Assembly: GCA_023129715.1 (NCBI GenBank)
Contig: JAGMBO010000010.1
Coordinates: 1 to 64,000 of the forward strand
DNA from: Candidatus Eiseniibacteriota bacterium
Lineage (GTDB): Bacteria > Eisenbacteria > RBG-16-71-46 > CAIMUX01 > WJJG01
DNA length: 64,000 bases
Direction: 5' to 3'
A program made the position numbers and the translations under genes. Positions 1 to 64,000 of the stretch are shown here, piece after piece (position 1 is the first letter of the stretch; each line of letters begins with the position of its first letter). The notes beneath the pieces are model-generated. The model ran no database searches and had not been told where the DNA came from. It was given only the letters and a program-made list of their open reading frames with translations.

Positions 1-709
1 CGAATGATCTGCCCTTCTGACCTTCTGGGAATGCACACCCCGCGGGGGGGGAGCAGCTCCGCGCGGGGCGTGCCGCGCTGTGAACCCATCGCAGAACTCA
101 CCATCGTCAACCGAAAATGGAACATCCCGGAATCGCACGCACCGTAATCTGCAACTGAGGCCAACAACGGCACGCTATGCTGCAAGGAAAGTCTGGATCT
201 GTCACGCTAAGTAATCAGCAGAAGGGCTTCAGAATAATGTGGCAGGCTACATATAACCTTCAATCCGAACCGTTCGTCTGGACGGCTACGGCTGATTCCA
301 TCCTTCAGAAACTCGAGCGCCTATGTAAAGCTATCGCAGGGACACGACACTAGGGAGTTGTGCGGTCGAAGGGAGTCAAGATCACCCAGGTGCCGCATCC
401 CGGACTCACAATCACGCTCCGACCGCCTGGAGCGGCTTCCCATGTTGGGTCTCCGGGAGCGAGACTGGCGATTCGGATGGTCCCGTGGTCCGGACTGGGC
501 CCTCAGCGACACCCTCGCCCTTGCCAATACGGCACAACTCACATGGCAGGAATGGGTTAGGGACCCGTCCCGCTCCGAGGCGTCGGGGCACTGGTCCTGG
601 CGGCCTCCGCCGACACAGATACGCCCGCCTGATCCTCGCCGTGCGATTGTGAACTGCACGGGTGTCCGTGTGAGTCACGATTGGATCTCGGCGTTCGTCA
701 AACATGTAA
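1..709. other. no convincing gene; left-edge accessory DNA
   Basis: I see no gene here that I can support. Open frames exist on both strands, but none has a recognisable domain, a good ribosome binding site or a signal peptide, and they overlap each other as expected for GC-rich non-coding DNA. The right end runs into the decayed sorting-domain gene that begins around 710, so part of this stretch may be the older, unrecognisable 5' portion of that gene. Confidence 0.5.
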
Positions 710-1209
710 CTGACGTGTACGACTGCTTCCTTCCGCCCGTCACGCTCGATCGTCTCGACAACTGTAGGTCAGGATGGCGGGCTCTGGGTGATGCCCCTGC
801 AGTGCGAACTCCCGTCCTCCGCCCCACCCGCGGCGGATGTCGCCCCATTCAACGTGCGTGCCTTCCCGAATCCGGGATCGCGTCAGGTCGATTTCTGCTT
901 CTGTCTACCCACAGATGGAGCCGTGCAGGCAAGCAGCCGCGGCATCACCGGACGCCGGGTGGGGGTGCTCCTCGATGCGACGTTCCATGCTGACCGGCGC
1001 AACCGGATATGAGATGGGAAGAACGGTGCCGGCACACCGGTTGCAGCCGGGAGCTATCTGGTGCGCATCACGACGGCCGACAGGTATGCGGCCACGGGGC
1101 GCCTGCTGATCGTCCGATCAGACCCCGCTGGCGGAGGGCATCCGTGGCCCAGCCGGATCGAGACGGACGCGCTCGCGGCCACCGGCTGGGTCTTGAATCT
1201 CCGGCCGTG
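710..1209 (+). pseudogene. decayed FlgD-like C-terminal sorting domain
   Basis: One frame reads from about 710 to a TGA at 1207-1209, interrupted by an in-frame TGA at 1010-1012. The translation carries VRAFPNPGSRQVDF, then ITGRRVGVLLDATFHA, the stop, then DGKNGAGTPVAAGSYLVRI and GRLLIVR. This is the layout of the FlgD-like/type IX-type C-terminal domain: a P-N-P strand, a G-R-x-V strand, W-D-G, A-x-G-x-Y and a final strand. The stop falls where the family has the Trp of W-D-G, so a TGG to TGA change is the simplest explanation. The N-terminal secreted portion cannot be recovered. It resembles the intact domain that ends the gene at 1597-3219. Confidence 0.6.
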
Positions 1210-1596
1210 AGCGATTAGTATTCATGTACAAGAGGATCAGCAATCCTGAACGTTCGCAGGCAGACGGGTGAGTGCACCGGAGCCTGACCAGCGACGGCCT
1301 CAGGTCCGTGGCGAGACTCCTGCAGAAGGGAGGTGACGGCCCATGGAGAGGGGAGTCCTGATCTTCATGCCGATTGTCTTGCCTTTCCGGGGGGTCACCG
1401 GGGCCCCGTGATTCCAGATCCGCGGCGGGCATCTCCGTGCTCCGCATTGTTGCAGTTGGTCCCGGTTGCCGGTCTTCATCGGATGAGGTGCAGTGCGCAG
1501 CGAGGCGTACTCTCCCGTCGGGGCCACGACGCCTTGGCGGGCGGGTGCCCCATCGCTCGGGTTGTGGAGATGGGCAAGAGAGCGGGGGAGAAGACA
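1210..1596 (+). other. intergenic leader; no gene seen
   Basis: About 390 bases lie between the decayed sorting-domain gene and the secreted-protein gene that starts at 1597. The frame of that downstream gene is open back to 1333, but the translation there has no secretion signal and is Arg/Pro/Ser-rich, like random GC-rich sequence. I therefore treat this as untranslated leader. A possible in-frame ATG at 1570 would add nine residues to the downstream protein. Confidence 0.4.
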
Positions 1597-3219
1597 ATGA
1601 CACGCTATGGCCGTTTAGTACTCTACGGAGCGTTGATGCTCCTTCTGGCCGCGCCGGCGATGGCCGATTGGCATCCGGGTGATGGCCACAAGATGCATTA
1701 CCCTCAGCTACCCGACCGGAGCGGTTGGGATGTGGAGCTCTTCCGTCACTTCCTGGCGGATGACTGGGAGTGCTCGGAATCAGGACCCGTCACGGATATT
1801 CATTTCTGGTTTTCCTGGTATGGGGATGATCTTGGCGAACTGACGATTGTTGATGTCTCGATTTGGGATGATGCCGGTGGGGTTCCCGGCAATATGCTGT
1901 GGGGACAGCTGTTCGAGAATGTTCCCTATGTGCCCTACGGACAGGGCCCGCAAGGTTGGTATGCGCCGGAGGGACCGGCCTGGGAGCCCAACAACCATTT
2001 CGAGTACTTCCAGGTGAATCTCCAGGACATCGACGAACCGTTCTATCAGGAGGCGGGGACCCGCTACTGGCTGATGATCATGGTGGACTGGCCGACCGGG
2101 ATCCAGGCCCCTCCCGGCTGGAAGACCTCTCAGGACCACTTTGGTGCTCCACCGGTCTGGATGAACTGGTACGCGCCCCCGGAGTGGGTGGTGCTCACGG
2201 AGCCGACTGGAGAGCCGCTGAGTCTCGCCTTTGTCATCACCGGTGGCGAGCCCCATACCTACAAGTGGGAACAGCTCCCGGATCTGGACGTCACGGGCAT
2301 CGACGTCGACGCGACCTGGGGTGACGAGTACCTGCTGGCCGACGACTACCTGTGCACGCAGACCGGCCCGATCACCAAGATCTCCATCTGGGGGTCCTGG
2401 CTGTCGGACTACTACGGAATAGATCCGTCGGAGATTTCCTTCACGCTGAGCATTCATGATGACATCCCGGTTGGTCCGGACGGCTGGAGCATTCCGGGTG
2501 AGCTCTTATGGTGGTTCGAATTCCAGCCGGGGATGTTCGATGTGGACGTATATGCGTCAGAGATCGAGGAAGGCTGGCTCTGGCCGCCGGATGAGTACGC
2601 GCCTGACGCGGACTGGACCTGCTGGCGCTACACCTTCCCGATCGATTCCCTGTGGGCCTTCTGCCAGCAGGGTACGGAAGATGAGCCGATTGTCTACTGG
2701 TTGGATCTCCAGGCGACACCCCGCGATCCCAATGCCAAGTTTGGCTGGAAGACCTCGGTGGATCATTGGAACGATGATGCCGTTTGGGTCTGGGGAGAGG
2801 AGCCCTACGCGGGGATCGATTGGCAGGAACTGAGATATCCATTTGGCCATCCGTGGTACACGGAATCCATCGATCTGGCGTTCCGAATCGATGGTGTTGC
2901 TGAACCCTCTGCGGCTCCTGAGCAGCAGGAGCTGCCGGACGGGTTCGGTCTGCAGATCACCTCACCTAATCCCTTCAGAGAGGAGGCGATGATCTCATTC
3001 GATGTGCCCGCCGAGGGAGGAGACGTGACCCTCGAGATCTTCGACTTGGAGGGACGGTGCGTCAGCACGCTGGTCGATGGGTTCCAGACCGGAGGCCGTC
3101 ACAACGTGCTGTGGCAGGGTGTGGATGAGACCGGTAGCGCGGTTCGCTCGGGACTCTACATGTGCCGCCTGCAGGCACCGGGATTCGAGCAGTCAGTGAA
3201 GCTGGTGATCATGCCGTAG
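1597..3219 (+). CDS. secreted protein, duplicated DUF7901-like domain plus sorting domain
   Basis: A predicted 540-residue exported protein. It begins with a signal peptide (MTRYGRLVLYGALMLLLAAP, cleavage near AMA-D). Two similar domains of roughly 200 residues follow. Each has the pattern of W/Y-x-Q-L-P-D, L-A-D-D-(W/Y)-x-C, G-P-(V/I)-T-(D/K)-I and W-x-S-W, and a later G-W-K-T-S near the domain end. This matches a family (DUF7901-like, assigned from memory) seen in environmental bacteria. The last 90 residues are a FlgD-like sorting domain (NPFREEAMISF, DLEGRCVSTLVDG, SGLYMCRL), implying surface attachment or secretion through a type IX-like route. The ATG at 1597 follows a GGGGGAG site by six bases; ATG 1570 is possible. 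Its biochemical role is unknown. Confidence 0.75.
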   Translation: MTRYGRLVLYGALMLLLAAPAMADWHPGDGHKMHYPQLPDRSGWDVELFRHFLADDWECSESGPVTDIHFWFSWYGDDLGELTIVDVSIWDDAGGVPGNMLWGQLFENVPYVPYGQGPQGWYAPEGPAWEPNNHFEYFQVNLQDIDEPFYQEAGTRYWLMIMVDWPTGIQAPPGWKTSQDHFGAPPVWMNWYAPPEWVVLTEPTGEPLSLAFVITGGEPHTYKWEQLPDLDVTGIDVDATWGDEYLLADDYLCTQTGPITKISIWGSWLSDYYGIDPSEISFTLSIHDDIPVGPDGWSIPGELLWWFEFQPGMFDVDVYASEIEEGWLWPPDEYAPDADWTCWRYTFPIDSLWAFCQQGTEDEPIVYWLDLQATPRDPNAKFGWKTSVDHWNDDAVWVWGEEPYAGIDWQELRYPFGHPWYTESIDLAFRIDGVAEPSAAPEQQELPDGFGLQITSPNPFREEAMISFDVPAEGGDVTLEIFDLEGRCVSTLVDGFQTGGRHNVLWQGVDETGSAVRSGLYMCRLQAPGFEQSVKLVIMP

Positions 3220-3271
3220 GGACGCGCTGGAACCGCTCACTTGGATTCAGATCGGAAGTGGATACGGCAAC

Positions 3272-3307
3272 GAGCCGGCCCGCCACACGCAGATGGCGGG
3301 TCGGCTC
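3272..3307. terminator. bidirectional hairpin terminator between convergent genes
   Basis: A 14-bp stem (GAGCCGGCCCGCCA / TGGCGGGTCGGCTC, one wobble position) closes an 8-base loop. It lies between the plus-strand gene ending at 3219 and the minus-strand gene ending at 3381. There is no clear T-run, as in many GC-rich genomes. Confidence 0.55.
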
Positions 3308-3380
3308 ACGGTTGACGGCGATGTTCATGCAGCCGGATGCCAGGCGCACTGCTCATCGCCGGAGTCAAACATGAAACTTC

Positions 3381-5183
3381 TCACCCAGGCTGACCCGATG
3401 TCAGAGGCAGAAGCCGCTCGACCGTGTGACGAAGCCGGGCGAGGTCATCTAGAAAGCGTTTCCGCTCTTCTTCGATGAACCGCTCCGTGAGCCGGCGATA
3501 ATACTCAATCCCGTTCAGTAGGTTGTCCCTGAATTCCCGCAGATCCTCGGGCCCGTGAGCGGACGGTTTCAGAGAGCACTTGTCGATTTCGCCGCGGAGG
3601 TAGTCGACATAGAGCGCGAGTTCGCGGATGAACATGTGTGGGCGGTCGGTAACGGTCTTGAGGGACGACCGTCCGTATAAGTGGTCCACCATCTCCTGCA
3701 ACGTGGCGGTCCTTGAGAAGTTCGCGATGCCCGGGCCGCAGCAGACGGCGGGAGTGGCGTCCGGGTCGATGCCGTGCTTGAGCGTAGCCCCACCCGCGAG
3801 ATCATAGCAGATGCAGGACTTGGCGAGGACGCTCTCCAACACCTTGGGAAGCTGCGCGGCAGGGATGTTCTCCTCAGGAAGGTGCTTGATCTTGCGCCTC
3901 TGGTAGTTGTGGGAGGCGGAGCAGATCGGAACGTCGGTGAATTCAGTGTTGGATACGACGAGCCCTCTGGGACAAGGGCTGCCGGGACGGCCCTCTCGGA
4001 TGCGGTGCCGGCGGAGCTCTTCGCTGGCAGAGGTGCGGAGGTTCCAGAAAGGGATCCCGAGCGGGGAACTGTCGCTCAGGTACACGTCCTGGTGCGTGGC
4101 TGAAGCAAGCTTGGCCAGGTGCGTGTCGTCAAGGTTCGTCACCTCAGGCACGAGCAGGAAGGGGGTGCCCCAGCCGGTGCCGTCGACGTTGTAGTACTTC
4201 AGCAGGAGTTCGTTCTCAGTGGCGGTGCCGATGCCACCTTGCGCTGTAATGCGCACTTCGTGGGGTGCCTTGGCCCGCGATTGGCCGCGGGAGGCGAGAG
4301 CCTGGTTGTAGATGCCGTGTAGCATCTCGATGAGTTCGAGCCGCTTTTGTTTGAACTCCTCCAGGATTGGTCCCATCAAGTGTCCGTTGGTAGGGAAGGA
4401 GTGACCGCCACAGTTGAGGCCCGATTCGATGCGATACTCGGACACCCATAAGCCCCGTCGTGCGAGAAACGTGCCCTGTATCATCGCGGAGCGGAAATCA
4501 CTCACTTTCAGGATGATCTGCTTCCGGAGACCGCCGCTCTCGTCGGGGAGGAAATCGACGAACCGGGAGAGATAGCTATAGAGGCGTGGGTTCATGCCGG
4601 CAGAGAAGACAATCGAAGACCGCAGAGTACTGTTGGCGTAGCCGCGCAATGCCGACATGGCGGTGCTGGACTCGCGCGTCGTCCGCTGGCCTTCGCGGTG
4701 CAGGTCGTAATCAACCTTGGCCATGATGTTCACGTCGATACTGCCCGGCACGGCGCGGCGGCGGAGTTCATCCTGCATCCGAGCTTTCTCGATCGGGTCG
4801 GTTGTCGCCGACATGTCACGGTGGGCCCGCTTGAGCGGCGTCTCTGGGAGCAGCTCGTAATAGCGCGTGATCTCGGTGCCTTCTTCGAATGGGGAACTCT
4901 GCAAGGCTTCTGTCTGGCGTTGCACCAAGTGGTCCATGAGGTTCAGATAGGCTGTGATCCGGCGGGCACGGGCATCCTCGTCGCGGCTGGAGATTCTCTC
5001 GTAGGGTTCGCCCTCCTTGTCGCAATGGAACTTCCGCATCTGCTCTATGAGGATGTCGTCGATGAGCGAGATCACCGAAGAAATGCCGTACTTGGCCACC
5101 CGCAGCGGGGTGTCGACGGTAAACCCGGTGCCCATTACTGGGACGTGAAAAGTATGCATGCTTCGAATTGTCGAACCTGCCAT
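3381..5183 (-). CDS. conserved 600-residue protein of unknown function
   Basis: A 600-residue soluble protein with no signal peptide or membrane segment. I believe close relatives occur as uncharacterised proteins in Bacteroidetes; they begin at the equivalent of the internal Met 9 (position 5159), whose sequence MHTFHVPVMGTGFTVDTP looks like a conserved N-terminus. Residues 325-375 contain AQGGIGTATENE, then DGTGWGTPFLLVPEV and YLSDSSPLGIPF. The Gly-rich pattern recalls the phosphate-binding half of FMN-dependent TIM barrels, but that is a weak resemblance. The C-terminal third has clustered cysteines (ICSASHNY, KSCICYD, AVCCGPG), possibly binding metal or a cluster. The gene stands alone, convergent with the secreted-protein gene, and has no obvious partner. 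I do not assign a function. Confidence 0.75.
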   Translation of the reverse strand: MAGSTIRSMHTFHVPVMGTGFTVDTPLRVAKYGISSVISLIDDILIEQMRKFHCDKEGEPYERISSRDEDARARRITAYLNLMDHLVQRQTEALQSSPFEEGTEITRYYELLPETPLKRAHRDMSATTDPIEKARMQDELRRRAVPGSIDVNIMAKVDYDLHREGQRTTRESSTAMSALRGYANSTLRSSIVFSAGMNPRLYSYLSRFVDFLPDESGGLRKQIILKVSDFRSAMIQGTFLARRGLWVSEYRIESGLNCGGHSFPTNGHLMGPILEEFKQKRLELIEMLHGIYNQALASRGQSRAKAPHEVRITAQGGIGTATENELLLKYYNVDGTGWGTPFLLVPEVTNLDDTHLAKLASATHQDVYLSDSSPLGIPFWNLRTSASEELRRHRIREGRPGSPCPRGLVVSNTEFTDVPICSASHNYQRRKIKHLPEENIPAAQLPKVLESVLAKSCICYDLAGGATLKHGIDPDATPAVCCGPGIANFSRTATLQEMVDHLYGRSSLKTVTDRPHMFIRELALYVDYLRGEIDKCSLKPSAHGPEDLREFRDNLLNGIEYYRRLTERFIEEERKRFLDDLARLRHTVERLLPLTSGQPG

Positions 5184-5457
5184 TCCAAACTTGATGTGTT
5201 CCGGGCCACGGCGGAGCCAATGCGGCCCGAGTGTGATCGATCTTACTCCGTAGCCGAACCCTGACCGATTCCTTACAGCCTGAAGCGGACTCCCCGCAGG
5301 ATTGGTCGGCGCGTGACCACTGCGGGGACCATGACAAAATCGTGGGGAGGCTACCAGACAGACCAGCCGCGAGCAACCGCGAACTCCACAACGGGTACGT
5401 CCTCCTCGACATCGAGGATCTGCCCACTGCGTGTGGGCCTTCCCGCGCCACGCTCAC

Positions 5458-5590
5458 CGGTTTCCCAGACTGCCCGAAGAGGCCATCGCTGTCGTGGACG
5501 AGGAAGCGTGGAGTCGCATCCCAGGCCGTCGCCTGAGGGCGAGTCCAGTCGGGCCAGGGCCTGCGGAAGGCGACCCGGAACACCCGGTCG
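5458..5590 (-). pseudogene. decayed integrase-core transposase fragment
   Basis: On the minus strand this segment translates to RPWPDWTRPQATAWDATPRF followed by LVHDSDGLFGQ. It resembles the rve integrase-core region of IS transposases, which typically reads like P-T-A-x-W-x-x-Q-Q, then P-R-(F/Y)-L-(V/I)-x-D-x-D-G-x-(F/Y)-G, where the Asp of the D-x-D is catalytic. The match is about 40 residues long; the flanking sequence is out of frame or unrecognisable and no terminal inverted repeats are visible. I read it as an old insertion sequence worn down to a scrap. A chance match in a GC-rich open frame cannot be fully excluded. Confidence 0.4.
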
Positions 5591-5652
5591 CCGGCCTGGG
5601 CAATCGGCCACGCCTCTGGGTCCGCAGGTAGACAGCGAGTGCTGCTGCGGGG

Positions 5653-5708
5653 CGGCACCTCCAGGGCGGCACCTCCAGGGCGGCACCTCCAGGGCGCCGT
5701 CTCCAGGG
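5653..5708. repeat. 14-bp tandem repeat, three exact copies plus one divergent
   Basis: The unit CGGCACCTCCAGGG occurs three times without change (5653-5694). A fourth copy, CGCCGTCTCCAGGG (5695-5708), differs at the start. The array is non-coding, about 120 bases upstream of the HTH regulator gene. Confidence 0.9.
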
Positions 5709-5790
5709 CCAAGGTAGTCGGGGGCGTCAGGGCCGCCTGGCCGCAGGTAGTTACGGCCTTTTCGCAGACCAGGGGCGCATCCAAGTAAAA

Positions 5791-5815
5791 TAAACTAGAC
5801 ATAGAGTAAAGTTTA
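5791..5815. promoter_or_regulatory. AT-rich inverted repeat upstream of the HTH gene
   Basis: TAAACT (5791-5796) and AGTTTA (5810-5815) form a 6-bp inverted repeat with a 13-base spacer. It sits 15 bases before the HTH regulator's start codon, inside an AT-rich island that stands out from GC-rich surroundings. This is where a promoter and an autoregulatory operator would be expected. Binding is inferred. Confidence 0.45.
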
Positions 5816-5830
5816 CCGTACATTGAGCCC

Positions 5831-6070
5831 ATGAAGGTCCGGCACGACATCCAGAGCCATTTGAGGCGCTACCGGCTTCTGGCCGACGGCCTGACGCAGC
5901 AGGAACTTGCAGAGAAATCGGGAGTTACGCGGCAGACGATCCACTCGATCGAGAAGGGCAAGTACAGCCCCTCGGTCGGTCTGGCGCTGCGTCTGGCTGA
6001 GATTCTTGGGGTCCGTGTGGAGGATCTTTTCGAATTGGGAGAATTGGGAAAGGAGAAGGATGATGTCTAG
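5831..6070 (+). CDS. XRE/Cro-type HTH transcriptional regulator
   Basis: A 79-residue protein that is essentially one helix-turn-helix domain of the small Cro/C1 (YgzD-like) type. The core reads LTQQELAEKSGVTRQTIHSI, then EKGKYSPSVGLALRLAEIL and VEDLF; the second and third helices are QELAEKSG and TRQTIHSIEKG. Such short regulators normally sit in front of a membrane protein gene they control, and here the next gene, encoding a multi-pass membrane protein, overlaps the regulator's last codons. The AT-rich inverted repeat just upstream is the obvious candidate operator. Family identity is clear; the target and signal are not. Confidence 0.9.
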   Translation: MKVRHDIQSHLRRYRLLADGLTQQELAEKSGVTRQTIHSIEKGKYSPSVGLALRLAEILGVRVEDLFELGELGKEKDDV

Positions 6071-6782
6071 GCTGCTTGCCCGATTCGGCTGGCGTCCGGC
6101 CCCGGCAACGCTCGTTGCCACCGGCGTGGTCATCCTGGGTTTTGTGCTCTGCAATATCAGTTGGGGCTATCTCTGGGTTGTGGCCCTTGGCACTTTTGGC
6201 CCCGGCCTCCTGCGTGAATTGGGGCTGCTGCGAGACAAGGACGAGTTCGAGCGGCGCGCCGCCCATCGCGCCGGCTACCATGCCTACCTGGTGGGGGGCC
6301 TGGTCACGTTTCTCCTGTTAGCCCACTTCCGCGCCAACGAACACCCCATCCAGGAACCATCTTCATTGGTGACGGCGATCTTCATCGTGTTCTGGTTCAC
6401 GTGGTTGCTCAGCTCTCTGCTGTCCTATTGGGGGCCGCGCAAAACAGCTTCCCGGCTCCTCGTCGTATTCGGGTCTGTTTGGCTCTTGTTCGTGATCCTT
6501 TCCAACACCGGCCCGGAGTGGAGGGGACCGATGGGCATCATCATGCATTCCCTATTGGCGATCCCGTTCTTCGCGCTGGCATATGCCGCTCGTCGCTGGC
6601 CGCGGATTGCGGGAGTGCTGCTGCTGGGCATATCTGGTTTCTTTTTCTATTTCTTCGGGCTCTTCGAGATCGTGGGGGAGAACCCGTTGGAGAAGGGGCG
6701 TCCCGTTGTGATTGTTCTTTTTGTGGGCCCCCTGGTGGCGAGTGGGCTTGCACTTCTACGCGTTGGATCGCAGGAGGAGTGA
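6063..6782 (+). CDS. multi-pass inner-membrane protein paired with HTH regulator
   Basis: A 239-residue protein with about seven hydrophobic segments, for example LVATGVVILGFVLCNISWGY, YLVGGLVTFLLLAHF, TAIFIVFWFTWLLSSLLSYW, LLVVFGSVWLLFVIL and VLLLGISGFFFYFFGLF. A charged stretch around residues 55-70 (LRDKDEFERRAAHRAGYHAY) lies between the second and third segments. I do not recognise a specific family; small membrane proteins of this kind commonly follow YgzD-type regulators. The start at 6063 is preferred over the adjacent ATG at 6060 because AAGGAG at 6050-6055 is then seven bases away. The gene overlaps the regulator's stop by eight bases, so the two are translationally coupled. Confidence 0.75.
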   Translation: MSRLLARFGWRPAPATLVATGVVILGFVLCNISWGYLWVVALGTFGPGLLRELGLLRDKDEFERRAAHRAGYHAYLVGGLVTFLLLAHFRANEHPIQEPSSLVTAIFIVFWFTWLLSSLLSYWGPRKTASRLLVVFGSVWLLFVILSNTGPEWRGPMGIIMHSLLAIPFFALAYAARRWPRIAGVLLLGISGFFFYFFGLFEIVGENPLEKGRPVVIVLFVGPLVASGLALLRVGSQEE

Positions 6783-6800
6783 GAACTGGGAGGGAGGACC

Positions 6801-7907
6801 ATGAAAACGAGAAGCGTAGCGAGAAAGGCGTTCATGATGATGGCCGGCGGAGTCGTTCTCGCCAGCCTCATATTCTTGCTCTCGTCCTGCGTTGCTGAGA
6901 TGCAGGCCGATGCTGTCGAGCAGGCCTATGAACTGAGGATGATGGGCAACGCCGACTCAGCCCAAGCGATCCTGGAGCAGGTATTGGCCGCAGACTCAAC
7001 GCATGCCGCAGCGTGGTTCGAGTTGGCGCGGACCAAACAGCACATCGGTCTGGGGAATCCGCGGCTGTTGATGGAAAGACTCGGGAGTTTGCAGCAGGCT
7101 GCGGAGAACGCTACTGCCAACGACCCGGCCAACGTCACCTACGCCTACTACAAGGGCTACGTCAGCTTCTTCCGAGCGTATGCCTCCTTCATGCGGGGTC
7201 AACCGGATGCCGCGGAAAGGGTCGCCGAGGTGATTGCTGCCTATGAGGCTGTGCTCAAGTTGGATCCGGACTTCCATGAAGCGCGGCTCTATCTCGTCGA
7301 GATCCTTTGCGCTCCCGGCGAAATGGGTGGTGATGTCGCCAAGGCAGAAGTTCACGTCAAGCAACTGGAAGAGCGGGATCCGGTATCGGGTGCTAAGGCG
7401 CGGGAGTTGATCCTGGCTGAAGATGTTGACCGCGTTCAGTTCTGGAAGACGAGGCTGGAAGAGAATCCCGGGAGCGCCGACCTGATGGAGCAACTAGGGA
7501 GAGCGTACCTCTACCAGGAAAAGATGGAAGAGGGCATGCAACAGCTTGAAGCGGCGCTGCAGACGGATCCAACCAAGCAGCTTCTCCTGCTCGATATGGC
7601 CAGGTACCACGTGATGGTCTTCCGGCAGGATGCATCTCAATCAAAGACAGCCTTGCCCATGGCGAAGGAGGCGATCAGCCGCTATCTGAAGACAGAGCCG
7701 ATACGGCCGCTGCGGGCTTATGCCCTGCATACGCTGGCTCGGATCGAGGGGAGCCTGGGGTCAAGGGAAGCTGCCGCGACGCTGTTCGATGAGGCACAAG
7801 AGCAGGATCCCCATGTTTCCAAGGCCTTCGCGGTACCGTCCGACATTCTGTTCACGAAGTTGGATGAGGTCACCCACTTTCATAGGTTTTTCTCTCGGCC
7901 GTTCTAG
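6801..7907 (+). CDS. TPR-repeat lipoprotein
   Basis: A 368-residue lipoprotein. The N-terminus has Lys/Arg residues, a hydrophobic core and the lipobox LLSSC, giving a lipidated Cys near residue 29. The mature part is helical with several tetratricopeptide-like units, visible around residues 40-70 (AYELRMMGNADSAQAILEQV), 140-160, 225-255 (LMEQLGRAYLYQEKMEEGMQ) and 300-330. TPR proteins are scaffolds, so the partner is probably an envelope protein. It follows the membrane protein gene by 18 bases and likely shares its transcript. The transcript probably ends at the strong hairpin 16 bases after the stop codon. No enzymatic domain is visible. Confidence 0.8.
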   Translation: MKTRSVARKAFMMMAGGVVLASLIFLLSSCVAEMQADAVEQAYELRMMGNADSAQAILEQVLAADSTHAAAWFELARTKQHIGLGNPRLLMERLGSLQQAAENATANDPANVTYAYYKGYVSFFRAYASFMRGQPDAAERVAEVIAAYEAVLKLDPDFHEARLYLVEILCAPGEMGGDVAKAEVHVKQLEERDPVSGAKARELILAEDVDRVQFWKTRLEENPGSADLMEQLGRAYLYQEKMEEGMQQLEAALQTDPTKQLLLLDMARYHVMVFRQDASQSKTALPMAKEAISRYLKTEPIRPLRAYALHTLARIEGSLGSREAAATLFDEAQEQDPHVSKAFAVPSDILFTKLDEVTHFHRFFSRPF

Positions 7908-7922
7908 TGCGGGTTGAGTGCA

Positions 7923-7971
7923 GCCGCCACCCCGGCCTGGATTCACTAGGCTTCCGGGCCGGGGTGGCGGC
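7923..7971. terminator. strong GC hairpin after the TPR lipoprotein
   Basis: GCCGCCACCCCGGCC (7923-7937) pairs perfectly with GGCCGGGGTGGCGGC (7957-7971) around a 19-base loop. It lies directly after the end of the regulator-membrane-TPR cluster and before the purine genes. There is no T-run. Confidence 0.65.
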
Positions 7972-8150
7972 GGGGCGCCGCCGCTGATCCTCGCCGGGCA
8001 CGCGGAGAGAGCTGCTTGACGCCGGTTCCTGACGTGGCAAAGTGGCCGGTGGGAAGCGCAGGGGTCCCGCGTCGACGGACGGTCGGCGAGGGGTGCAGGC
8101 GAGGGCCACTGAACCAGCGCATGGAATAGCGGAATCCGTGGAGGCGTGAG

Positions 8151-9458
8151 ATGAACCTGCTGATCATCGGTTCTGGCGGGCGGGAACACGCCCTCGCCTG
8201 GGCGGCTTCGCGCTCCGCGCTGAGACCGCGGATCTATGCGCTTCCGGGCAATCCCGGCATCGCGGAGTTGGGGACCCTGCTCCCTGGGGATGCGGCCGAT
8301 CACGACCTCGTGACTGCGGCCGTTGCCGAGCACGCGATCGACCTCGTCCTGGTCGGGCCCGAGGCGCCTCTGGTCGCCGGCCTCGCCGATCACTTGAGCG
8401 AACGCGGCGTGCGCGTCTTTGGACCGCGCCGGGCGGCGGCGGCGCTCGAGGGCAGCAAGGTTTTTTGCAAAGAGCTGATGCAGCGCGCCGGGGTCCCGAC
8501 GGCGGCCTTTCGGGTCGCCGAAGATTCCAAGACCGCCCTCGCCTGGGCAGCCGAGATGCCGCTGCCCCACGTGGTCAAGGCGGACGGGCTCGCGGGAGGC
8601 AAGGGAGCCCTGATCGTCCACGACCGCGATGAGGCCCGGGCGGCGGTGGAAGCGTTGATGGTGGAGGAGCGGTTCGGGGCGGCGGGGCGCAGAGTCGTTT
8701 TCGAGGAATTCCTCGATGGCGAGGAGATGAGCGTTTTCGCCCTCGTCTCGGGTGAGGAGTACGCCCTGCTGCCCGCCTCGCAGGACTACAAGCGCGCCGC
8801 CGATGGGGACCGCGGGCTCAACACCGGCGGCATGGGCGCCTACGCCCCCGTGGTCGGCTGGACGCCGACGCTCGAGGCACAAGTCCGCCGCCGGGTGATC
8901 GAGCCGACCCTCGCGGCGCTTACCTCGGCGGGTACGCCTTACATGGGCCTGCTCTACTGCGGTCTCATGGTGCAGGCGGAGAAGCCGGCGGTCGTCGAGT
9001 TCAATTGCCGTTTCGGCGACCCCGAGACCCAGGCGGTCGTGCCGCTGCTGGCCGGCGATCTCCTGGAGGCGATCTGGGCGGCGACCGATCCGGCGGGCAG
9101 CCGCGGCGCGCTCACCGGCATCGAGCCCGATGGCCGCGCGGCGGTCTGCGTCGTGATCGCCTCGCAAGGCTACCCCGGACCGGTGCGCAAGGGTTTGCCG
9201 ATTGCCGAGCGTGCGGTCGTTTCCAGCGACGAGGCGCTCATCTTCCAGGCGGGCACGCGCCGCGAAGGGCAGCGGCTGGTGACCGCAGGGGGACGCGTGC
9301 TCAGTGTCGTCGGCCTGGGGAGGGATCTTCCCCAGGCGCGCGCGCATGCCTACGAGGCGATTCCCAAGGAGCCCTTCGACGGGGCCTCTTGGCGTCACGA
9401 TATCGCCTGGCGTGGGATGGCGGCGCTCGAGGGAGCGTCCGGATCGAGCAGGAACTGA
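8151..9458 (+). CDS. purD: phosphoribosylamine-glycine ligase
   Basis: GAR synthetase joins phosphoribosylamine and glycine using ATP, the second step of de novo purine synthesis. The 435-residue protein has the usual family length and order. It starts with the N-terminal domain motif LIIGSGGREHALAWA and continues with the ATP-grasp region (VVKADGLAGGKGALIV, residues about 140-160; FEEFLDGEEMS, about 185-195). The metal/ATP-binding segment YKRAADGDRGLNTGGMGAY follows, then VVEFNCRFGDPETQ near 285. The ATG at 8151 has a purine-rich site just upstream. purE follows after 32 bases, so the two make a small purine operon; no other pur gene is in the window. Confidence 0.97.
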   Translation: MNLLIIGSGGREHALAWAASRSALRPRIYALPGNPGIAELGTLLPGDAADHDLVTAAVAEHAIDLVLVGPEAPLVAGLADHLSERGVRVFGPRRAAAALEGSKVFCKELMQRAGVPTAAFRVAEDSKTALAWAAEMPLPHVVKADGLAGGKGALIVHDRDEARAAVEALMVEERFGAAGRRVVFEEFLDGEEMSVFALVSGEEYALLPASQDYKRAADGDRGLNTGGMGAYAPVVGWTPTLEAQVRRRVIEPTLAALTSAGTPYMGLLYCGLMVQAEKPAVVEFNCRFGDPETQAVVPLLAGDLLEAIWAATDPAGSRGALTGIEPDGRAAVCVVIASQGYPGPVRKGLPIAERAVVSSDEALIFQAGTRREGQRLVTAGGRVLSVVGLGRDLPQARAHAYEAIPKEPFDGASWRHDIAWRGMAALEGASGSSRN

Positions 9459-9490
9459 CCCGAAGGAGTCGGAAGCAACGGGGGAAGGGC

Positions 9491-10129
9491 ATGGCACGAA
9501 CCGCAAGCAGGCCCGCGGGGACCAAGGCGGGCGCGCGCAAGAAGACGGCGAAGAAGAGCGGACAGAAGGCGGCCTCCGGCAGTTCGCCTCGATCCGGCCC
9601 GCGTCCGACGCGTGCGGCGGCCGCGCGAACGACCGCGACCCGGGGGGCGGGCAAGAGGGGCCGGCCGCAGGTCGGGATCCTCTATGCGAGCACCTCTGAT
9701 GAGCCGGTGATGAAGGAGTGCTGGGGGCTGCTCGAGCGTCTCGGGGTTCCCTGCGAGAGGAAGCTCGTCTCGGCGCACCGCATGCCCGAGACGACTGCCG
9801 CCTACGCGCGCGGCGCGCGCAAGCGGGGGCTGCGGGTGCTGATCTGCGGGGCCGGCATGGCTGCCCATCTGCCGGGTGTCGTCGCCTCCCTGACCACGCT
9901 GCCGGTGATCGGGGTGCCCCTCTGCGGCTCGGCGATGGAGGGGCAGGACGCGCTTCTCTCGATGGTCCAGATGCCCGCGGGGGTGCCTGTGGCGACCGTC
10001 GCCGTCGGCAAGGCGGGGGCGAAGAATGCCGCGATTCTGGCGGTTCAGATGCTGGCTCTGGGTGATCCGGCGCTGACGCGCAAGCTCGATGAGCTGAAGC
10101 GGCGTCTCGAGAGCGGTGAGAAGGTCTAG
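9491..10129 (+). CDS. purE: N5-carboxyaminoimidazole ribonucleotide mutase with basic N-terminal tail
   Basis: Class I PurE converts N5-CAIR to CAIR in purine synthesis. The catalytic domain starts near residue 60 with VGILYASTSDEPVMKE and contains KLVSAHRMPE, ICGAGMAAHLPGVVASLT, VIGVPL and SMVQMPAGVPVATVAVGKAG, all in family order. The conserved G-S-x-S-D is A-S-T-S-D here. The unusual part is a 58-residue N-terminal extension, very rich in Lys, Arg, Ala, Ser and Gly, resembling a histone H1-like tail. The ATG at 9491 is the only start with a plausible binding site (GGGGAAGGG). A start inside the tail would still leave a basic extension, so the tail seems real. It follows purD by 32 bases. 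Confidence 0.93.
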   Translation: MARTASRPAGTKAGARKKTAKKSGQKAASGSSPRSGPRPTRAAAARTTATRGAGKRGRPQVGILYASTSDEPVMKECWGLLERLGVPCERKLVSAHRMPETTAAYARGARKRGLRVLICGAGMAAHLPGVVASLTTLPVIGVPLCGSAMEGQDALLSMVQMPAGVPVATVAVGKAGAKNAAILAVQMLALGDPALTRKLDELKRRLESGEKV

Positions 10130-10168
10130 TCGACCAGCGTGCTCCGAGTAGCTTGTCGCAGATTGCTC

Positions 10169-11308
10169 CTAGGGCTTTCGGCGCAACGCCGATTGCCGGT
10201 AGGCTTGCCGCAGGGCCGACTGCTGATAGGTAAGGCGCAGGCGGTCGAGCAGATCGTCGCGTCGCCGTGCCAAGCGCTTCAGCGGCCGCGGTGGCAGTCG
10301 GTCCAGGATGTACGCGGCGAGTAGCGGCAGCGCGATCGTCAGATCGGTCGAGAGCGACCGATCGGTGGTTTCCTCGGGCACGATTGCCTCCTGCCCTGCA
10401 AGGGGCGGCTCCGCGCCGATGGGGAATGGGGTGGCCATCGCAGCGCCAGGAATGCCATGCGCCTGGTCCGCCATCCGGATGCGGGCCGCGTAATGGATCC
10501 GGTGTTCCGGTCCGAGCATCGTGGCCAGATGGTCGGGAACGCCGAACAGGAAATCCGCGGCGGTGCCACGCCCGAGGCACCAGAGGGCGCAGCGTCGGCC
10601 CTCGAGGGTTGCCCCATGCAGCAGGGCCGCCCCCTCGTTGAGATCGACGCTCGGCTCGAGTGCCAGCCGGTTGCCGACCAGACTCAGGTGGGCGACCAGG
10701 GAACCGAGTGGATTGTCGGCGGGCGAGGGATTGTAGATCGGTACGCCGGCATCCTGGGCCGCCGTCAGCAGAGAGGGATACTCGACGCCGAGGTTCTTCT
10801 CGCGGGTGCGCAGGTGCACACCGAGGCGGTCATGAAGCTCCGCCGACCCCATCGCCTGCTGGAAGTCGGCCGCCGAGAGAATCTCGCGCAACTCGGTCTC
10901 GGCCGCCTCGCGCTCCGCCTGCGAGATGACCACCCCGCCGCCGCAATCACTCTCTCCCTGGCGGGGTCCGGCGGGTGCGAAGTGGAATGTCTTGCCCAGC
11001 GCATAGAGGGCATCGTAGTAGAGATTGGTACCGGTGATCACCGCCCAGTCGATGTAGCCTCCGGCCATCAGGGGCGCCAGCGCGGCAATACCGGTCCCGC
11101 CCGCCATCAGGCGGGCATCGAGGCTCACGCCGACGAGCACATCCGGGTCGTTTAAGACCTCCCCGGTAAGTGCCTGGGCGATGGCAGCCAGCTCGCCCGC
11201 CGTCGAGCCGAGGCAGGCACGGTCGATGAACTGAGAGACGCTCATCCCGACCTCGAGAGGTTTCGGGCGCACCACTTGGCGGTGCTCTTGGGTCGGGTTC
11301 TCAGCCAT
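10169..11308 (-). CDS. deoxyhypusine synthase-like protein
   Basis: A 379-residue member of the deoxyhypusine synthase fold family. Family features include VGVSLDARLMAGGTGIAALA followed by PLMAGGYIDWAVITGTNLYYD, the Rossmann-type NAD region, and GVPIYNPSPADNPLG. Eukaryotic and archaeal members transfer an aminobutyl group from spermidine to eIF5A. Bacteria lack that target, and bacterial relatives are implicated in homospermidine or related polyamine chemistry or are uncharacterised. I cannot identify the catalytic Lys of the eukaryotic enzyme with confidence. The start at 11308 follows GGGAGGAACC directly. The C-terminus carries a short repeated motif (QSALRQAYRQSALR). It converges on purE and diverges from the threonylcarbamoyl-AMP synthase gene. 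Confidence 0.82.
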   Translation of the reverse strand: MAENPTQEHRQVVRPKPLEVGMSVSQFIDRACLGSTAGELAAIAQALTGEVLNDPDVLVGVSLDARLMAGGTGIAALAPLMAGGYIDWAVITGTNLYYDALYALGKTFHFAPAGPRQGESDCGGGVVISQAEREAAETELREILSAADFQQAMGSAELHDRLGVHLRTREKNLGVEYPSLLTAAQDAGVPIYNPSPADNPLGSLVAHLSLVGNRLALEPSVDLNEGAALLHGATLEGRRCALWCLGRGTAADFLFGVPDHLATMLGPEHRIHYAARIRMADQAHGIPGAAMATPFPIGAEPPLAGQEAIVPEETTDRSLSTDLTIALPLLAAYILDRLPPRPLKRLARRRDDLLDRLRLTYQQSALRQAYRQSALRRKP

Positions 11309-11475
11309 GGTTCCTCCCAGAACGCCCGCCGCGGTTTGCGAGATGCCCGCTGGATCGCATGGTATGCAAGCGGCCGACCGGGTGCAAGTCACGGGCACGT
11401 GAGCCACGGGCACGGAAGGCCCCCTGCCCGAGACGGGTGGGGGGGGCACCGGCACTCGGATAGGAGGGCAGCGGC

Positions 11476-12138
11476 GTGACCCCGCCTCAGGTGATCGAAC
11501 TGCGTGAGGATCCCGACTCGCAGGCCCGCGCCCTCTCGGCGGCGGCGCGCGCGTTGCTGCGCGGTGAACTGGTGCTCCTGCCGGCCGAGGGGCTGTATGG
11601 CCTCCACGCCGCGGTACTCGCGCAGGGGGCTCTCGAGCGGTTGGTGCGTCTGAAGCAGACCCCCGCGGGGCGGGGCTTCATCCTCCTGGTGGGCACGCCG
11701 GAACAGGCGGGTCGCCTGGCGGCCCGGCTGCCGGGGGTTGCCGCCGAACTGATCGGGCGGGCCTGGCCTGGCCCGTTGACCCTGCTGCTGCCGGCCACGT
11801 CGGCGGTGCCGCCGGCGCTGCAACCCGAGGGCCTCGTCGCGTTGCGCTGTCCCGGGAGCCCCCTCCTACGCGAGCTCGCCTTGAGTCTCCCGAGTCCATT
11901 GGTCTCGTCCAGCGCCAACTCGAGCGGGGCGCCTCCGCCGGCGTCGCTCGCGCAGATCACCCCGGAGATCCGCGAGGGCTGCCGTGTTGTGATCGATGGG
12001 GGAACCCTGTCGGGCCGGGGATCGACAGTCGTGCGTCCCGAAGAGGACGGCCGGGTGACACTGCTCAGACCCGGGCTCTGGGTCCCGGGGCCGGAGTTCG
12101 ATGTTCGTCCCGACGCCGGAGCGTCGCGTACGTCCTGA
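11476..12138 (+). CDS. tsaC: L-threonylcarbamoyladenylate synthase (YrdC/Sua5 type)
   Basis: This enzyme makes threonylcarbamoyl-AMP from threonine, bicarbonate and ATP for the t6A37 modification of ANN-decoding tRNAs. The 220-residue protein is one YrdC domain: LPAEGLYGLHA (family P-T-E-T-x-Y-G-L), RLKQTPAGRGFILLV, WPGPLTLLLPA, VALRCPG, and PLVSSSANSSGAPPPASL with the S-x-S-A-N-x-S-G signature. The C-terminal part, STVVRPEEDGRVTLLRPG, matches the family's S-T-(V/I)-V. The Lys after K-x-R in typical members reads L-K-Q-T-P-A-G-R here. The start is GTG at 11476 after TAGGAGG. It has no Sua5-specific C-terminal domain. Confidence 0.9.
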   Translation: MTPPQVIELREDPDSQARALSAAARALLRGELVLLPAEGLYGLHAAVLAQGALERLVRLKQTPAGRGFILLVGTPEQAGRLAARLPGVAAELIGRAWPGPLTLLLPATSAVPPALQPEGLVALRCPGSPLLRELALSLPSPLVSSSANSSGAPPPASLAQITPEIREGCRVVIDGGTLSGRGSTVVRPEEDGRVTLLRPGLWVPGPEFDVRPDAGASRTS

Positions 12139-12196
12139 GCCTCGCGCGAGTCCTAGAGCCTCGTGCGGTTCGCTACGGCCCCGCGGCGCGGGCCGC

Positions 12197-13681
12197 TCAT
12201 GGGGTCTCCTCGTAGGGGAAGGCGCCTTTGTCGATCGTCCCATCGACCGCACCGGTCAGTGGATCCTCGCCCGTGCCGATGCAGGGGCTCCCAGCGGCCA
12301 GATGGAGGTCGCCCGGCTTGGATGGAGCGGGCGTCTTCACGAAGCCGGGGTCTTCGATCCTGTTGCTGATGTCCAGGTCGTCTCCCGGCGTGATCTCGCT
12401 CGGATTACATGTTTCACACCCCGTGTATTCACCATAGTCGCCGATCGAGATGGGGCCGGGCCAGCTCACGTTGCGCCGGATGTAGAGGTCGGGCTGATCA
12501 TCGTTGCGCACCAGACTCCACCCGTTGCCGTAGAAGATGTTGTTGATCATCTTGACCGCATCACCCTGCGTGTCGAGCAAATCAAGATGGAGACCATAGT
12601 CGAAGTTGTCGTAGAAGGTGTTGTTGAACACCCAGCCGCGAGTCAGATACTGATACTCGATGCCTCCGCTGAAGAGAGAGGACTCGGATGAGGCGCCGCC
12701 GTTGACGATCAGGCAGTGATCGATATCGAACCGCGCCTGTTCCTCCGCCCTGACGACGATCATCTCACCCGCCAGGTCGATCTTCGCGCTGTTGCCTTGG
12801 ATGCAGGTGTTCTCGGTGATCACTGCCCCGCCGACATAGGTGCTCTCCGGATCCAGTTGCAGCAGGTGGACGAAGCTATGACCGTTGGCCTCGCCCGGCG
12901 GCGCGGCGGCGATCGCGTCACGCAACTGTACGCCCGGCGGCAGAGGGGCGCCGGGCCAGAGACTGAGATCGGGCCCGAAGATGCTGGCAGCCGTATAACT
13001 CCGCGCCGAGGCGAGGTGTCCGCGGAAGGTCCCCAGGTGCCCTCCGCGATAGAGTATGAGGAAGAGATCGGCGTTCTCTTCCCAGTCAGTCGTCGTGCTT
13101 GCCGGGATCGAATAGGCGGTCGTTGAACCGGGCAGGGCGACCCAGTCGGGCACTGGGGTGATCATCCCGGTGGAGACGAGTTCTAGATAGACGCTGTCGG
13201 GTGAATCACCCGCGTAGGTCCAGGTGACGGCAATCGGGTGTCCGGGGGTGAACTCGTCGCCATCCCCCGGCGCGGTGATGGTCATCCCGGGGAGCGCGGG
13301 GGCGCTGAAGGCACAGGTGTCGCTTGAGTCGGCCAGGCTGACGACCAGGAGATAGTCGGTGCCGGCGCCGTAGCCCAGGAAGCGGCGCATGTAGAGGGCG
13401 TCGTCGTCCGTGCTCGCGGAAGCTTGCAGTTCGATCGGGGTGCCATTCAGAGTCACCGTCGCGGCCATCGCCGAGGTGTCGGCCGAATCGGCGCGCGCGA
13501 TGGCGACTTCGAAACCCGTTCTGGCATTGGGACCCCCAAACCAGGCCTGGATCGTATAGGGCGCCGTCTCGGGTGTCTGGCCCCCGGGACGGGTCGTGCC
13601 GTCATCGGAACAGCCCGCCAGCGCGGCCAGCAGGGTGGCGATGGCGACGCCGCCCCAGCGAATCAGTTGCAGTTTGCGCAT
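12197..13681 (-). CDS. lipoprotein with right-handed beta-helix domain
   Basis: A 494-residue lipoprotein with signal MRKLQLIRWGGVAIATLLAA and lipobox LAGC. The N-terminal half looks like an Ig-like, Ser/Thr/Asp-rich region; TITAPGDGDEFTPGHPIAVT (about residue 135) is typical of carbohydrate- or surface-associated beta-sandwiches. From about residue 290 there are parallel beta-helix-like rungs: DHCLIVNGGA, GWVFNNTFYDNFDYGLHL, MINNIFYGNG, LYIRRNVS, and then the ending seen in many such proteins (DPGFVKTPAPSKPGDLHLAA, GSPCIGTG). This fold is shared by pectate lyases and by many non-catalytic surface proteins; no catalytic residues can be assigned. It stands alone between tsaC (convergent) and a phosphatase gene (divergent). 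Confidence 0.8.
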   Translation of the reverse strand: MRKLQLIRWGGVAIATLLAALAGCSDDGTTRPGGQTPETAPYTIQAWFGGPNARTGFEVAIARADSADTSAMAATVTLNGTPIELQASASTDDDALYMRRFLGYGAGTDYLLVVSLADSSDTCAFSAPALPGMTITAPGDGDEFTPGHPIAVTWTYAGDSPDSVYLELVSTGMITPVPDWVALPGSTTAYSIPASTTTDWEENADLFLILYRGGHLGTFRGHLASARSYTAASIFGPDLSLWPGAPLPPGVQLRDAIAAAPPGEANGHSFVHLLQLDPESTYVGGAVITENTCIQGNSAKIDLAGEMIVVRAEEQARFDIDHCLIVNGGASSESSLFSGGIEYQYLTRGWVFNNTFYDNFDYGLHLDLLDTQGDAVKMINNIFYGNGWSLVRNDDQPDLYIRRNVSWPGPISIGDYGEYTGCETCNPSEITPGDDLDISNRIEDPGFVKTPAPSKPGDLHLAAGSPCIGTGEDPLTGAVDGTIDKGAFPYEETP

Positions 13682-13876
13682 ATGTCGACCTCCACACCCA
13701 TTATGGAAACGGCGCGCCCAATGGTCAAGGTGGGGGCTGGCCCAGAATCCACCGCCAGCGATTCTGGCGACGTCGCGGCATGCTCGTCGGGGGGGCGTTG
13801 ACTGCCCGCACGGCGCTTTCTAGAATGCGCCCCTGACGCCCGCGCGCAGTTGGGATTCTGTTCCTCGAGGAGGAGT

Positions 13877-14371
13877 ATGCAGATTCTGATCGTCTGCACC
13901 GGCAATACCTGCCGTAGTCCGATGGGGGCGGGCCTGTTCGCCCAGATCATCGAGGAGGTGGGCGGGGCGACGGTCGCCGCGGGGATCCGGATTTCCTCGG
14001 CGGGGACCGCCGCGATCGACGGCCAGCCCGCCGCACGCGAAGCCCAGGAGGTCTGCCGCGAGGTCGGTTGCGACTTGAGCGCCCACCGGTCCCGGCGCCT
14101 GACGCGCTCGATGCTAGGCCAGAGTGATCTGGTACTCGTGATGGAAGAACACCACCGGCAAGCCGTTGAGCTGCTCACCCCCGAGCTGGAGGGAAAGGTG
14201 ATGCTGCTCGGGGAGATGGCCGGACAGAACCCTGGCGCCCCGGTCGCCGACCCGATCGGCGAGCCCCTCGAGCGCTACCGCGAGGTTCGCGAGCAGCTCG
14301 CGCACCTCTTGCAGGCGGTCCGGCGGCGCATCGAGGAGGACGGGTGGGGCGGCCCCGGTCTGCAGGCCTAG
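13877..14371 (+). CDS. low-molecular-weight protein tyrosine phosphatase
   Basis: A 164-residue LMW-PTP. The N-terminal P-loop VCTGNTCRSPMG is the C-x5-R active site (Cys 8, Arg 14), and the general-acid Asp sits in VADPIGEP near residue 125, both in family positions. Members dephosphorylate tyrosine kinases of exopolysaccharide systems or protein-arginine phosphates; I cannot tell which. The ATG at 13877 follows GAGGAGGAG closely. rpiB follows 51 bases downstream, an arrangement also common in Firmicutes, so the two are probably co-transcribed. Confidence 0.92.
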   Translation: MQILIVCTGNTCRSPMGAGLFAQIIEEVGGATVAAGIRISSAGTAAIDGQPAAREAQEVCREVGCDLSAHRSRRLTRSMLGQSDLVLVMEEHHRQAVELLTPELEGKVMLLGEMAGQNPGAPVADPIGEPLERYREVREQLAHLLQAVRRRIEEDGWGGPGLQA

Positions 14372-14422
14372 CCGGGAGTGCGCGGGGCGGCCCGGTCTGC
14401 GGTCCTAGCTAAGGAGGTGACC

Positions 14423-14884
14423 ATGCGCATCGAGATCGGTGCCGACCATCGGGGCTATGAACTGAAGAGCCGGTTGATCGAGTGGCTTCGGGAGCAGGGC
14501 CATGAGGTTCGCGATCGTGGCTGCGATCGGGCCGAATCGTGCGACTACCCCGACCACGCCCTCCCGGTGGCGCGGTCCGTGGCGGTGGAGTCCGATACGC
14601 TCGGCGTGTTGGTCTGCTCGAACGGCATCGGGATGTCGATGGTCGCCAACAAGGTCCCGGGCGTGCGCGCGGCGCTCTGCGCGACACCCGCGATGGCAAG
14701 CCAGTCGAGGCGTCACAACAATGCCAACGTTCTGTCGCTGGGGGCTGAGCTTGTCTCACCCGAGCAGAACATCGCGATCCTGGAGGTCTGGCTGGCAGCT
14801 TCCTTCGAGGGAGGGCGTCATGCTCGCCGTGTAGAGAAGATGATGGCGCGCGAGTGTCGTCCGGCGGAGCAGCCGGACGCCTGA
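14423..14884 (+). CDS. rpiB: ribose-5-phosphate isomerase B
   Basis: RpiB interconverts ribose 5-phosphate and ribulose 5-phosphate in the pentose phosphate pathway. The 153-residue protein has IGADHRGYELKSRLIEWL at the N-terminus, DYPDHALPVARSV, the active-site loop LVCSNGIGMSMVANKVPGV with its Cys, and SQSRRHNNANVLSLGAE. All are family hallmarks, although S-N-G-I-G replaces the more usual G-T-G-I-G. The start at 14423 follows AAGGAGGTGA, a near-perfect Shine-Dalgarno sequence. The last 48 bases, including the stop codon, are tandemly duplicated downstream. Confidence 0.94.
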   Translation: MRIEIGADHRGYELKSRLIEWLREQGHEVRDRGCDRAESCDYPDHALPVARSVAVESDTLGVLVCSNGIGMSMVANKVPGVRAALCATPAMASQSRRHNNANVLSLGAELVSPEQNIAILEVWLAASFEGGRHARRVEKMMARECRPAEQPDA

Positions 14885-14935
14885 GTGATGATGGCGCGCG
14901 AGTGCCGCCCGGTGGAACAGTCGGAGTGCCTGAGT
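14839..14935. repeat. 48-bp duplication of the rpiB 3' end
   Basis: Bases 14839-14886 cover the last codons of rpiB and the TGA. They are repeated with scattered substitutions at 14887-14935 (GATGATGGCGCGCGAGTG in both copies). The second copy is non-coding and ends just before the HIT gene's TTAGGAGGAG site. Confidence 0.9.
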
Positions 14936-14947
14936 TAGGAGGAGCTG

Positions 14948-15292
14948 ATGGAATCGGGATGCATTTTCTGCAAGATCATTGCCGGCGAGATCCCCGCCGA
15001 GAAGGTCTACGAGGATGACGAGATCCTCGCCTTTCGGGACATCCAACCCGCGGCCCCCACGCATGTGCTCCTGATTCCGAAGGCCCACATTCCGACCGTC
15101 GATGACCTGGAAGCCGGGCAGGATGAGCTGATCGGCCGGATCCTGCGGACGGCCGCGGTGGTTGCTCGTCAGGAGGGCCTCGAGGCTGGCTATCGGCTGG
15201 TCACCAATTGCGGCCGGGGGGCAGGGCAGGAGGTCTTCCACCTCCACGTCCATCTGCTCGGGGGACGCCCCTTCGGGTGGCCTCCGGGCTAG
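14948..15292 (+). CDS. HIT family nucleotide hydrolase (HinT-like)
   Basis: A 114-residue histidine-triad protein; HinT members hydrolyse nucleoside phosphoramidates and acyl-AMP conjugates. It starts CIFCKIIAGEIPAEKVYEDD, has FRDIQPAAPTHVLLIPK and NCGRGAGQEVFHLHVHLLGG, the last containing the H-x-H-x-H catalytic triad. The Cys residues of C-x-x-C near the N-terminus match zinc-binding in many HIT proteins. The length and C-terminus (G-G-R-P-F-G-W-P-P-G) are standard. TTAGGAGGAG precedes the ATG. Confidence 0.94.
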   Translation: MESGCIFCKIIAGEIPAEKVYEDDEILAFRDIQPAAPTHVLLIPKAHIPTVDDLEAGQDELIGRILRTAAVVARQEGLEAGYRLVTNCGRGAGQEVFHLHVHLLGGRPFGWPPG

Positions 15293-15362
15293 CGGCCGGA
15301 GTGAGGAGTGGGGAGCGGGGAGGGATGGAACCGGGCGCCGAGGAAGAGCGTTGTTGCACTTG

Positions 15363-15380
15363 AGCGGCCCACGGGCCGCT
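15363..15380. terminator. short GC hairpin after the HIT gene
   Basis: AGCGGCCC (15363-15370) and GGGCCGCT (15373-15380) form a perfect 8-bp inverted repeat with a two-base centre, about 70 bases after the HIT stop and before the moxR operon. In RNA the innermost pair would open to form the loop. Confidence 0.4.
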
Positions 15381-15508
15381 AGGCAGGCAGGCAAGTAGGC
15401 AGGTTGCCGTCAGCCTGCGCGTTTCCCTGAACGCCAACCCCGTGATCATCGTCTGATCGGAGAGCCGGTCTCGGCCCTGACGTTGCTATAGGTGCAGCGG
15501 GAGGAATC

Positions 15509-16540
<1,032 letters not shown>

Positions 16541-16572
16541 TCGGCGCCGCCCGGTGAGGGAGGCCTTCCGTC

Positions 16573-17640
16573 ATGCCGTGGCGATGGTTTCGAACACCAG
16601 CCCACCGGCCGCCGCGCGAGGCGCCGCGCGAGGCGCCGCCGCAGGCGCGCCCCGCAGGCAGTGCCTCCCGCTCGGGGGGTGGGGTGGGTGAGGTCCTGTC
16701 CGGAGAGATCCTGCGCCAGGTGCGCCGCCTCGAGATCCGCACGCGCGCGGTTGTCACCGAGCTCTTCGCCGGGCAGTACCACTCGGTCTTCAAGGGCCAG
16801 GGCATGGAGTTTGCCGAGGTGCGCGAGTATGTCCCGGGAGACGATATCCGGTTGATCGACTGGAATGTCACCGCGCGCTGCGGGACACCCTATATCAAGA
16901 AGTACGTCGAGGAGCGGGAGCTGACCGTTTTCCTCGCCGTCGACTTGAGCGGCTCCCAGGGGTTCGGCAGCGCGGGACGCAGCAAGGTCGAGCTGGCTGC
17001 CGAGGTCGCCGCCCTAATCGCCTTCTCAGCGATCAACAACCAGGACAAGGTGGGGTTGCTCACCTTTACCGATCGCCCCGAGTTGCTCATCCCGCCGCGC
17101 AAGGGGCGCAGCCACGGCCTGCGGCTGATCCGCGAGATCCTCTACGGGCGGCCCGAGGGGCGAGGGACCGATCTCGCCGCGGCGTGCGAGACCGCCCTGC
17201 ACGCCCTGCGACGGCGCAGCGTGCTCTTCCTGCTCAGCGATTTCCAGGTGCCGCTCGCCGGCCTCGAGCCGGCCCTCGGCGTCTTGGCGCGCAAGCACGA
17301 CCTGATCGCTCTCGAAGTGCGCGACCCCGCCGAGGAAGGCGTCCGGCGGGCCGCGCCCGGTTCCCCCGGGACTTCATCGGGAGAAGCGGCTTCGGGCTGG
17401 CCGGCGATCGGGTTGGTTGCCTGGGAAGATCCGGAGACGGGCCGGCGCATGCTCTTCGACACCTCCGATCCGAGCGCACGCCGGGGGTTGCAGTCGCGCT
17501 TCGCAGACCTGCGGGGGGAATTCCACGCGCTCCTGAAGCGTCAGAGGATCGACCGGGTGACCCTGCGCGTGGGGGAGGATCCGGTCGAGCCCTTGCTGGC
17601 GTTCTTCAAGCTGCGTGAACGGCGTCTGGCAAGGGAATGA
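16573..17640 (+). CDS. DUF58 protein with VWA-like fold
   Basis: A 355-residue DUF58 protein, the second gene of the moxR-bat operon. A Pro/Arg/Ala-rich start of about 40 residues is followed by the DUF58 core: RTRAVVTELFAGQYHSVFKG, REYVPGDDIRLIDWNVTARC and KKYVEERELTVFLAVDLSGS. The last includes the D-x-S-G-S MIDAS-like motif of a von Willebrand A fold. Later come GTDLAAACETAL and FLLSDF. DUF58 proteins are cytoplasmic partners of MoxR and the Bat proteins; their exact role is unsettled. It begins 32 bases after moxR and its stop overlaps the next start (ATGA). Confidence 0.92.
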   Translation: MPWRWFRTPAHRPPREAPREAPPQARPAGSASRSGGGVGEVLSGEILRQVRRLEIRTRAVVTELFAGQYHSVFKGQGMEFAEVREYVPGDDIRLIDWNVTARCGTPYIKKYVEERELTVFLAVDLSGSQGFGSAGRSKVELAAEVAALIAFSAINNQDKVGLLTFTDRPELLIPPRKGRSHGLRLIREILYGRPEGRGTDLAAACETALHALRRRSVLFLLSDFQVPLAGLEPALGVLARKHDLIALEVRDPAEEGVRRAAPGSPGTSSGEAASGWPAIGLVAWEDPETGRRMLFDTSDPSARRGLQSRFADLRGEFHALLKRQRIDRVTLRVGEDPVEPLLAFFKLRERRLARE

Positions 17641-18632
17641 TGAGCAAGAGCGACACTCGAGTCACGGCGGCGCCGGTTCCGGGAAGGGGCACCCGCCGGC
17701 GTTTGCTCGCGGCGACGCTGCTGCTCGCCGCCGTGACCGCCTGCGCCCCCCCGGGCGAAGACGAGGCGGCCGAGAGCTGGCAGGCCGCTGCGGCGACCGA
17801 CTCGCTCGGTGTCGGGGACCGTCTGCGCCTCGAGATCGGCGGGCGCTGGCCGGGGACCTGGGAGCCGACCCACCTCGCCTGGGGCGCTGATCCCGACTCG
17901 GTCTTCATCGTCGCGCGGGATTCGACGGCGATCCCGACGGCGGCCGGACTGACCGGTCGGCGCTATCGACTCGATCTCATTGCCCCGCGCCCCGGGCCGC
18001 TCCAGCTGCCGCCCGCCGCCCTCGTCGGCGCCCATGGTGAGACGCTGGCGCTCAGCGACCCGCTGCGCGTGCAGGTCACGACGCACCTGCCCGACTCGGC
18101 GGCCCTCGTGTTGCAGCCCTTGGCGCCGCTGGCCGCTCTGCCGCGCTTTCCCTGGGTGGCGGTGATTGCCGCGGTGGTGATCGTCTTGGTGGCGGGCGTG
18201 GTCTTGCTCCTCTGGTTGCGCGCGCGCCGGCGGAGACAGGGGGCAGTTCCGGAGATCCCAGCCGCGCCCGCGGATGTCGAGTTCCGCGAGTCGCTGCGCC
18301 GGCTGCTTGCGCGCGGCCTGGCCGAGCGGGGTGAGGTGCGCGGTTTCGTGCAAGAGCTCTCCTGGGTTCTGCGTCGCTATCTCGGGCGTCGTTGGGAGCG
18401 ACCGGCGCTCGAGGCGACCCGGCCGGAAATCGTCCGCTGGTTGCCGGCGACACGCCTCTGTGTGCGGGATCAGGGTGAGTTGGCGAGTTGGCTCGAGGCT
18501 ACCGACCGGATCAAGTTCGCCGGTGAGACGCCCCTGAGCGGCCAGACCGAGGAGCTGGTCGCACGCGCCGAGGCGATCGTCGCGCGCACCGAGACGCTCC
18601 TCGAACCCGCGCCGACGGAGGAGCAGCCATGA
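17637..18632 (+). CDS. membrane-anchored protein of the Bat operon (DUF4381/BatD-like)
   Basis: A 331-residue envelope protein. The N-terminus has a basic patch, a hydrophobic core and a possible lipobox (AAVTAC), so it may be a lipoprotein. A beta-rich periplasmic region of about 140 residues follows (LGVGDRLRLEIGGRWPG, GLTGRRYRLDLIAPRPGPLQ). A transmembrane helix (WVAVIAAVVIVLVAGVVLLL) comes next, then a basic, helical cytoplasmic domain of about 130 residues containing FVQELSWVLRRYLGRRWE. This layout matches the DUF4381/BatD-like proteins found between DUF58 and batA genes. ATGA overlaps at both ends (with the DUF58 gene and batA) imply tight translational coupling. Confidence 0.82.
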   Translation: MMSKSDTRVTAAPVPGRGTRRRLLAATLLLAAVTACAPPGEDEAAESWQAAAATDSLGVGDRLRLEIGGRWPGTWEPTHLAWGADPDSVFIVARDSTAIPTAAGLTGRRYRLDLIAPRPGPLQLPPAALVGAHGETLALSDPLRVQVTTHLPDSAALVLQPLAPLAALPRFPWVAVIAAVVIVLVAGVVLLLWLRARRRRQGAVPEIPAAPADVEFRESLRRLLARGLAERGEVRGFVQELSWVLRRYLGRRWERPALEATRPEIVRWLPATRLCVRDQGELASWLEATDRIKFAGETPLSGQTEELVARAEAIVARTETLLEPAPTEEQP

Positions 18633-19627
18633 CCCTCGCGCGCCCCTGGCTTCTGCTGCTGCTCTTACTGCTGCCGCTCGGCGCGCTGCTCTGGCTGCGT
18701 GTGCGCCGTTCGCTCTCCGGCGGCATCGGTTTCGCGACCCCTCCGGGCGGTGCCCTCTCCGGCGGCTGGCGGGCGCGCCTGGCCGGCGGGTTGCCGGTGC
18801 TGCGGCTCGTCGTGCTTGCCCTGCTGATCCTCGTGCTGGCCGGGCCCCGCCTGGGACGCACACAGGTCACCAGTCATGCCGAGGGCATCGACATCGTGCT
18901 CGCCCTCGACATCTCGGGGAGCATGCGCGCTCTCGATTTCCCCCCCGGCGACCGTTTGGCGGCGGCCAAGGAAGTCGCCCGTCGCTTCATCGAGGGGCGG
19001 GCGGAAGATCGCGCCGGGGATCGTATCGGCCTGGTCGTCTTCGCCGCCGACAGCTACACCCAGTGTCCCCTGACGACCGACTATGGTGTGCTGCTGCGCC
19101 TGCTCGAGGCGATCCAGATCGGCGACATCCCGGATGGGACGGCCATCGGCATGGCGATCGGCAATGCCCTCAACCGGCTCAAGGGCCTTCCCGGAGAGAG
19201 CCGCGTGGTCGTGCTGCTCACCGATGGGATCAACAACACAGGCGTGCTCGATCCGCTGACCGCGGCGGGGTTGGCGCGCTCGCTGGGCGTGCGGGTCTAT
19301 ACGATCGGCGCCGGCACGAAGGGCAAGGCGCCCTATCCCTTCGAGGACCCGGTCTTCGGCCGCCGCGTGCGGCACGTCGAGGTCGATCTCGACGAAGGGA
19401 CCCTGCAGGCGATCGCCGACTCGACCGGCGGGCTCTACTTCCGGGCGACCGATCGGGGATCGCTGGAGCGGATCTACGATCGCATCGATGCCCTGGAGAA
19501 GACCCGGGTCGAGATGGAGGAGTTCGTCGAATACCGTGACATCGGCGGTCTGCTTCTCTGGCCGGTCGTCCTGCTCGTGCTGCTCGAATTGCTCCTGGCG
19601 ACGACCTGGTTGAGGACGGTGCCATGA
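18629..19627 (+). CDS. batA: BatA-type von Willebrand factor A membrane protein
   Basis: A 332-residue BatA protein. Two hydrophobic segments at the N-terminus (LLLLLLLLPLGALLWLRV and VLRLVVLALLILVLAGPRL) precede a periplasmic VWA domain with the full MIDAS signature. This comprises VLALDISGSM, the Thr/Asp-containing DGTAIGMAIGNALN and LLTDGINNTG. A C-terminal membrane helix (LLLWPVVLLVLLELLLATTW) follows. Bat proteins form a membrane complex linked to oxidative stress tolerance in Bacteroides and Leptospira. Mature cargo is unknown. It overlaps the preceding gene by four bases, and batB follows after 91 bases. Confidence 0.93.
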   Translation: MTLARPWLLLLLLLLPLGALLWLRVRRSLSGGIGFATPPGGALSGGWRARLAGGLPVLRLVVLALLILVLAGPRLGRTQVTSHAEGIDIVLALDISGSMRALDFPPGDRLAAAKEVARRFIEGRAEDRAGDRIGLVVFAADSYTQCPLTTDYGVLLRLLEAIQIGDIPDGTAIGMAIGNALNRLKGLPGESRVVVLLTDGINNTGVLDPLTAAGLARSLGVRVYTIGAGTKGKAPYPFEDPVFGRRVRHVEVDLDEGTLQAIADSTGGLYFRATDRGSLERIYDRIDALEKTRVEMEEFVEYRDIGGLLLWPVVLLVLLELLLATTWLRTVP

Positions 19628-19718
19628 GCGTAGCCGGCGTGCGAAGATCGGGACCGGGCCGGGCGATCCGGACGTCACCGGGGACGACACGCGTGGCATG
19701 AGGAGGTTGTAATTCACG

Positions 19719-21701
19719 ATGCGCTTCGCGCACGCCGAGCTGCTCTGGTTGCTCTTGCTGCTGCCCGTGATCGGGCTGCTGGCCTGGGGCCGTTTGCGCC
19801 ATGGTCGGCGGCAGCTCGCGCGCGCCCTGAGTCCCGTGATGGCGGCGCGGCTGACCGCCCACCTGCGCCCTCATGCGCGCACGCAGCGCCTGGCCCTGGT
19901 GCTCCTGGCACTGGCGTGTTTGACTCTAGGGGGTGCGCGTCCGCAGCGCGGGACGCAGTATGTGACCGCGCAGCGTACCGGCGGCGATGTGATTGTCGCT
20001 CTCGATGTTTCCGAGAGCATGCTGGCCGAAGATCTGAAGCCCAATCGACTGCAGCGCGCGCGACACGAGATCGCGGCGATTCTCGATCAGCTGAAAGGGG
20101 ACCGGGTTGGATTGGTCGCCTTCGCCGGCGCCGCCTTCGTTCAGTGTCCCTTGACGCTCGACTATGCCGCGGCGCGGATGTTCCTCGACTACATGGGCCC
20201 CGACCTGATTCCGGAGCCCGGCACCAATCTGGCCGAGGCGTTGCGGGTGGCGGTCCGCGCCTTCGACGAAGAGAGTGAGGGATACCGCGCGCTCGTGCTG
20301 ATCACTGACGGCGAAGACCATGGCGGTGAGGTGGAGGCGGCAACGCGGGTGGCGCGCGCGGCGGGCGTGCGCGTCTTCGCGGTCGGAATCGGAAGCCAGG
20401 CCGGCGAGCCGATTCCGCTGCGCGGCGCGGAGGGCGAGATCGAGGGCTACAAGAAGGATGACGAGGCCCGGGTGGTTCTGACGCGGCTGGACGAGGCCGC
20501 GTTGCAGCGGATTGCCGACGAGACCCGCGGGTTCTATGTTCGGGCGGGCGGTTCGCTCGGGCTGCACCGCGTGGTGGCGGCGATCGAGGCGATGGAGAAG
20601 CGTGAGCTGCAGGGAGGCATCCGCGTGCTTTACGAAGAGCGCTACCGCTATTTCGTCTGGCCCGCCCTGCTCTTGTTGATCGCAGAGTTCTGGGTACCCC
20701 TGCGGCGCCGGAAGCACGCCGGGCCGGCCGCCGCGCGCGCGGGCGTGCTGGTGATCTCGATCGGCCTACTCACCGCGCTCGGCGCAGCCGGGTTTGCACC
20801 AGCCATGGCGCAGACCCCGGCTGCTCAATCGTTGGGATCGCAGTCTCCGGCCGGGCGGCCGGGCGCTCCGGTTGCGGGACCGGCCCCCGGCGCGCCCGCG
20901 GTAACGTCCGCTGGAGAGGCGCCGGCGCTGGGCGAGGAGGAGTGGCGGGCGCTCTTCGAGGAGAACGAAGTCTACCGCGCGAAGCATCCCGAGGACCCCC
21001 GGCCCCTCTACAATCTCGGCAACCTCTTCCACCAGCGTGGTGACTACCCCGAGGCGACCGCCCACTACGAGGGGGCCTCACCCCGCGCCGCGGACGAGTT
21101 GGGCTCTTGGGTGCAATACAACCTGGGCAACACCCTCTTCCAACAGGACAAGCTCGAGGAGGCCCGGGAGGCGTTCCTCACTGCGCTGCGCGCCGATCCG
21201 CAGAGCGAGGCGGCCAAGATCAACTTGGAAGTCACCCAACGGATGCTGGACCGGGCGCAGCAGATGCCCGACTCGACGCGGCAGCAGGGAGAACAGGGAG
21301 AGGATCAACAGGACCAGGAGGAGTCAGAGCAACAGGACCAACAGGGGCAGGATCAGCAGCAGAACCAGCAGGGGCAACAGGACCAGCAAGACCGGCAGGA
21401 CCAGCAAGACCAACAGGATCAACAAGAGGGAGAAGAAGAGCAGCAGGATCAGGAGCAAGCCGAACAACGGCAGCAGGATCAGCCGGCAGAGGAAGAAGCG
21501 GATGAGGAGCGCCCGGAGCGCGACGAGCAAACTCGGGGCGCTGAGAACGACCGTGAGGGAAGCGCTGCCGACAGCACGCTCCCGCTCGATGAGCTGCAGC
21601 TCCAGCAGATCCTCCGCGGCCTAGAAGGACGCGAGCGGGAACTGCTGCGGGAACGCTTCCGCGCCCGCAAACGGAACTTGCAGGTGGAGAAAGACTGGTA
21701 G
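19719..21701 (+). CDS. BatB-BatC fusion: VWA domain, TPR and Gln-rich tail
   Basis: A 660-residue protein joining what are usually two genes. Residues 1-330 are BatB: N-terminal membrane helices, a VWA domain with IVALDVSESMLAEDLKPNRL, GTNLAEALRVA and LITDGEDHGG, and a C-terminal membrane helix before residue 330. A second hydrophobic stretch (GVLVISIGLLTALGAAGFAP) follows and probably was the BatC signal sequence. Residues 415-515 hold tetratricopeptide repeats (DPRPLYNLGNLFHQRGDYPE, WVQYNLGNTLFQQDKLEEAR). Residues 525-605 are extremely rich in Gln, Asp and Glu, made of QQDQ-like repeats, and the end is charged and helical. GAGGAGG lies 12 bases before the ATG. Confidence 0.9.
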   Translation: MRFAHAELLWLLLLLPVIGLLAWGRLRHGRRQLARALSPVMAARLTAHLRPHARTQRLALVLLALACLTLGGARPQRGTQYVTAQRTGGDVIVALDVSESMLAEDLKPNRLQRARHEIAAILDQLKGDRVGLVAFAGAAFVQCPLTLDYAAARMFLDYMGPDLIPEPGTNLAEALRVAVRAFDEESEGYRALVLITDGEDHGGEVEAATRVARAAGVRVFAVGIGSQAGEPIPLRGAEGEIEGYKKDDEARVVLTRLDEAALQRIADETRGFYVRAGGSLGLHRVVAAIEAMEKRELQGGIRVLYEERYRYFVWPALLLLIAEFWVPLRRRKHAGPAAARAGVLVISIGLLTALGAAGFAPAMAQTPAAQSLGSQSPAGRPGAPVAGPAPGAPAVTSAGEAPALGEEEWRALFEENEVYRAKHPEDPRPLYNLGNLFHQRGDYPEATAHYEGASPRAADELGSWVQYNLGNTLFQQDKLEEAREAFLTALRADPQSEAAKINLEVTQRMLDRAQQMPDSTRQQGEQGEDQQDQEESEQQDQQGQDQQQNQQGQQDQQDRQDQQDQQDQQEGEEEQQDQEQAEQRQQDQPAEEEADEERPERDEQTRGAENDREGSAADSTLPLDELQLQQILRGLEGRERELLRERFRARKRNLQVEKDW

Positions 21702-21703
21702 CC

Positions 21704-23614
21704 ATGGGAGGCGCGGTGCACAGGCTGCGGATGATGCGTGGGGGGCGGGGAAGCTGTCGCCTCCGGCGCGCCTGCCGGAGCGCGGCGGGCCCGGCACGCC
21801 TCGTCATCGGCCTGGCGATCGCCACGCTCGGGATCCTGGCGGCTCCGGGGTCCAGCTGGGCCGACGATCCGCGCATCGACCTGCGGTTGGATCGGCGTCA
21901 GGTGCCCGCCCGCGGTCGCGTCGAGATGAGCGTGACCCTCGAGGGCTTCTCGCGGCGGGCGAGCAAGCCGGAAATCCCCCCGGTCGATGGGCTCAGCTTC
22001 CACGAGTTGGGGCGCAGCAGCAACATCAGCTGGGTCAACGGGCGCCTCTCGACGTCGACGACCTATACCTATGCCATCACCACTCACCGGGCAGGGAGCT
22101 ACACGATCGGTCCCGTGCAGGTCGAGGATGGGGGCACGCTCTACCGCAGCGAACCCCTCGAACTCGGGGTGACGGCCGCGGGATCGGGCACCGCGCCGGG
22201 GCCCCCGCGTGGGACGAGTGTTCCGCCGCGACAGGAAGTGGGGCGCGGCGAGCCGGGAGGGATCTTCGCACGGATCTTGGTGGAGCCGCGAGAGGCTTTC
22301 GTCGATCAGCAGGTAACCCTGCGCTTCCGCCTCTACCAACGTGAGGATGTGCAGCTGATCGATATCAGCGAGTTCGTTCCACCGACCGCCGAGGGGTTCT
22401 GGCGTGAGAGCCTGGGCGAACAGCGCGATTTCAGAGTCGAGCTCGAGGGCGAGCGCTACCATGTGCGCGAGATCGCCTGGGCGCTCTTCCCGACGCGGGC
22501 GGGTGAGCTGACGATCGGGCCGGGCCGGGTGACCTGCTATCTGGCCGCGCCGCGCCGCGAGCGGCGCCGCTTCTTCTCGGATTTCTTCGACCGGGGACTC
22601 TTGGATCGTCAGGCCGTGCCTTTGGACACCGAGCCGCAGACGATTCTGGTGCGGGCGCTGTCCGAGGAAGGGCGCCCCGAGGGGTTTTCCGGAAGCGTGG
22701 GCCGCTATGCGATCGAGACTCGCTTAGACGTTGCCGAGGCGCGGCAGGGGGAGCCCTTCACTCTGAGTGTCACCATCCGCGGCAACGGCCACATTCAGAC
22801 GATCGGTGAGCCGGTGTGGCCCGCGTGGGAAGGCCTGCGGGTCTTCGATTCGGGCGAGGCGGTCTCGGTCTCCCAGGCACAGGATCGCGTTGCCGGAGAG
22901 AAGACCTTCACCCGGGTGCTCATCGCGAACCGAGCGGGCACGATCGAGCTCGACCCGGTGCGCTTCGTCTTCTTCGATCCGCTGGCCAAGCGCTACCGGA
23001 CGATCACCGGCGAACCCCTATCGATTGCCGTCAAGACCGCCTTGGGTGTCGGGGGAGAGGCGGGGCCCTCGGGAATCGTCTCCGTGGGAGACGATATCCT
23101 CTATATCCATTCCGGCATCGGAGCGGACCTGCAGCCTGTGAGGCAGCGGGGCCTGAGTGCAGCGGTCGCGGTCCATGGCGCGCCGTTGCTCTTGCTCGCC
23201 GCCGCCGCGTGGGTTCGCCGCCGCCGCCGGGCGCTGGAGCGCAATCCGCAGTGGAGCCGGCGCACGCGCGCGCTGTCAGGCGCGCGGCAAGCCTTGGCGC
23301 GCCTCGCCGGGGGAGCCGAGGCACCCCGCACGGCCGCCGTCCTGGCCGAGATCCTCGAGGCCTATCTCTCGGCCTGGTTGGGCAGGGCGATCCGGGGAAG
23401 CCGCCGGAGCGAACTGCGCGGGATGTTGCGGGAGGCGGAAATTCCGGAGGCGGAGACCGATGAGATTCTCGGACTCCTCGATTGGGCCGAGGAGGTGCGC
23501 TTCGGTGCCGGCGGCGATCCGGCCGAGGCACCGCGGCGGGCCGCGGCGATGGGGGACCTACTGCGGCGATTGGAGGCCGCGTTCCGCCGCTCGCCATTGG
23601 GATCGGGAGTCTAG
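21704..23614 (+). CDS. batD: BatD protein
   Basis: A 636-residue BatD. A long basic N-region leads into the signal hydrophobic core (LVIGLAIATLGILAAP) and a cleavage site near SSWA-D. The periplasmic part has the family's repeated beta-sandwich modules. They include VEMSVTLEGFSRRASKPEIP and TTYTYAITTHRAGSYTIGPV near the start, and later QVTLRFRLYQREDV, SGSVGRYAIETRLDVAEARQ and VTIRGNGHIQTIGEP. A C-terminal membrane helix (HGAPLLLLAAAAWV) precedes a basic cytoplasmic helical domain of about 120 residues. It begins three bases after the batB-batC fusion. BatD likely binds the VWA proteins on the periplasmic side, an inference from family context. Confidence 0.92.
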   Translation: MGGAVHRLRMMRGGRGSCRLRRACRSAAGPARLVIGLAIATLGILAAPGSSWADDPRIDLRLDRRQVPARGRVEMSVTLEGFSRRASKPEIPPVDGLSFHELGRSSNISWVNGRLSTSTTYTYAITTHRAGSYTIGPVQVEDGGTLYRSEPLELGVTAAGSGTAPGPPRGTSVPPRQEVGRGEPGGIFARILVEPREAFVDQQVTLRFRLYQREDVQLIDISEFVPPTAEGFWRESLGEQRDFRVELEGERYHVREIAWALFPTRAGELTIGPGRVTCYLAAPRRERRRFFSDFFDRGLLDRQAVPLDTEPQTILVRALSEEGRPEGFSGSVGRYAIETRLDVAEARQGEPFTLSVTIRGNGHIQTIGEPVWPAWEGLRVFDSGEAVSVSQAQDRVAGEKTFTRVLIANRAGTIELDPVRFVFFDPLAKRYRTITGEPLSIAVKTALGVGGEAGPSGIVSVGDDILYIHSGIGADLQPVRQRGLSAAVAVHGAPLLLLAAAAWVRRRRRALERNPQWSRRTRALSGARQALARLAGGAEAPRTAAVLAEILEAYLSAWLGRAIRGSRRSELRGMLREAEIPEAETDEILGLLDWAEEVRFGAGGDPAEAPRRAAAMGDLLRRLEAAFRRSPLGSGV

Positions 23615-23622
23615 GAGGCTTC

Positions 23623-24450
23623 ATGGGAACCCGGACCTCAGCCTGCGCGCGGCGCCTGGCCTCGAGCCTCCTACTCCTCTTGGTCGTCTGCTCGCTAGGG
23701 GACCATGGGGCGCGCGCCGCCGCCGCGGTGCCCCAGCGCGTGGCCGAGTCGCTGCAGGCAGCCGAGCAGGCCTACGCCCAAGAACGCTACTCGGCGGCCC
23801 TGGCCGCCTACCGCGAGGTGCTTGCCAGTGGGTGGTCATCGGCCTCGCTCTACTACAACCTGGGGTGCGCGGCCCAGCGCGCCGGGCGCCTCGGGTGGGC
23901 GGTGGCCTACCTCGAGGAGGCCCGCCGGCGGGCGCCCCGTGACCCCGACATCCGCCACAACCTGCGCATCGTCTCGGGCCAGGTTCGTGACCGGCGTCCC
24001 CCGGGGGATGCCTCCTGGGTGCTCGAGGCGCTCGCCGCACTGCTCGACGCCTACGCCCCTGCCGACGCGCTCCGCTCGACGCTCGCCGCCTTCTGGCTGG
24101 CGGCCCTGCTGCTGGCGGTCCACTGGCTGCTGGGGCCACGGGCCCGCCGGATCACCCGGCGCGTGCTGGCCCCTGCGTTGGGACTCCTGCTGATTAGCCT
24201 GATTGGGTTGGCGCTCAAGGCCTATCAGGTCGAGTCGGCGCCCGCGGGCGTCGTCGTCGCCGATGAAGTCGAGGTCCGCGCTGGTCCCCGCAATGAGGAG
24301 ACGGTCCAGTTCGTGGTCCACGCGGGGACGCTGCTCGACGTTGGGCGGAGCACCGAGAACTGGCGCGAGGTCTGGCTGGGCGAGGAGATGCGTGGCTGGG
24401 TCCCCGAGTCGGCCGTTACCGAGTTCAGCGCGCCCTGCTGGCGGCCGTAG
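23623..24450 (+). CDS. BatE-like TPR protein with SH3 domain
   Basis: A 275-residue envelope protein, the last gene of the Bat operon. It has a signal sequence (RLASSLLLLLVVCSL) and tetratricopeptide repeats at about residues 45-115 (AEQAYAQERYSAALAAYREV, LYYNLGCAAQRAGRLGWAVA). Two hydrophobic segments follow at 145-200, then a C-terminal SH3-like domain with VEVRAGPRNEETVQFVVHAG and WLGEEMRGWVPESAV. The order TPR, membrane, SH3 is typical of BatE. The ATG at 23623 sits eight bases after the batD stop, with TAGGAGG overlapping that stop. Confidence 0.88.
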   Translation: MGTRTSACARRLASSLLLLLVVCSLGDHGARAAAAVPQRVAESLQAAEQAYAQERYSAALAAYREVLASGWSSASLYYNLGCAAQRAGRLGWAVAYLEEARRRAPRDPDIRHNLRIVSGQVRDRRPPGDASWVLEALAALLDAYAPADALRSTLAAFWLAALLLAVHWLLGPRARRITRRVLAPALGLLLISLIGLALKAYQVESAPAGVVVADEVEVRAGPRNEETVQFVVHAGTLLDVGRSTENWREVWLGEEMRGWVPESAVTEFSAPCWRP

Positions 24451-24583
24451 GTGGCACCTGCTTGGCTGAGACTGCTGGCTGAGACTGCGGGCTTGTGCTG
24501 CACGAGACGGGTGGCTATGGTAAGACGTTGCGTTTGCTGGCCCCCAGTATGATCGCCGGCTGCACCGCGCGAGGAGGGCGACG

Positions 24584-25054
24584 ATGACGGCTGAGCGCCT
24601 GCTCTCATACTTCGGCGAGAGCCGGTTCGTTCCGGAGTTGCGTTCGCGCAGCAAGGATGGCGTTCTCGGGGAGATGGCCCGAGTTCTGGCCGACGAGGGG
24701 GAGATCGGCGATCCGGCTCTCTTGCTCGAGATGATCCGGCGCCGCGAAAGCCTCGGCAGCACGGGACTGGGCAAGGGGGTGGCGGTTCCCCACGGGCGCA
24801 GCACGGCCGCGACCGACACGCGGATCGTCTTCGCACTCTCCAAGAAGGGCGTCGACTTCGGCGCCCTCGACAACGAACCCTGCCGGCTCTTTTTTCTGAT
24901 CGTGGCGCCGTACGAGGACCGCAAGCACGAGTATCTCCCGCTGTTGGGCAAGATCGTCGAAGTTGTCAGCGATGAGGCGGTGCGGGAGCGGCTGTTGCAG
25001 GTCGACTCCTTCGGGGCATTCACCCAGACGATCCGGGAGGCGTTCGGTGAGTGA
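24584..25054 (+). CDS. PTS EIIA type-2 (nitrogen/fructose) domain protein
   Basis: A 156-residue single-domain EIIA of the fructose/PtsN type. The phosphorylated His lies in GKGVAVPHGR (about residue 68). Other family landmarks are IRRRESLGSTGLGKG, FLIVAP and LPLLGKIVEVVSDEAVRERL. Stand-alone EIIA proteins usually regulate rather than transport; PtsN acts in nitrogen, potassium and phosphate control. No EI, HPr or permease is in the window. The zinc-ribbon gene overlaps its end by eight bases, so the pair is translationally coupled. Confidence 0.9.
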   Translation: MTAERLLSYFGESRFVPELRSRSKDGVLGEMARVLADEGEIGDPALLLEMIRRRESLGSTGLGKGVAVPHGRSTAATDTRIVFALSKKGVDFGALDNEPCRLFFLIVAPYEDRKHEYLPLLGKIVEVVSDEAVRERLLQVDSFGAFTQTIREAFGE

Positions 25055-25394
25055 TCGGGTGCAGCGGTTGGCCCAGTTGCAAGACCTGGAGCTGATGATC
25101 CGCGAGGTCGAAGACCCCGCCAGCAAGATGAAAGAAGAGGCACTCGGCTTCTCGGTGGAGGGACTGGCGCAGCTGCAGAACGCCCGCAGCCGGCTATTGA
25201 AGCAGATTCCCAAGCAAGATCTGCGCGCCTATCAGCGCATCCGGCGCAAGTACGATCGGGCGGTCGTGCCGGTGATGAACCGGATTTGTCTCGGATGCTT
25301 TCAGGCCCTGCCGACGTCGGTGACACGCAATGTCTCCGAGGCGGGACCCCTACCGATCTGCGAGAACTGCGGCCGTATCCTCTACTGGCTGTGA
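25047..25394 (+). CDS. small protein with C4-type zinc ribbon
   Basis: A 115-residue protein read from a GTG at 25047 that overlaps the end of the EIIA gene. The N-terminal two thirds are helical and charged (LAQLQDLELMIREVED, SRLLKQIPKQDLRAYQRIRR). The C-terminal part has C-L-G-C-F followed 26 residues later by C-E-N-C-G-R-I-L, the four-Cys ribbon of the zf-RING_7 family often found after a coiled coil. Such proteins are thought to bind nucleic acid or ribosomes, but their role is not established. Its stop overlaps the GTG start of the amidohydrolase (GTGA). Confidence 0.8.
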   Translation: MSDRVQRLAQLQDLELMIREVEDPASKMKEEALGFSVEGLAQLQNARSRLLKQIPKQDLRAYQRIRRKYDRAVVPVMNRICLGCFQALPTSVTRNVSEAGPLPICENCGRILYWL

Positions 25395-26947
25395 GTGCGT
25401 CCGTGGCACGCGATTCTGTATCAACGCTGCGCGATTTCGCTCTCAGGGAAGTTGCGCTCTCTCCCGCGCCCAGCGCGGGCGCCCACGATCTGGTCTTCCG
25501 GCGGGGACGGTTGGTGCGGGTCACGTTGTGTGAGCGCCAGCCCGCCGCGCAACCCCGCCTGTATGCCTCGCCTGGATTCTGGGACGGCCACCTTCATCTG
25601 CTGCACGTCGGCCTGGCCCGCCAACGACTCGATCTTTCCGCCACCGCGTCGCTCGAAGAGGCGCTGAGCGCCCTCGAGGCCTTCGCGCGGAAACGTGGGG
25701 AACAGTCGATACTATGGGCCGAGGGCTGGGACGAGAGCTGTTGGCCCGAAGGCCGGGTGCCGACCGCCGCGGAGATCGACCGCGTGGTTCCCGATCGCCC
25801 GGTTGTGCTCAGGCGGGTGTGCGGTCACCTCGCGGTGCTCAACACCCGGGCCTTGGCAGGGGCGGCGGTGCGTTGGCCCGATCTCGATCCTGCGGGGCGC
25901 CTGGTCGAGGAGCGAGCGATGGGTCTCTCGGCCCTGTGGCCTCCGAGCCCGGCCGAACGCGAGGAGGCCCTGCGCGAGGCGCAGCGCGAGGCGCTCTCGC
26001 TGGGCATTTCGCGGATCTCCGAGATGGGCAGCCAGGGCGCGGTCGACGCCTATCTCGGCCTGTTGAAGCGGGAAGAGCTCGACCTCGATGTCGCCCTCCA
26101 TTTCCAGCCGAGCCAGTTCGATCTGGCCGCGCGGCTGCAGGCCGACGGCTGGTTGACCCGGGGGCGCCTGACTCTAGGGGGAATCAAGATCTTCACCGAT
26201 GGATCGGTCGGAGCCCGCACGGCTGCCCTGCGGGAGCCCTATGCCGATGGCGCCGGCCGGGGGACCTTGCTCTACGATGACGCCGAATTGGCGAGCCTCC
26301 TGGCGCGGTGCGTCGAGGCCGGCTTTCCGGCGGTGATCCATGCGATCGGGGACGCGGCCATCGACCAAGTCCTGACCCAGGCGGGGCGGGTGGTTGCCGA
26401 TCTCGGTCGCCCGCCGCGCGGGTGGGCATCGATCGAGCATGCCGAGCTACTCACCGATGCCCAGCTCGAGACGGTGGCACGTCTCGGCGTGCGTCTCGGC
26501 CTGCAGCCCAACTTCGTCGCTCGCTGGGGGCAGCCGGGGGGACTCTACGAGCAGGCTCTGGGAAGGGAGCGCTGGCAGCGGATGAATCCGCTGCGCAAGA
26601 TCTGGGAAGCCGGCGTCCCCCTCCTCTTCGGATCCGACGGCATGCCCATGGATCCCGGGCTGGGTTTGCGGGGGGCGGTGCAGCATCCCATGCCCGAGGC
26701 GCGCCTGACAGTTCAGCAGGCCCTGGCCGCCTATCGCGGGGATCGCTCGGAGGGCGCACTCGAATGGGGACCCGACCCCCCCTGGCGGCTCGGTAGCGAA
26801 CACGTCGTGCTCTTCGCGGGAGATCCGGCCGAGTGGGCTGCGGGAGAGCGCGGCCGAGCGCACGTCCGCGGCGTGCTCTCCCGGGGGCGCTGGGTCGTGC
26901 CGCCGGACCCGGATCTGTTCCGCGAGGGAGTCATCCATGAGGACTGA
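25391..26947 (+). CDS. YtcJ-like amidohydrolase
   Basis: A 518-residue metal-dependent amidohydrolase of the YtcJ (amidohydrolase_3) group. It shows the metal-binding GFWDGHLHLLHVG (H-x-H), GIKIFTDGSVGARTAAL, AVIHAIGDAAIDQVL, SIEHAELL and LFGSDGMPMDPGLGLRGAV, in family order. Members hydrolyse N-formyl or amide bonds in small molecules; the substrate here is unknown. The GTG at 25391 overlaps the stop of the zinc-ribbon gene and matches coupled translation. It overlaps the start of the PP2C phosphatase gene by 11 bases. Confidence 0.88.
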   Translation: MSASVARDSVSTLRDFALREVALSPAPSAGAHDLVFRRGRLVRVTLCERQPAAQPRLYASPGFWDGHLHLLHVGLARQRLDLSATASLEEALSALEAFARKRGEQSILWAEGWDESCWPEGRVPTAAEIDRVVPDRPVVLRRVCGHLAVLNTRALAGAAVRWPDLDPAGRLVEERAMGLSALWPPSPAEREEALREAQREALSLGISRISEMGSQGAVDAYLGLLKREELDLDVALHFQPSQFDLAARLQADGWLTRGRLTLGGIKIFTDGSVGARTAALREPYADGAGRGTLLYDDAELASLLARCVEAGFPAVIHAIGDAAIDQVLTQAGRVVADLGRPPRGWASIEHAELLTDAQLETVARLGVRLGLQPNFVARWGQPGGLYEQALGRERWQRMNPLRKIWEAGVPLLFGSDGMPMDPGLGLRGAVQHPMPEARLTVQQALAAYRGDRSEGALEWGPDPPWRLGSEHVVLFAGDPAEWAAGERGRAHVRGVLSRGRWVVPPDPDLFREGVIHED

Positions 26948-28265
26948 TTCCGACACGGCGGGACTCCACGATGCCCTCGAGCGTGAACGCCGGCGCAACG
27001 AGCTGCTCAGCCGGGTGGCTCTCGAACTCGCCCGGACTCTGCGGCTCGAGGAAATCCTGCCGCTGATGATCACGCTCCTGCGCGAGCTGATCGACTTCGA
27101 TGCCGTCAGCATCTACCTCCATCCCCCGGGGAGCGACGAGCTCAACTGGTTCTACGGCCTCGGCTACCCGTCGGGATCGGAGGAGCAGGTGCGTCTGAAG
27201 CTGGGGCAGGGGGCGGTTGGCTGGACGGCCCAGCACGAGGAGCCGCTGATCCTACCCGATGCGGTCGCCGATCCCCGCTATCTCGCCGCGCGTCCCGAGA
27301 CCCGCTCGGAGATGATCGTGCCCTTGATCGTCCAGGGGCAACTCGTCGGCATCTTCAATCTCGAGAGCGACCGACAGGACGCCTTTCATCAGCACGACCT
27401 CGAGTTGCTCCAGGCCTTCGGCCTCCATGGCGGGATCGCGATTCAACGCGCTTGGCTGCATGCCGAGGGCGTGGAGAAGCGCCGCCTGGAGGAGGAGTTG
27501 GCGATCGCCCGCCGCATCCAGTTGCGCCTGCTTCCGGCGCGCGCACCTGAGATCCCGGGACTCGATCTGGCCGCCTTCAATCATCCCTCGCAGGAGGTGA
27601 GCGGCGACCTCTACGACTTCGTGACGATTACTTCCGATCAGGTCGGCCTGATCATTGGCGATGTCGCCGGCAAGGGAGTCGCCGCGGGCCTGCTGATGGC
27701 GACGTTTCGCGCGAGTCTACGGGCCGAGATTCGCAACAACTATGCGATCTCTGTGATTCTGGGCAAGGTGAATCGCCTGATGTGGGAGAGCGTCGAGGAG
27801 GCCGCCTTCGTCACCGCCGTCTATGGGGTCCTCGATTGGCCGCGCCGCCGATTGACCTACTCGAATGCCGGACACAACCCGCCGATCTTGCTGCGGGCGG
27901 GCGGGCGCGTGGAGTTGCTCGAGGTGGGCGGCCCCTTGTTGGGCCCCTTTCCCGACGCCACGTATTGCGAGGCCTTCATCGATCTCGAACCTGGGGATGT
28001 GCTGGTTTGTTACACGGATGGGATCACCGAGGCGTGCTCGCCGGAAGGTGAGATGTTCGGTCTCGAGCGGCTGACGGCGCTCGTGCAGGCGCGTCCGCCG
28101 GACGAGCCGGCTCGCGTGCTCTGCGAGCGGATCCTGGAGGCGGTCCGGGGTCATAGCCACGAAGTGCACGCCGCCGACGATCTGACCGCCGTCGTCGCAC
28201 GCGTGTTGTCGGAGCGGGATCAGGGGCCCGTCCGAGATGCAGGTGGGGAACCGCCGCTGGTGTGA
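26937..28265 (+). CDS. GAF-domain PP2C/SpoIIE serine phosphatase
   Basis: A 442-residue signalling phosphatase. A coiled-coil start is followed by a GAF sensor domain at about residues 20-175 (IDFDAVSIYLHPPGS, LKLGQGAVGWTAQ, MIVPLIVQGQLVGIFNLESD). A short helical linker (EEELAIARRIQLRLLPARAP) leads to the PP2C-like domain, which has SGDLYDF, IGDVAGKGVAAGLLMATF, YSNAGHNPPILL, VCYTDGITEA and ADDLTAVV with its metal-binding Asp residues. Such RsbU-like phosphatases act on anti-sigma antagonists. No RsbW or RsbV partner is in the window. It overlaps the upstream amidohydrolase by 11 bases. Confidence 0.93.
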   Translation: MRTDSDTAGLHDALERERRRNELLSRVALELARTLRLEEILPLMITLLRELIDFDAVSIYLHPPGSDELNWFYGLGYPSGSEEQVRLKLGQGAVGWTAQHEEPLILPDAVADPRYLAARPETRSEMIVPLIVQGQLVGIFNLESDRQDAFHQHDLELLQAFGLHGGIAIQRAWLHAEGVEKRRLEEELAIARRIQLRLLPARAPEIPGLDLAAFNHPSQEVSGDLYDFVTITSDQVGLIIGDVAGKGVAAGLLMATFRASLRAEIRNNYAISVILGKVNRLMWESVEEAAFVTAVYGVLDWPRRRLTYSNAGHNPPILLRAGGRVELLEVGGPLLGPFPDATYCEAFIDLEPGDVLVCYTDGITEACSPEGEMFGLERLTALVQARPPDEPARVLCERILEAVRGHSHEVHAADDLTAVVARVLSERDQGPVRDAGGEPPLV

Positions 28266-28333
28266 GTGGTCGCGGGTGCGCGGCTGCCCAGAAACCGATT
28301 GAACCGCCCTGGGGCGGATGCGAGGATACGCGT

Positions 28334-28768
28334 ATGTTCAAGCAAGAGGGAAGAGACGAGAAGCGGCCCCGCGGAGACGAATCAGGATCAACGACCATTG
28401 TAGGCAGCGGGACAAGCTTCAATGGCGTGCTCAAGGTCAATGGTTCGTTGCGCGTCGACGGCGAGGTCGAGGGACAGGTCTACGTGACCCAGAGCCTGGT
28501 GGTCGGAGCAACCGGTGTGCTCAAGGCGGAGATCGTCACCGATTCGGCGGTGATCACCGGGCGGGTCAGCGGGCGGATCCAGGCCAAGGGCAAGGTCGAG
28601 CTGCAGAAGGGCTCGCGCCTGGAGGGGGATGTCCACGCCCACAGCTTCCAGATCGAGGATGGCGCCTTCTTCCAGGGCAACTGCGCCATGGGGGAGGCCG
28701 CTGGGTCTGCGGGGCGCGGCGCGGCCGCCGGCCGCCCGGGTGAGAAGCTGAAAGTCGTCGGTCCCTAG
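28334..28768 (+). CDS. bactofilin
   Basis: A 144-residue bactofilin, a polymer-forming cytoskeletal protein that builds right-handed beta-helix filaments at the membrane. The DUF583 core spans about residues 20-115 with six-residue-spaced Gly/Val rungs: TTIVGSGTSFNGVLKVNGSL, RVDGEVEGQVYVTQ, LKAEIVTDSAVITGRVSGRI and QKGSRLEGDVHAHSFQIEDG. A flexible Ala/Gly-rich tail ends it. Bactofilins position cell-wall enzymes, often M23 peptidases; none is adjacent. It lies 68 bases after the phosphatase gene and 26 bases before rhomboid. Confidence 0.93.
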   Translation: MFKQEGRDEKRPRGDESGSTTIVGSGTSFNGVLKVNGSLRVDGEVEGQVYVTQSLVVGATGVLKAEIVTDSAVITGRVSGRIQAKGKVELQKGSRLEGDVHAHSFQIEDGAFFQGNCAMGEAAGSAGRGAAAGRPGEKLKVVGP

Positions 28769-28794
28769 CAGCCGGCGGGAAGGGAACCTGGGGC

Positions 28795-29568
28795 GTGGCG
28801 AACGGCTACTACCGAATGGGCGGCGGCGGGCTCGGTTTGCCCGAGGGTGTGAAGTACCTGCTCATCTGGAACGGCATCCTCTATCTACTCCAGCATTTCA
28901 TCCTGGCCGGCGACTACGGGCTCCTGCGCGGCCTGACGGTCGGCGTCGGCAGCCTTCCGGCCGGTATTCCGGTCGGTGATCTCGAGAGCCATTTCCGCAC
29001 GATTCCGACCCTCTTCGGCACGGTCCCCGTGCTTTTCTGGCAGAAGGGATTCATCTGGCAGGTCGCCACCTACATGTTCCTGCACGGCGGCCTGTTTCAC
29101 ATTCTCTTCAACATGTTCGCGCTCTGGATGTTCGGCTGTGAGCTGGAGCGCATGTGGGGCACGCGGAAGTTCATCGGCTACTACTTCTTCACCGGCATCG
29201 GCGCGGGCCTCTTGACCGTCGTGCTGACCCCCCATGGGTATGCGCCGACGATCGGCGCCTCGGGTGCGGTCTATGGCATCTTGCTTGCCTATGCGCTCTA
29301 TTTCCCCGAGCGGCGCATCCTCCTCTATTTTCTGATTCCGATTCCGGTGCGAATCTTCGTTGTGATTATCGGCTTGATCGCCCTGATCAACTCGCTCGGC
29401 ACGAGCGGGAGCGGCATCGCTCACATCGCCCACTTGGGCGGCCTCGTCTTCGGCTGGGCCTACCTGCGCGGCTGGGGTCCGGGGAACATCCTGCGGCGGT
29501 GGTTGTGGCGCCGCCGTCGGCGCGGCATGCGTGTGGTCGATTTCACCCGCGATGACGACGACCGCTGA
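28795..29568 (+). CDS. rhomboid family intramembrane serine protease
   Basis: A 257-residue rhomboid. About six membrane segments are visible, with the catalytic Ser in IGASGAVYGILLAYAL (G-A-S-G) and the catalytic His in IAHIAHLGGLVFGWAY. The loop-1 signature E-R-M-W-G-T and N-terminal TYMFLHGGLFHILFNMFALW are also present. A basic, Arg-rich tail follows the last helix (RRWLWRRRRRGMR), probably cytoplasmic. The start is GTG at 28795 after a GGGAACCTGGGG stretch. Substrates are unknown. It ends the plus-strand run; strong hairpins follow. Confidence 0.92.
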   Translation: MANGYYRMGGGGLGLPEGVKYLLIWNGILYLLQHFILAGDYGLLRGLTVGVGSLPAGIPVGDLESHFRTIPTLFGTVPVLFWQKGFIWQVATYMFLHGGLFHILFNMFALWMFGCELERMWGTRKFIGYYFFTGIGAGLLTVVLTPHGYAPTIGASGAVYGILLAYALYFPERRILLYFLIPIPVRIFVVIIGLIALINSLGTSGSGIAHIAHLGGLVFGWAYLRGWGPGNILRRWLWRRRRRGMRVVDFTRDDDDR

Positions 29569-29680
29569 CGCCGCCCTTCGATCGGACTCCATCTGCCCCA
29601 TCTGCCCCCGCCGAGTTCGTCCGTCGCGCGTGCGAAGGGTGCAGGCTGTCGCGGTCGGTCTTGGTGCATGGGCCAAGCAG

Positions 29681-29712
29681 ACGGGCCCGGAGCCTTGCGG
29701 CTCCGGGCCCGT
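29681..29712. terminator. bidirectional terminator, 14-bp stem
   Basis: ACGGGCCCGGAGCC and GGCTCCGGGCCCGT form a perfect 14-bp stem around a TTGC tetraloop. It lies between the convergent rhomboid and secreted-protein genes, so it can serve both strands. No T-run. Confidence 0.75.
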
Positions 29713-29731
29713 GGGATTCGTTCAACGATCG

Positions 29732-29758
29732 CCTCCCCGGCGTTCGCCGCCGGGGAGG
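29732..29758. terminator. second hairpin, 11-bp stem
   Basis: CCTCCCCGGCG (29732-29742) pairs with CGCCGGGGAGG (29748-29758) around a five-base loop. It lies 20 bases from the first hairpin and 15 bases from the minus-strand gene's stop codon, which suggests it mainly ends that gene's transcript. Confidence 0.65.
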
Positions 29759-29772
29759 GGCGAAGACTACGG

Positions 29773-31785
29773 TTAGTCGACGCGGATCATCCGGCGTGCC
29801 TCGCTGCGCCCATCGACGGTGAGGCGGTAGAAGTAGATCCCGGCGCCGGAAGGCAGGCCGAGCTCATTGGCGCCGTTCCACTCGACACTGTGCTGGCCGG
29901 CCTTGACGGCCTCTCCCTTGATCAGGTGGCGCACGCAGGCGCCGGTCACATCGTAGATGCCGATGCTGACCGCATCGGCATCCTCGGCGAGACGGAACTG
30001 GAAGGTCGTCGCGCGATGCGACGGATTCGGCCGGGCGGGGAAGAGGCTGATCGAGGATGCACCGGGCATCAACCCGTCGACCGCCCCGCCGTAGTAGAGC
30101 TGCTCGATGTCGTCGCTGAAGAACGGGATCACCTTATAGGTGTTGTACTCGTAGGTGAGGATCCCACTGACGAGCACACTGTCGCCGACCGTCGGGTGGA
30201 AGCCGTGTAGGTCACCGAAGTCGTTCCAATCGTGCTCGAAGTCGACGCGGCAGGTGTCGGGCTCGCCGGCGCCGGTGCCGGGCAGCAGCCACCACTCGCC
30301 GTAGATGCCCTCACCGGCGACGCTGTCGAGGTAACAGGGAGCGTTGAGGCGCACGCGCGCATGCTCCCAGACCTCGGGGGCATTGTCGTCGGGCGGGTTG
30401 CCGTCATTGGGGATTGCGTCGTAGAGGATGTCTGCGGCGGTGACGTCGGTGGTGACCACCGGCTGGGTCGCCGCGCCCAGGTTCTCGACCAGTTGCACGC
30501 CGGAGCGCCAGCTCAGATTGGTCTGTCCATAGTACTCCTCGATCTCACCGGCGACCTTGAGGCTGTCGCCGACGGCGAGGTCGCCCACGGCGCTGACCCG
30601 CGAGTAGAGATGCTTGAAGGGACCGGCATCGCCCTCCTGCAGGAAGTAGTAGCGGCCGTCGATGGCGGTCACGCGTCCGGCCGTGGTGACGACCACGCCG
30701 TCATAGAGCGATGCATCGACGGTGAGATCGGCGACGTGCTGCAGCGTGTAGAGCGAGGTGATCCCCAGGGTGAAGTCGTATTGGGCCGGCGACATCATGA
30801 GGCTGCCCTGTTCGGCGAGGACCTCCTCGACGTAGATGATATCGATCAGGCCGGGGGTCTGCGGGGTGGTCGTCAAACGCACGAAGCGATGGTCGCTGTC
30901 GTTGCGCTCGGCGGACGTGACCGTGAGGCCCGAGTCGAACGTGTAGTTGGCGGGATCCTCGGCGGTGTATTCATCGACCGCAATCGCAAACCAGACGTCG
31001 ATGTGAGTGTTGTCGTAGGCCCAGACGCCGCGCAGCTCTGGCTTGCAATCCATGCCTAAGTCATCGGAGCAGTTGCGCGGGGCGATCTTGAATTCACCAT
31101 GGTCATAGTTGAGCACTCCCTGGACAAAGGTCAACTCGGTACCCTCGACAGGCTGGGAGTAGTCGAAGTCGCCACCGGGGTCGGCCGAGTGGTGCATGAC
31201 CTTGATCGAATCGCCGAGAGTGGTGACGAAGTCGGTAAACAGGAACCAGTCGTCGTACTCGTTCATCTCGCCGGCGTAGAGGGAGGCGTCGTCACGGTCG
31301 ACGCGGACGAGCACGCACTCGTAAGCCTCGGCGTAGGTAGCCGTCGGCCCATTGATCTCGGTCATCAGCGAATTCACCGGGGTCGGCAGCGTACCCTGGC
31401 CGACGACCTCGAAGCCGCAATCGACGGTCGAACCACAGGGGGAGTGGTCGATGTCGATCTCGCTCAGGTCGTAGTACTCCTCGTACATGCCGGTCACGTC
31501 GACCAGGTCTCCGCGCTGGACATCACCGAGGTGGGTATTGCCCGTGTAGACCCAGATGCCCGAGTACTGATACTGGTAGCCGGGATGATGGTCGACCTCC
31601 GGAACCTGGATGAAGAACCCCCAGAATCCGGTGCCGGTGACGACGCAGTTGCGCACCGTGACCTCGTCGCCCGGGTCGTGGAGCTCAGTCTGGATGTTAT
31701 AGATCGTGGTCTCGACAGCGCTCGCTGCGCCGGTGCCCAGGGCGAGCAGCAGTCCCAAGGCGACACAGATGCCAATCGACTTCAT
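29773..31785 (-). CDS. secreted protein with OB-fold-like modules and sorting domain
   Basis: A 670-residue exported protein with signal MKSIGICVALGLLLALGTGA and cleavage near ASA-V. At least three modules share the pattern of T-V-x-G-x-V, a G-x-(Y/F)-x-(L/F)-Q strand, and G-D-x-(V/L)-x-V-x-G-x-(I/Y/M)-x-E-Y. Examples are GDLVDVTGMYEEYYDLSEID and GDSLKVAGEIEEYYGQTNL. They look like OB-fold (DUF5689-like) domains of extracellular nucleases and surface proteins. An Ig-like segment (residues about 255-345) sits between them. The last 95 residues form a FlgD-like sorting domain (FPARPNPSHRATTFQF, DVTGACVRHLIKG, GAGIYFYRLTVDG). The ATG at 31785 follows GGAGGGGTCC. It has no nearby operon partner. 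Confidence 0.78.
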   Translation of the reverse strand: MKSIGICVALGLLLALGTGAASAVETTIYNIQTELHDPGDEVTVRNCVVTGTGFWGFFIQVPEVDHHPGYQYQYSGIWVYTGNTHLGDVQRGDLVDVTGMYEEYYDLSEIDIDHSPCGSTVDCGFEVVGQGTLPTPVNSLMTEINGPTATYAEAYECVLVRVDRDDASLYAGEMNEYDDWFLFTDFVTTLGDSIKVMHHSADPGGDFDYSQPVEGTELTFVQGVLNYDHGEFKIAPRNCSDDLGMDCKPELRGVWAYDNTHIDVWFAIAVDEYTAEDPANYTFDSGLTVTSAERNDSDHRFVRLTTTPQTPGLIDIIYVEEVLAEQGSLMMSPAQYDFTLGITSLYTLQHVADLTVDASLYDGVVVTTAGRVTAIDGRYYFLQEGDAGPFKHLYSRVSAVGDLAVGDSLKVAGEIEEYYGQTNLSWRSGVQLVENLGAATQPVVTTDVTAADILYDAIPNDGNPPDDNAPEVWEHARVRLNAPCYLDSVAGEGIYGEWWLLPGTGAGEPDTCRVDFEHDWNDFGDLHGFHPTVGDSVLVSGILTYEYNTYKVIPFFSDDIEQLYYGGAVDGLMPGASSISLFPARPNPSHRATTFQFRLAEDADAVSIGIYDVTGACVRHLIKGEAVKAGQHSVEWNGANELGLPSGAGIYFYRLTVDGRSEARRMIRVD

Positions 31786-32094
31786 GGGTGGACCCCTCCA
31801 TGGTGGATGATTGGAACCGGCATGTGACTTCTGGTGGGCCTGCGCGATGTCATGGCCCAACATTGCACAACTCCGCGTAAGTATACGCTCGATAGGCATC
31901 TGCGTCAAATCGTCGCGGACGCGCCGGAGGGGAGGCGTGGAACAGTAGAGATGCTATCTTGCACACCGGCAGCCAGTTAGCGCGACAAGAGCCCCTGGAT
32001 GCTAGGGCTGCTGAGCGGCTGGGGCTCCCTGGCGGCTGGGGCTTCCAAGCGGCTGGGGTTTCTAAGCGGTTGAGGTCTTCAGTGGCCACGGCTT
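31786..32094. other. intergenic region with 17-bp repeats
   Basis: About 309 bases separate two minus-strand genes. The only structure I see is the 17-bp tandem array at 32013-32080. The promoter of the downstream secreted-protein gene (starting at 31785 on the minus strand) should lie here, but no clear -10/-35 pair stands out. Confidence 0.5.
32013..32080. repeat. 17-bp tandem repeat, four copies
   Basis: Four consecutive 17-base units begin GCGGCTGGGG (units 1-3) or GCGGTTGAGG (unit 4) and drift progressively toward the lipoprotein gene. A weak fifth copy may precede them at 31996. The array lies 14 bases beyond the stop codon of the minus-strand lipoprotein gene. Confidence 0.85.
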
Positions 32095-33612
32095 CTAGTT
32101 GGATTCGAACAGACTCCGCATCAGCGCCTCGACCGCTGCCTCGGGTTCCTCGTCGGCCCTGAAGCGCGTCAGCAAGGTCGTGAAGATGGCGATTTTTCCG
32201 AGGCCTTTCTCGGCCAGAGCGCCGACATAAAGCGTGTCGGTTGCGTTCTCGGGAACCAGGGTGGTGTCGACGGTGCCGGGGCCGACCCAGAGCAGGGGCT
32301 CGAGGCTGTCGGAGATCGCGAAGCACTCGGTCTTCGGCATCCGCGCGGTGATCACCAGCGAGTCGACGCCGCCAAAGCGCTCCCCGCAGTAGAGCGCGGT
32401 GCGGGGGTCAAGGACCAGGTTGCTGACGACATCCTGATCGACCGGATAGGTGTAGACCCGGCTGATCCCGAAGACGTCCTCGTAGAATCCGCGACTCAAG
32501 CCGCCACCGGTTCCCAAGACGTTGAGGCCGGTCAGGAGCAGCTCGCCGCCCGAACGGACATAGGGCTCGAGGGCACCCTGGGCGCGCTCGAGCCCCAGGC
32601 GGAAGGCCTCGTCCTGGTTGGCGCTGCCCGAGTAGGTCTTGATCCCGTACCAGAGGACGCCCTTGAAGAGGTCGAAGATCGGCAGGACCTCCTGACTGCT
32701 GCGGAAGGGCCCCTCGACCTCGACATCGTAGATGTGATAGTTGCTGCCGAAGAGCGAATTCATCCGTCCGCGCCAGAACGCGTCGTCGATTCGCGCGGGA
32801 CTGACCGTCGGCCAGGCGTTGTCGATCAGGAGATACTCGCCGGCGGGGGCGACGACTTCCCAGCTCCAGGAGATCGTATCCGACCCGGTGCGCGCCCGAT
32901 CGAAGACCTGGAGGTAGATCGTGCGGGGACCGAGGCGGCCCTGGAAATGCTCGGGGAAGAAGGCGCCGACCGTGTCTTCACGAACGGTGATCTGCGAGAG
33001 CGCCGGGTCCTCGCCCGGCTGCGTGTCGAGCCACAGGCGGGTCTCGGCGATCGTCTCGCGACCATCGTAGTCCTCCGGAGTCCAGGCGAAGGAGATCGCC
33101 GGCAGACTCGGATGGGCGAAGGTCGGGTGGCGCGTCGTGTCGGTCCAGCTCACCAGGGGTGGTTGGTTGTAGAGGCTGAAGAGCTGCGTGACGGGATCGG
33201 GGTCGGCGAGGAGATCGTTGTCGATCGCGCGCAGGCTGAAGGTACGTTCGATGTAGCTGCCCTCCACCGGCACGTCGAACGTATCGGCGCCCGTGCTGGT
33301 GAACACCCAGCTCGAATCCTCCCACCAGAGACTGTCGTCCGGCTCCGGGTTCCAGGGGCCGTCCCAGTGATAGGCGAAGCCGATGACCTCGCCGTCGCGG
33401 TCGGTGCCGTCCCAGCGCAGGACAATGTGGTAGGAGACGGTGTTGAGGCTCTCACCCATGACGGAGAGATAGGTCAAGGGCGGCTGGTTGCCCGGCGCCG
33501 CCCGTTCGTCCACCGCACAGCTCGCCAGCAGGACCATTCCGGCAACGGCCAGACCTGCCAGTGCCCTGCGCCCGGCGACGCGCGAACAGGGTTTCATCCA
33601 GCTCCCGTGCAT
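32095..33612 (-). CDS. surface lipoprotein of unknown function, last gene of the surface operon
   Basis: A 505-residue lipoprotein with signal MKPCSRVAGRRALAGLAVAG and lipobox LLASC. Residues 35-270 look like tandem beta-sandwich (Ig/fibronectin-like) domains (SYHIVLRWDGTDRDGEVIGF, RTFSLRAIDNDLLADPDPVT). From about 255 a second region contains EYLLIDNAWPTVSPARIDDA, YVRSGGELLLTGLNVLGTG and GLGKIAIFTTLLTRFR. These suggest a Rossmann-like, glutamine-amidotransferase-type alpha/beta fold without an identifiable catalytic Cys. The ATG at 33612 with GAGG upstream is preferred; an ATG at 33684 overlaps the previous stop (ATGA) but would give an implausibly long signal. I do not assign a function. 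Confidence 0.75.
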   Translation of the reverse strand: MHGSWMKPCSRVAGRRALAGLAVAGMVLLASCAVDERAAPGNQPPLTYLSVMGESLNTVSYHIVLRWDGTDRDGEVIGFAYHWDGPWNPEPDDSLWWEDSSWVFTSTGADTFDVPVEGSYIERTFSLRAIDNDLLADPDPVTQLFSLYNQPPLVSWTDTTRHPTFAHPSLPAISFAWTPEDYDGRETIAETRLWLDTQPGEDPALSQITVREDTVGAFFPEHFQGRLGPRTIYLQVFDRARTGSDTISWSWEVVAPAGEYLLIDNAWPTVSPARIDDAFWRGRMNSLFGSNYHIYDVEVEGPFRSSQEVLPIFDLFKGVLWYGIKTYSGSANQDEAFRLGLERAQGALEPYVRSGGELLLTGLNVLGTGGGLSRGFYEDVFGISRVYTYPVDQDVVSNLVLDPRTALYCGERFGGVDSLVITARMPKTECFAISDSLEPLLWVGPGTVDTTLVPENATDTLYVGALAEKGLGKIAIFTTLLTRFRADEEPEAAVEALMRSLFESN

Positions 33613-33680
33613 GGTTGCCTCGCTCTGCCTCCGCTGTCCACCGGCGCATCCCGGGCGCCACCGGCGGATCGTTTCATCAA

Positions 33681-35747
33681 TCATTTCATGATCAGGAACT
33701 TGCCATGTTCCACGTCGCCGGTCTCGAGATTCTCGACGCTAAAGACGTAGAGCCCGGTGGCGATCGCCTGATCCTTGCGCGTCGTCAAATCCCAGGCGGC
33801 CATGTTGCCCGAGAGTTCGGGGATGTCGCCGGCCGGGAAATTGGGATCGTCGGGATCGTAGATCCCCCGCACATCGGTAGCGCCATAGAAGCGGGCATCG
33901 AAATCGATCGTCTTCACCAGGTCGCCGGCGAGCGTGTAGATGCGGATCTTGCAGCGGGGGGGCAGGCCGGCGAACCAGAGGTAGCGGTCGCGCAGTTGCT
34001 CTTCGTCCCAGGCGGCGTCGCCACGGTAGGGGTTGGGGAAGACGATCACCTTGCCCTCGGGCGTTTCGCCGAGCTGCGGACCGGGGATCGTAAAGACGCG
34101 ATTTTGGGCGAGCCCCGATTCGAGCGGATCGATCTCCAGCGTGCCGCGATCGTAGCTCGTCACCGCGACCCAGTGCTTGAAGCCGTCGCGCACACCGTCG
34201 ATGTCGAAGCGGAAGCGGTAGACGGTCGTATCCCCATCGACGACTTCGACGAGCGGCTCGTCCGGCGTGATCGCCTCGAGTCCGGTGTCGAAGAAGAGCG
34301 AGTCGCGCAGGTCGAAGTCACCGAGCTGGCGGAAGCCGACCGACTTGCCCTCGTCACTCATATAGATGCGGAACCCCTCGAAGTCCTGCTCACCGCTTTC
34401 CAGATCGTAGACGTAGAGGGGTGAGTCGTCCCACCAGAGGCGGATGCGCGAGTGGTAGTTCTCGATCTTCAGGCGCGGTGGTGGGGGGGGCAGTGGGATC
34501 TTGAAGCCATGGTCATAGGCGAACTGCGCCCAGCCGGCATTGAAGGCCATATCTTGACTGGCATTGCGCGGGGGGCTCGCGTCGGGCGAGGGGGTTCCCC
34601 CGATGAAGGCATAGGAGACGGTCACCGTGTCGCCCGGCAGCATGAACCAGTGTTCCACGCCGACGCTGTCGAGAAAGCTCTCGGTTCCGAGCGGACCGAC
34701 CGAGAGGAGGGTCACCGGATCTTCGTTGGGCCCCTCGACACCGCCGGTGGGGTCGCGGTCGCCGTTGCCCAGCGCCAGGTAGCGCCCGACGTCGAGATGG
34801 GGTGTCTCGGGGTTGGTGCCGGCCGGATCCCAGTCCCACATGTTGAATGAGACGCGCTTGTTGGCGAGCGTGTCGGGGGTCGTCCCCAGCAGCATGTAGC
34901 CGCCCCAGGAAGGGCAATTGCCCCGGTACTCGCGCCAGTGGTGCTCGGTGATCAGACGCAGGGAATCGACATAGGCGATGTCCTTGTTGCGGAACCAGCC
35001 CGAGGGGGGCCACTCGTCGTAGGCCCCCTTCCAGCCTGAGGCGAGCTCGGCATAGAGCCCGGCATAGATATCGAAGATCGGATGGGTCGGGTGGTTGTTG
35101 ATGATGTAGAAGTTGATCAGAATGATCGCGTTGTAGGGTTCATGGGCATACTGCATGACTTCCTGCACGACCCGCACGTGCAGGGGACGGTGGAGCGATC
35201 CCGGGTAGGTGCGCTCATCGTGGTACTCGCAGATCAGGTCTTCGTCGGATTTCGCATCCAGACTGAACGATTCGTGCAGGGGTTGCAGCGAGAGCACGCT
35301 GAATTCCCCGTAGACGGGATAGAACTCGCTCTCGGTGTCGCCTGAGCCGCCATAGTAGCCGTCGAGGGTGGTCGTCGTCGTTAGCGTCTCGGCCAGGGCG
35401 ATCAAGGCCGAGTCACTGAAGAGCCCGGCGACCCAGATCCCGGCGCGCACGAGATGCTCTTCATCCTCGCCGAGGGGATACTCGAAGGAGGGATCCCGCG
35501 AGGCCATGTTGTTGCCGAGGAATCCATTGTTGAAGATCGTCAGGCCCGCGCTGCTGGCGGGGTAGCGCCCGGTGCCGGTCACCCGGTAAACCGTGCGGAC
35601 GGTCGTATCCTGAGCGACCGGGGAACTCGTGGCGGGGGCGCGATGGTCATGGCGGACCAGGCCGTTGGCCACCGGCAGGATGAGAATTGCCGCCAAGCTC
35701 GACAGGAGCAGTCCGCGCAGTTGGGTGTGTAACCTCATTCTCGACAT
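33681..35747 (-). CDS. large secreted protein with FlgD-like sorting domain
   Basis: A 688-residue exported protein. The signal is MSRMRLHTQLRGLLLSSLAA plus ILILPVANG. The central part is rich in aromatic and acidic residues, without a family I recognise. Recurrent features are NNGFLGNN, YPLGEDEEHLVRAGIWVAGL, a Pro run (PLPPPPPR) near residue 420 and fibronectin-like stretches (RIRLWWDDSPLYVYD, FEGFRIYMSDEGKSVGFRQL). The C-terminal 120 residues form a FlgD-like sorting domain with VIVFPNPYRGDAAWDEEQLR, CKIRIYTLAGDLVKTIDFDA, MAAWDLTTRKDQAIATGLYV and a final H-G-K-F-L-I-M-K. Its gene follows the NHL lipoprotein gene after nine bases in a five-gene operon that also encodes a PorV-like protein, the natural partner of such cargo. 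Confidence 0.8.
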   Translation of the reverse strand: MSRMRLHTQLRGLLLSSLAAILILPVANGLVRHDHRAPATSSPVAQDTTVRTVYRVTGTGRYPASSAGLTIFNNGFLGNNMASRDPSFEYPLGEDEEHLVRAGIWVAGLFSDSALIALAETLTTTTTLDGYYGGSGDTESEFYPVYGEFSVLSLQPLHESFSLDAKSDEDLICEYHDERTYPGSLHRPLHVRVVQEVMQYAHEPYNAIILINFYIINNHPTHPIFDIYAGLYAELASGWKGAYDEWPPSGWFRNKDIAYVDSLRLITEHHWREYRGNCPSWGGYMLLGTTPDTLANKRVSFNMWDWDPAGTNPETPHLDVGRYLALGNGDRDPTGGVEGPNEDPVTLLSVGPLGTESFLDSVGVEHWFMLPGDTVTVSYAFIGGTPSPDASPPRNASQDMAFNAGWAQFAYDHGFKIPLPPPPPRLKIENYHSRIRLWWDDSPLYVYDLESGEQDFEGFRIYMSDEGKSVGFRQLGDFDLRDSLFFDTGLEAITPDEPLVEVVDGDTTVYRFRFDIDGVRDGFKHWVAVTSYDRGTLEIDPLESGLAQNRVFTIPGPQLGETPEGKVIVFPNPYRGDAAWDEEQLRDRYLWFAGLPPRCKIRIYTLAGDLVKTIDFDARFYGATDVRGIYDPDDPNFPAGDIPELSGNMAAWDLTTRKDQAIATGLYVFSVENLETGDVEHGKFLIMK

Positions 35748-35756
35748 CTCCGCCGC

Positions 35757-36740
35757 CTACTGCGATGAGAGCTCGAAGAGCACGATGCGGTTGCTATCGG
35801 GCTGACTGACGAAAACCAAGTCGCCCTCGTCGCCGACCGCGAGATGGCTCGGGGCGGTCAGCGGGGGATCGGGGTGGCTGCGCGCCGGCCAGTAGACCGT
35901 GTCGGCGAAGGCGCCATTGGCCTGAAAGCGCAGCACCCGATCATGCCCCGTATCGGTGATATAGACATACTCGGCAAATGGATCGATGGCCACATCCCGC
36001 GGTGTGCTGAGCAACCCTTCCTCCCAGCCGATCGGTTCGGGATGGGCCGGATAGGGCAGGCTGGTCGTGTCGGGCAGGATCCGCTGGACCCAGTCCTTAC
36101 CGCTGTCGGAGACCCACAAGAAGGCGCCCGCGTAGGTGAGCCCGCGGGGATCGGTGACGTAGCCGATGCCGCTGCCCTCTTCGGCGACGACGCGCAGTGG
36201 GTGCCCCCAGCGGTCATAGGAACGGATCTCGTCGCTGGTGGAGTCGGCGACGTAGATGTGCAAGCGCTCGTCGGCGGCCACGCCCGAAAGCCCCTCCCAG
36301 AGCGTGTCGGAGAAGCTGTGCAGCAGCGGTCCGCCCCAGCGATAGTAGATCTTGCAGCGCATGTCCCCGGGGTCGAGGACGATGACATAGACCGAGTCGC
36401 CCCGTGCGACCGTCGTCAACTGCGTCGGGCGGATGAGGCCCTCGAAGGCGGTGGCCATATCGGCGCTGGTCGGGGCGGTCTTGCGCGTCGTCAGGTAAGT
36501 CGCGATGCGGCTCTCTTCCTCGATGACATAGAGATAGATGCCCTCAACGGCCAGATCGCTCGGCGCCGGCAGCGTCCACTCGGCCTTGAAGTTGAACTTA
36601 CCCGGTAGCGGCGTGCGGAACTCGAGCTCCGGCTGCGGCGGGAGTTCGATCTGCTGACCGCAGGCCGTGGCCAGCAGGGCGGAGAGCGCCACGAAGAGCA
36701 CCCGGCGCAGCCGGCGGTGGTTCTCGTGGGCGCGGTCCAT
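35757..36740 (-). CDS. NHL-repeat beta-propeller lipoprotein
   Basis: A 327-residue lipoprotein with lipobox LATAC after a basic, hydrophobic signal (RRVLFVALSALLATAC). The body is a beta-propeller of NHL-type blades: PSDLAVEGIYLYVIEE, SGVAADERLHIYVADSTSDE, DPRGLTYAGAFLWVSDSGKD, TPRDVAIDPFAEYVYITDTG and PSHLAVGDEGDLVFVSQPDS. Each has the (D/P)-x-x-(L/V)-A-V start and a V-x-D-(S/T) turn. Such propellers bind ligands or partners in the envelope. The ATG at 36740 follows AAGGAGAGGC by one base; an in-frame start at 36761 is possible. It sits 14 bases after the PorV-like gene and 9 before the secreted protein gene. Confidence 0.85.
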   Translation of the reverse strand: MDRAHENHRRLRRVLFVALSALLATACGQQIELPPQPELEFRTPLPGKFNFKAEWTLPAPSDLAVEGIYLYVIEEESRIATYLTTRKTAPTSADMATAFEGLIRPTQLTTVARGDSVYVIVLDPGDMRCKIYYRWGGPLLHSFSDTLWEGLSGVAADERLHIYVADSTSDEIRSYDRWGHPLRVVAEEGSGIGYVTDPRGLTYAGAFLWVSDSGKDWVQRILPDTTSLPYPAHPEPIGWEEGLLSTPRDVAIDPFAEYVYITDTGHDRVLRFQANGAFADTVYWPARSHPDPPLTAPSHLAVGDEGDLVFVSQPDSNRIVLFELSSQ

Positions 36741-36754
36741 GCCTCTCCTTCCGC

Positions 36755-37795
36755 CTACCATGAGTAGTGCAAGCCCCAGCGGTGAATCGATCCGAAGTAG
36801 CCGCCGTCGGCGTACGCGTAATCGACATCGATCCGCGTACTACCGAACCGCATCCGCACGCCGCAGCCGGCATGCAGCTTGAGCGCATCGGCGGAAAAGT
36901 CGTAGCCCGCCCGCACGGCAAAGGCGCGCTCCATGGTCAGCTCGGCGCCGGCGCGCAGAACCTCGCGGTTGTCGGCCGGGTGGCCCACCTCGATCGAGGT
37001 CACCAGCTTCCACCGCTTGCTCTGATAGGGATCGATGCTGAAGCCGAAGCGGAAGAAGGTCGGTGGACTGAAACTCGTGTAACGGATTTCGGCATCGCTG
37101 CGCCGGCTCTCGAATTCCCCTGACGGCCGTAGGTCGGGACCGAAATTGCTGAGAGTAATGCCCATGCGGGTGTCGCGATAGCCGACGAAGTAGATCGCTC
37201 CGGCGTCGATCAGCCAGGTGGTCAGTTCGGTGCCGTCGAGTTCGGGCGCAAAGGCTTCGTGGAACAGCTTTGCGGCGACGCCGAAGCTCAGCTTGTCGGT
37301 CAGTGCCCGCGAGGCTCCCAGCGTGGCCGTCCAGGTCGAGTAGGTGAATTCGCGTCCGGTGCCCAGGGGGTGGAACTCGTCGGTCTCATCCATGGTGGCG
37401 CTCAGTCCTGCGAGACCAATGCCGATCGCCCCGCGAATCGGGGCGAAGGGCAGACAGACGACCGCCGCACCGGCGGGGATCCCAGCGGTATAGTCGACAC
37501 CGCAGAGGAGCACGCCGCGCTCACCCTCGATGCCCAGGCCGGCCGGATTCCAGAGCAGCGCGGCCGGCCCGGAGGCATACGCGCACACCGCGCCCCCCAT
37601 CCCGCTGCCGCGGGGGTCGAGCGAGACCTTCAGGAAAGAGCCCGAGGAAGTGCCTACCCGCTGCCCGCCGAGATCGGTCTGGGCGGCGGCGGGAGCGGCG
37701 GCGAGCAGGAGCCCCGCGCCCAGCAGTCCGGCCAGGACCCGGACGCGCGCCGGCGGCCTTCCCCGGGTCGGAGCTCTGTGAACGCTACCATTCAT
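36755..37795 (-). CDS. PorV/PorQ-family (UPF0164) outer-membrane protein
   Basis: A 346-residue outer-membrane beta-barrel of the PorV/UPF0164 group. It has a signal peptide (VLAGLLGAGLLLAAAPAAA-Q) and the conserved early block VGTSSGSFLKVSLDPRGSGM followed by GGAVCAYASGPAALLWNPAG, the hallmark of this family. Later features are alternating beta-strands with DLRPSG, VRAGYDFSADALKLHAGCGV and RIDVDYAYADGGYFGSIHRW, ending in aromatic residues (LHYSW). In Bacteroidetes PorV shuttles type IX cargo to the attachment complex, and PorQ has a similar fold. Its ATG overlaps the end of the TonB receptor gene by 11 bases. The protein encoded two genes downstream carries the type of sorting domain PorV recognises. 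Confidence 0.87.
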   Translation of the reverse strand: MNGSVHRAPTRGRPPARVRVLAGLLGAGLLLAAAPAAAQTDLGGQRVGTSSGSFLKVSLDPRGSGMGGAVCAYASGPAALLWNPAGLGIEGERGVLLCGVDYTAGIPAGAAVVCLPFAPIRGAIGIGLAGLSATMDETDEFHPLGTGREFTYSTWTATLGASRALTDKLSFGVAAKLFHEAFAPELDGTELTTWLIDAGAIYFVGYRDTRMGITLSNFGPDLRPSGEFESRRSDAEIRYTSFSPPTFFRFGFSIDPYQSKRWKLVTSIEVGHPADNREVLRAGAELTMERAFAVRAGYDFSADALKLHAGCGVRMRFGSTRIDVDYAYADGGYFGSIHRWGLHYSW

Positions 37796-40700
37796 AGCGG
37801 ATTCCCACGCGGAAGGTCCGCGGCTTCGAGTAGTAGCTCGGACTGGCCAATTGATAGTAGGAGGTCTGGTAGTCGGCGAGGATGCCTCCGGCCACGTCGG
37901 CGGCATAGGCGTCGACCAAGATCTGATCGGGATCCTCGCCGTCGTGGTTGCGGCGGTAGTTCTCCATGTAGGTCTCGACGGCGCGCGGCACCTCCTCGGC
38001 GAGATAGGCGCGGTAGCTGTTGGGGTTCTCCCACGGATCGATCAGGCTGCCCTCGCCGGGAACATACTTCGCTCCGGTGACCCAGTCGAAGCTCAGCGGA
38101 GTCTGGTAGTTGAAGACATTGAACACCTGGAAGGAGAGCTCGAAGCGCCGGGTGGCGAGTCGGAACCCCTTGGCCAGTGAGAGATCGCAGGTTATGTCGC
38201 TCGGCCCGCTGCGTGAATAGGCGTCGCCGACGTCTTCACCGAATGCGCTCTTCGGTGTATAGGGGCGACCCGAGCGGACCATGAAATAGAGCTTGGCGCT
38301 GAGATCCTGGGGCCAGCGCAAGCCGAGCCAATGCGGCGGCTCCTCGTCTTCCCTGACGCGCAGATTGAGTTGCGCCGTCAGCTTGTGGGGGCGGTGCCAC
38401 CACAAGAACTCCTCGCCCAGCACCGGCTCGCGCGAATCCCCGCCCGTCTCCTGGATCAGCTTCGACTTGTTGGCGTCCGAGCTCTTCCCCTTGGATGTCG
38501 AGAACGTGTAGGAGAGCGAACCCGAAACGTAGTTCTGGCGGTTGCGGTGCAGGCTGACTTCGATCCCGCGGGAGCGGGCATAGTCCATGTTCCAGTACAT
38601 GAAGAATTCGCTGCGTCGCGTCTCGCGTTCCCGGAGTTCGAGCCGCGTCGTCGTTGGATAGTCGTACATATCTTTCCAGAAGACGCTCAGCTTGGCGGCC
38701 AGGATGTCGGTGAACTGGTACTCACCGCCGACTTCGTAGGAGACCGAGATCTGGGGATTGAGCGCCGGGTTGCCGATGCGGGGATATTCCTCGCCCGACT
38801 GCGAGCTCGACTTGGCATAGACGAAGTAGTAGGGGGGGCGTTGGCTGTAGTGGCCGTAGTTGAAGAAGATGTGCGCCCGTTGATTGATGGGGAAGGAAAC
38901 CGCCAGGCGCGGACTCAGATGGCCCTTGAAACGGTGGCCGAAGAGCTCGTGGGTCTCGTTGTAGAACTTCTCGCGCAAGGCCTGCGTCATGTGGGGGCCG
39001 GTCTGCAGATCGAGAGCCCGGCGGATCTGATGGCCGGGGAACCAATAATCATAGGTTACCCCGGCGTTGATCGTCATCCCCTCGTGCTCGAAGTGGTCCT
39101 GGATGAAGAAATTGCCCGCGTTGGGCGTGACCTGAAAGAGGTCGTATTCGTCGCCCAAGGGCAGGCTTCGATCATCGGGCGTGCCCTGGCGCGAGGTGTC
39201 GGGATCGATGTAGACCGTGTGGGCGTTCAGCGCCATGTATTGGACGTCGTGGTACTCTGCATTGAGGCCCCATTCGACATTGTGGGCCCCGAGCACGTGC
39301 GACCATTCGTTGGCCAAGCCCCAGACGATGACGAAGCGATCGCGCCAGTCCTGAGCATCTCCGACGTCGACGAAGTAGGGGGTGTTCTCGATGCCGGAAT
39401 CATCGGGAATCTCATTGTCTCGCGAGGCGTCGTAGTCGCTGTAGTCCTTCCCGTCGACATCCTTGTGCTGCCCGGAGTAGTGGCGCCACAGGCGCACCGT
39501 CGTCCGGGTGTTGAGTCCCAGGCTGCGATTCCAGATCAGACTGAGGATGTTGACGTCGTTGCTCACCGTGTAGTGATGATCCAGGCGCGGCGCCCACGCC
39601 CAGGGGAAGTTGCTCACATTGCGATCGATGTCTCCGATGTCGGGGTTGCCCCAGTCCTGGGTGATGCTCAGTGTCTTGGTCCAGGAAAGAGAGAGCTTGT
39701 TGTTGGCATCCGCCTTCCAGGCAGTCTTGAAGAGCGCCCGCCAGCGGTTCTCGGCCAGGGGGGCGAAGAACTGCCCGTAACTGAAGGTGTGCCCGAGGAT
39801 CTCATCGCTGAGCGAGGGGGAGAGGTGCGGACTGCCCTTCACGTCGCGAATGCTCGGGAGATAGCCGTTGGAGAGCTCGGCCGAGAGGCTTGCGTAGAAG
39901 GTGACGTCGGGGCGCTCGTCGCCGAAGCGCTCGAGAATGGGGGCCAGCAGCACGTTGGGCCCGCCCAGCTCGAGATTGCCCTGGTGGACGTTGTGGGCGC
40001 CGACCAGCAGATCGCTTGCGTAGCTCACCGATCCGTGCCAGCGCTGGCTGCCCTCCTTGAGTCGGGTCTCGACGACGCCCGACATCGCCTGGCTGTAGCG
40101 GGCGCTGAACCCGCCGGTCATCACCTTGACGTCGGTGGCCGACTGAGCCGCAACTTCCCTGCCCATCGATTGGCCGGAGAGCAGGTCCCGCACCTTGACC
40201 CCGTCGATGACGAAGAGGCTCTCCTCGGCGCGCCCGCCGCGGAAGTGCAGCCCGCGCTCGTCGCGGACGATGCCCGGCTGTTGCTCGACGATCGCATCGA
40301 GCGTCGGCGATTGGGTGATCATCGATTGGAGGTCGTGGGTACTCAGGTCGTGGGAGGTCGAGGTCTTGTGGATATCGATCAGGGGACGCGCGGCGCGGAT
40401 CTCGATCGTCTCCAGCGAGGTGACGACCGTCGGGGTGAGGCGCAGGGTCAGACTGACCCCCTCGTCGGCTACAACGGTCAGGCGTCGCTCGACGGCCTCG
40501 TACCCCATGAAGGTGACGCGCAGCAGGTGCTCGCCGGCGGGCACCGCTTCCAACGTGAAGGTGCCGTCCTCATGCGAGATCGTTCCCAGCGAGGTGCCGG
40601 CCAGAACGACGTTGGCCGGGGAAAGCGGTCGGCCGGTCTGCTCGGCGAGGATGCGCCCGGTGATCACTCCGGTCGCGGTCGGATCGTCCGCCTGGGATGG

Positions 40701-40841
40701 GGCGGGGGGTGCGGCGATCACGATCAGGACGAGCGCCAAGAGGAACGCTCGGCCCCAGCGTGCCCACCTAGGCGGCTTGATCGGTGCCGCCGGTCGGGAA
40801 GTGGGGACGCCCGCCCACGCGTCCCGGCATCGCATGCTCAT
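37785..40841 (-). CDS. TonB-dependent receptor with carboxypeptidase-like domain
   Basis: A 1018-residue outer-membrane receptor, first gene of the five-gene surface operon. After a long basic N-region and signal core (FLLALVLIVIAAPPAPSQA) comes a carboxypeptidase-regulatory-like domain (GVITGRILAEQTGRPLSPAN, ISHEDGTFTLEAVPAGEHLL). The plug domain has SLETIEIRAARPLIDI, SPTLDAIVEQQPGIV, HFRGGRAEESLFVIDGVKVR and SGVVETRLKEG. A long beta-barrel follows with FRVGIRYEW at the very end, as in SusC/TBDT families. It lacks a clear TonB box. The start at 40841 follows AAGGAAGG; a GTG at 40865 is possible. No SusD-like gene is adjacent, and the substrate is unknown. Confidence 0.9.
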   Translation of the reverse strand: MSMRCRDAWAGVPTSRPAAPIKPPRWARWGRAFLLALVLIVIAAPPAPSQADDPTATGVITGRILAEQTGRPLSPANVVLAGTSLGTISHEDGTFTLEAVPAGEHLLRVTFMGYEAVERRLTVVADEGVSLTLRLTPTVVTSLETIEIRAARPLIDIHKTSTSHDLSTHDLQSMITQSPTLDAIVEQQPGIVRDERGLHFRGGRAEESLFVIDGVKVRDLLSGQSMGREVAAQSATDVKVMTGGFSARYSQAMSGVVETRLKEGSQRWHGSVSYASDLLVGAHNVHQGNLELGGPNVLLAPILERFGDERPDVTFYASLSAELSNGYLPSIRDVKGSPHLSPSLSDEILGHTFSYGQFFAPLAENRWRALFKTAWKADANNKLSLSWTKTLSITQDWGNPDIGDIDRNVSNFPWAWAPRLDHHYTVSNDVNILSLIWNRSLGLNTRTTVRLWRHYSGQHKDVDGKDYSDYDASRDNEIPDDSGIENTPYFVDVGDAQDWRDRFVIVWGLANEWSHVLGAHNVEWGLNAEYHDVQYMALNAHTVYIDPDTSRQGTPDDRSLPLGDEYDLFQVTPNAGNFFIQDHFEHEGMTINAGVTYDYWFPGHQIRRALDLQTGPHMTQALREKFYNETHELFGHRFKGHLSPRLAVSFPINQRAHIFFNYGHYSQRPPYYFVYAKSSSQSGEEYPRIGNPALNPQISVSYEVGGEYQFTDILAAKLSVFWKDMYDYPTTTRLELRERETRRSEFFMYWNMDYARSRGIEVSLHRNRQNYVSGSLSYTFSTSKGKSSDANKSKLIQETGGDSREPVLGEEFLWWHRPHKLTAQLNLRVREDEEPPHWLGLRWPQDLSAKLYFMVRSGRPYTPKSAFGEDVGDAYSRSGPSDITCDLSLAKGFRLATRRFELSFQVFNVFNYQTPLSFDWVTGAKYVPGEGSLIDPWENPNSYRAYLAEEVPRAVETYMENYRRNHDGEDPDQILVDAYAADVAGGILADYQTSYYQLASPSYYSKPRTFRVGIRYEW

Positions 40842-40937
40842 CGCCTCGGCCTTCCTTGCCGTCACGCGGTGTTCTGGAATTCCCGCCGAACCGTAGCAAC
40901 CAGCTGCGGGATGGTCAAGTGCAAGCCCTCGTTCTGC

Positions 40938-41372
40938 TCAGGGACCTGCGGCCGGTGGCTGGAAGCTGACGAAGGCATCGGGCATCAGTTCCCCGATGGT
41001 GAAGCGCTGGGGTGTTCCCGTCCCCCGCTGGAGGAGCAGTGGAGCCTCGGGGGCCAGCTCGTGCCAGACCTGTAGGCACTGACCGCAGGGGTGGGCGCCG
41101 GCGGCGGCCGGCACCCAGAGCACGAGCGTGACAACGGTGGCATCCGTCGCCGCCCGCGCCGCGCACAGGGCGATCTGCTCGGCGCAGACCGAGAGACCGG
41201 TCGCGGTTTCCAGACGGACGGCGATGCCGGGAAACAGCTTCCCATCGGCGGTTATGGCGACGGCCCCGGTGCGCTCGCGGGGAGGGCCGGCCGCGCGGCG
41301 CGCATGGTCGCGGGCCATCCGCAGGTGCTCCTGATCACTCGTGCCGATGGGGCTCGGGTCATGAATCGCCAT
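40938..41372 (-). CDS. cytidine deaminase-like protein
   Basis: A 144-residue protein of the cytidine deaminase fold. The catalytic zinc motif is split as usual: SVCAEQIALCAAR (C-A-E) at about residue 70 and HPCGQCLQV (P-C-x-x-C) at about residue 107. The N-terminal substrate-binding segment usually seen before them (F-x-V-G-A, N-x-E-N) is poorly conserved: here it reads TGAVAITADGKLFPGIAVRL, then ETATG. So it may act on a different nucleoside or base. The ATG at 41372 follows GGAG by seven bases and overlaps the end of dus by 14 bases. Confidence 0.8.
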   Translation of the reverse strand: MAIHDPSPIGTSDQEHLRMARDHARRAAGPPRERTGAVAITADGKLFPGIAVRLETATGLSVCAEQIALCAARAATDATVVTLVLWVPAAAGAHPCGQCLQVWHELAPEAPLLLQRGTGTPQRFTIGELMPDAFVSFQPPAAGP

Positions 41373-42342
41373 CTCGTGTCTCCTGCACCGCCTCACCGTC
41401 GGCCAGCACACGGACCACGGCGGCGATCGATTCCGGTGTCATCAGCGCGGCGCGTAGGCGCGCCGCGCCGGGAAGGTGTTTCAGATACCCGCGGTAGTGC
41501 TTGCGCATCTCGATGACCGCGCGCCGCTCGCCCTTCTCCTCGGCCGCCTCGCGCAGATGGACGAGCATGACGGCGACGCGCTCGGCGTAGGATGGGGGGG
41601 GCGGAGAAACACCCGTGCGAAGATAATGACGTGTTCGGGCAAAGATCCAAGGGTTTCCCATCGCCCCCCGTCCAATCATCACCGCATCGCAGCCCGTCTC
41701 CCGAAACATCCGCTCCGCGTCGGCCGGCTCCCGGACATCGCCGTTGCCGATCACCGGAAGCGAAACCGCGCGCTTGACGCGGGCGATCCAACTCCAGTCG
41801 GCAGTCCCCCGGAAGCGTTGGCAGCGGGTGCGGGCGTGAACCGTGATTGCCGCCACACCGGCCCGCTCGAGACGGGCGGCGACATCGAGCACGTTGATCG
41901 TACCCATGTCCCAGCCGAGACGCACTTTGGCGGTGACGGGCAGGTCGACCGCGGCGACCACGGCGCGGGCCATCTCCTCCAAGAGGTCGGGCGTGCGCAA
42001 CAGTCCTGCGCCGCCCCCCTTGCCGGCCACCTTGCGCGCGGGACAGCCGAAGTTGAGATCGACGATCTCCGGTTCGGCCTGCTGGGCGAGACGCGCCGCG
42101 GCGACGACCGAGTCGATCCGGCTGCCGAAGACCTGGATTGCGATGGGATGCTCGGCGGGCAGGATCCGCAGCTTGGCGAAGCTCTTGGCCGCCCCGTGCA
42201 CGAGTCCTTCCGCCGAGACGAACTCGCTGAAGACCAGATCGGCGCCATGCCGGCGGGCGAGGCGCCGGAAGGGGCCGTCGGTGATGTCCTCGAGAGGGGC
42301 TAACACCAGGGGATGGTCACCATCGAGACCGGGAAGTGCCAT
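41359..42342 (-). CDS. tRNA-dihydrouridine synthase (DusB-like)
   Basis: A 327-residue flavin enzyme that reduces uridine to dihydrouridine in tRNA. The TIM-barrel start is VLAPLEDITDGPFRRLARR; then come IQVFGSR, the family block VDLNFGCPARKVAGKGGGAG with the catalytic Cys, VTAKVRLGW, ITVHARTRCQRFRGTADW, VIGNGDV and VMIGRGAMGNPWIF. A C-terminal helical region with HYRGYLKHLPGA follows. Most Dus proteins have M-x-(G/D)-x-T, which reads L-E-D-I-T here. The ATG at 42342 is five bases after the peptidase stop, so the M42 peptidase, dus and cda genes look like one operon. Confidence 0.92.
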   Translation of the reverse strand: MALPGLDGDHPLVLAPLEDITDGPFRRLARRHGADLVFSEFVSAEGLVHGAAKSFAKLRILPAEHPIAIQVFGSRIDSVVAAARLAQQAEPEIVDLNFGCPARKVAGKGGGAGLLRTPDLLEEMARAVVAAVDLPVTAKVRLGWDMGTINVLDVAARLERAGVAAITVHARTRCQRFRGTADWSWIARVKRAVSLPVIGNGDVREPADAERMFRETGCDAVMIGRGAMGNPWIFARTRHYLRTGVSPPPPSYAERVAVMLVHLREAAEEKGERRAVIEMRKHYRGYLKHLPGAARLRAALMTPESIAAVVRVLADGEAVQETRDGDS

Positions 42343-42347
42343 GGCCG

Positions 42348-43481
42348 CTACCTCGCCTCGTCCCAGGGGACCGGGGCCGCCGACACGCTGGCCCGCAGTT
42401 GCGCCTCGGCGCGGGCGAGGGCGGCCACCAGGCGCGCCGGATCGCAGGCCCGCTCTCCCTCTCCCGGTCGCCGGCGCCGGGTGGCCAGCGCGAAGAGCAA
42501 GGCCAGGGCCGCCCGCAGATCGCGCAGGTCGATCCGCTCGGCGGCAACCCCCCGCGGCCCCATGTTGTGGTAGTTGGCGAGTGGGATCGCCAGCCCGGCG
42601 GTGCGGTAGCCGAAGGCGGCGAAGGATGATGCCTCGCAGGTTCCGCCGTCCATGAGACATCGTTGCACCCGGAACCCAGGGTGGCGGGCGGAGAGTTCCG
42701 CGGCGGCGGCGAGGATCAGTTGCTGGATCCCGGGGTCGCAGGCCGCGATCTTGTCGCCCAGCCGCACGACCGGCCCGGCACCCCGCCGGGCGCAGGGGAG
42801 TTCACGGCTGGTTTCGATCGAGAGGATCGGGTGGTCGCCGGGGATGATTGCCGCTCGGGCGAGGGCGGTTGCGCCGAGGAGGCCTGCCTCCTCGGCCCGC
42901 GTGTAGACGACGGTGACCGCGGCGGAGGCCTCGGCGCGCACGAGCGACTCGAGGGTGGCCGCCAGCAAGGCGCACCCGATCAGATCATCGGCAGCGCGGG
43001 TGATGATCGCGTTGCCGACGCGGCGGAAGGCGGGCAGGTCCCAGGTTCCGAGATCGCCGGGCGCGAGCGCGCCGGCGGCATCGATCCAGAGCGTTTCGAC
43101 CCTGGCGGTGGTGCCGCTCTGCCTGATGCGGGTGATGCGGCCGCCGACGGATCGCGCGCCGACGGGATGCACTCGCACGCGCCCCCCGCGGAAGTACGCG
43201 GGTGCCACCCGCCCAAACCAACGAGCCCGACAGCGCTGCCCGGCGACGTGGGTGATCACGAAGCCGGGGTGATCGGCATGGGCGATCAGCACCCAGGCGG
43301 GTCCCCGCCGGCGGTGGCGGTAGCGCACATGGAGATTGCCCCAGCGGTCTTGGGCGGCGGGCAGCCCCAGGCGGGCGGCGTGCTCACGCAGGAAACCGAG
43401 CACGCGATGCTCGTGGAAGCTCGCTGTGGGCAGGGAGCAGACCTGTTTGGATAGCGTTAGCAGGCGTCCGGTTCCCAGCAT
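42348..43481 (-). CDS. M42-family metallopeptidase (aminopeptidase-like)
   Basis: A 377-residue peptidase of the M42 (glutamyl aminopeptidase/FrvX) group. Metal- and substrate-binding landmarks are in order: LIAHADHPGFVITHV (first His/Asp), NAIITRAADDLIGCALLAAT (bridging Asp), VVYTRAEEAGLLGATALARA (catalytic Glu), ILSIETS, RCLMDGGTCEASSF and LANYHNMG (final His). M42 enzymes form tetrahedral dodecamers that remove N-terminal residues from short peptides. The FrvX-type middle domain (residues about 85-145) is intact. It is the 5' gene of a run that includes dus and cda, and it diverges from the SirB1-like gene. Confidence 0.9.
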   Translation of the reverse strand: MLGTGRLLTLSKQVCSLPTASFHEHRVLGFLREHAARLGLPAAQDRWGNLHVRYRHRRRGPAWVLIAHADHPGFVITHVAGQRCRARWFGRVAPAYFRGGRVRVHPVGARSVGGRITRIRQSGTTARVETLWIDAAGALAPGDLGTWDLPAFRRVGNAIITRAADDLIGCALLAATLESLVRAEASAAVTVVYTRAEEAGLLGATALARAAIIPGDHPILSIETSRELPCARRGAGPVVRLGDKIAACDPGIQQLILAAAAELSARHPGFRVQRCLMDGGTCEASSFAAFGYRTAGLAIPLANYHNMGPRGVAAERIDLRDLRAALALLFALATRRRRPGEGERACDPARLVAALARAEAQLRASVSAAPVPWDEAR

Positions 43482-43698
43482 GCAGGCATCCTCGCTATAC
43501 TCGTAGTGCTCAGTGCGGCAATCGAATGCCGCCTCACGATGATACCGGCCGGGGGCACCGGCTGCCAGGAGGGAACGGGATACTCAATCGGGGGGTTGTT
43601 ACGGTTCGGAGGGCTCTGCTAGGCTCGCTAACGAGTCTGCCCCTCCGAGCGCCGGGCGGGGTGCGCGGCGGCGAAGGCGGGGCAGTGGAGAGCAGCGG

Positions 43699-44631
43699 AT
43701 GACCGATCGCGTGGGACAGGTCCGGGGTAGGGAAAGCGCGAGCTCCGTCGAGCGGCGAGGCCGGGATTCGGCGCGCGAGATTCGCGCCCTGATCTCATTG
43801 CTCGCTGATGACGACAGCCGCATCATCGCCATGGTGTGGGAGAATCTCCTGCGTCTCGGCGCCGTGGCGCTGCCCTATCTGACCGAGGCGGGCGAGGACT
43901 CCGATCCGCGCCTGCGCATCCGGGCGCGGCACATCAGGCAGCGCATTCATCTCGAGCAGATGGAGCGCCGGTTTCGCCGCCTGGCCTCGCGGCGGGGGGG
44001 AGGCTTCGATCTGGAGATGGGGCTCTCCCTGGTTGCCCGCATCGAATACCCCGATCTCGACCGGCGCCTGATCGCGACCCAACTCGACGAGTTGGCCGAT
44101 GGTGTCCGCCCGCAGCTACCCATCGAAGCCTCGCCGCAGGAGAGGATACGCATCCTCAGCCGCTATCTGTTCGACGATGTCGGCTTCCGGGGCAACCGCG
44201 AGAACTACTACGATCCCGACAATAGCTTCATCAACAAGGTGCTCGAGCGGCGTCGCGGGATTCCGATCTCACTGGCGGCGATTACGATCCTTGTCGGACG
44301 GCGGGTCGGTCTACCGCTGTATGCCGTCGGGTTTCCCAAGCACTTCCTCGTCAAGTACCAGGATGCGGCCACCGAGATCTTCTTCGATCCCTTCCATGGC
44401 GGCCGCATCTTGAGTCCCGGCGAATGCACGCAGATCCTGGCGAGCGAGGGCTACTACGTCCGCGAGCGCTTCATTGCCGAGTACCTGGCGATCGCCTCGC
44501 CACGGGAGCTGATCATCCGGATGTTGCGCAACCTGATTCTGATCTATTCGAAGGTGCGCGACAAACGCAAGGTCCGGCGCCTGATCCGCTACGTCGAGGT
44601 CTTGCGCACACGCCCCCGGGCACGCCGCTAG
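43699..44631 (+). CDS. SirB1/transglutaminase-like family protein
   Basis: A 310-residue protein with a charged, helical N-terminal third (RALISLLADDDSRIIAMVWE, a HEAT-like pair). The SirB1 N-terminal (transglutaminase-like) domain follows with FDLEMGLSLVARIEYPDLDR, YLFDDVGFRGNRENYYDPDN and SFINKVLERRRGIPISLAAI. Later are LYAVGFPKHFLVKY and IFFDPFHGGRILSPGE. The R-R-G-(I/N)-P-(I/V)-S-L and the G-x-P-x-H-F motifs are the family's signature; the transglutaminase Cys is absent, as in many SirB1 proteins. Its function is unknown; homologues exist near peptide-chain-release genes in other bacteria. Confidence 0.85.
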   Translation: MTDRVGQVRGRESASSVERRGRDSAREIRALISLLADDDSRIIAMVWENLLRLGAVALPYLTEAGEDSDPRLRIRARHIRQRIHLEQMERRFRRLASRRGGGFDLEMGLSLVARIEYPDLDRRLIATQLDELADGVRPQLPIEASPQERIRILSRYLFDDVGFRGNRENYYDPDNSFINKVLERRRGIPISLAAITILVGRRVGLPLYAVGFPKHFLVKYQDAATEIFFDPFHGGRILSPGECTQILASEGYYVRERFIAEYLAIASPRELIIRMLRNLILIYSKVRDKRKVRRLIRYVEVLRTRPRARR

Positions 44632-44960
44632 GCGGGGGCGATCTACTCGATTCCGGCCGACCCGAGCGCTGAGCCGGACACCGCGTGGCTGCCTGTGAGC
44701 CGGGTGCCGCGTGGCTGTCTGTGAACCGGACACCGCGTGGCTGTCTGTGAACCGGACACCGCGTGGCTGCCTGTGAGCCGGACACCGCGTGGCTGCCTGT
44801 GAGCCGGGTGCCCCGTGGCTGTCTGTGAGGCGGGTGCTCGGCGCTTGCCTCACGCTACCCGCGCTCGCTGCGCCGGCGAGCGCTTCCGTTCCGCCACCCT
44901 GCTGCGCTAGACTCCCGATCGTCCTGCGCGGGATGGGATGGCGAAAGGGAGGAGCTGCGA
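44632..44960. other. intergenic region carrying the 26-bp minisatellite
   Basis: This stretch of about 330 bases between the SirB1-like and tryptophanase-like genes is dominated by the 26-bp array (44672-44837). The last 120 bases must contain the promoter and leader of the tryptophanase-like gene. I see no leader peptide with tandem Trp codons and no obvious attenuator, so the E. coli type of tna regulation is not supported. Confidence 0.55.
44672..44837. repeat. 26-bp minisatellite, six copies plus a partial one
   Basis: Six tandem 26-base units (44672, 44698, 44724, 44750, 44776, 44802) each contain CGTGGCTG followed by (C/T)CTGTGA. A truncated seventh begins at 44828. Two unit types alternate (CCGGACACC and CCGGGTGCC), which suggests recent amplification. 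The array is non-coding on both strands unless a minus-strand frame is used. Confidence 0.95.
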
Positions 44961-46331
44961 ATGAAGACGATCATCGAGCCGTTCAAGATCAAGAGCGTCG
45001 AACCGATCCGCATGACGACTCGTGAGGAACGCGAGCAGGTCCTGGCCGCAGCCGGCTACAACCTCTTCAGCGTGCGGGCCGAGGACGTGCTGATCGACTT
45101 GCTGACCGACAGCGGAACTTCCAGCATGAGCTCCGAGCAATGGGCCGCCATGATGCGCGGCGATGAGTCCTACGCGGGCGCGCGCTCTTTTTTCCGTTTC
45201 GAGGCCCAGGTGCGGGAGATCACCGGTTTCACCCATATCATTCCGGCGCATCAGGGGCGGGCGGCCGAGAGGATCCTCTTCAACGTGCTTCATCGCGAAG
45301 GAGGCATCTATCTCGGCAACACGCACTTCGACACAACCCGGGCCAACATCGAGTATCTCGGCGATGAGGCGATCGACTTGCCGATTCCCGAAGGCACCGT
45401 TCCCTCGCAGTTGCACCCCTTCAAGGGCAACATCGATCTCGACCGCCTGGCCTCCGATCTGCGCCGCCACGCCGGCGCGGTGCGTGCCGTGATCATGACG
45501 GTGACCAACAATTCCGGCGGTGGCCAGCCGGTGAGCATGGCCAATCTGCGGGAGGCCTCGCGGCTGGCTCACGCGCAGGGCACCCTGCTGGTGCTCGACT
45601 CCTGCCGTTTCGCGGAGAACGCCTACTTCATCAAGCAGCGTGAGCCGGAGTATGCGGAGAAGAGCATTCTCGAGATCGCCCAGGAGATGTTCAGCTACGC
45701 CGATGCCACGACGATGAGCGCGAAGAAAGATGGTCTTGCCAACATTGGCGGTTTCTTGGCGTGCAGTGACGACGAGATCGCCGCCGCCGCGCGAAATCTG
45801 CTGATTCTGACCGAAGGGTTCCCGACCTACGGGGGGTTGGCCGGGCGGGACCTCGAGGCGATCGCGCAAGGGTTGCGCGAGGTGATGGAAGAGGACTACC
45901 TGCGCTATCGCATCCGTTCGGTGGAGTACTTCTGCGAGAGCTTGCAGGCGGCCGGCGTGCCGATGATCCAGCCTCCCGGAGGCCACGCCGTTTTCCTCGA
46001 TGCCGGCAGCTTCCTGCCCCAGGTTCCCCCAGCCGAGTTTCCGGGGCAGGTGCTGGCCAACGAACTCTATCTCGCCGGCGGCATCCGGGGTGTGGAGATC
46101 GGCAGTGTCATGTTCGGCAAGGAGGACCCGGCGACCGGCACGGTGCAGCATCCTCCCATGGAGCTGGTCCGCCTCGCGATCCCGCGCCGGGTCTACACCC
46201 AGAGTCATGTCGACTACGCGGCGGAGGTGATCACCGCCGTGCACGCTGAGCGCGAAAGGCTGCGCGGACTGAAGATGACCTATCAGGCGCCGTTTCTGCG
46301 ACACTTCACCGCCCGCTTCGCCCCGCTCTGA
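44961..46331 (+). CDS. tryptophanase-like beta-eliminating lyase
   Basis: A 456-residue PLP enzyme of the tryptophanase/tyrosine phenol-lyase family, which cleave Trp or Tyr to indole or phenol plus pyruvate and ammonia. Family blocks are in place: IDLLTDSGTSSMSSEQWAAM, PAHQGRAAERILF, NNSGGGQPVSMANLREASRL, LDSCRFAENAYFIKQREPEY, TMSAKKDGLANIGG (PLP Lys) and PTYGGLAGRDLEAIAQGL. Two diagnostic sites look tryptophanase-like: FDTTR has Asp where tyrosine phenol-lyase has Thr, and GVEIGS lacks that enzyme's substrate-binding Arg (M-E-R-G). The length equals that of tyrosine phenol-lyase. I favour tryptophanase but not with certainty. GGAGGAGCTG precedes the ATG. Confidence 0.88.
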   Translation: MKTIIEPFKIKSVEPIRMTTREEREQVLAAAGYNLFSVRAEDVLIDLLTDSGTSSMSSEQWAAMMRGDESYAGARSFFRFEAQVREITGFTHIIPAHQGRAAERILFNVLHREGGIYLGNTHFDTTRANIEYLGDEAIDLPIPEGTVPSQLHPFKGNIDLDRLASDLRRHAGAVRAVIMTVTNNSGGGQPVSMANLREASRLAHAQGTLLVLDSCRFAENAYFIKQREPEYAEKSILEIAQEMFSYADATTMSAKKDGLANIGGFLACSDDEIAAAARNLLILTEGFPTYGGLAGRDLEAIAQGLREVMEEDYLRYRIRSVEYFCESLQAAGVPMIQPPGGHAVFLDAGSFLPQVPPAEFPGQVLANELYLAGGIRGVEIGSVMFGKEDPATGTVQHPPMELVRLAIPRRVYTQSHVDYAAEVITAVHAERERLRGLKMTYQAPFLRHFTARFAPL

Positions 46332-46371
46332 TCCGTTCTCTGCCGGGCTGCGGAGACTGGGAGACGTGCCG

Positions 46372-47379
46372 ATGGGCGCCGAGGCAAAGGCCCCGATTCC
46401 CAAGTCGGAGCTCGTGGTGGATTCGCCCGCTGCGGCGCGGCTCAAGCTCCGCCTCGGCGAGGCGGCCGCTCGGTTGGGGTTCGATCGGTGGGGGTGCGCC
46501 GATCCCGGGAGCCTGCCCTCCCTCGAGCCGCTGCAGGCGTGGCTGGCCCGCGGCGAGCATGCCGGCATGGGCTATATGGCCCGGCATGCCGATCTGCGCG
46601 GCGACCCGCACCGTTTCTTCCCAGGGGTGCGTACCATCTTCTGCGTGGCGCTCAACTACTCCCCGGCCGGGATGGGGGGGCGGGACAGAGAGCCGGGGGC
46701 GCCGCTGCGTGTGGCGCGCTATGCCTGGGGTGCAGACTACCATGACATTCTGCGCGGGAAGCTCCATCGCCTCTTGCAGCAGGTGAAGCGCTGGGTGTCC
46801 GGTGCGCGCGGGCGGGTGGCGGTCGACACCGCCCCGGTGCTCGAACGCCATTGGGCGGCGCAGGCAGGCATCGGCTGGATCGGGCGCAACACCTGCCTGA
46901 TCGTGCCGCGCCTGGGCTCGTATGTCTTCCTGGGTGAGCTACTGCTCGACATCCCGTTGCCTCCCGATCAACCTCTCCCGCGCCGCTGCGGCACATGTCG
47001 GCAGTGTCTGGTGGCCTGTCCCTCGGGGGCCCTGGCCGAGCCCTACCGGCTGGATGCCCGCCGTTGCATCGCGTACTGGACCGTCGAGCACCGGGGCGCC
47101 TTTCCCGCGTCGGGCGCACCGCGTATCTCTCCCTGGCTCTTTGGCTGCGACCGCTGTCAGGAGGCGTGCCCCTGGAACCGTTTCGCGGTGGCGACACGGG
47201 AGCCCGCCTTTCACGCCCCGGTCGGTCGACAGATTACAGAGCCCGGGGTGATCGCGACTCTCGACACAGACACGTTCGGCGAGCGGTTCGGTGGAACTCC
47301 CCTCACGCGAGCCGGGTTCGAGGGGCTCGAGCGCAACTGGGCGCGGATCTGCGGTGAGAACGCAGCGGGATCCTCCTAG
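46372..47379 (+). CDS. queG: epoxyqueuosine reductase
   Basis: QueG reduces epoxyqueuosine to queuosine in tRNA, using cobalamin and two 4Fe-4S clusters. The 335-residue protein has the cobalamin/substrate region (GYMARHADLRGDPHRFFPG, VAVDTAPVLERHWAAQAGIG with the catalytic Asp, WIGRNTCLIVP). It also has the ferredoxin-like cluster motifs CGTCRQCLVACPSGAL and GCDRCQEACPWN. The ATG at 46372, with GGGAG eight bases upstream, is favoured over the GTG at 46366. The length is slightly short because the HEAT-like C-terminal extension seen in E. coli is missing. It is 40 bases after the tryptophanase-like gene. Confidence 0.94.
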   Translation: MGAEAKAPIPKSELVVDSPAAARLKLRLGEAAARLGFDRWGCADPGSLPSLEPLQAWLARGEHAGMGYMARHADLRGDPHRFFPGVRTIFCVALNYSPAGMGGRDREPGAPLRVARYAWGADYHDILRGKLHRLLQQVKRWVSGARGRVAVDTAPVLERHWAAQAGIGWIGRNTCLIVPRLGSYVFLGELLLDIPLPPDQPLPRRCGTCRQCLVACPSGALAEPYRLDARRCIAYWTVEHRGAFPASGAPRISPWLFGCDRCQEACPWNRFAVATREPAFHAPVGRQITEPGVIATLDTDTFGERFGGTPLTRAGFEGLERNWARICGENAAGSS

Positions 47380-47530
47380 GCGGAGGTCGCCGACGGGATA
47401 TCGGTCGCTTGACGCACGCCGAGGCGGGCCGGTAGGCTCGCGGGACTGCGCATCGGGAAGCGCCCGGATGCCGCACCGGCCGGTCGACGGCCTCGTCCGG
47501 CCGGGGAACACAGCGAGAGAGGAGCCGATC

Positions 47531-47755
47531 ATGGATCACGAGTCGGTCGCCAAGGTCATCGAAGACCGGGTCAAGCCGGCGCTCCAGGCCCACGGCGGTG
47601 GGATCGAGCTGATCGATGTCAAGGAGCAGAAAGTCTATGTTCGACTGACGGGCGCATGTCATGGCTGTCCGATGGCGGTGATGACGCTCAAGGCTGGTGT
47701 GGAGCGCGCGCTGAAGGAAGCGTTCACCGATCTTGAGGAGGTCGTCAGCGTCTGA
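47531..47755 (+). CDS. NifU-like Fe-S scaffold domain protein
   Basis: A 74-residue protein that is just one NifU C-terminal domain (Nfu type). It has VIEDRVKPALQAHGGGIELI (start of helix and strand) and RLTGACHGCPMAVMTLKAGV, whose C-x-x-C carries a 4Fe-4S cluster for delivery to apoproteins. Size and motif spacing match bacterial single-domain Nfu proteins. The ATG follows a GAGAGAGGAGCC site. QueG, just upstream, needs two such clusters, so the neighbourhood makes sense, but functional coupling is inferred. Confidence 0.92.
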   Translation: MDHESVAKVIEDRVKPALQAHGGGIELIDVKEQKVYVRLTGACHGCPMAVMTLKAGVERALKEAFTDLEEVVSV

Positions 47756-47773
47756 CGCCGGCGGCTGGCCCGC

Positions 47774-48640
47774 ATGTCGAATAAACTGAATCAATCGAGC
47801 GCGCCCGATCCTGTCGGTGGGGCAGGAGCGGGCGCGCCTGTTGTGCCCTCCGAGCAGGATCCCCGCCGCCGGCCCCGGCGTCTCGGCGACGCCTGGGAGG
47901 GTTGGGATCCTTCGCAGGAGATGGATGATCCGCGCAGGGTGGCGGGTGGGGCCTCCCTCTTGCTTGCCCTTCTGGGCCTTCTCGCCGTCATCGCGGCCGC
48001 CGGTTGGGCGCTCTTGCTCTGGCTGGCTGCGCCGCGGCTGGCGTCGCTCGGTCTCGACGGGGGCCGCGTCACCTGGATCTGGACGCTTGGCGCATTCCTC
48101 TTGCTGCTTCCCACTCTGCTCCTCTGGGGCGCCTGGCTGCCGGTGCGCTATCCGTCCGGAATCGTGCGAGGGCTGCAGCGGCATGTCTTCGGCCTCTGGA
48201 CACTCGCGGCGGCCCTGGCGCGGCTGCTCGGGATCTCCTTCGATCGCCTGGGACATTCCTTCGTCCTAGTCACCAACCGTCTCGCTTCCCTCGCCCGCCC
48301 GGCGATGCCGGGGGAGGGACTGCTGGTTCTCGCTCCCCGCTGCCTGAAGGCTGATTGCATGCGGGCTCTGCGCGAGCTGGCGGCCGGTAGGTGCGCGGAG
48401 CTGGTCGTCGCCGGGGGAGGTGAGGAGGCGCGCGCGGCGATTCAACGGCTGGCACCCGCGGGCGTCCTGGCGATTGCCTGCGAGCGCGATCTGGTCGCCG
48501 GCCTCCGCGATGTTGCCGCTCGCCTGCCCGTCTTGAGCTTGCCCAACCAGCGCCCCGAGGGACCGTGTCGCAACTCGACGATCGATCTCGATCGTGCCCG
48601 CGTCCTGCTTGCCCAACTCGAAGATCTCACCCGCCGCTAA
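47774..48640 (+). CDS. DUF116 membrane protein, cysteine-poor variant
   Basis: A 288-residue protein with two transmembrane helices at about residues 58-85 and 100-122 (SLLLALLGLLAVIAAAGWAL, TLGAFLLLLPTLLLWGAWLP). The C-terminal DUF116 domain contains LLVLAPRCLKADC, VLAIACERDLVAGL, LPVLSLPNQRPEGPCRNSTI and DL. Typical DUF116 proteins carry extra Cys residues (C-x-x-C-G-x-C) in the first half of the domain; here only two in LAPRCLKADC, plus scattered single Cys, remain. The N-terminal 45 residues are Pro/Gly/Asp-rich and disordered. Its role is unknown. It begins 18 bases after the NifU-like gene, probably on the same transcript. Confidence 0.8.
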   Translation: MSNKLNQSSAPDPVGGAGAGAPVVPSEQDPRRRPRRLGDAWEGWDPSQEMDDPRRVAGGASLLLALLGLLAVIAAAGWALLLWLAAPRLASLGLDGGRVTWIWTLGAFLLLLPTLLLWGAWLPVRYPSGIVRGLQRHVFGLWTLAAALARLLGISFDRLGHSFVLVTNRLASLARPAMPGEGLLVLAPRCLKADCMRALRELAAGRCAELVVAGGGEEARAAIQRLAPAGVLAIACERDLVAGLRDVAARLPVLSLPNQRPEGPCRNSTIDLDRARVLLAQLEDLTRR

Positions 48641-48668
48641 ATCGCTTCGCGTGATTGCCGACAATGTC

Positions 48669-48837
48669 GCGTCACGCCACCTCGCAGCGGAGGTTGTGTC
48701 CACGCGCGGGGGGAGGTCCGGGGAGGGCTAAGCCGCGAGTTCCGCAGCGAGCGCGCGAGCGCGAGCGAGGACCTGTCTGAGCGGCCAGCCCTCCCCAGAC
48801 CTCCCCCCGCGCATCTCCCGACGACGAGGCGTGACGC
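48669..48837. repeat. long nested inverted repeat between convergent genes
   Basis: Two nested stems frame this intergenic region. The outer stem GCGTCACGCC (48669-48678) pairs with GGCGTGACGC (48828-48837). The inner stem is 26 bp with one mismatch (48704-48729 with 48787-48812), begins GCGCGGGGGGAGG and encloses a 57-base loop rich in GCGAG motifs. It lies between the DUF116 gene and nth. It could act as a bidirectional terminator, a cruciform or a structured RNA. Confidence 0.8.
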
Positions 48838-48870
48838 ACCCCGGTCCCGCGCACCCTCCCGGGGTGCGTC
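48833..48870. terminator. 12-bp hairpin beside the inverted repeat, near nth
   Basis: GACGCACCCCGG (48833-48844) and CCGGGGTGCGTC (48859-48870) form a perfect 12-bp stem around a 14-base loop, 42 bases beyond the nth stop codon. It most likely ends the minus-strand nth transcript. Confidence 0.6.
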
Positions 48871-48911
48871 AGATGCCCCGGACACTCTGCGCCTAGCGAG
48901 GGCGGTGGGTG

Positions 48912-49688
48912 CTAGGCCGCGCGGAGGCCACGGCCGGTGGGGCAGTCGGTTAGCAGGGGGCAGTTCTCGCAACGGGGCTTGCGCGCGTGGCAGATCTGGC
49001 GGCCGTGCTGGATCAGCAGATGGCTTGCCGACGTCCAGTCACGACGCGGGATCAATGCCATCAGGTCGAACTCGATCTTTACCGGGTCCTGCTCCCGGGT
49101 CCAGCCGAGTCGTTGGGCGAGACGGCGCACATGGGTGTCGACGGTGATTCCGGGAGTGTCGAACGCGTTGCCGAGGATCACATTGGCCGTCTTGCGGCCG
49201 ATTCCCGGAAGCGCGACGAGCGCCTCCAGTGATGCGGGGACCTGCCCGCGATGCTCGGCGACGAGCGCCTGCGCGGCGGCCTTGAGGTTCTTGGCCTTGT
49301 TGCGGAAGAAGCCGGTCGAGCGAATCAGTGTCTCGACTTGTCCCACAGGCGCCACCGCCAGCGCGCCCGCGTCGGGGAGACGGGCGAAGAAGGCGGGGGT
49401 GACCCGATTGACGCGCTCGTCGGTGCATTGTGCGGAGAGCACCGTTGCAACGAGCAGTTGGTAGGGATTGGTGAAATCGAGGGTGCACCTTGCCTCCGGG
49501 TAGCAACGCCTCAGCCGGCCGATCAGCCTGCGCATGGTGGATGCATCCGGGTGGTTGTCTGCCTTGCCCGTCGCGCTCGTGGCGATGCGTTGCGGTGCCG
49601 GCTTCTTCGTGCGCGCGTTCTTTGCCCGCACCCTCTTGGGAGGCGGCGCGCTAGACGTCCGTTTCCGGGGATCCGCTGCGGGTGGCAT
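48912..49688 (-). CDS. nth: endonuclease III with basic N-terminal tail
   Basis: A 258-residue DNA glycosylase/AP lyase that removes oxidised pyrimidines. Landmarks are TVLSAQCTDERVNRVTPAFF, the helix-hairpin-helix LPGIGRKTANVILG with the catalytic Lys, the catalytic Asp in VDTHVRRLAQRLGW and the 4Fe-4S motif CHARKPRCENCPLLTDC (C-x6-C-x2-C-x5-C). A basic, Lys/Arg/Ala/Pro-rich extension of about 50 residues precedes the domain. The ATG at 49688 lies inside the upstream PHP-domain gene, overlapping it by 38 bases; a start at an internal Met near residue 52 would remove the tail. Co-expression of the two DNA-repair genes is likely. Confidence 0.93.
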   Translation of the reverse strand: MPPAADPRKRTSSAPPPKRVRAKNARTKKPAPQRIATSATGKADNHPDASTMRRLIGRLRRCYPEARCTLDFTNPYQLLVATVLSAQCTDERVNRVTPAFFARLPDAGALAVAPVGQVETLIRSTGFFRNKAKNLKAAAQALVAEHRGQVPASLEALVALPGIGRKTANVILGNAFDTPGITVDTHVRRLAQRLGWTREQDPVKIEFDLMALIPRRDWTSASHLLIQHGRQICHARKPRCENCPLLTDCPTGRGLRAA

Positions 49689-51390
49689 GCAGCCAGTCCT
49701 CCATCGCCTCCGCCGAGCGGGTATTGATGACCTGCTCGGGGGTCAGCCAGCCCTTGGTTGCGGTCTCGAGGCCCTCGCCAACCATCTCCAGCGCCGCCAG
49801 CCGGTGGGCATCCGGATTGACGACCAGGCGAACGCCCTGTTCGGTTGCCGTTCGAATCAGGCGCCAATCGAGATCGAGACGATCGGGTGTCGTGTTGAAT
49901 TCGATCGCCACCCCCATCTCGGCGGCTGTCCCGAAGACCGCCGGCCAGTCGAGAGCGCAGGCGGGGCGCTGCAAGAGCAGGCGTCCCGACGGGTGGGCGA
50001 ACATCCGCACCGCCGGGTGTCGCAGCGCCCGGACGACGCGCGCGGTCATCGCCTCGCGGCTCATCGCCGTGACGCTGTGGATCGAGGCGATGACGTAGTC
50101 GAGGGAACGTAGCTGCGCGTCGGTATAGTCGAGACTGCCGTCGGGCAGGATGTCACACTCGACGCCGTGGAAGAGGCGCACGCCGGGGATTCCCGCTGCG
50201 ACCCGGCGCACCTCGGCAGCCTGCGCGGCAAGCCGCTCTGGCGTCAGGCCGCGTGCATAGTAGGCCGACTGCGAATGATCCGCGATGCCGATGTAGTCCC
50301 ACCCCAGCCTGGCCCCGGCGGAGGCGACTTCGGCGATCGAGGCACGTCCATCGCTCCACTCGGTGTGCACGTGGAAGACGCCGCGCAGATCACGGGCGCG
50401 GATCAGTGTGGGGAGGCGGCCGGCTGCCGCGGCGGCGATTTCCCCGCGGCCCTCCCGCAAGGCGGGGGGAATCCAGGGGAGTTCCGCCTGGGCGTAGAGG
50501 TCCTCTTCGGAGGTGGGCAGCCCGAGTTCGAGGGGCGTCGCCGCGGGGTTGATCTCGGCGAGCCGCTGCAGAAAAGCCGTCGTATGGGCAGGATCGCCGG
50601 TCTCGAGGAACCAGCGGGCGGCGAAGCGCTCCGCCTCGACGACGATTACCTCCTGTCTCGGTTCGCCAGGCGGGGTCCAGACGACCCGATCGGGAGGGGT
50701 GCCCGCGAGGCGGGCACCCGGTTGTAGGGAGAGCCGTCCGAGGGCCGCCTCCGGGTTCGCCGCCGCAGCGACCCATGTCAGGAGCCCCACGGTTTCCCAG
50801 GCGCGCCGGGCCTCACCCGCCCAGGCCAGGCGATCGAGCCCGGCGGCCGGGCGCCACTTTGCCTCGCGACGCCGCGCAATCCGCAGCGCCTCGTTCCGCA
50901 GCCAACGTCCCTGGGAACGACGCAGGCCTTCCAGCGCGTCCAGGAAACGAGCCTCCAGCCCCGGTCCGAAGCCGCTGATGCCCGCGAGGTGCCTCCTCCG
51001 GCAGGCGCGGTGGAGCTGCTTGACGCTCACGATCTGCGCCTCGTGCCAGAGACGTCGGACCCGCTGAGGTCCCAGCCCGGGCAGCCCGAGCAGCTCGTAG
51101 AGACCGGGGGGGATGCGCAGCTGGAGGGTATCGAGCGGGGTGCGGCGGGCGTGGCGCGCAAAGTTGCCTAGGTCCCGGAGCGATTCATCGGAGAGACCGA
51201 GGCGCTCCACGGCGTTGCCCGCAACCCACTGGCGCCAGCGTTCGGCCGAGAGGGCCAGAACTTGGCGCGCGGCTGCGCTTAGGGTCTGCGGGACGCCGGG
51301 GGCCTCGCCGAGCAGTTCCATCGCCAGCGCCATCTCGCGCAGGTAGCGTGCTGCATGCGATCGTGCAACCATGCGGGCGGCCTCTTCCAT
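49651..51390 (-). CDS. PolX-like protein with PHP phosphoesterase domain, polymerase site lost
   Basis: A 579-residue protein with the domain order of bacterial DNA polymerase X. The first 165 residues contain two helix-hairpin-helix elements (LLGLPGLGPQRVRRLW, AGISGFGPGLEARFL). A region at about 185-320 corresponds to the polymerase palm. A C-terminal PHP domain has GVFHVHTEWSDG, IGIADHSQSAYYARG, HGVECDILPDG, IASIHS and NPDAHR, with the metal-binding His and Asp residues. The palm's G-S-x-R-R-x-x-E-T-x-G-D-(L/I)-D signature is replaced by AGEARRAWETVGLLTWV, so both catalytic Asp residues are missing. It probably retains only the 3'-end trimming or phosphatase activity of the PHP domain and acts in repair together with nth. 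Confidence 0.88.
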   Translation of the reverse strand: MEEAARMVARSHAARYLREMALAMELLGEAPGVPQTLSAAARQVLALSAERWRQWVAGNAVERLGLSDESLRDLGNFARHARRTPLDTLQLRIPPGLYELLGLPGLGPQRVRRLWHEAQIVSVKQLHRACRRRHLAGISGFGPGLEARFLDALEGLRRSQGRWLRNEALRIARRREAKWRPAAGLDRLAWAGEARRAWETVGLLTWVAAAANPEAALGRLSLQPGARLAGTPPDRVVWTPPGEPRQEVIVVEAERFAARWFLETGDPAHTTAFLQRLAEINPAATPLELGLPTSEEDLYAQAELPWIPPALREGRGEIAAAAAGRLPTLIRARDLRGVFHVHTEWSDGRASIAEVASAGARLGWDYIGIADHSQSAYYARGLTPERLAAQAAEVRRVAAGIPGVRLFHGVECDILPDGSLDYTDAQLRSLDYVIASIHSVTAMSREAMTARVVRALRHPAVRMFAHPSGRLLLQRPACALDWPAVFGTAAEMGVAIEFNTTPDRLDLDWRLIRTATEQGVRLVVNPDAHRLAALEMVGEGLETATKGWLTPEQVINTRSAEAMEDWLHATRSGSPETDV

Positions 51391-51699
51391 GACTGCGAGC
51401 TGCTTGGCGGTTGGACGACCCGGAAATCCGATGCCCGGGAACCCGCCAGCCTAGGAGAAGCGCATGTCGATCTCAAGCCGGCGTTTCCGCGTGCCAGGCT
51501 GGATTCTTGACAGGGGGGAGCCGCCGGACATAGCCTTGCGCTTGGGGAACCCGGTAATCGGGCAGGTGTTACCCGACTGTCCCGGTTTTCCCAAAACCCA
51601 GGCGAGGCCCACGATCCACAGGTCGTGGCAACCTCGGGGTTGCGCGCGGCGGCCTCCCTTCCGAAGAGGGGACGGCAGCGGGCCGATTGAGGAGGGAGT
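51391..51699. other. divergent promoter region and structured leader of dxs
   Basis: About 309 bases lie between the divergent PolX-like and dxs genes. They include a candidate promoter (51507-51535) and several short stem-loops in what would be the dxs leader. Examples are CCACGA/TCGTGG around 51613 and GCAACC/GGTTGC with a TCGG loop near 51630. I do not recognise a thiamine or other known riboswitch; in particular there is no CUGAGA core. Confidence 0.45.
51507..51535 (+). promoter_or_regulatory. candidate sigma70 promoter for dxs
   Basis: TTGACA (51507-51512) is a perfect -35 hexamer. Seventeen bases later lies ATAGCC (51530-51535), a weak -10. It is about 165 bases before the dxs start, implying a leader. 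Confidence 0.35.
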
Positions 51700-53673
51700 G
51701 TGACCCGCTACGAGATTCTCCCGACTGTCGATGGTCCTCAGGACCTCGAAGGTCTCTCGATGGAGCAGCTCGAGCAGCTCTGCGGAGAGGTGCGCGACTA
51801 CATCATCCGCACCGTGGGGCGCACGGGCGGGCACCTGGCCCCCAGCCTCGGGGTCGTCGAGCTGACCGTCGCCCTGCACCGCGTTTTTCGCTCGCCGGGG
51901 GACAAGATCGTCTGGGACGTCGGTCACCAGAGCTACACGCACAAGATCCTGACGGGACGCCGGGAGGCCTTCCGCACGCTGAGACAGCGCCATGGGTTGA
52001 GCGGATTCTGCCGCCGGGCGGAGAGTCCGCACGATCCCTTCGGCACCGGGCACGCGAGCACTTCGATCTCCGCCGCGTTCGGCATTGCCGCCGCCCGGGA
52101 TCTCCGCGGGGACGATGAACGCGTCGTCGCGGTCATCGGCGACGGGGCGCTATCTGGTGGGTTGGCCTTCGAAGGTCTTGACAACGCAGGTGGTTGCAGT
52201 CGAGACCTCATCGTCATTCTAAACGACAACAACATGTCGATCTCTCCCACCGTGGGCGCTCTGTCGCGTCATCTGACCGACATCATCACCCATCCGCTCT
52301 TCGAGCAGATCAAGCGGGACGTTTGGGAGATCACCGAGCGCCTGCCGCGGGTCACCGGCACGGTGCGACAGATCGTGCAGCGCATGGAGGAGAGCCTGAA
52401 GGGGCTGCTGACCCCCGGGCTTTTCTTCGAGAGTCTCGGTTTCCGCTACCTTGGGCCGGTGCCGGGACACCACTTGCCCCGCCTAATCGGTCTCCTCGAG
52501 AAGGTCCGCGCCATGCGGGGACCGATTCTGGTGCACGTGATCACCCAGAAGGGCAAGGGCCTGCCGGATGCCGAGAAGAACCCACGGAAGTTCCACGGTA
52601 TCGCTCCGCTGCAGACCGAGAACGGCAAGATGGAGCCGGCCCGCTCGGGGCTGACCTACACGAAGGTCTTCGGTGAGACGCTCTGCGAATTGGCCGCCGA
52701 GCATTCCGATCTGGTCGCGATCACGGCGGCGATGCCCGACGGCACCGGCTTGAGTCGCTTTGCCAGCGATTACCCTGATCGCTTCTTCGATGTCGGGATC
52801 GCCGAGGCCCATGCGGTGACCTTCGCCGGCGGGATGGCGGCGCGGGGTGCGCGCCCCGTGGTTGCCGTCTACTCGACCTTCCTGCAGCGCGCCTTCGATT
52901 CCCTGGTTCACGATGTCGGTTTGCAACGCCTGCCGGTGATCTTCGCGCTCGATCGGGCGGGGTTGGTCGGTGAGGATGGAGCGACCCATCACGGGATGTT
53001 CGATCTCTCCTATCTCGGGTGCATTCCGGGGATCACCATCGCAGCTCCGCGCAATGGCGCCGAGCTGCGCGATCTGCTCTACACCGCGGTTCATGCACGG
53101 CGCGGGCCCTTCGCCCTGCGCTATCCGCGGGCGACGGTGCCCGATCCCGATGCTCTCGAGCAGCCGCCGCGGCTGCTTGAGATCGGCCGGTGGGAACAGC
53201 TCAAGCCGGGAGGCGATGGCTGCTTCCTCGCCGTCGGTCCGCTGGTCGGAGTCGCTCTCGCGGCGGCGGAACACTTGCACCGCGACGGTCTCGAGTTCGG
53301 CGTCGTCAATGCGCGCTTCGTCAAGCCGCTCGATGAGGCGATCTTGCTGCGCCTGGCATCGGAGCAACCCCTCCTGGTGACCCTGGAAGAGGGAACAGTC
53401 GCCGGAGGGTTCGGGACACAGGTAGCGCTCGCGCTGACGCGCCGCGATGGAGCCGCGGGGGCGCGGTTGCTGCAGTTGGGTCTGCCCGACTGCTACATTG
53501 AACACGGGGCCCGCGAGGAGCTGTTGGCCGCCGCGGGCCTGAGCCCGCAGGGGGTTGCGGAGCAGGTTCGTGCCCGCCTCCGGCGGCGCGCTCCGGAGGC
53601 CGCGCACCCGGCGGCCGGGGATCGGAGATGGTCGGCGTCGAGACGGCCGGGTGAGCCGGCGGTGGGGGGATGA
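51700..53673 (+). CDS. dxs: 1-deoxy-D-xylulose-5-phosphate synthase
   Basis: DXS makes 1-deoxyxylulose 5-phosphate from pyruvate and glyceraldehyde 3-phosphate with thiamine pyrophosphate, the entry to the MEP isoprenoid pathway. The 657-residue protein has the usual domains: GHLAPSLGVVELTVALHRVF, WDVGHQSYTHKILTGR, FGTGHASTSISAAFGIA, the TPP motif VIGDGALSGGLAFEGLDNAG with NDNNMSISPT, then the transketolase-like second domain (FDVGIAEAHAVTFAGGMAAR) and the C-terminal domain with LLVTLEEGTVAGGFG. The C-terminal 25 residues are Arg/Pro-rich. The start is GTG at 51700 after GAGGAGGGA. trxB follows within five bases. No other MEP gene is in the window. Confidence 0.96.
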   Translation: MTRYEILPTVDGPQDLEGLSMEQLEQLCGEVRDYIIRTVGRTGGHLAPSLGVVELTVALHRVFRSPGDKIVWDVGHQSYTHKILTGRREAFRTLRQRHGLSGFCRRAESPHDPFGTGHASTSISAAFGIAAARDLRGDDERVVAVIGDGALSGGLAFEGLDNAGGCSRDLIVILNDNNMSISPTVGALSRHLTDIITHPLFEQIKRDVWEITERLPRVTGTVRQIVQRMEESLKGLLTPGLFFESLGFRYLGPVPGHHLPRLIGLLEKVRAMRGPILVHVITQKGKGLPDAEKNPRKFHGIAPLQTENGKMEPARSGLTYTKVFGETLCELAAEHSDLVAITAAMPDGTGLSRFASDYPDRFFDVGIAEAHAVTFAGGMAARGARPVVAVYSTFLQRAFDSLVHDVGLQRLPVIFALDRAGLVGEDGATHHGMFDLSYLGCIPGITIAAPRNGAELRDLLYTAVHARRGPFALRYPRATVPDPDALEQPPRLLEIGRWEQLKPGGDGCFLAVGPLVGVALAAAEHLHRDGLEFGVVNARFVKPLDEAILLRLASEQPLLVTLEEGTVAGGFGTQVALALTRRDGAAGARLLQLGLPDCYIEHGAREELLAAAGLSPQGVAEQVRARLRRRAPEAAHPAAGDRRWSASRRPGEPAVGG

Positions 53674-53677
53674 GCGA

Positions 53678-54628
<951 letters not shown>

Positions 54629-54637
54629 AGGAATACC

Positions 54638-55171
54638 GTGGCCGAACGCGCGATCATCACCTACGGCAATCCCATCCTGGCCCAGCGGGCCGCGCTGGTG
54701 GTCACGCTTGATGCTCCGATCCTCACGCTGGTCGACGACTTGTTCGCCACGATGGCGAGTGCCCGCGGGCTCGGTCTGGCTGCGCCCCAGGTCGCCGAGC
54801 TGACCCGCGTGATCGTGATCGACCCGACCGTCGTCGGTGAGGCGGGCGCGCGGGCGTTGGCCCTGATCAACCCGGAAGTTCTCGAGTATGCCGGAGCGGA
54901 GATGTTCGAAGAGGGTTGCCTGAGCGTGCCGGGGATCTATGCTGAGATCCGCCGGCCGGAGCGCGTGCTGGTGCGCTACCGCGATGTCGAGGATCGGGAG
55001 CACGAGGAGGAGTTCGCCGGGTTGATGGCGCGGGTGATCCAGCACGAGATCGATCATCTCGACGGGACCCTCTTCATCGACCGCCTCTCGCGCATGCGGC
55101 GGGCGCTCCTGATCAAGAAGCTGCGCCAGAGTGGGTCGGCGGGGGACGATTCGCACGCGGCGATGCTGTAG
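54638..55171 (+). CDS. def: peptide deformylase
   Basis: Removes the formyl group from the first Met of new proteins. The 177-residue protein shows the three PDF motifs in order: GLGLAAPQV (G-x-G-L-A-A-x-Q), EEGCLSVPG (E-G-C-L-S) with its metal-ligand Cys, and IQHEIDHLDGTLF (Q-H-E-x-D-H) with the metal-ligand His pair and catalytic Glu. The length and end (L-I-K-K-L) are normal. GTG at 54638 follows TAGAGGAATACC. It lies nine bases after trxB. No fmt is nearby. Confidence 0.95.
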   Translation: MAERAIITYGNPILAQRAALVVTLDAPILTLVDDLFATMASARGLGLAAPQVAELTRVIVIDPTVVGEAGARALALINPEVLEYAGAEMFEEGCLSVPGIYAEIRRPERVLVRYRDVEDREHEEEFAGLMARVIQHEIDHLDGTLFIDRLSRMRRALLIKKLRQSGSAGDDSHAAML

Positions 55172-55190
55172 GCGGGCCGGGGAGATCGAG

Positions 55191-55799
55191 ATGGGCCAAG
55201 GGGGAGCGATGCACGTTGAGGAGACCGGGGGAACAGGCATGTCATCACCAGGCGCCGGTGCCCGGGAGAGCGATTCCGACCACTGGGCGGATATGGACCC
55301 CGCGACGCTGCGCGCGTTCCTCAGCACGGCGGCCAAGCTCTGGCTGGCGCACGATGGGCTCTGGTTCCAGGCCGTCGAGCGGCGCGGCGGTCTCGAGCTG
55401 GCCATGGACTGCGATCGCGATGCCTGGGAGCGCTTCTCGCCGATCGAGGCGCGCCGGATCATGGGGCATCTCCAGCTCGTCCCCGGGGGTGGGTTGGCCG
55501 CCCTGGCCCTGGCCCTCGGCTACCGTCTCTACAGCCATCTCAATCGCCAGCGCATCGAGTGGCCGGCGAGCGACCGGCTGGTCTTGACGATGGAGACCTG
55601 TCGCGTCCAGGATGCGCGCTGCCGCAGAGGACTGCCCGACTTCCCGTGCAAGTCGATTGGCATCGTCGAGTACGAGACCTTCGCGCGCACAATCGATCCG
55701 CGCATTCACACCCGTTGCTTGGCCTGTCCGCCCGACGCGCGCGGCGAGGATCGGGTGTGCGCTTGGGAATTCACTCTCGATCCAGAACCCGAGGCGTGA
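55191..55799 (+). CDS. DUF6125-like protein, partner of the activase genes
   Basis: A 202-residue soluble protein. Its core reads AKLWLAHDGLWFQAVERRGG followed by LELAMDCDRDAWERFSPIEA and RRIMGHLQLVPGGGLAALAL. It then has TMETCRVQDARCRRGLPDFP, CKSIGIVEYETFARTIDPRI and HTRCLACPPDARGEDRVCAW. The L-x-x-H-D-G-L-W-F block and the clustered Cys residues fit the DUF6125 family, which often carries a C-terminal metal site. The ATG at 55191 follows GGGGAG by six bases; starts at 55209 and 55239 are possible. It overlaps the next gene by one base (TGATG). Function unknown, but in many genomes such genes sit beside the dehydratase-activase proteins encoded next. Confidence 0.72.
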   Translation: MGQGGAMHVEETGGTGMSSPGAGARESDSDHWADMDPATLRAFLSTAAKLWLAHDGLWFQAVERRGGLELAMDCDRDAWERFSPIEARRIMGHLQLVPGGGLAALALALGYRLYSHLNRQRIEWPASDRLVLTMETCRVQDARCRRGLPDFPCKSIGIVEYETFARTIDPRIHTRCLACPPDARGEDRVCAWEFTLDPEPEA

Positions 55800-58700
55800 T
55801 GAGTCAGGCGTCCAGGCAAAGGGGATGGCGCATCGGCTGCGATGTCGGCTCCACGGCCATCAAGCTGGTCGTCGTGGAGCCGGGCGGTGCCGCCGCTCGG
55901 TGGCATTGCTACGAACGCCATGGCACACGCCAGGCGGCGGCGCTCGTGCGCTTGCTGCACCGCTTGGCGGACCATTACCCCGGGCTGTTGCGCGATGCCC
56001 GCCTCTGTTTCACGGGTAGCGGCGGGCGTCCACTGGCCGAGCGGGCGGGCAGCTCGTTCGTGCAGGAGGTCATTGCGGTCGCGTTGGCGACCGAGCGCCT
56101 CTGCCCGCACGCGGGCAGCATTGTCGACCTCGGCGGCCAGGATGCCAAGATCATCATCTGGCAGCGCGACCGCCGAACAGGAAGGCGGCGCAAGCTCTTC
56201 AGCATGAACGACAAGTGCGCGGGCGGCACCGGCTCGGTGATCGACCGCATTGCCGGGAAGCTGGCGCTGACGCCCGCGGATCTCCACGCGGTGCGCGGCA
56301 ACGGACGACCCGGGCACCAGGTAGCGGCGCGCTGCGGGGTGTTCGCCGAGACCGACATCAACAGCCTGCAGAAGCAGGGCGTGGCGGCGGAAGAGCTGAT
56401 TCAGGCGCTCTTCGATGCGATCGTGCAGCAGAACCTGAGCGTGCTGACGCGCGGGGCCACGTTGCTGCCGCCGGTGTTGCTGCTCGGCGGCCCGCACGCC
56501 TTCCTGCCCGCGCTGGTCGCCAGCTGGAGGCGCGAGCTGCCTCTGTTGTGGACCGAACGTGGTGTGGCCTGGGGCGAAGACCCCGCGGCGGCGGTCCAGG
56601 TGCCGCCGGAGGCCTGCTACTTCGCCGCGCTCGGCTGCGTGTTCGCCGACGCCGAGGAGACCGGGGCCTCCTCGGCACCCTTTGCCGCCGAGGCGCTCGA
56701 GCGCCTGGAACGCGATCTTGGTTCGCCGGCTCTCGAGCAGGGTCTGCCGGCCCTGGTTGCCTCGCGGGCGGAGCAAGAGGCGATCTGCGCGCTGGCCCGC
56801 CAGGCGCCCCCCGGCGGCCTCGCCGGCAGGCCGCGACGCGCGGTGGTCCTTGGTCTCGATGGAGGCTCGACGTCGACGAAGGCGGTGCTGCTCGATCTCG
56901 AGGGCAACCTGCTCGCCTCTGCCTATCGGCTCTCGGGGGGCGACCCGGTGCGGGACGCGCAAATGGTCCTCGGTGAACTCGCCGATCAGGCCGAGGAGCA
57001 GGAGTGCCGGCTGGAGGTGCGGGCCTTTGGCGTGACCGGCTATGCCAAGGATCTGCTCGGCACGCTCTTGGGCGCCGATCTGTCCCTCGTCGAGACCGTC
57101 GCGCACGCGCGCAGCGCGCTGCAGTTTGCCCCGCAGGCGGAGGTGATCGTCGACGTCGGCGGCCAGGACATCAAGGTGTTGATTCTGCGCGACGGGCGCG
57201 TCCGTGACTTCCGCCTCAACAGCCAGTGCTCGGCGGGCAATGGCTACTTCCTGCAGAGCACCGCGGCGCGCTTCGACATCCCGCTCGAGGAATTCGCCGC
57301 GCATGCCTTCCGGGCGCGGCGCACTCCTGAATTCAACTTCGGCTGCGCGGTTTTCCTCGAGGCCGACATCGTCAACTTCCAGCAGCTCGGTTGGCAGCCC
57401 GACGAGATCCTTGCCGGGCTGGCCCGCGTGCTGCCCAAGAACGTCTGGCTCTACGTGGTCGGCGAGCCGAACCTCGCCCGGCTGGGGAGTGCCTTCGTCT
57501 TGCAGGGCGGCACGCAGCGCAATCTGGCGGCGGTCAAGGCACAGATCGATTTCATCCGGCAACGGGTGCCGGCCGCTCGTATTCAGGTTCATCCGCACAC
57601 CGGCGAGGCGGGCGCGATCGGTGTGGCGCTCGAGATCCTGCGGCGCGGCATCGATCGCCAGGCGAGCCGTTTCCTCGGCCTGGAGGTCGTGCGTGGCATG
57701 GTCGTGCGCGAACTGCCCGATGAGGCGACGCGCTGTTCCGGGTGCGGCAATGCCTGCGTGCGAATCGTGCTCGAGGCGCGGCTCGGCGACGGCGAGCGCC
57801 GTCGGTTCGTGATTGCGCCTTGCGAACGGGGACGCCAGCTGGTGCAGACGGAGAGCGCGCGCTCGACTGCCGCGCAGCGAGGGGAGCGACCTCCCGCCGC
57901 GCCGCTGTCAGGCGGGCCGCGTCCCGCTCCCGACTTCGCCGCGGCTGGCGCCCGCCTGGCCTTCTCGCGCCAGGTGACCCCCGGTCATCAGGCATCGCGA
58001 TCTCCGAGAGCGGGCGCCACGTTCCGCCGGTTCTTGACGACCCCCGCCCGCCGGCGCGCCCGCCGGGAGCGGGGACGCCTGCGGGTCGGCATCCCGCGGG
58101 CGCTGAATCTCTACCAGGTGGCGCCCTACTTCATCGGCTACTTGCAGGCCCTGGGGCTCGGGCCCGAACAGATCGTTGTCTCGCGACAGACGACCGGGGA
58201 GCGTTTCCGCCGTGGCTCCCGGCGTGGAGCGATCGACACCTGCTATCCCTCGAAGGTGGCTCTCGCCCAAGTTCATGATCTGGTCGCAACCCGCCGGGCC
58301 GACTGGATCTTCTTCCCGATTCTGGTCAATCTGCCGGTAGCGATTCACCCTGCCGTCGATGCCTGGGTCTGTCCCACGTCGCAGGCGACTCCCGACGTCG
58401 TGCGCGCCGCGCTCACCCGGGAGGGTGATGTCTTTGCGGCGCAGGGCATGCGCTACCTGACGCCCGTTTTTCATATGGGCGAGCCGCGCTTCTTCGCCCG
58501 GCAGATGCTGCGCTTCTGGGGGCCGCTCTTGGATGTCACCCGCGAGGAGAACCGTCGGGCGATGGCGGCGGGGGAGTCTGCGCTGCGGGCCGCTCTCGGG
58601 GATCTGCGGCGCCAGGCGTTGGAAGAGATCCTGCGGCTCGAAGAGGAGCGGCGCGTCGGGATCGTCGCCCTGGGACGGCCCTACCACGACGATCCGGGAC

Positions 58701-59206
58701 TCAACCACGGCATCCTGCAGGACCTCAACAGGCGCGGCTATTCCATCTTCACCGTCAGCGCGCTGCCCCGTGACCCTGCGTTTCTCGATCGCCTCTTCGC
58801 CGACGAGATCGCGAGAGAGGTCGTCAGGGGACCGTTCGACATCTCCGATGTGTGGAAGAACTCCTTCAGCGCCAACTCGAATCAGAAGGTTTGGGCTGCC
58901 AAGGTCGTCGCCCGCCATCCCAATCTGGTCGCTCTCGACATGAGCAGCTTTCGTTGCGGTCACGATGCCCCGGTCTTGGCCACGGTCGAGGCGATTCTCG
59001 AGGCTTCCGCCACGCCTCACTTCGCCTTTCACGACATCGATGAGAATCGGCCGACGGGCGCCATTCGCCTGCGGGTCGAGACGATCGACTACTCGTTGCG
59101 CGAGTACGAGGCGCGCCGCCTGGGACGCTCCGCGACGCCGGGGCCGCCGCACGAGGCGCCGCCGGCCGAGGCGCCGGTGGTGGTGCGCGACGAGGTGCTG
59201 GTGTGA
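55799..59206 (+). CDS. tandem BcrA/BadF-type ATPase fused to CoA-activase domain
   Basis: A 1135-residue protein in the 2-hydroxyacyl-CoA dehydratase activator superfamily. It has two ASKHA ATPase modules in tandem. The first, residues about 10-340, has IGCDVGSTAIKLVVVEPGG, SIVDLGGQDAKIIIW and MNDKCAGGTGSVIDRIAGKL. The second, residues about 355-650, has VLGLDGGSTSTKAVLLDLEG, VIVDVGGQDIKVLIL and LNSQCSAGNGYFLQSTAARF. The C-A-G-x-G and C-S-A-G-N-G loops contain the Cys that binds the shared 4Fe-4S cluster in homodimeric activators. The last 400 residues are DUF2229/HgdB-like with IDTCYPSKVALAQVHDLV and cluster-type Cys. Acyl-CoA dehydratase subunits are absent. Its likely role is ATP-driven low-potential electron transfer, by family analogy. 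Confidence 0.86.
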   Translation: MSQASRQRGWRIGCDVGSTAIKLVVVEPGGAAARWHCYERHGTRQAAALVRLLHRLADHYPGLLRDARLCFTGSGGRPLAERAGSSFVQEVIAVALATERLCPHAGSIVDLGGQDAKIIIWQRDRRTGRRRKLFSMNDKCAGGTGSVIDRIAGKLALTPADLHAVRGNGRPGHQVAARCGVFAETDINSLQKQGVAAEELIQALFDAIVQQNLSVLTRGATLLPPVLLLGGPHAFLPALVASWRRELPLLWTERGVAWGEDPAAAVQVPPEACYFAALGCVFADAEETGASSAPFAAEALERLERDLGSPALEQGLPALVASRAEQEAICALARQAPPGGLAGRPRRAVVLGLDGGSTSTKAVLLDLEGNLLASAYRLSGGDPVRDAQMVLGELADQAEEQECRLEVRAFGVTGYAKDLLGTLLGADLSLVETVAHARSALQFAPQAEVIVDVGGQDIKVLILRDGRVRDFRLNSQCSAGNGYFLQSTAARFDIPLEEFAAHAFRARRTPEFNFGCAVFLEADIVNFQQLGWQPDEILAGLARVLPKNVWLYVVGEPNLARLGSAFVLQGGTQRNLAAVKAQIDFIRQRVPAARIQVHPHTGEAGAIGVALEILRRGIDRQASRFLGLEVVRGMVVRELPDEATRCSGCGNACVRIVLEARLGDGERRRFVIAPCERGRQLVQTESARSTAAQRGERPPAAPLSGGPRPAPDFAAAGARLAFSRQVTPGHQASRSPRAGATFRRFLTTPARRRARRERGRLRVGIPRALNLYQVAPYFIGYLQALGLGPEQIVVSRQTTGERFRRGSRRGAIDTCYPSKVALAQVHDLVATRRADWIFFPILVNLPVAIHPAVDAWVCPTSQATPDVVRAALTREGDVFAAQGMRYLTPVFHMGEPRFFARQMLRFWGPLLDVTREENRRAMAAGESALRAALGDLRRQALEEILRLEEERRVGIVALGRPYHDDPGLNHGILQDLNRRGYSIFTVSALPRDPAFLDRLFADEIAREVVRGPFDISDVWKNSFSANSNQKVWAAKVVARHPNLVALDMSSFRCGHDAPVLATVEAILEASATPHFAFHDIDENRPTGAIRLRVETIDYSLREYEARRLGRSATPGPPHEAPPAEAPVVVRDEVLV

Positions 59207-60735
59207 CAATGACGACCGAGCACTACCGCCTGCCGCCGGAAGCGCCGCTGCGCGATCTGAAGAGCGCCGGGGTGACCGTGCTCTTCGGCGGCCTGACCGA
59301 AGCGCACGAGCGTTTGGTCGAGGGGGTCTGGGAGGGACTCGGCTACCGAGTCAAGGCCCTGCCGGTGCCCGACAATGAGGCGCTTGCCATCGGCCGCGAG
59401 TTCGGCAACCGGGGCATGTGCAATCCCGCCTACTACACGATCGGCAACCTGCTGAAATACCTCTTCCGGCTGCGCCGGGCGGGGGTGCCCGGCATCGAGG
59501 ACCGTTTCGTCTACCTGACTGCCGGGTCGTGCGGCCCGTGCCGATTCGGGATGTACGAGGCGGAATACCGTCGCTCGCTGGCCCAGGCGGGGTTCCCTCG
59601 TTTCCGGGTGCTCTTGGTGCAACAGGCCGAGGGGCTCTCGCAGTCGGGCGGAGAGCATGGGCCGCGCTTGGAGCGTCCCTTCCTGCTCGGGCTGGTGCGG
59701 GCTCTGATGGTCGGCGACCTGCTCAACGAGATCGGGTATGCCCTGCGCCCTTACGAGCAGGATCGGGGCGCGATCGACGAGGGGCTCGCAGCGGGGCGGC
59801 GCTGGCTCTACTGGGCCTTTCGGGATCGGGAGAGTCCGGTTCCGGTGTTGCGCCGTCTGCGCCGGCATCTCGATAGGATTCCGGTCGACTACCTGCGGGT
59901 ACGGCCGAAGGTGAAACTGACCGGAGAGTTCTGGGCCCAGACGACCGAGGGCGACGGGAGCTACCACTTGGCGCGCTGGCTCGAGAGCGAGGGCGCCGAG
60001 GTGCTCGTCGAGCCGGTGGGGACCTGGATCGAATACCTGCTCTGGACACGCTTGCAGCGTAGCCGGGACCGCCGCGGATTGCCCCAGGAGGGCCGGGAGG
60101 CCCACTCGAGGCTGCTCGAGTTGCGCCTGCGTTTCGGAGAGATCTTCTTCAATTCGGTCTACAATACGTACCGCGCCGCAGTCGGATTCCGCACCGAGCC
60201 GCTCGCCTCGATGGACGCGCTCGCGCGCTACGCCCACAATTACTACAACACGCGCATCGCCGGGGGAGAGGCCTTCCTCGAAGTCGCCAAGACGATCTTT
60301 GCCGTGCGCCGGCGCAAGGCACACATGGTCGTCTCGATCAAGCCCTTCGGCTGCATGCCCAGTACGCAGAGCGACGGTGTGCAGGTCAAGGTGCTCGCCG
60401 ACTATCCAGAGGTGCTGTTCGTCTCGGTCGAGACCTCCGGAGACAGCGAGGTGCACGTCAAGAGCCGCGTGCAGATGATTCTGAACGAGGCACGCGAGCG
60501 GGCCCGCCAGGAGTTCGCGGAGGCAGTCGCGCGGCTCGAGATGCAGCCGATGCTGGCGCCCGAGCGCCGCGCGGAACTCCCGCGGCCCTCGCCGATGGCC
60601 CCCTTGCCGCGCCGGGAGATCACTACTGCAGCCAACTTCCTCTGGTGGTTGCGGCGGCCCGCGGCGCTGCGCTCGCTGCCCGTTCCCAGCGAGGTGATCA
60701 GCGAGGCGTTCCGCCGTCGTCGCCGCGACGACTGA
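59203..60735 (+). CDS. CoA-activase/DUF2229-type partner protein
   Basis: A 510-residue companion of the large activase. It contains FGNRGMCNPAYYTIGNLLKY and VYLTAGSCGPCRFGMYEAEY with an S-C-G-P-C-R motif, PKVKLTGEFWAQTTEGDGSY, YNTRIAGGEAFLEVAKTIFA and SIKPFGCMPSTQSDGVQVKV. This resembles the HgdB/HgdC-like alpha/beta domains of the 2-hydroxyglutaryl-CoA dehydratase system, which ligate 4Fe-4S or double-cubane clusters through conserved Cys. It overlaps the activase gene by four bases (GTG at 59203; ATG at 59209 is possible). So the three genes from 55191 to 60735 are tightly coupled. The substrate is unknown. Confidence 0.82.
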   Translation: MTMTTEHYRLPPEAPLRDLKSAGVTVLFGGLTEAHERLVEGVWEGLGYRVKALPVPDNEALAIGREFGNRGMCNPAYYTIGNLLKYLFRLRRAGVPGIEDRFVYLTAGSCGPCRFGMYEAEYRRSLAQAGFPRFRVLLVQQAEGLSQSGGEHGPRLERPFLLGLVRALMVGDLLNEIGYALRPYEQDRGAIDEGLAAGRRWLYWAFRDRESPVPVLRRLRRHLDRIPVDYLRVRPKVKLTGEFWAQTTEGDGSYHLARWLESEGAEVLVEPVGTWIEYLLWTRLQRSRDRRGLPQEGREAHSRLLELRLRFGEIFFNSVYNTYRAAVGFRTEPLASMDALARYAHNYYNTRIAGGEAFLEVAKTIFAVRRRKAHMVVSIKPFGCMPSTQSDGVQVKVLADYPEVLFVSVETSGDSEVHVKSRVQMILNEARERARQEFAEAVARLEMQPMLAPERRAELPRPSPMAPLPRREITTAANFLWWLRRPAALRSLPVPSEVISEAFRRRRRDD

Positions 60736-60766
60736 CGCCCGCACCGCAACGACTGACGCCCGCGCC
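60725..60766. repeat. 21-bp tandem duplication at the gene 3' end
   Basis: Two 21-base copies (60725-60745 and 60746-60766) share ACGACTGACGCCCGC and differ at two positions. The first contains the TGA of the CoA-activase partner gene, so again a stop-codon region is duplicated. Confidence 0.85.
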
Positions 60767-60825
60767 GCGATCAACGCGAACTCCGCGTTTCCTCCCATGC
60801 TGGAAGCGATCAGGATGCGTCGCGC

Positions 60826-61839
60826 TCAGCCCTGGTCGGGGGTGTCGTCCACGCCGGGTGGGGTCGCCGCGCGGATGCGCTCGATGATCTCGGCGGCAGC
60901 ACGGTCGACGGGGCCGGAGAGCTGGGCGGCGGCGGCGAAGAGGTGGCCCCCGCCGCCGAGCGCGCGGGCGATCCCGTCAACTGGCGTCCTGCCCATCGAG
61001 CGCAGACTGACCTTGTACGCGTCTTGCTCGTCCTCCTGAAGCGTGAAGGCGACTTCCACACCGTCGATCTCGAGCAAGTGAGTGATCAGGTCGCGGAAGT
61101 CATCGCGCGTCGGGTCGGTAGAGCTTCCCGCGGGCCGCGGCACATGCGACCAGGCAATCGTGCCATCCGGGGTCTGCTGCAGGCGACAGAGCGCGCGACT
61201 GAGAAACGCGACCGTGCGGGGGGACTGAGACGCATAGAGATGGCGGTAGACCGCATCCGCATCGGCGCCGCTGGCGAGCAGATCGGCGGCGATGCGGTGG
61301 ACCTCCGGTCTGCCGCGCAGATACTTGAAAGAGTTGGTGTCGTAGCTGATGGCGGCATACAAGCAGGTTGCCACGTTGGGTTCCACGGGGCGATCGAGTA
61401 GTTTGATCAAGCTCCAGCACAGCTCGCCCGCCGAAGAGACGGCCGGATCGCAGACGACGTGCGCATTGGTGGTCGTCAATGGATGATGGTCCAGGAAGTA
61501 CGTGGGCAGCGCCGCCGACTGCAGCGCTTCTCCCAACGGGCCGAGTAGGGACCAGGCGTGCATGTCGACGACGAGGGCGAGATCGAGGTTCTCCAGCAGG
61601 CAGGCCCGCTCGGTGGATCCGAGGCGATTCCAGTCGAGCAGGCGGTCGGCGCCCGGCAGGAATCGGAGCCGTGCCGGCAAGGCTCCCACAGTGACCGGAC
61701 GCACGTCCTGACCCATGGCCTCCAGAACCTGCAGCAGGGCGAGCTCTACCCCGGCGCCATCGCCGTCGGGCACCTGATGGGTCGTCAGCAGCACGCGTCG
61801 TGCGGCGCGCAGGCGTGCGGCCAATTCCTGAAGCGTCAT
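60826..61839 (-). CDS. DHH-family phosphoesterase (NrnA-like)
   Basis: A 337-residue DHH/DHHA1 phosphoesterase. N-terminal motifs are LLTTHQVPDGDGAGVELALL (H-x-x-P-D-G-D), VVDMHAWSLLG and FLDHHPLTTTNAHVV (D-H-H). The DHHA1 domain at the end has ARALGGGGHLFAAAAQLSGP. This is the architecture of bifunctional oligoribonuclease/pAp phosphatases (NrnA), which degrade nano-RNAs and pAp. In the first motif, A-x-G-S is replaced by G-A-G-V-E. The ATG at 61839 is favoured over one at 61845 because CGAGGA lies six bases away. It is convergent with the activase operon and lies downstream of the terminal subtilase gene. Confidence 0.9.
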   Translation of the reverse strand: MTLQELAARLRAARRVLLTTHQVPDGDGAGVELALLQVLEAMGQDVRPVTVGALPARLRFLPGADRLLDWNRLGSTERACLLENLDLALVVDMHAWSLLGPLGEALQSAALPTYFLDHHPLTTTNAHVVCDPAVSSAGELCWSLIKLLDRPVEPNVATCLYAAISYDTNSFKYLRGRPEVHRIAADLLASGADADAVYRHLYASQSPRTVAFLSRALCRLQQTPDGTIAWSHVPRPAGSSTDPTRDDFRDLITHLLEIDGVEVAFTLQEDEQDAYKVSLRSMGRTPVDGIARALGGGGHLFAAAAQLSGPVDRAAAEIIERIRAATPPGVDDTPDQG

Positions 61840-61990
61840 CTTCATTCCTCGGTGCCCGCGGACGACAGTCGCGGCGCCCGCCTCCGCGCCACGTTCGGCG
61901 AGAAGAGAACCAGCCACGATAGCGGTCTGGGCCCGGAACGTCAACGTCTAGACCGGTCGCGCGGGGGTGCTTCCTCTCGCCGATGAAGCC

Positions 61991-64000
61991 CTAACGCACG
62001 ACGAGCACGCGCTGGGCGACTCGGTAGTCGCGGCCACGGACCGCGAGCAGATAGCAGCCACTCGGAAGTCGCGGAGCGGATCGGGCGGAGGGCCACTCGA
62101 GCCACAAGGGGTCATCGGGCCGGGGGACATCCCGGGTTCCCTGCCAGAGCAGGCGCCCGGTAGTGTCGTAGAGATGCAGCTCGAGCGGTCCGCGTCCCGG
62201 CTGCATGATCCGTGCACGCAGAGGCAGCGGGCTGGGGCTGGGGACCTGCAAGGTGACCGGGGCGTGGGCGTCTTCGCGATCGAGGGCGGGTAGTCGCAGC
62301 AAGCCCCAGTCGCAGGCGTCGGGATCGCTGAAGACCTCGGGCTCCGCCGCCCAGGCGAGCAGTGCGCGCAGCTCGCCGACGGTCCAGCGGAAGTCGAAGA
62401 AGCCGCCCGGGGGAGCCGAGTGGTGCAGGAGCGCGACCGCTCCGGCGGCGTGGGGGCAGGCGGCGGAGGTTCCGCCGAAGGTGGGGAACATGGCCGTCTC
62501 GACGCCGTCGGGCGCGCAGAGTTCGGGCTTGGGCGCACCCACCTGATTCGGTCCGCGCGAACTGAAGTCCTCGAGAAAGCCCGCGCCGACGCGGTAGGCC
62601 CCCACCGACAAGACGCGAGGCGAGTCGGCCGGGATCACCAGGCTGCCCGAGGAGGTGTTGTGCTCACCGATCGGCTGGTGGTCGAGCCGGAAGAGGCGCA
62701 AGTGCGCCGGTAGGTCTCCGCGAGTGCGCGCAATGCGGATCTCCACTTCGTGGGAGGGGCGGTTGCGGCCGTAACTGACCGCCTGGAAGGCATAGGGCCA
62801 CGTCTCGCCATAGTCGAGCTCGTCGCTCGCGGTCTGAAAGACCCCCTCCTCGTAGACCTCGAGACGGAAGGCGAGATCGGTCGAATAGGGCCAGCGGTCC
62901 CAGGTGAGCACGAAGGAGAAGCTCTGTCCTCCTTGCCCGGAGGGATAGGTGAGCCCCTCGTCCCCGGCGAGGTCGAACTCGTGAACGCCGTCGGCGTCGG
63001 TATCCGAGAAATCCCCTTCCCAGTACATGCGTGCCTGATTGCCTGCCGAGTTGATCCACAGGATGCCCGCGTCGGTGGCGTCGTGGACGATCTCGCAGAG
63101 CGTTCCGGTCCCATCGCCCGGGCCGAAGAACCAGCCGACCGAGTGCGATATGACCGCAACGCCCTCGGCCTGCATCCACTCGACGGCGGCCTCGAGGTCG
63201 GCGGCGGTATAGACGTTGGCCAGGTAGAGACGCGCTCCGGGAGCGACATCGTGGACGATCTCGGCGCAGGCGGTGCCATGCTCGTCACCGCCACCGCTCA
63301 GGTCGCCCGCGCCTGAGGGACTCTGATAGAAGGAACGCGTGCGCGTATCGGTCGGGATCTCGGTGCCCCACACCTCGGCAAGGCGGGCGAACCCTAGATC
63401 GACGACCCCGATGCGGATGCCGCTGCCGTCGAGCCCGGTGGCATGGTAGTCGAGCGCGCCGATCTCACCCAATCCCGCCGAGAGCACCGCATCGAGGGCA
63501 TGGGATGCGGGAGGCAGCAGGACGTAGAAGACCTCCGCCAGGGCAGCCAGGGTCGGCAGCTCGCGGAGCTCGAGAACAACTTGGCCCCAGCGGCCGGTGC
63601 TGCCTTCCCAGACGAGCGAAGGCACGCGTGCCTTGCAGCGGTCGCGGATCTCGCTCGCCGGGGGGCCGTCGGGGCCCGTATCGACCTGCAGACGGATCCG
63701 CCCCTCCGCCAGCAGGATGTCATCCAGGGCGAAGAGCGCCACGGCATCCGAGACGGGGGCCCCGGCCGGTGGGGCGCGGCGCCCCGATCCGCATTGCTGC
63801 TCATAGAGGCGCAGGCAATGCGGGGCGATCTTCGCCTCCAGTGCGCCGGCGGCATCGTCGGCGAGGGCCGGAGGTGGGGCGAGGACAGCGATCCCCGCGG
63901 CGAGGGCCGGAGGTGGGGCGAGGACGGCGATCCCCGTGGCGAGGACCGGAGGTGGGGCGAGGATGGCGATTCCCGCGGCGAGGGCCGGAAGTTGGGCGAG
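61991..64000 (-). CDS. subtilisin-like serine protease (partial, 5' end outside window)
   Basis: The open frame runs past the right edge, so the protein is longer than the 669 residues visible here. It is an S8 subtilase: IRIGVVDLGFARLAEVWGTE carries the catalytic Asp, GGDEHGTACAEIVHDVAPGA the His and FGGTSAACPHAAGAVALL the Ser. Between the His and Ser blocks are ISHSVGWFFGPGDGTGT and an inserted beta-rich (P-domain-like) segment. The last 80 residues end in a FlgD-like sorting domain (LHLYDTTGRLLWQGTRDVPR, PSGCYLLAVRG). The N-terminal part visible is hydrophobic and repetitive: three 13-residue units of the type LAAGIAVLAPPPA followed by DDAAGALEAK. They probably form an expanded signal peptide. 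Confidence 0.88.
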   Translation of the reverse strand, partial: LAQLPALAAGIAILAPPPVLATGIAVLAPPPALAAGIAVLAPPPALADDAAGALEAKIAPHCLRLYEQQCGSGRRAPPAGAPVSDAVALFALDDILLAEGRIRLQVDTGPDGPPASEIRDRCKARVPSLVWEGSTGRWGQVVLELRELPTLAALAEVFYVLLPPASHALDAVLSAGLGEIGALDYHATGLDGSGIRIGVVDLGFARLAEVWGTEIPTDTRTRSFYQSPSGAGDLSGGGDEHGTACAEIVHDVAPGARLYLANVYTAADLEAAVEWMQAEGVAVISHSVGWFFGPGDGTGTLCEIVHDATDAGILWINSAGNQARMYWEGDFSDTDADGVHEFDLAGDEGLTYPSGQGGQSFSFVLTWDRWPYSTDLAFRLEVYEEGVFQTASDELDYGETWPYAFQAVSYGRNRPSHEVEIRIARTRGDLPAHLRLFRLDHQPIGEHNTSSGSLVIPADSPRVLSVGAYRVGAGFLEDFSSRGPNQVGAPKPELCAPDGVETAMFPTFGGTSAACPHAAGAVALLHHSAPPGGFFDFRWTVGELRALLAWAAEPEVFSDPDACDWGLLRLPALDREDAHAPVTLQVPSPSPLPLRARIMQPGRGPLELHLYDTTGRLLWQGTRDVPRPDDPLWLEWPSARSAPRLPSGCYLLAVRGRDYRVAQRVLVVR
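63861..64000. repeat. 39-bp in-frame tandem repeat in the subtilase signal region
   Basis: Units of 39 bases begin at 63861, 63900, 63939 and 63978, the last cut by the window edge. Each encodes 13 residues close to LAAGIAVLAPPPA on the minus strand. The copies differ only by scattered substitutions, mostly silent or hydrophobic, so the array expanded recently and the frame is kept. Confidence 0.93.

Follow-up and report, generated by a model that had tools for sequence, protein, structure and literature searches.

A conserved set of surface-protein genes in uncultured bacteria as a probable uptake operon for the SPU microcompartment

Bacterial microcompartments of the SPU type have been reported in 26 bacterial phyla and share two signature enzymes, RpiB and DeoC, which occur in all SPU loci; shell proteins and aldehyde dehydrogenase are also encoded in SPU loci. 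They have been proposed to metabolize the products of DNA degradation, or DNA detritus (PMC8217296; PMC4207490), but as far as we could find it was not addressed how the substrate reaches them. In the SusC/SusD-type TonB loci, the polysaccharide utilization loci of the Bacteroidota, a TonB receptor with a CarboxypepD_reg domain is encoded with surface lipoproteins and catabolic enzymes. Two described arrangements in type IX secretion, moreover, pair an outer-membrane barrel with a particular surface protein: PorQ anchors PorZ in Porphyromonas gingivalis (PMC5562754), and PorP/SprF shuttles are encoded next to their cognate type B cargo in Flavobacterium johnsoniae (PMC12618676; PMC9143113). 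Here we describe a conserved gene set of uncultured bacteria that has elements of each of these systems.

The starting point was a window of 64,000 nucleotides (positions 1 to 64,000 of contig JAGMBO010000010.1, assembly GCA_023129715.1, Candidatus Eiseniibacteriota bacterium). An earlier note, made from the sequence alone, had described five minus-strand genes for envelope or exported proteins, with an 11-bp overlap followed by spacings of 14, 9 and 68 bases. This observation held exactly, as the ATG starts and the stops of the five genes (A to E, Table 1) reproduce the overlap and the spacings. The note did not include a sixth gene of the set, F, nor the cytidine-deaminase-like gene upstream of A, both of which are on the same strand. 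The labels L, G and C used below are our own for loci, genomes and contigs, and families of the class are given by our own numbers.

Table 1. Positions of the operon genes, their sub-features and other features observed in the window and in related loci (coordinates refer to the window unless a locus is named)
Feature	Coordinates	Strand	Description and support
A	37785..40841	-	TonB-dependent receptor (GTG start at 40865 possible); CarboxypepD_reg N-terminal domain, plug, barrel; ortholog in most D-anchored loci
TonB-box-like motif of A	40392..40415	-	LETIEIRA, between N-terminal domain and plug; consensus ExVxVxAERPLV-like over 62 A proteins; assigned by motif only
B	36755..37795	-	PorV/PorQ-family outer-membrane barrel, overlaps A by 11 bp
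C	35757..36740	-	NHL-repeat lipoprotein (PF01436); lipobox Cys invariant in 26 sequences
D	33681..35747	-	688-aa secreted protein; N-terminal beta-rich domain, FN3-like domain, divergent C-terminal sorting domain; AlphaFold2 pLDDT 86
Sorting-type domain of D	33684..34070	-	C-terminal; insertion absent from the generic type A domain; PorZ/PorU and type A domain homology
E	32095..33612	-	Lipoprotein with two FN3-like domains and a GATase1-like domain (pLDDT 85); lipobox Cys invariant in 29 sequences; start at 33684 possible, with a 4-bp ATGA overlap with D
F	29773..31785	-	Exported protein with OB-fold-like (ExeM/NucH N-terminal type) repeats and a standard type A sorting domain
Promoter-like sequence ahead of F	31880..31908	-	Sigma-70-like, TTGACG-17-TATACT; one of 2 found, 1.7 expected by chance, hence weak
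Cytidine-deaminase-like gene	40938..41411	-	CAE and PCxxC motifs; ends 96 bp upstream of A; PF00383 34 bits (cut-off 25), TIGR01354 51.5 bits (cut-off 113.65)
DusB gene	41359..42342	-	tRNA-dihydrouridine synthase, 353 bits (cut-off 293); overlaps the deaminase gene; probably same transcript
Genes adjoining F	26937-29568		GAF/phosphatase-like regulator, bactofilin and rhomboid genes; relatives of some recur in L063, L066, L068 and L072
Tryptophanase or tyrosine phenol-lyase-like gene	44961-46331	+	Assigned by eye
DUF7901 protein	1660-3216		With a type A sorting domain
Paralogous A-D-B module	L098:7241-13411		Own genome (G000), contig C101; followed by a GWxTD-domain-like protein
SPU-type shell locus	L171:7145-13987		Own genome, contig C115; linker of its RpiB-DeoC fusion holds a possible encapsulation helix
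PorV-like proteins near shell loci	L172:3567-4547, L173:4095-5129, L176:15484-16515, L178:9013-9954		Assigned by eye; a few kb from the shell locus in several families; the own-genome PorV2-like gene (L102) has similar neighbours
Sorting-domain protein directly upstream of A	L043:2881-4809		DNase I-like N-terminal motif, not confirmed by Pfam or NCBIfam
Split A gene	L041:1233-4064		Interrupted by an in-frame stop

The family assignments were made by profile searches against Pfam and NCBIfam. A has CarbopepD_reg_2, an OMP_b-brl barrel (PF14905) above its cut-off and a Plug match below the Plug cut-off (19.7 versus 23.9 bits), but conserved plug motifs and the TonB-box-like motif over 62 relatives support its identity as a TonB-dependent receptor. 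B belongs to the PorV/PorQ family (NF033709, 129 bits, cut-off 90) and is closer to PorQ (51 bits, cut-off 220) than to PorV (25 bits, cut-off 250) or PorV2 (23 bits, cut-off 325), although it is an equivalog of none of these. D had no Pfam or NCBIfam hit of its own, no sorting-domain model reached its cut-off, and a PDB sequence search with D alone gave no hit. Nevertheless, its C-terminal domain is homologous to type A sorting domains of the type IX system (hhalign 97%, E 4e-11), and PorZ and PorU are among the fold matches of the model. The predicted N-terminal domain only weakly resembles sugar-handling folds (aldose epimerase, TM 0.41 by target). F passes the sorting-domain cut-off (TIGR04183, 26.9 bits, cut-off 23) and its domain is a generic type A domain (hhalign 99.9%), while F also resembles the N-terminal region of the ExeM/NucH nucleases (NF033681, 61 bits, below the cut-off of 300). 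Weak OB-fold hits were found in two relatives of F, but no recognized nuclease domain. A terminator scan of the region gave nothing useful.

The genome encodes the type IX translocon SprA, a PorU sortase beside a PorV-family gene on contig C133, six PorV-family proteins over the cut-off and 45 matches to the sorting-domain model at E <= 0.001. A scan of named genomes returned a single relative, a MAG labelled Candidatus Eisenbacteria.

The note had named a lack of conservation of the gene order in relatives as the outcome that would overturn its reading, and this is not what we observed. Loci were found with D alone, after which the other genes were looked for. The order A-B-C-D-E recurs, far beyond chance, in 30 loci (a few cut by contig ends), most of them from the class and six from outside it, and F follows in many of these, although several lack it. 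In 12 other loci the set is rearranged as D-F-E-A-B, half of them with C after B, and the position of F inside the cluster shows that it belongs to the set. A minimal A-D-B arrangement occurs in 21 loci, one of them the paralogue in the window's own genome. In three loci of family 10 (L040, L042, L078) a second D precedes A. A search of 385 genomes with the D profile gave 117 genomes with a match at 1e-20, a number that includes paralogues.

The genomic context provides a functional association. We compared the flanking genes of the three types of loci with profiles of RpiB, DeoC, adenosine deaminase and cytidine deaminase. In 19 of the 30 A-B-C-D-E loci at least one of these genes lies upstream of A (or of the extra D), nearly all on its strand, whereas none flanks the 12 D-F-E-A-B(-C) or the 21 A-D-B loci (Fisher p 9e-9). 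One positive locus, L127, also has a deaminase-like hit downstream on the other strand, and in family 9 an amidohydrolase is upstream as well. Representative DeoC, RpiB and adenosine deaminase proteins pass the NCBIfam equivalog cut-offs. Several of the 30 loci end at a contig edge, and of the 25 with at least 1 kb upstream 19 are positive. Five loci with at least 2.5 kb upstream (L044, L069, L125, L126, L137) lack these genes, and L043 has only a nuclease-like gene that was suggested by motif and a home-made profile but was not confirmed by Pfam or NCBIfam, and was therefore not used. In the window's own family only the deaminase-like gene, which is below the equivalog cut-off, is linked. Pyrimidine nucleoside phosphorylase, tried as a co-distributed marker, does not discriminate and does not track the operon.

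Two of these enzymes, RpiB and DeoC, are those of the SPU microcompartment. The window's genome has an SPU-type locus on contig C115 (L171), which encodes an RpiB-DeoC fusion (pfam02502 and pfam01791), BMC and EutN shell proteins, aldehyde dehydrogenase and a class II aldolase. In families 1, 2 and 8 RpiB and DeoC are in the shell locus. In families 3, 4, 5, 6, 9 and 10, however, the shell loci examined have aldehyde dehydrogenase and shell genes but neither enzyme, and RpiB, with DeoC in families 3, 4 and 6, is upstream of A instead; DeoC was not located in families 5, 9 and 10. The shell locus of family 9 also has PduL and a PduS-like protein. Most RpiB proteins of the operon and two DeoC proteins begin with an amphipathic, encapsulation-peptide-like helix that resembles that of the aldehyde dehydrogenases in the shell loci. 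Against shuffled sequences the moment is clear in about half of them; the shared motif is the stronger argument.

Moreover, the presence of the operon tracks that of the shell genes. Among 47 genomes of the class, 30 have both D and shell genes, 3 have D only (G002, G003, G008), 3 have shell genes only (G001, G014, G042) and 11 have neither (p 6e-6). The six discordant genomes are all less complete, and in genomes at least 90% complete the counts are 18, 0, 0 and 8 (p 6e-7). These counts are not phylogenetically independent, as seven of the eight genomes with neither belong to one family and the eighth (G030) is a separate loss inside family 10, so that few independent events are involved. Outside the class five of the six genomes with A-B-C-D-E have shell genes, G172 being the exception.

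The interpretation given in the earlier note, that a dedicated receptor, a PorV-like barrel, its cargo and two lipoproteins are packed in one transcript and could form an import or surface-assembly machine, is partly supported. The packaging is supported, and of the two functions import is favoured, considering the TonB-box-like motif of A and the finding that 9 of the 21 A-D-B loci have ExbB-family genes nearby, eight ExbD and six a TonB-like gene (representatives were confirmed). Since none were noted near the A-B-C-D-E loci, this evidence is by relationship. The note's set should be corrected to six genes, its barrel is closer to PorQ than to PorV, the sorting domain of D is divergent while F carries the standard one, and the nucleoside catabolism and microcompartment context, which is decisive, was not seen.

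We consider it the most probable reading, with moderate confidence, that the genes build an outer-membrane uptake system for nucleic-acid breakdown products, nucleosides or short oligonucleotides, that feeds an SPU-type microcompartment encoded elsewhere in the genome. In this view Sec would export all six proteins, and D and F would cross the outer membrane through the SprA translocon. B would collect D by its divergent C-terminal domain and hold it uncleaved on the surface, in the way PorQ holds PorZ or SprF-type shuttles hold their cognate cargo, whereas F would use the general PorV/PorU route. D, F and the lipoproteins C and E would capture or process the substrate next to A, which would import it using TonB energy. 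In the cytoplasm nucleosides would be deaminated by the cytidine or adenosine deaminase encoded just upstream and phosphorolysed, after which the pentose phosphates would enter the microcompartment, where RpiB and DeoC would act, DeoC producing acetaldehyde and triose phosphate, and the shell's aldehyde dehydrogenase would act on the aldehyde. The gene set, its conservation, the protein families, the linkage and the co-occurrence are established by sequence, whereas the use of SprA, the pairing of B and D, the substrate, the import by A and the entry of the product into the microcompartment are inferred; neither a substrate and its transport nor any interaction was tested. It also has to be considered that nucleosides alone are small enough for porins. 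More tentatively, B may be permanently assigned to one surface protein, in a dedicated TonB-powered nucleic-acid or nucleoside importer that co-evolves with the microcompartment and partly encodes its cargo, which would constitute an uptake-to-organelle pathway for DNA detritus that was not described before.

An alternative that we regard as unlikely, but that survives best, is a TonB-dependent uptake system for another substrate, such as a glycan, siderophore or peptide, with the nucleoside and microcompartment genes as an inherited neighbourhood without functional link. The weak sugar-handling resemblance of D, the absence of nucleoside genes from the two other types of loci and the behaviour of the pyrimidine phosphorylase are in line with it. 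However, four different nucleoside or pentose enzymes are linked in different families, and operon and shell genes are present or absent together in the genomes at least 90% complete. Still less likely is a surface-assembly or attachment complex, in which B and D are a PorQ-PorZ-like pair that processes or anchors other type IX cargo, with A and the lipoproteins as structural partners. The better match of B to PorQ and the match of the C-terminal domain of D to PorZ in 31 of 42 members point in this direction, but the genome has a separate PorU next to another PorV-family gene, the PorZ match is confined to the sorting domain and is shown by many other proteins of this genome, and neither the TonB receptor nor the nucleoside genes would be explained. 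A display module for F-type nuclease-like proteins that release nucleotides outside the cell, with import by other means, rests on the ExeM/NucH-like region of F alone and is the least likely, as F has the general sorting domain and no confirmed catalytic domain, and several A-B-C-D-E loci lack F.

The constituent families are known; their combination, and its tie to the SPU microcompartment, was not found in the literature searched. Literature searches for a TonB-linked PorV operon, for TonB-dependent nucleoside uptake and for an SPU uptake system found no such system, in a collection that covered few subscription papers. The operon gives a concrete candidate for the front end of the SPU microcompartment and a direct test of its function. 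It also shows PorV/PorQ-family barrels paired with single surface proteins and TonB receptors in many lineages, which suggests a role for type IX shuttles in nutrient uptake as well as in bulk secretion.

We regard the operon as a variant of TonB-dependent nutrient uptake. Like the SusC/SusD-type loci it combines a TonB receptor carrying a CarboxypepD_reg domain with surface lipoproteins and linked catabolic enzymes, but A is far below the SusC/RagA model cut-off (52 versus 368 bits), the genome has no SusD, and a PorV-family barrel and sorting-domain proteins are found instead. As in the PorQ-PorZ pair, a PorV/PorQ-family barrel is encoded with a surface protein whose C-terminal domain is PorZ-like, yet D matches PorZ only in that domain (NF052228, 25 bits or less for the members scanned singly, cut-off 260), and thus is not PorZ, and the pair is linked to a TonB receptor. 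With the PorP/SprF shuttles it shares a dedicated shuttle next to its cargo, although the shuttle is of the PorV/PorQ family and the cargo domain is related to type A. Finally, the shell proteins, RpiB, DeoC and aldehyde dehydrogenase are those of the SPU loci, for which we found no outer-membrane uptake arm in the literature examined, whereas here the signature enzymes can be split off to the uptake operon.
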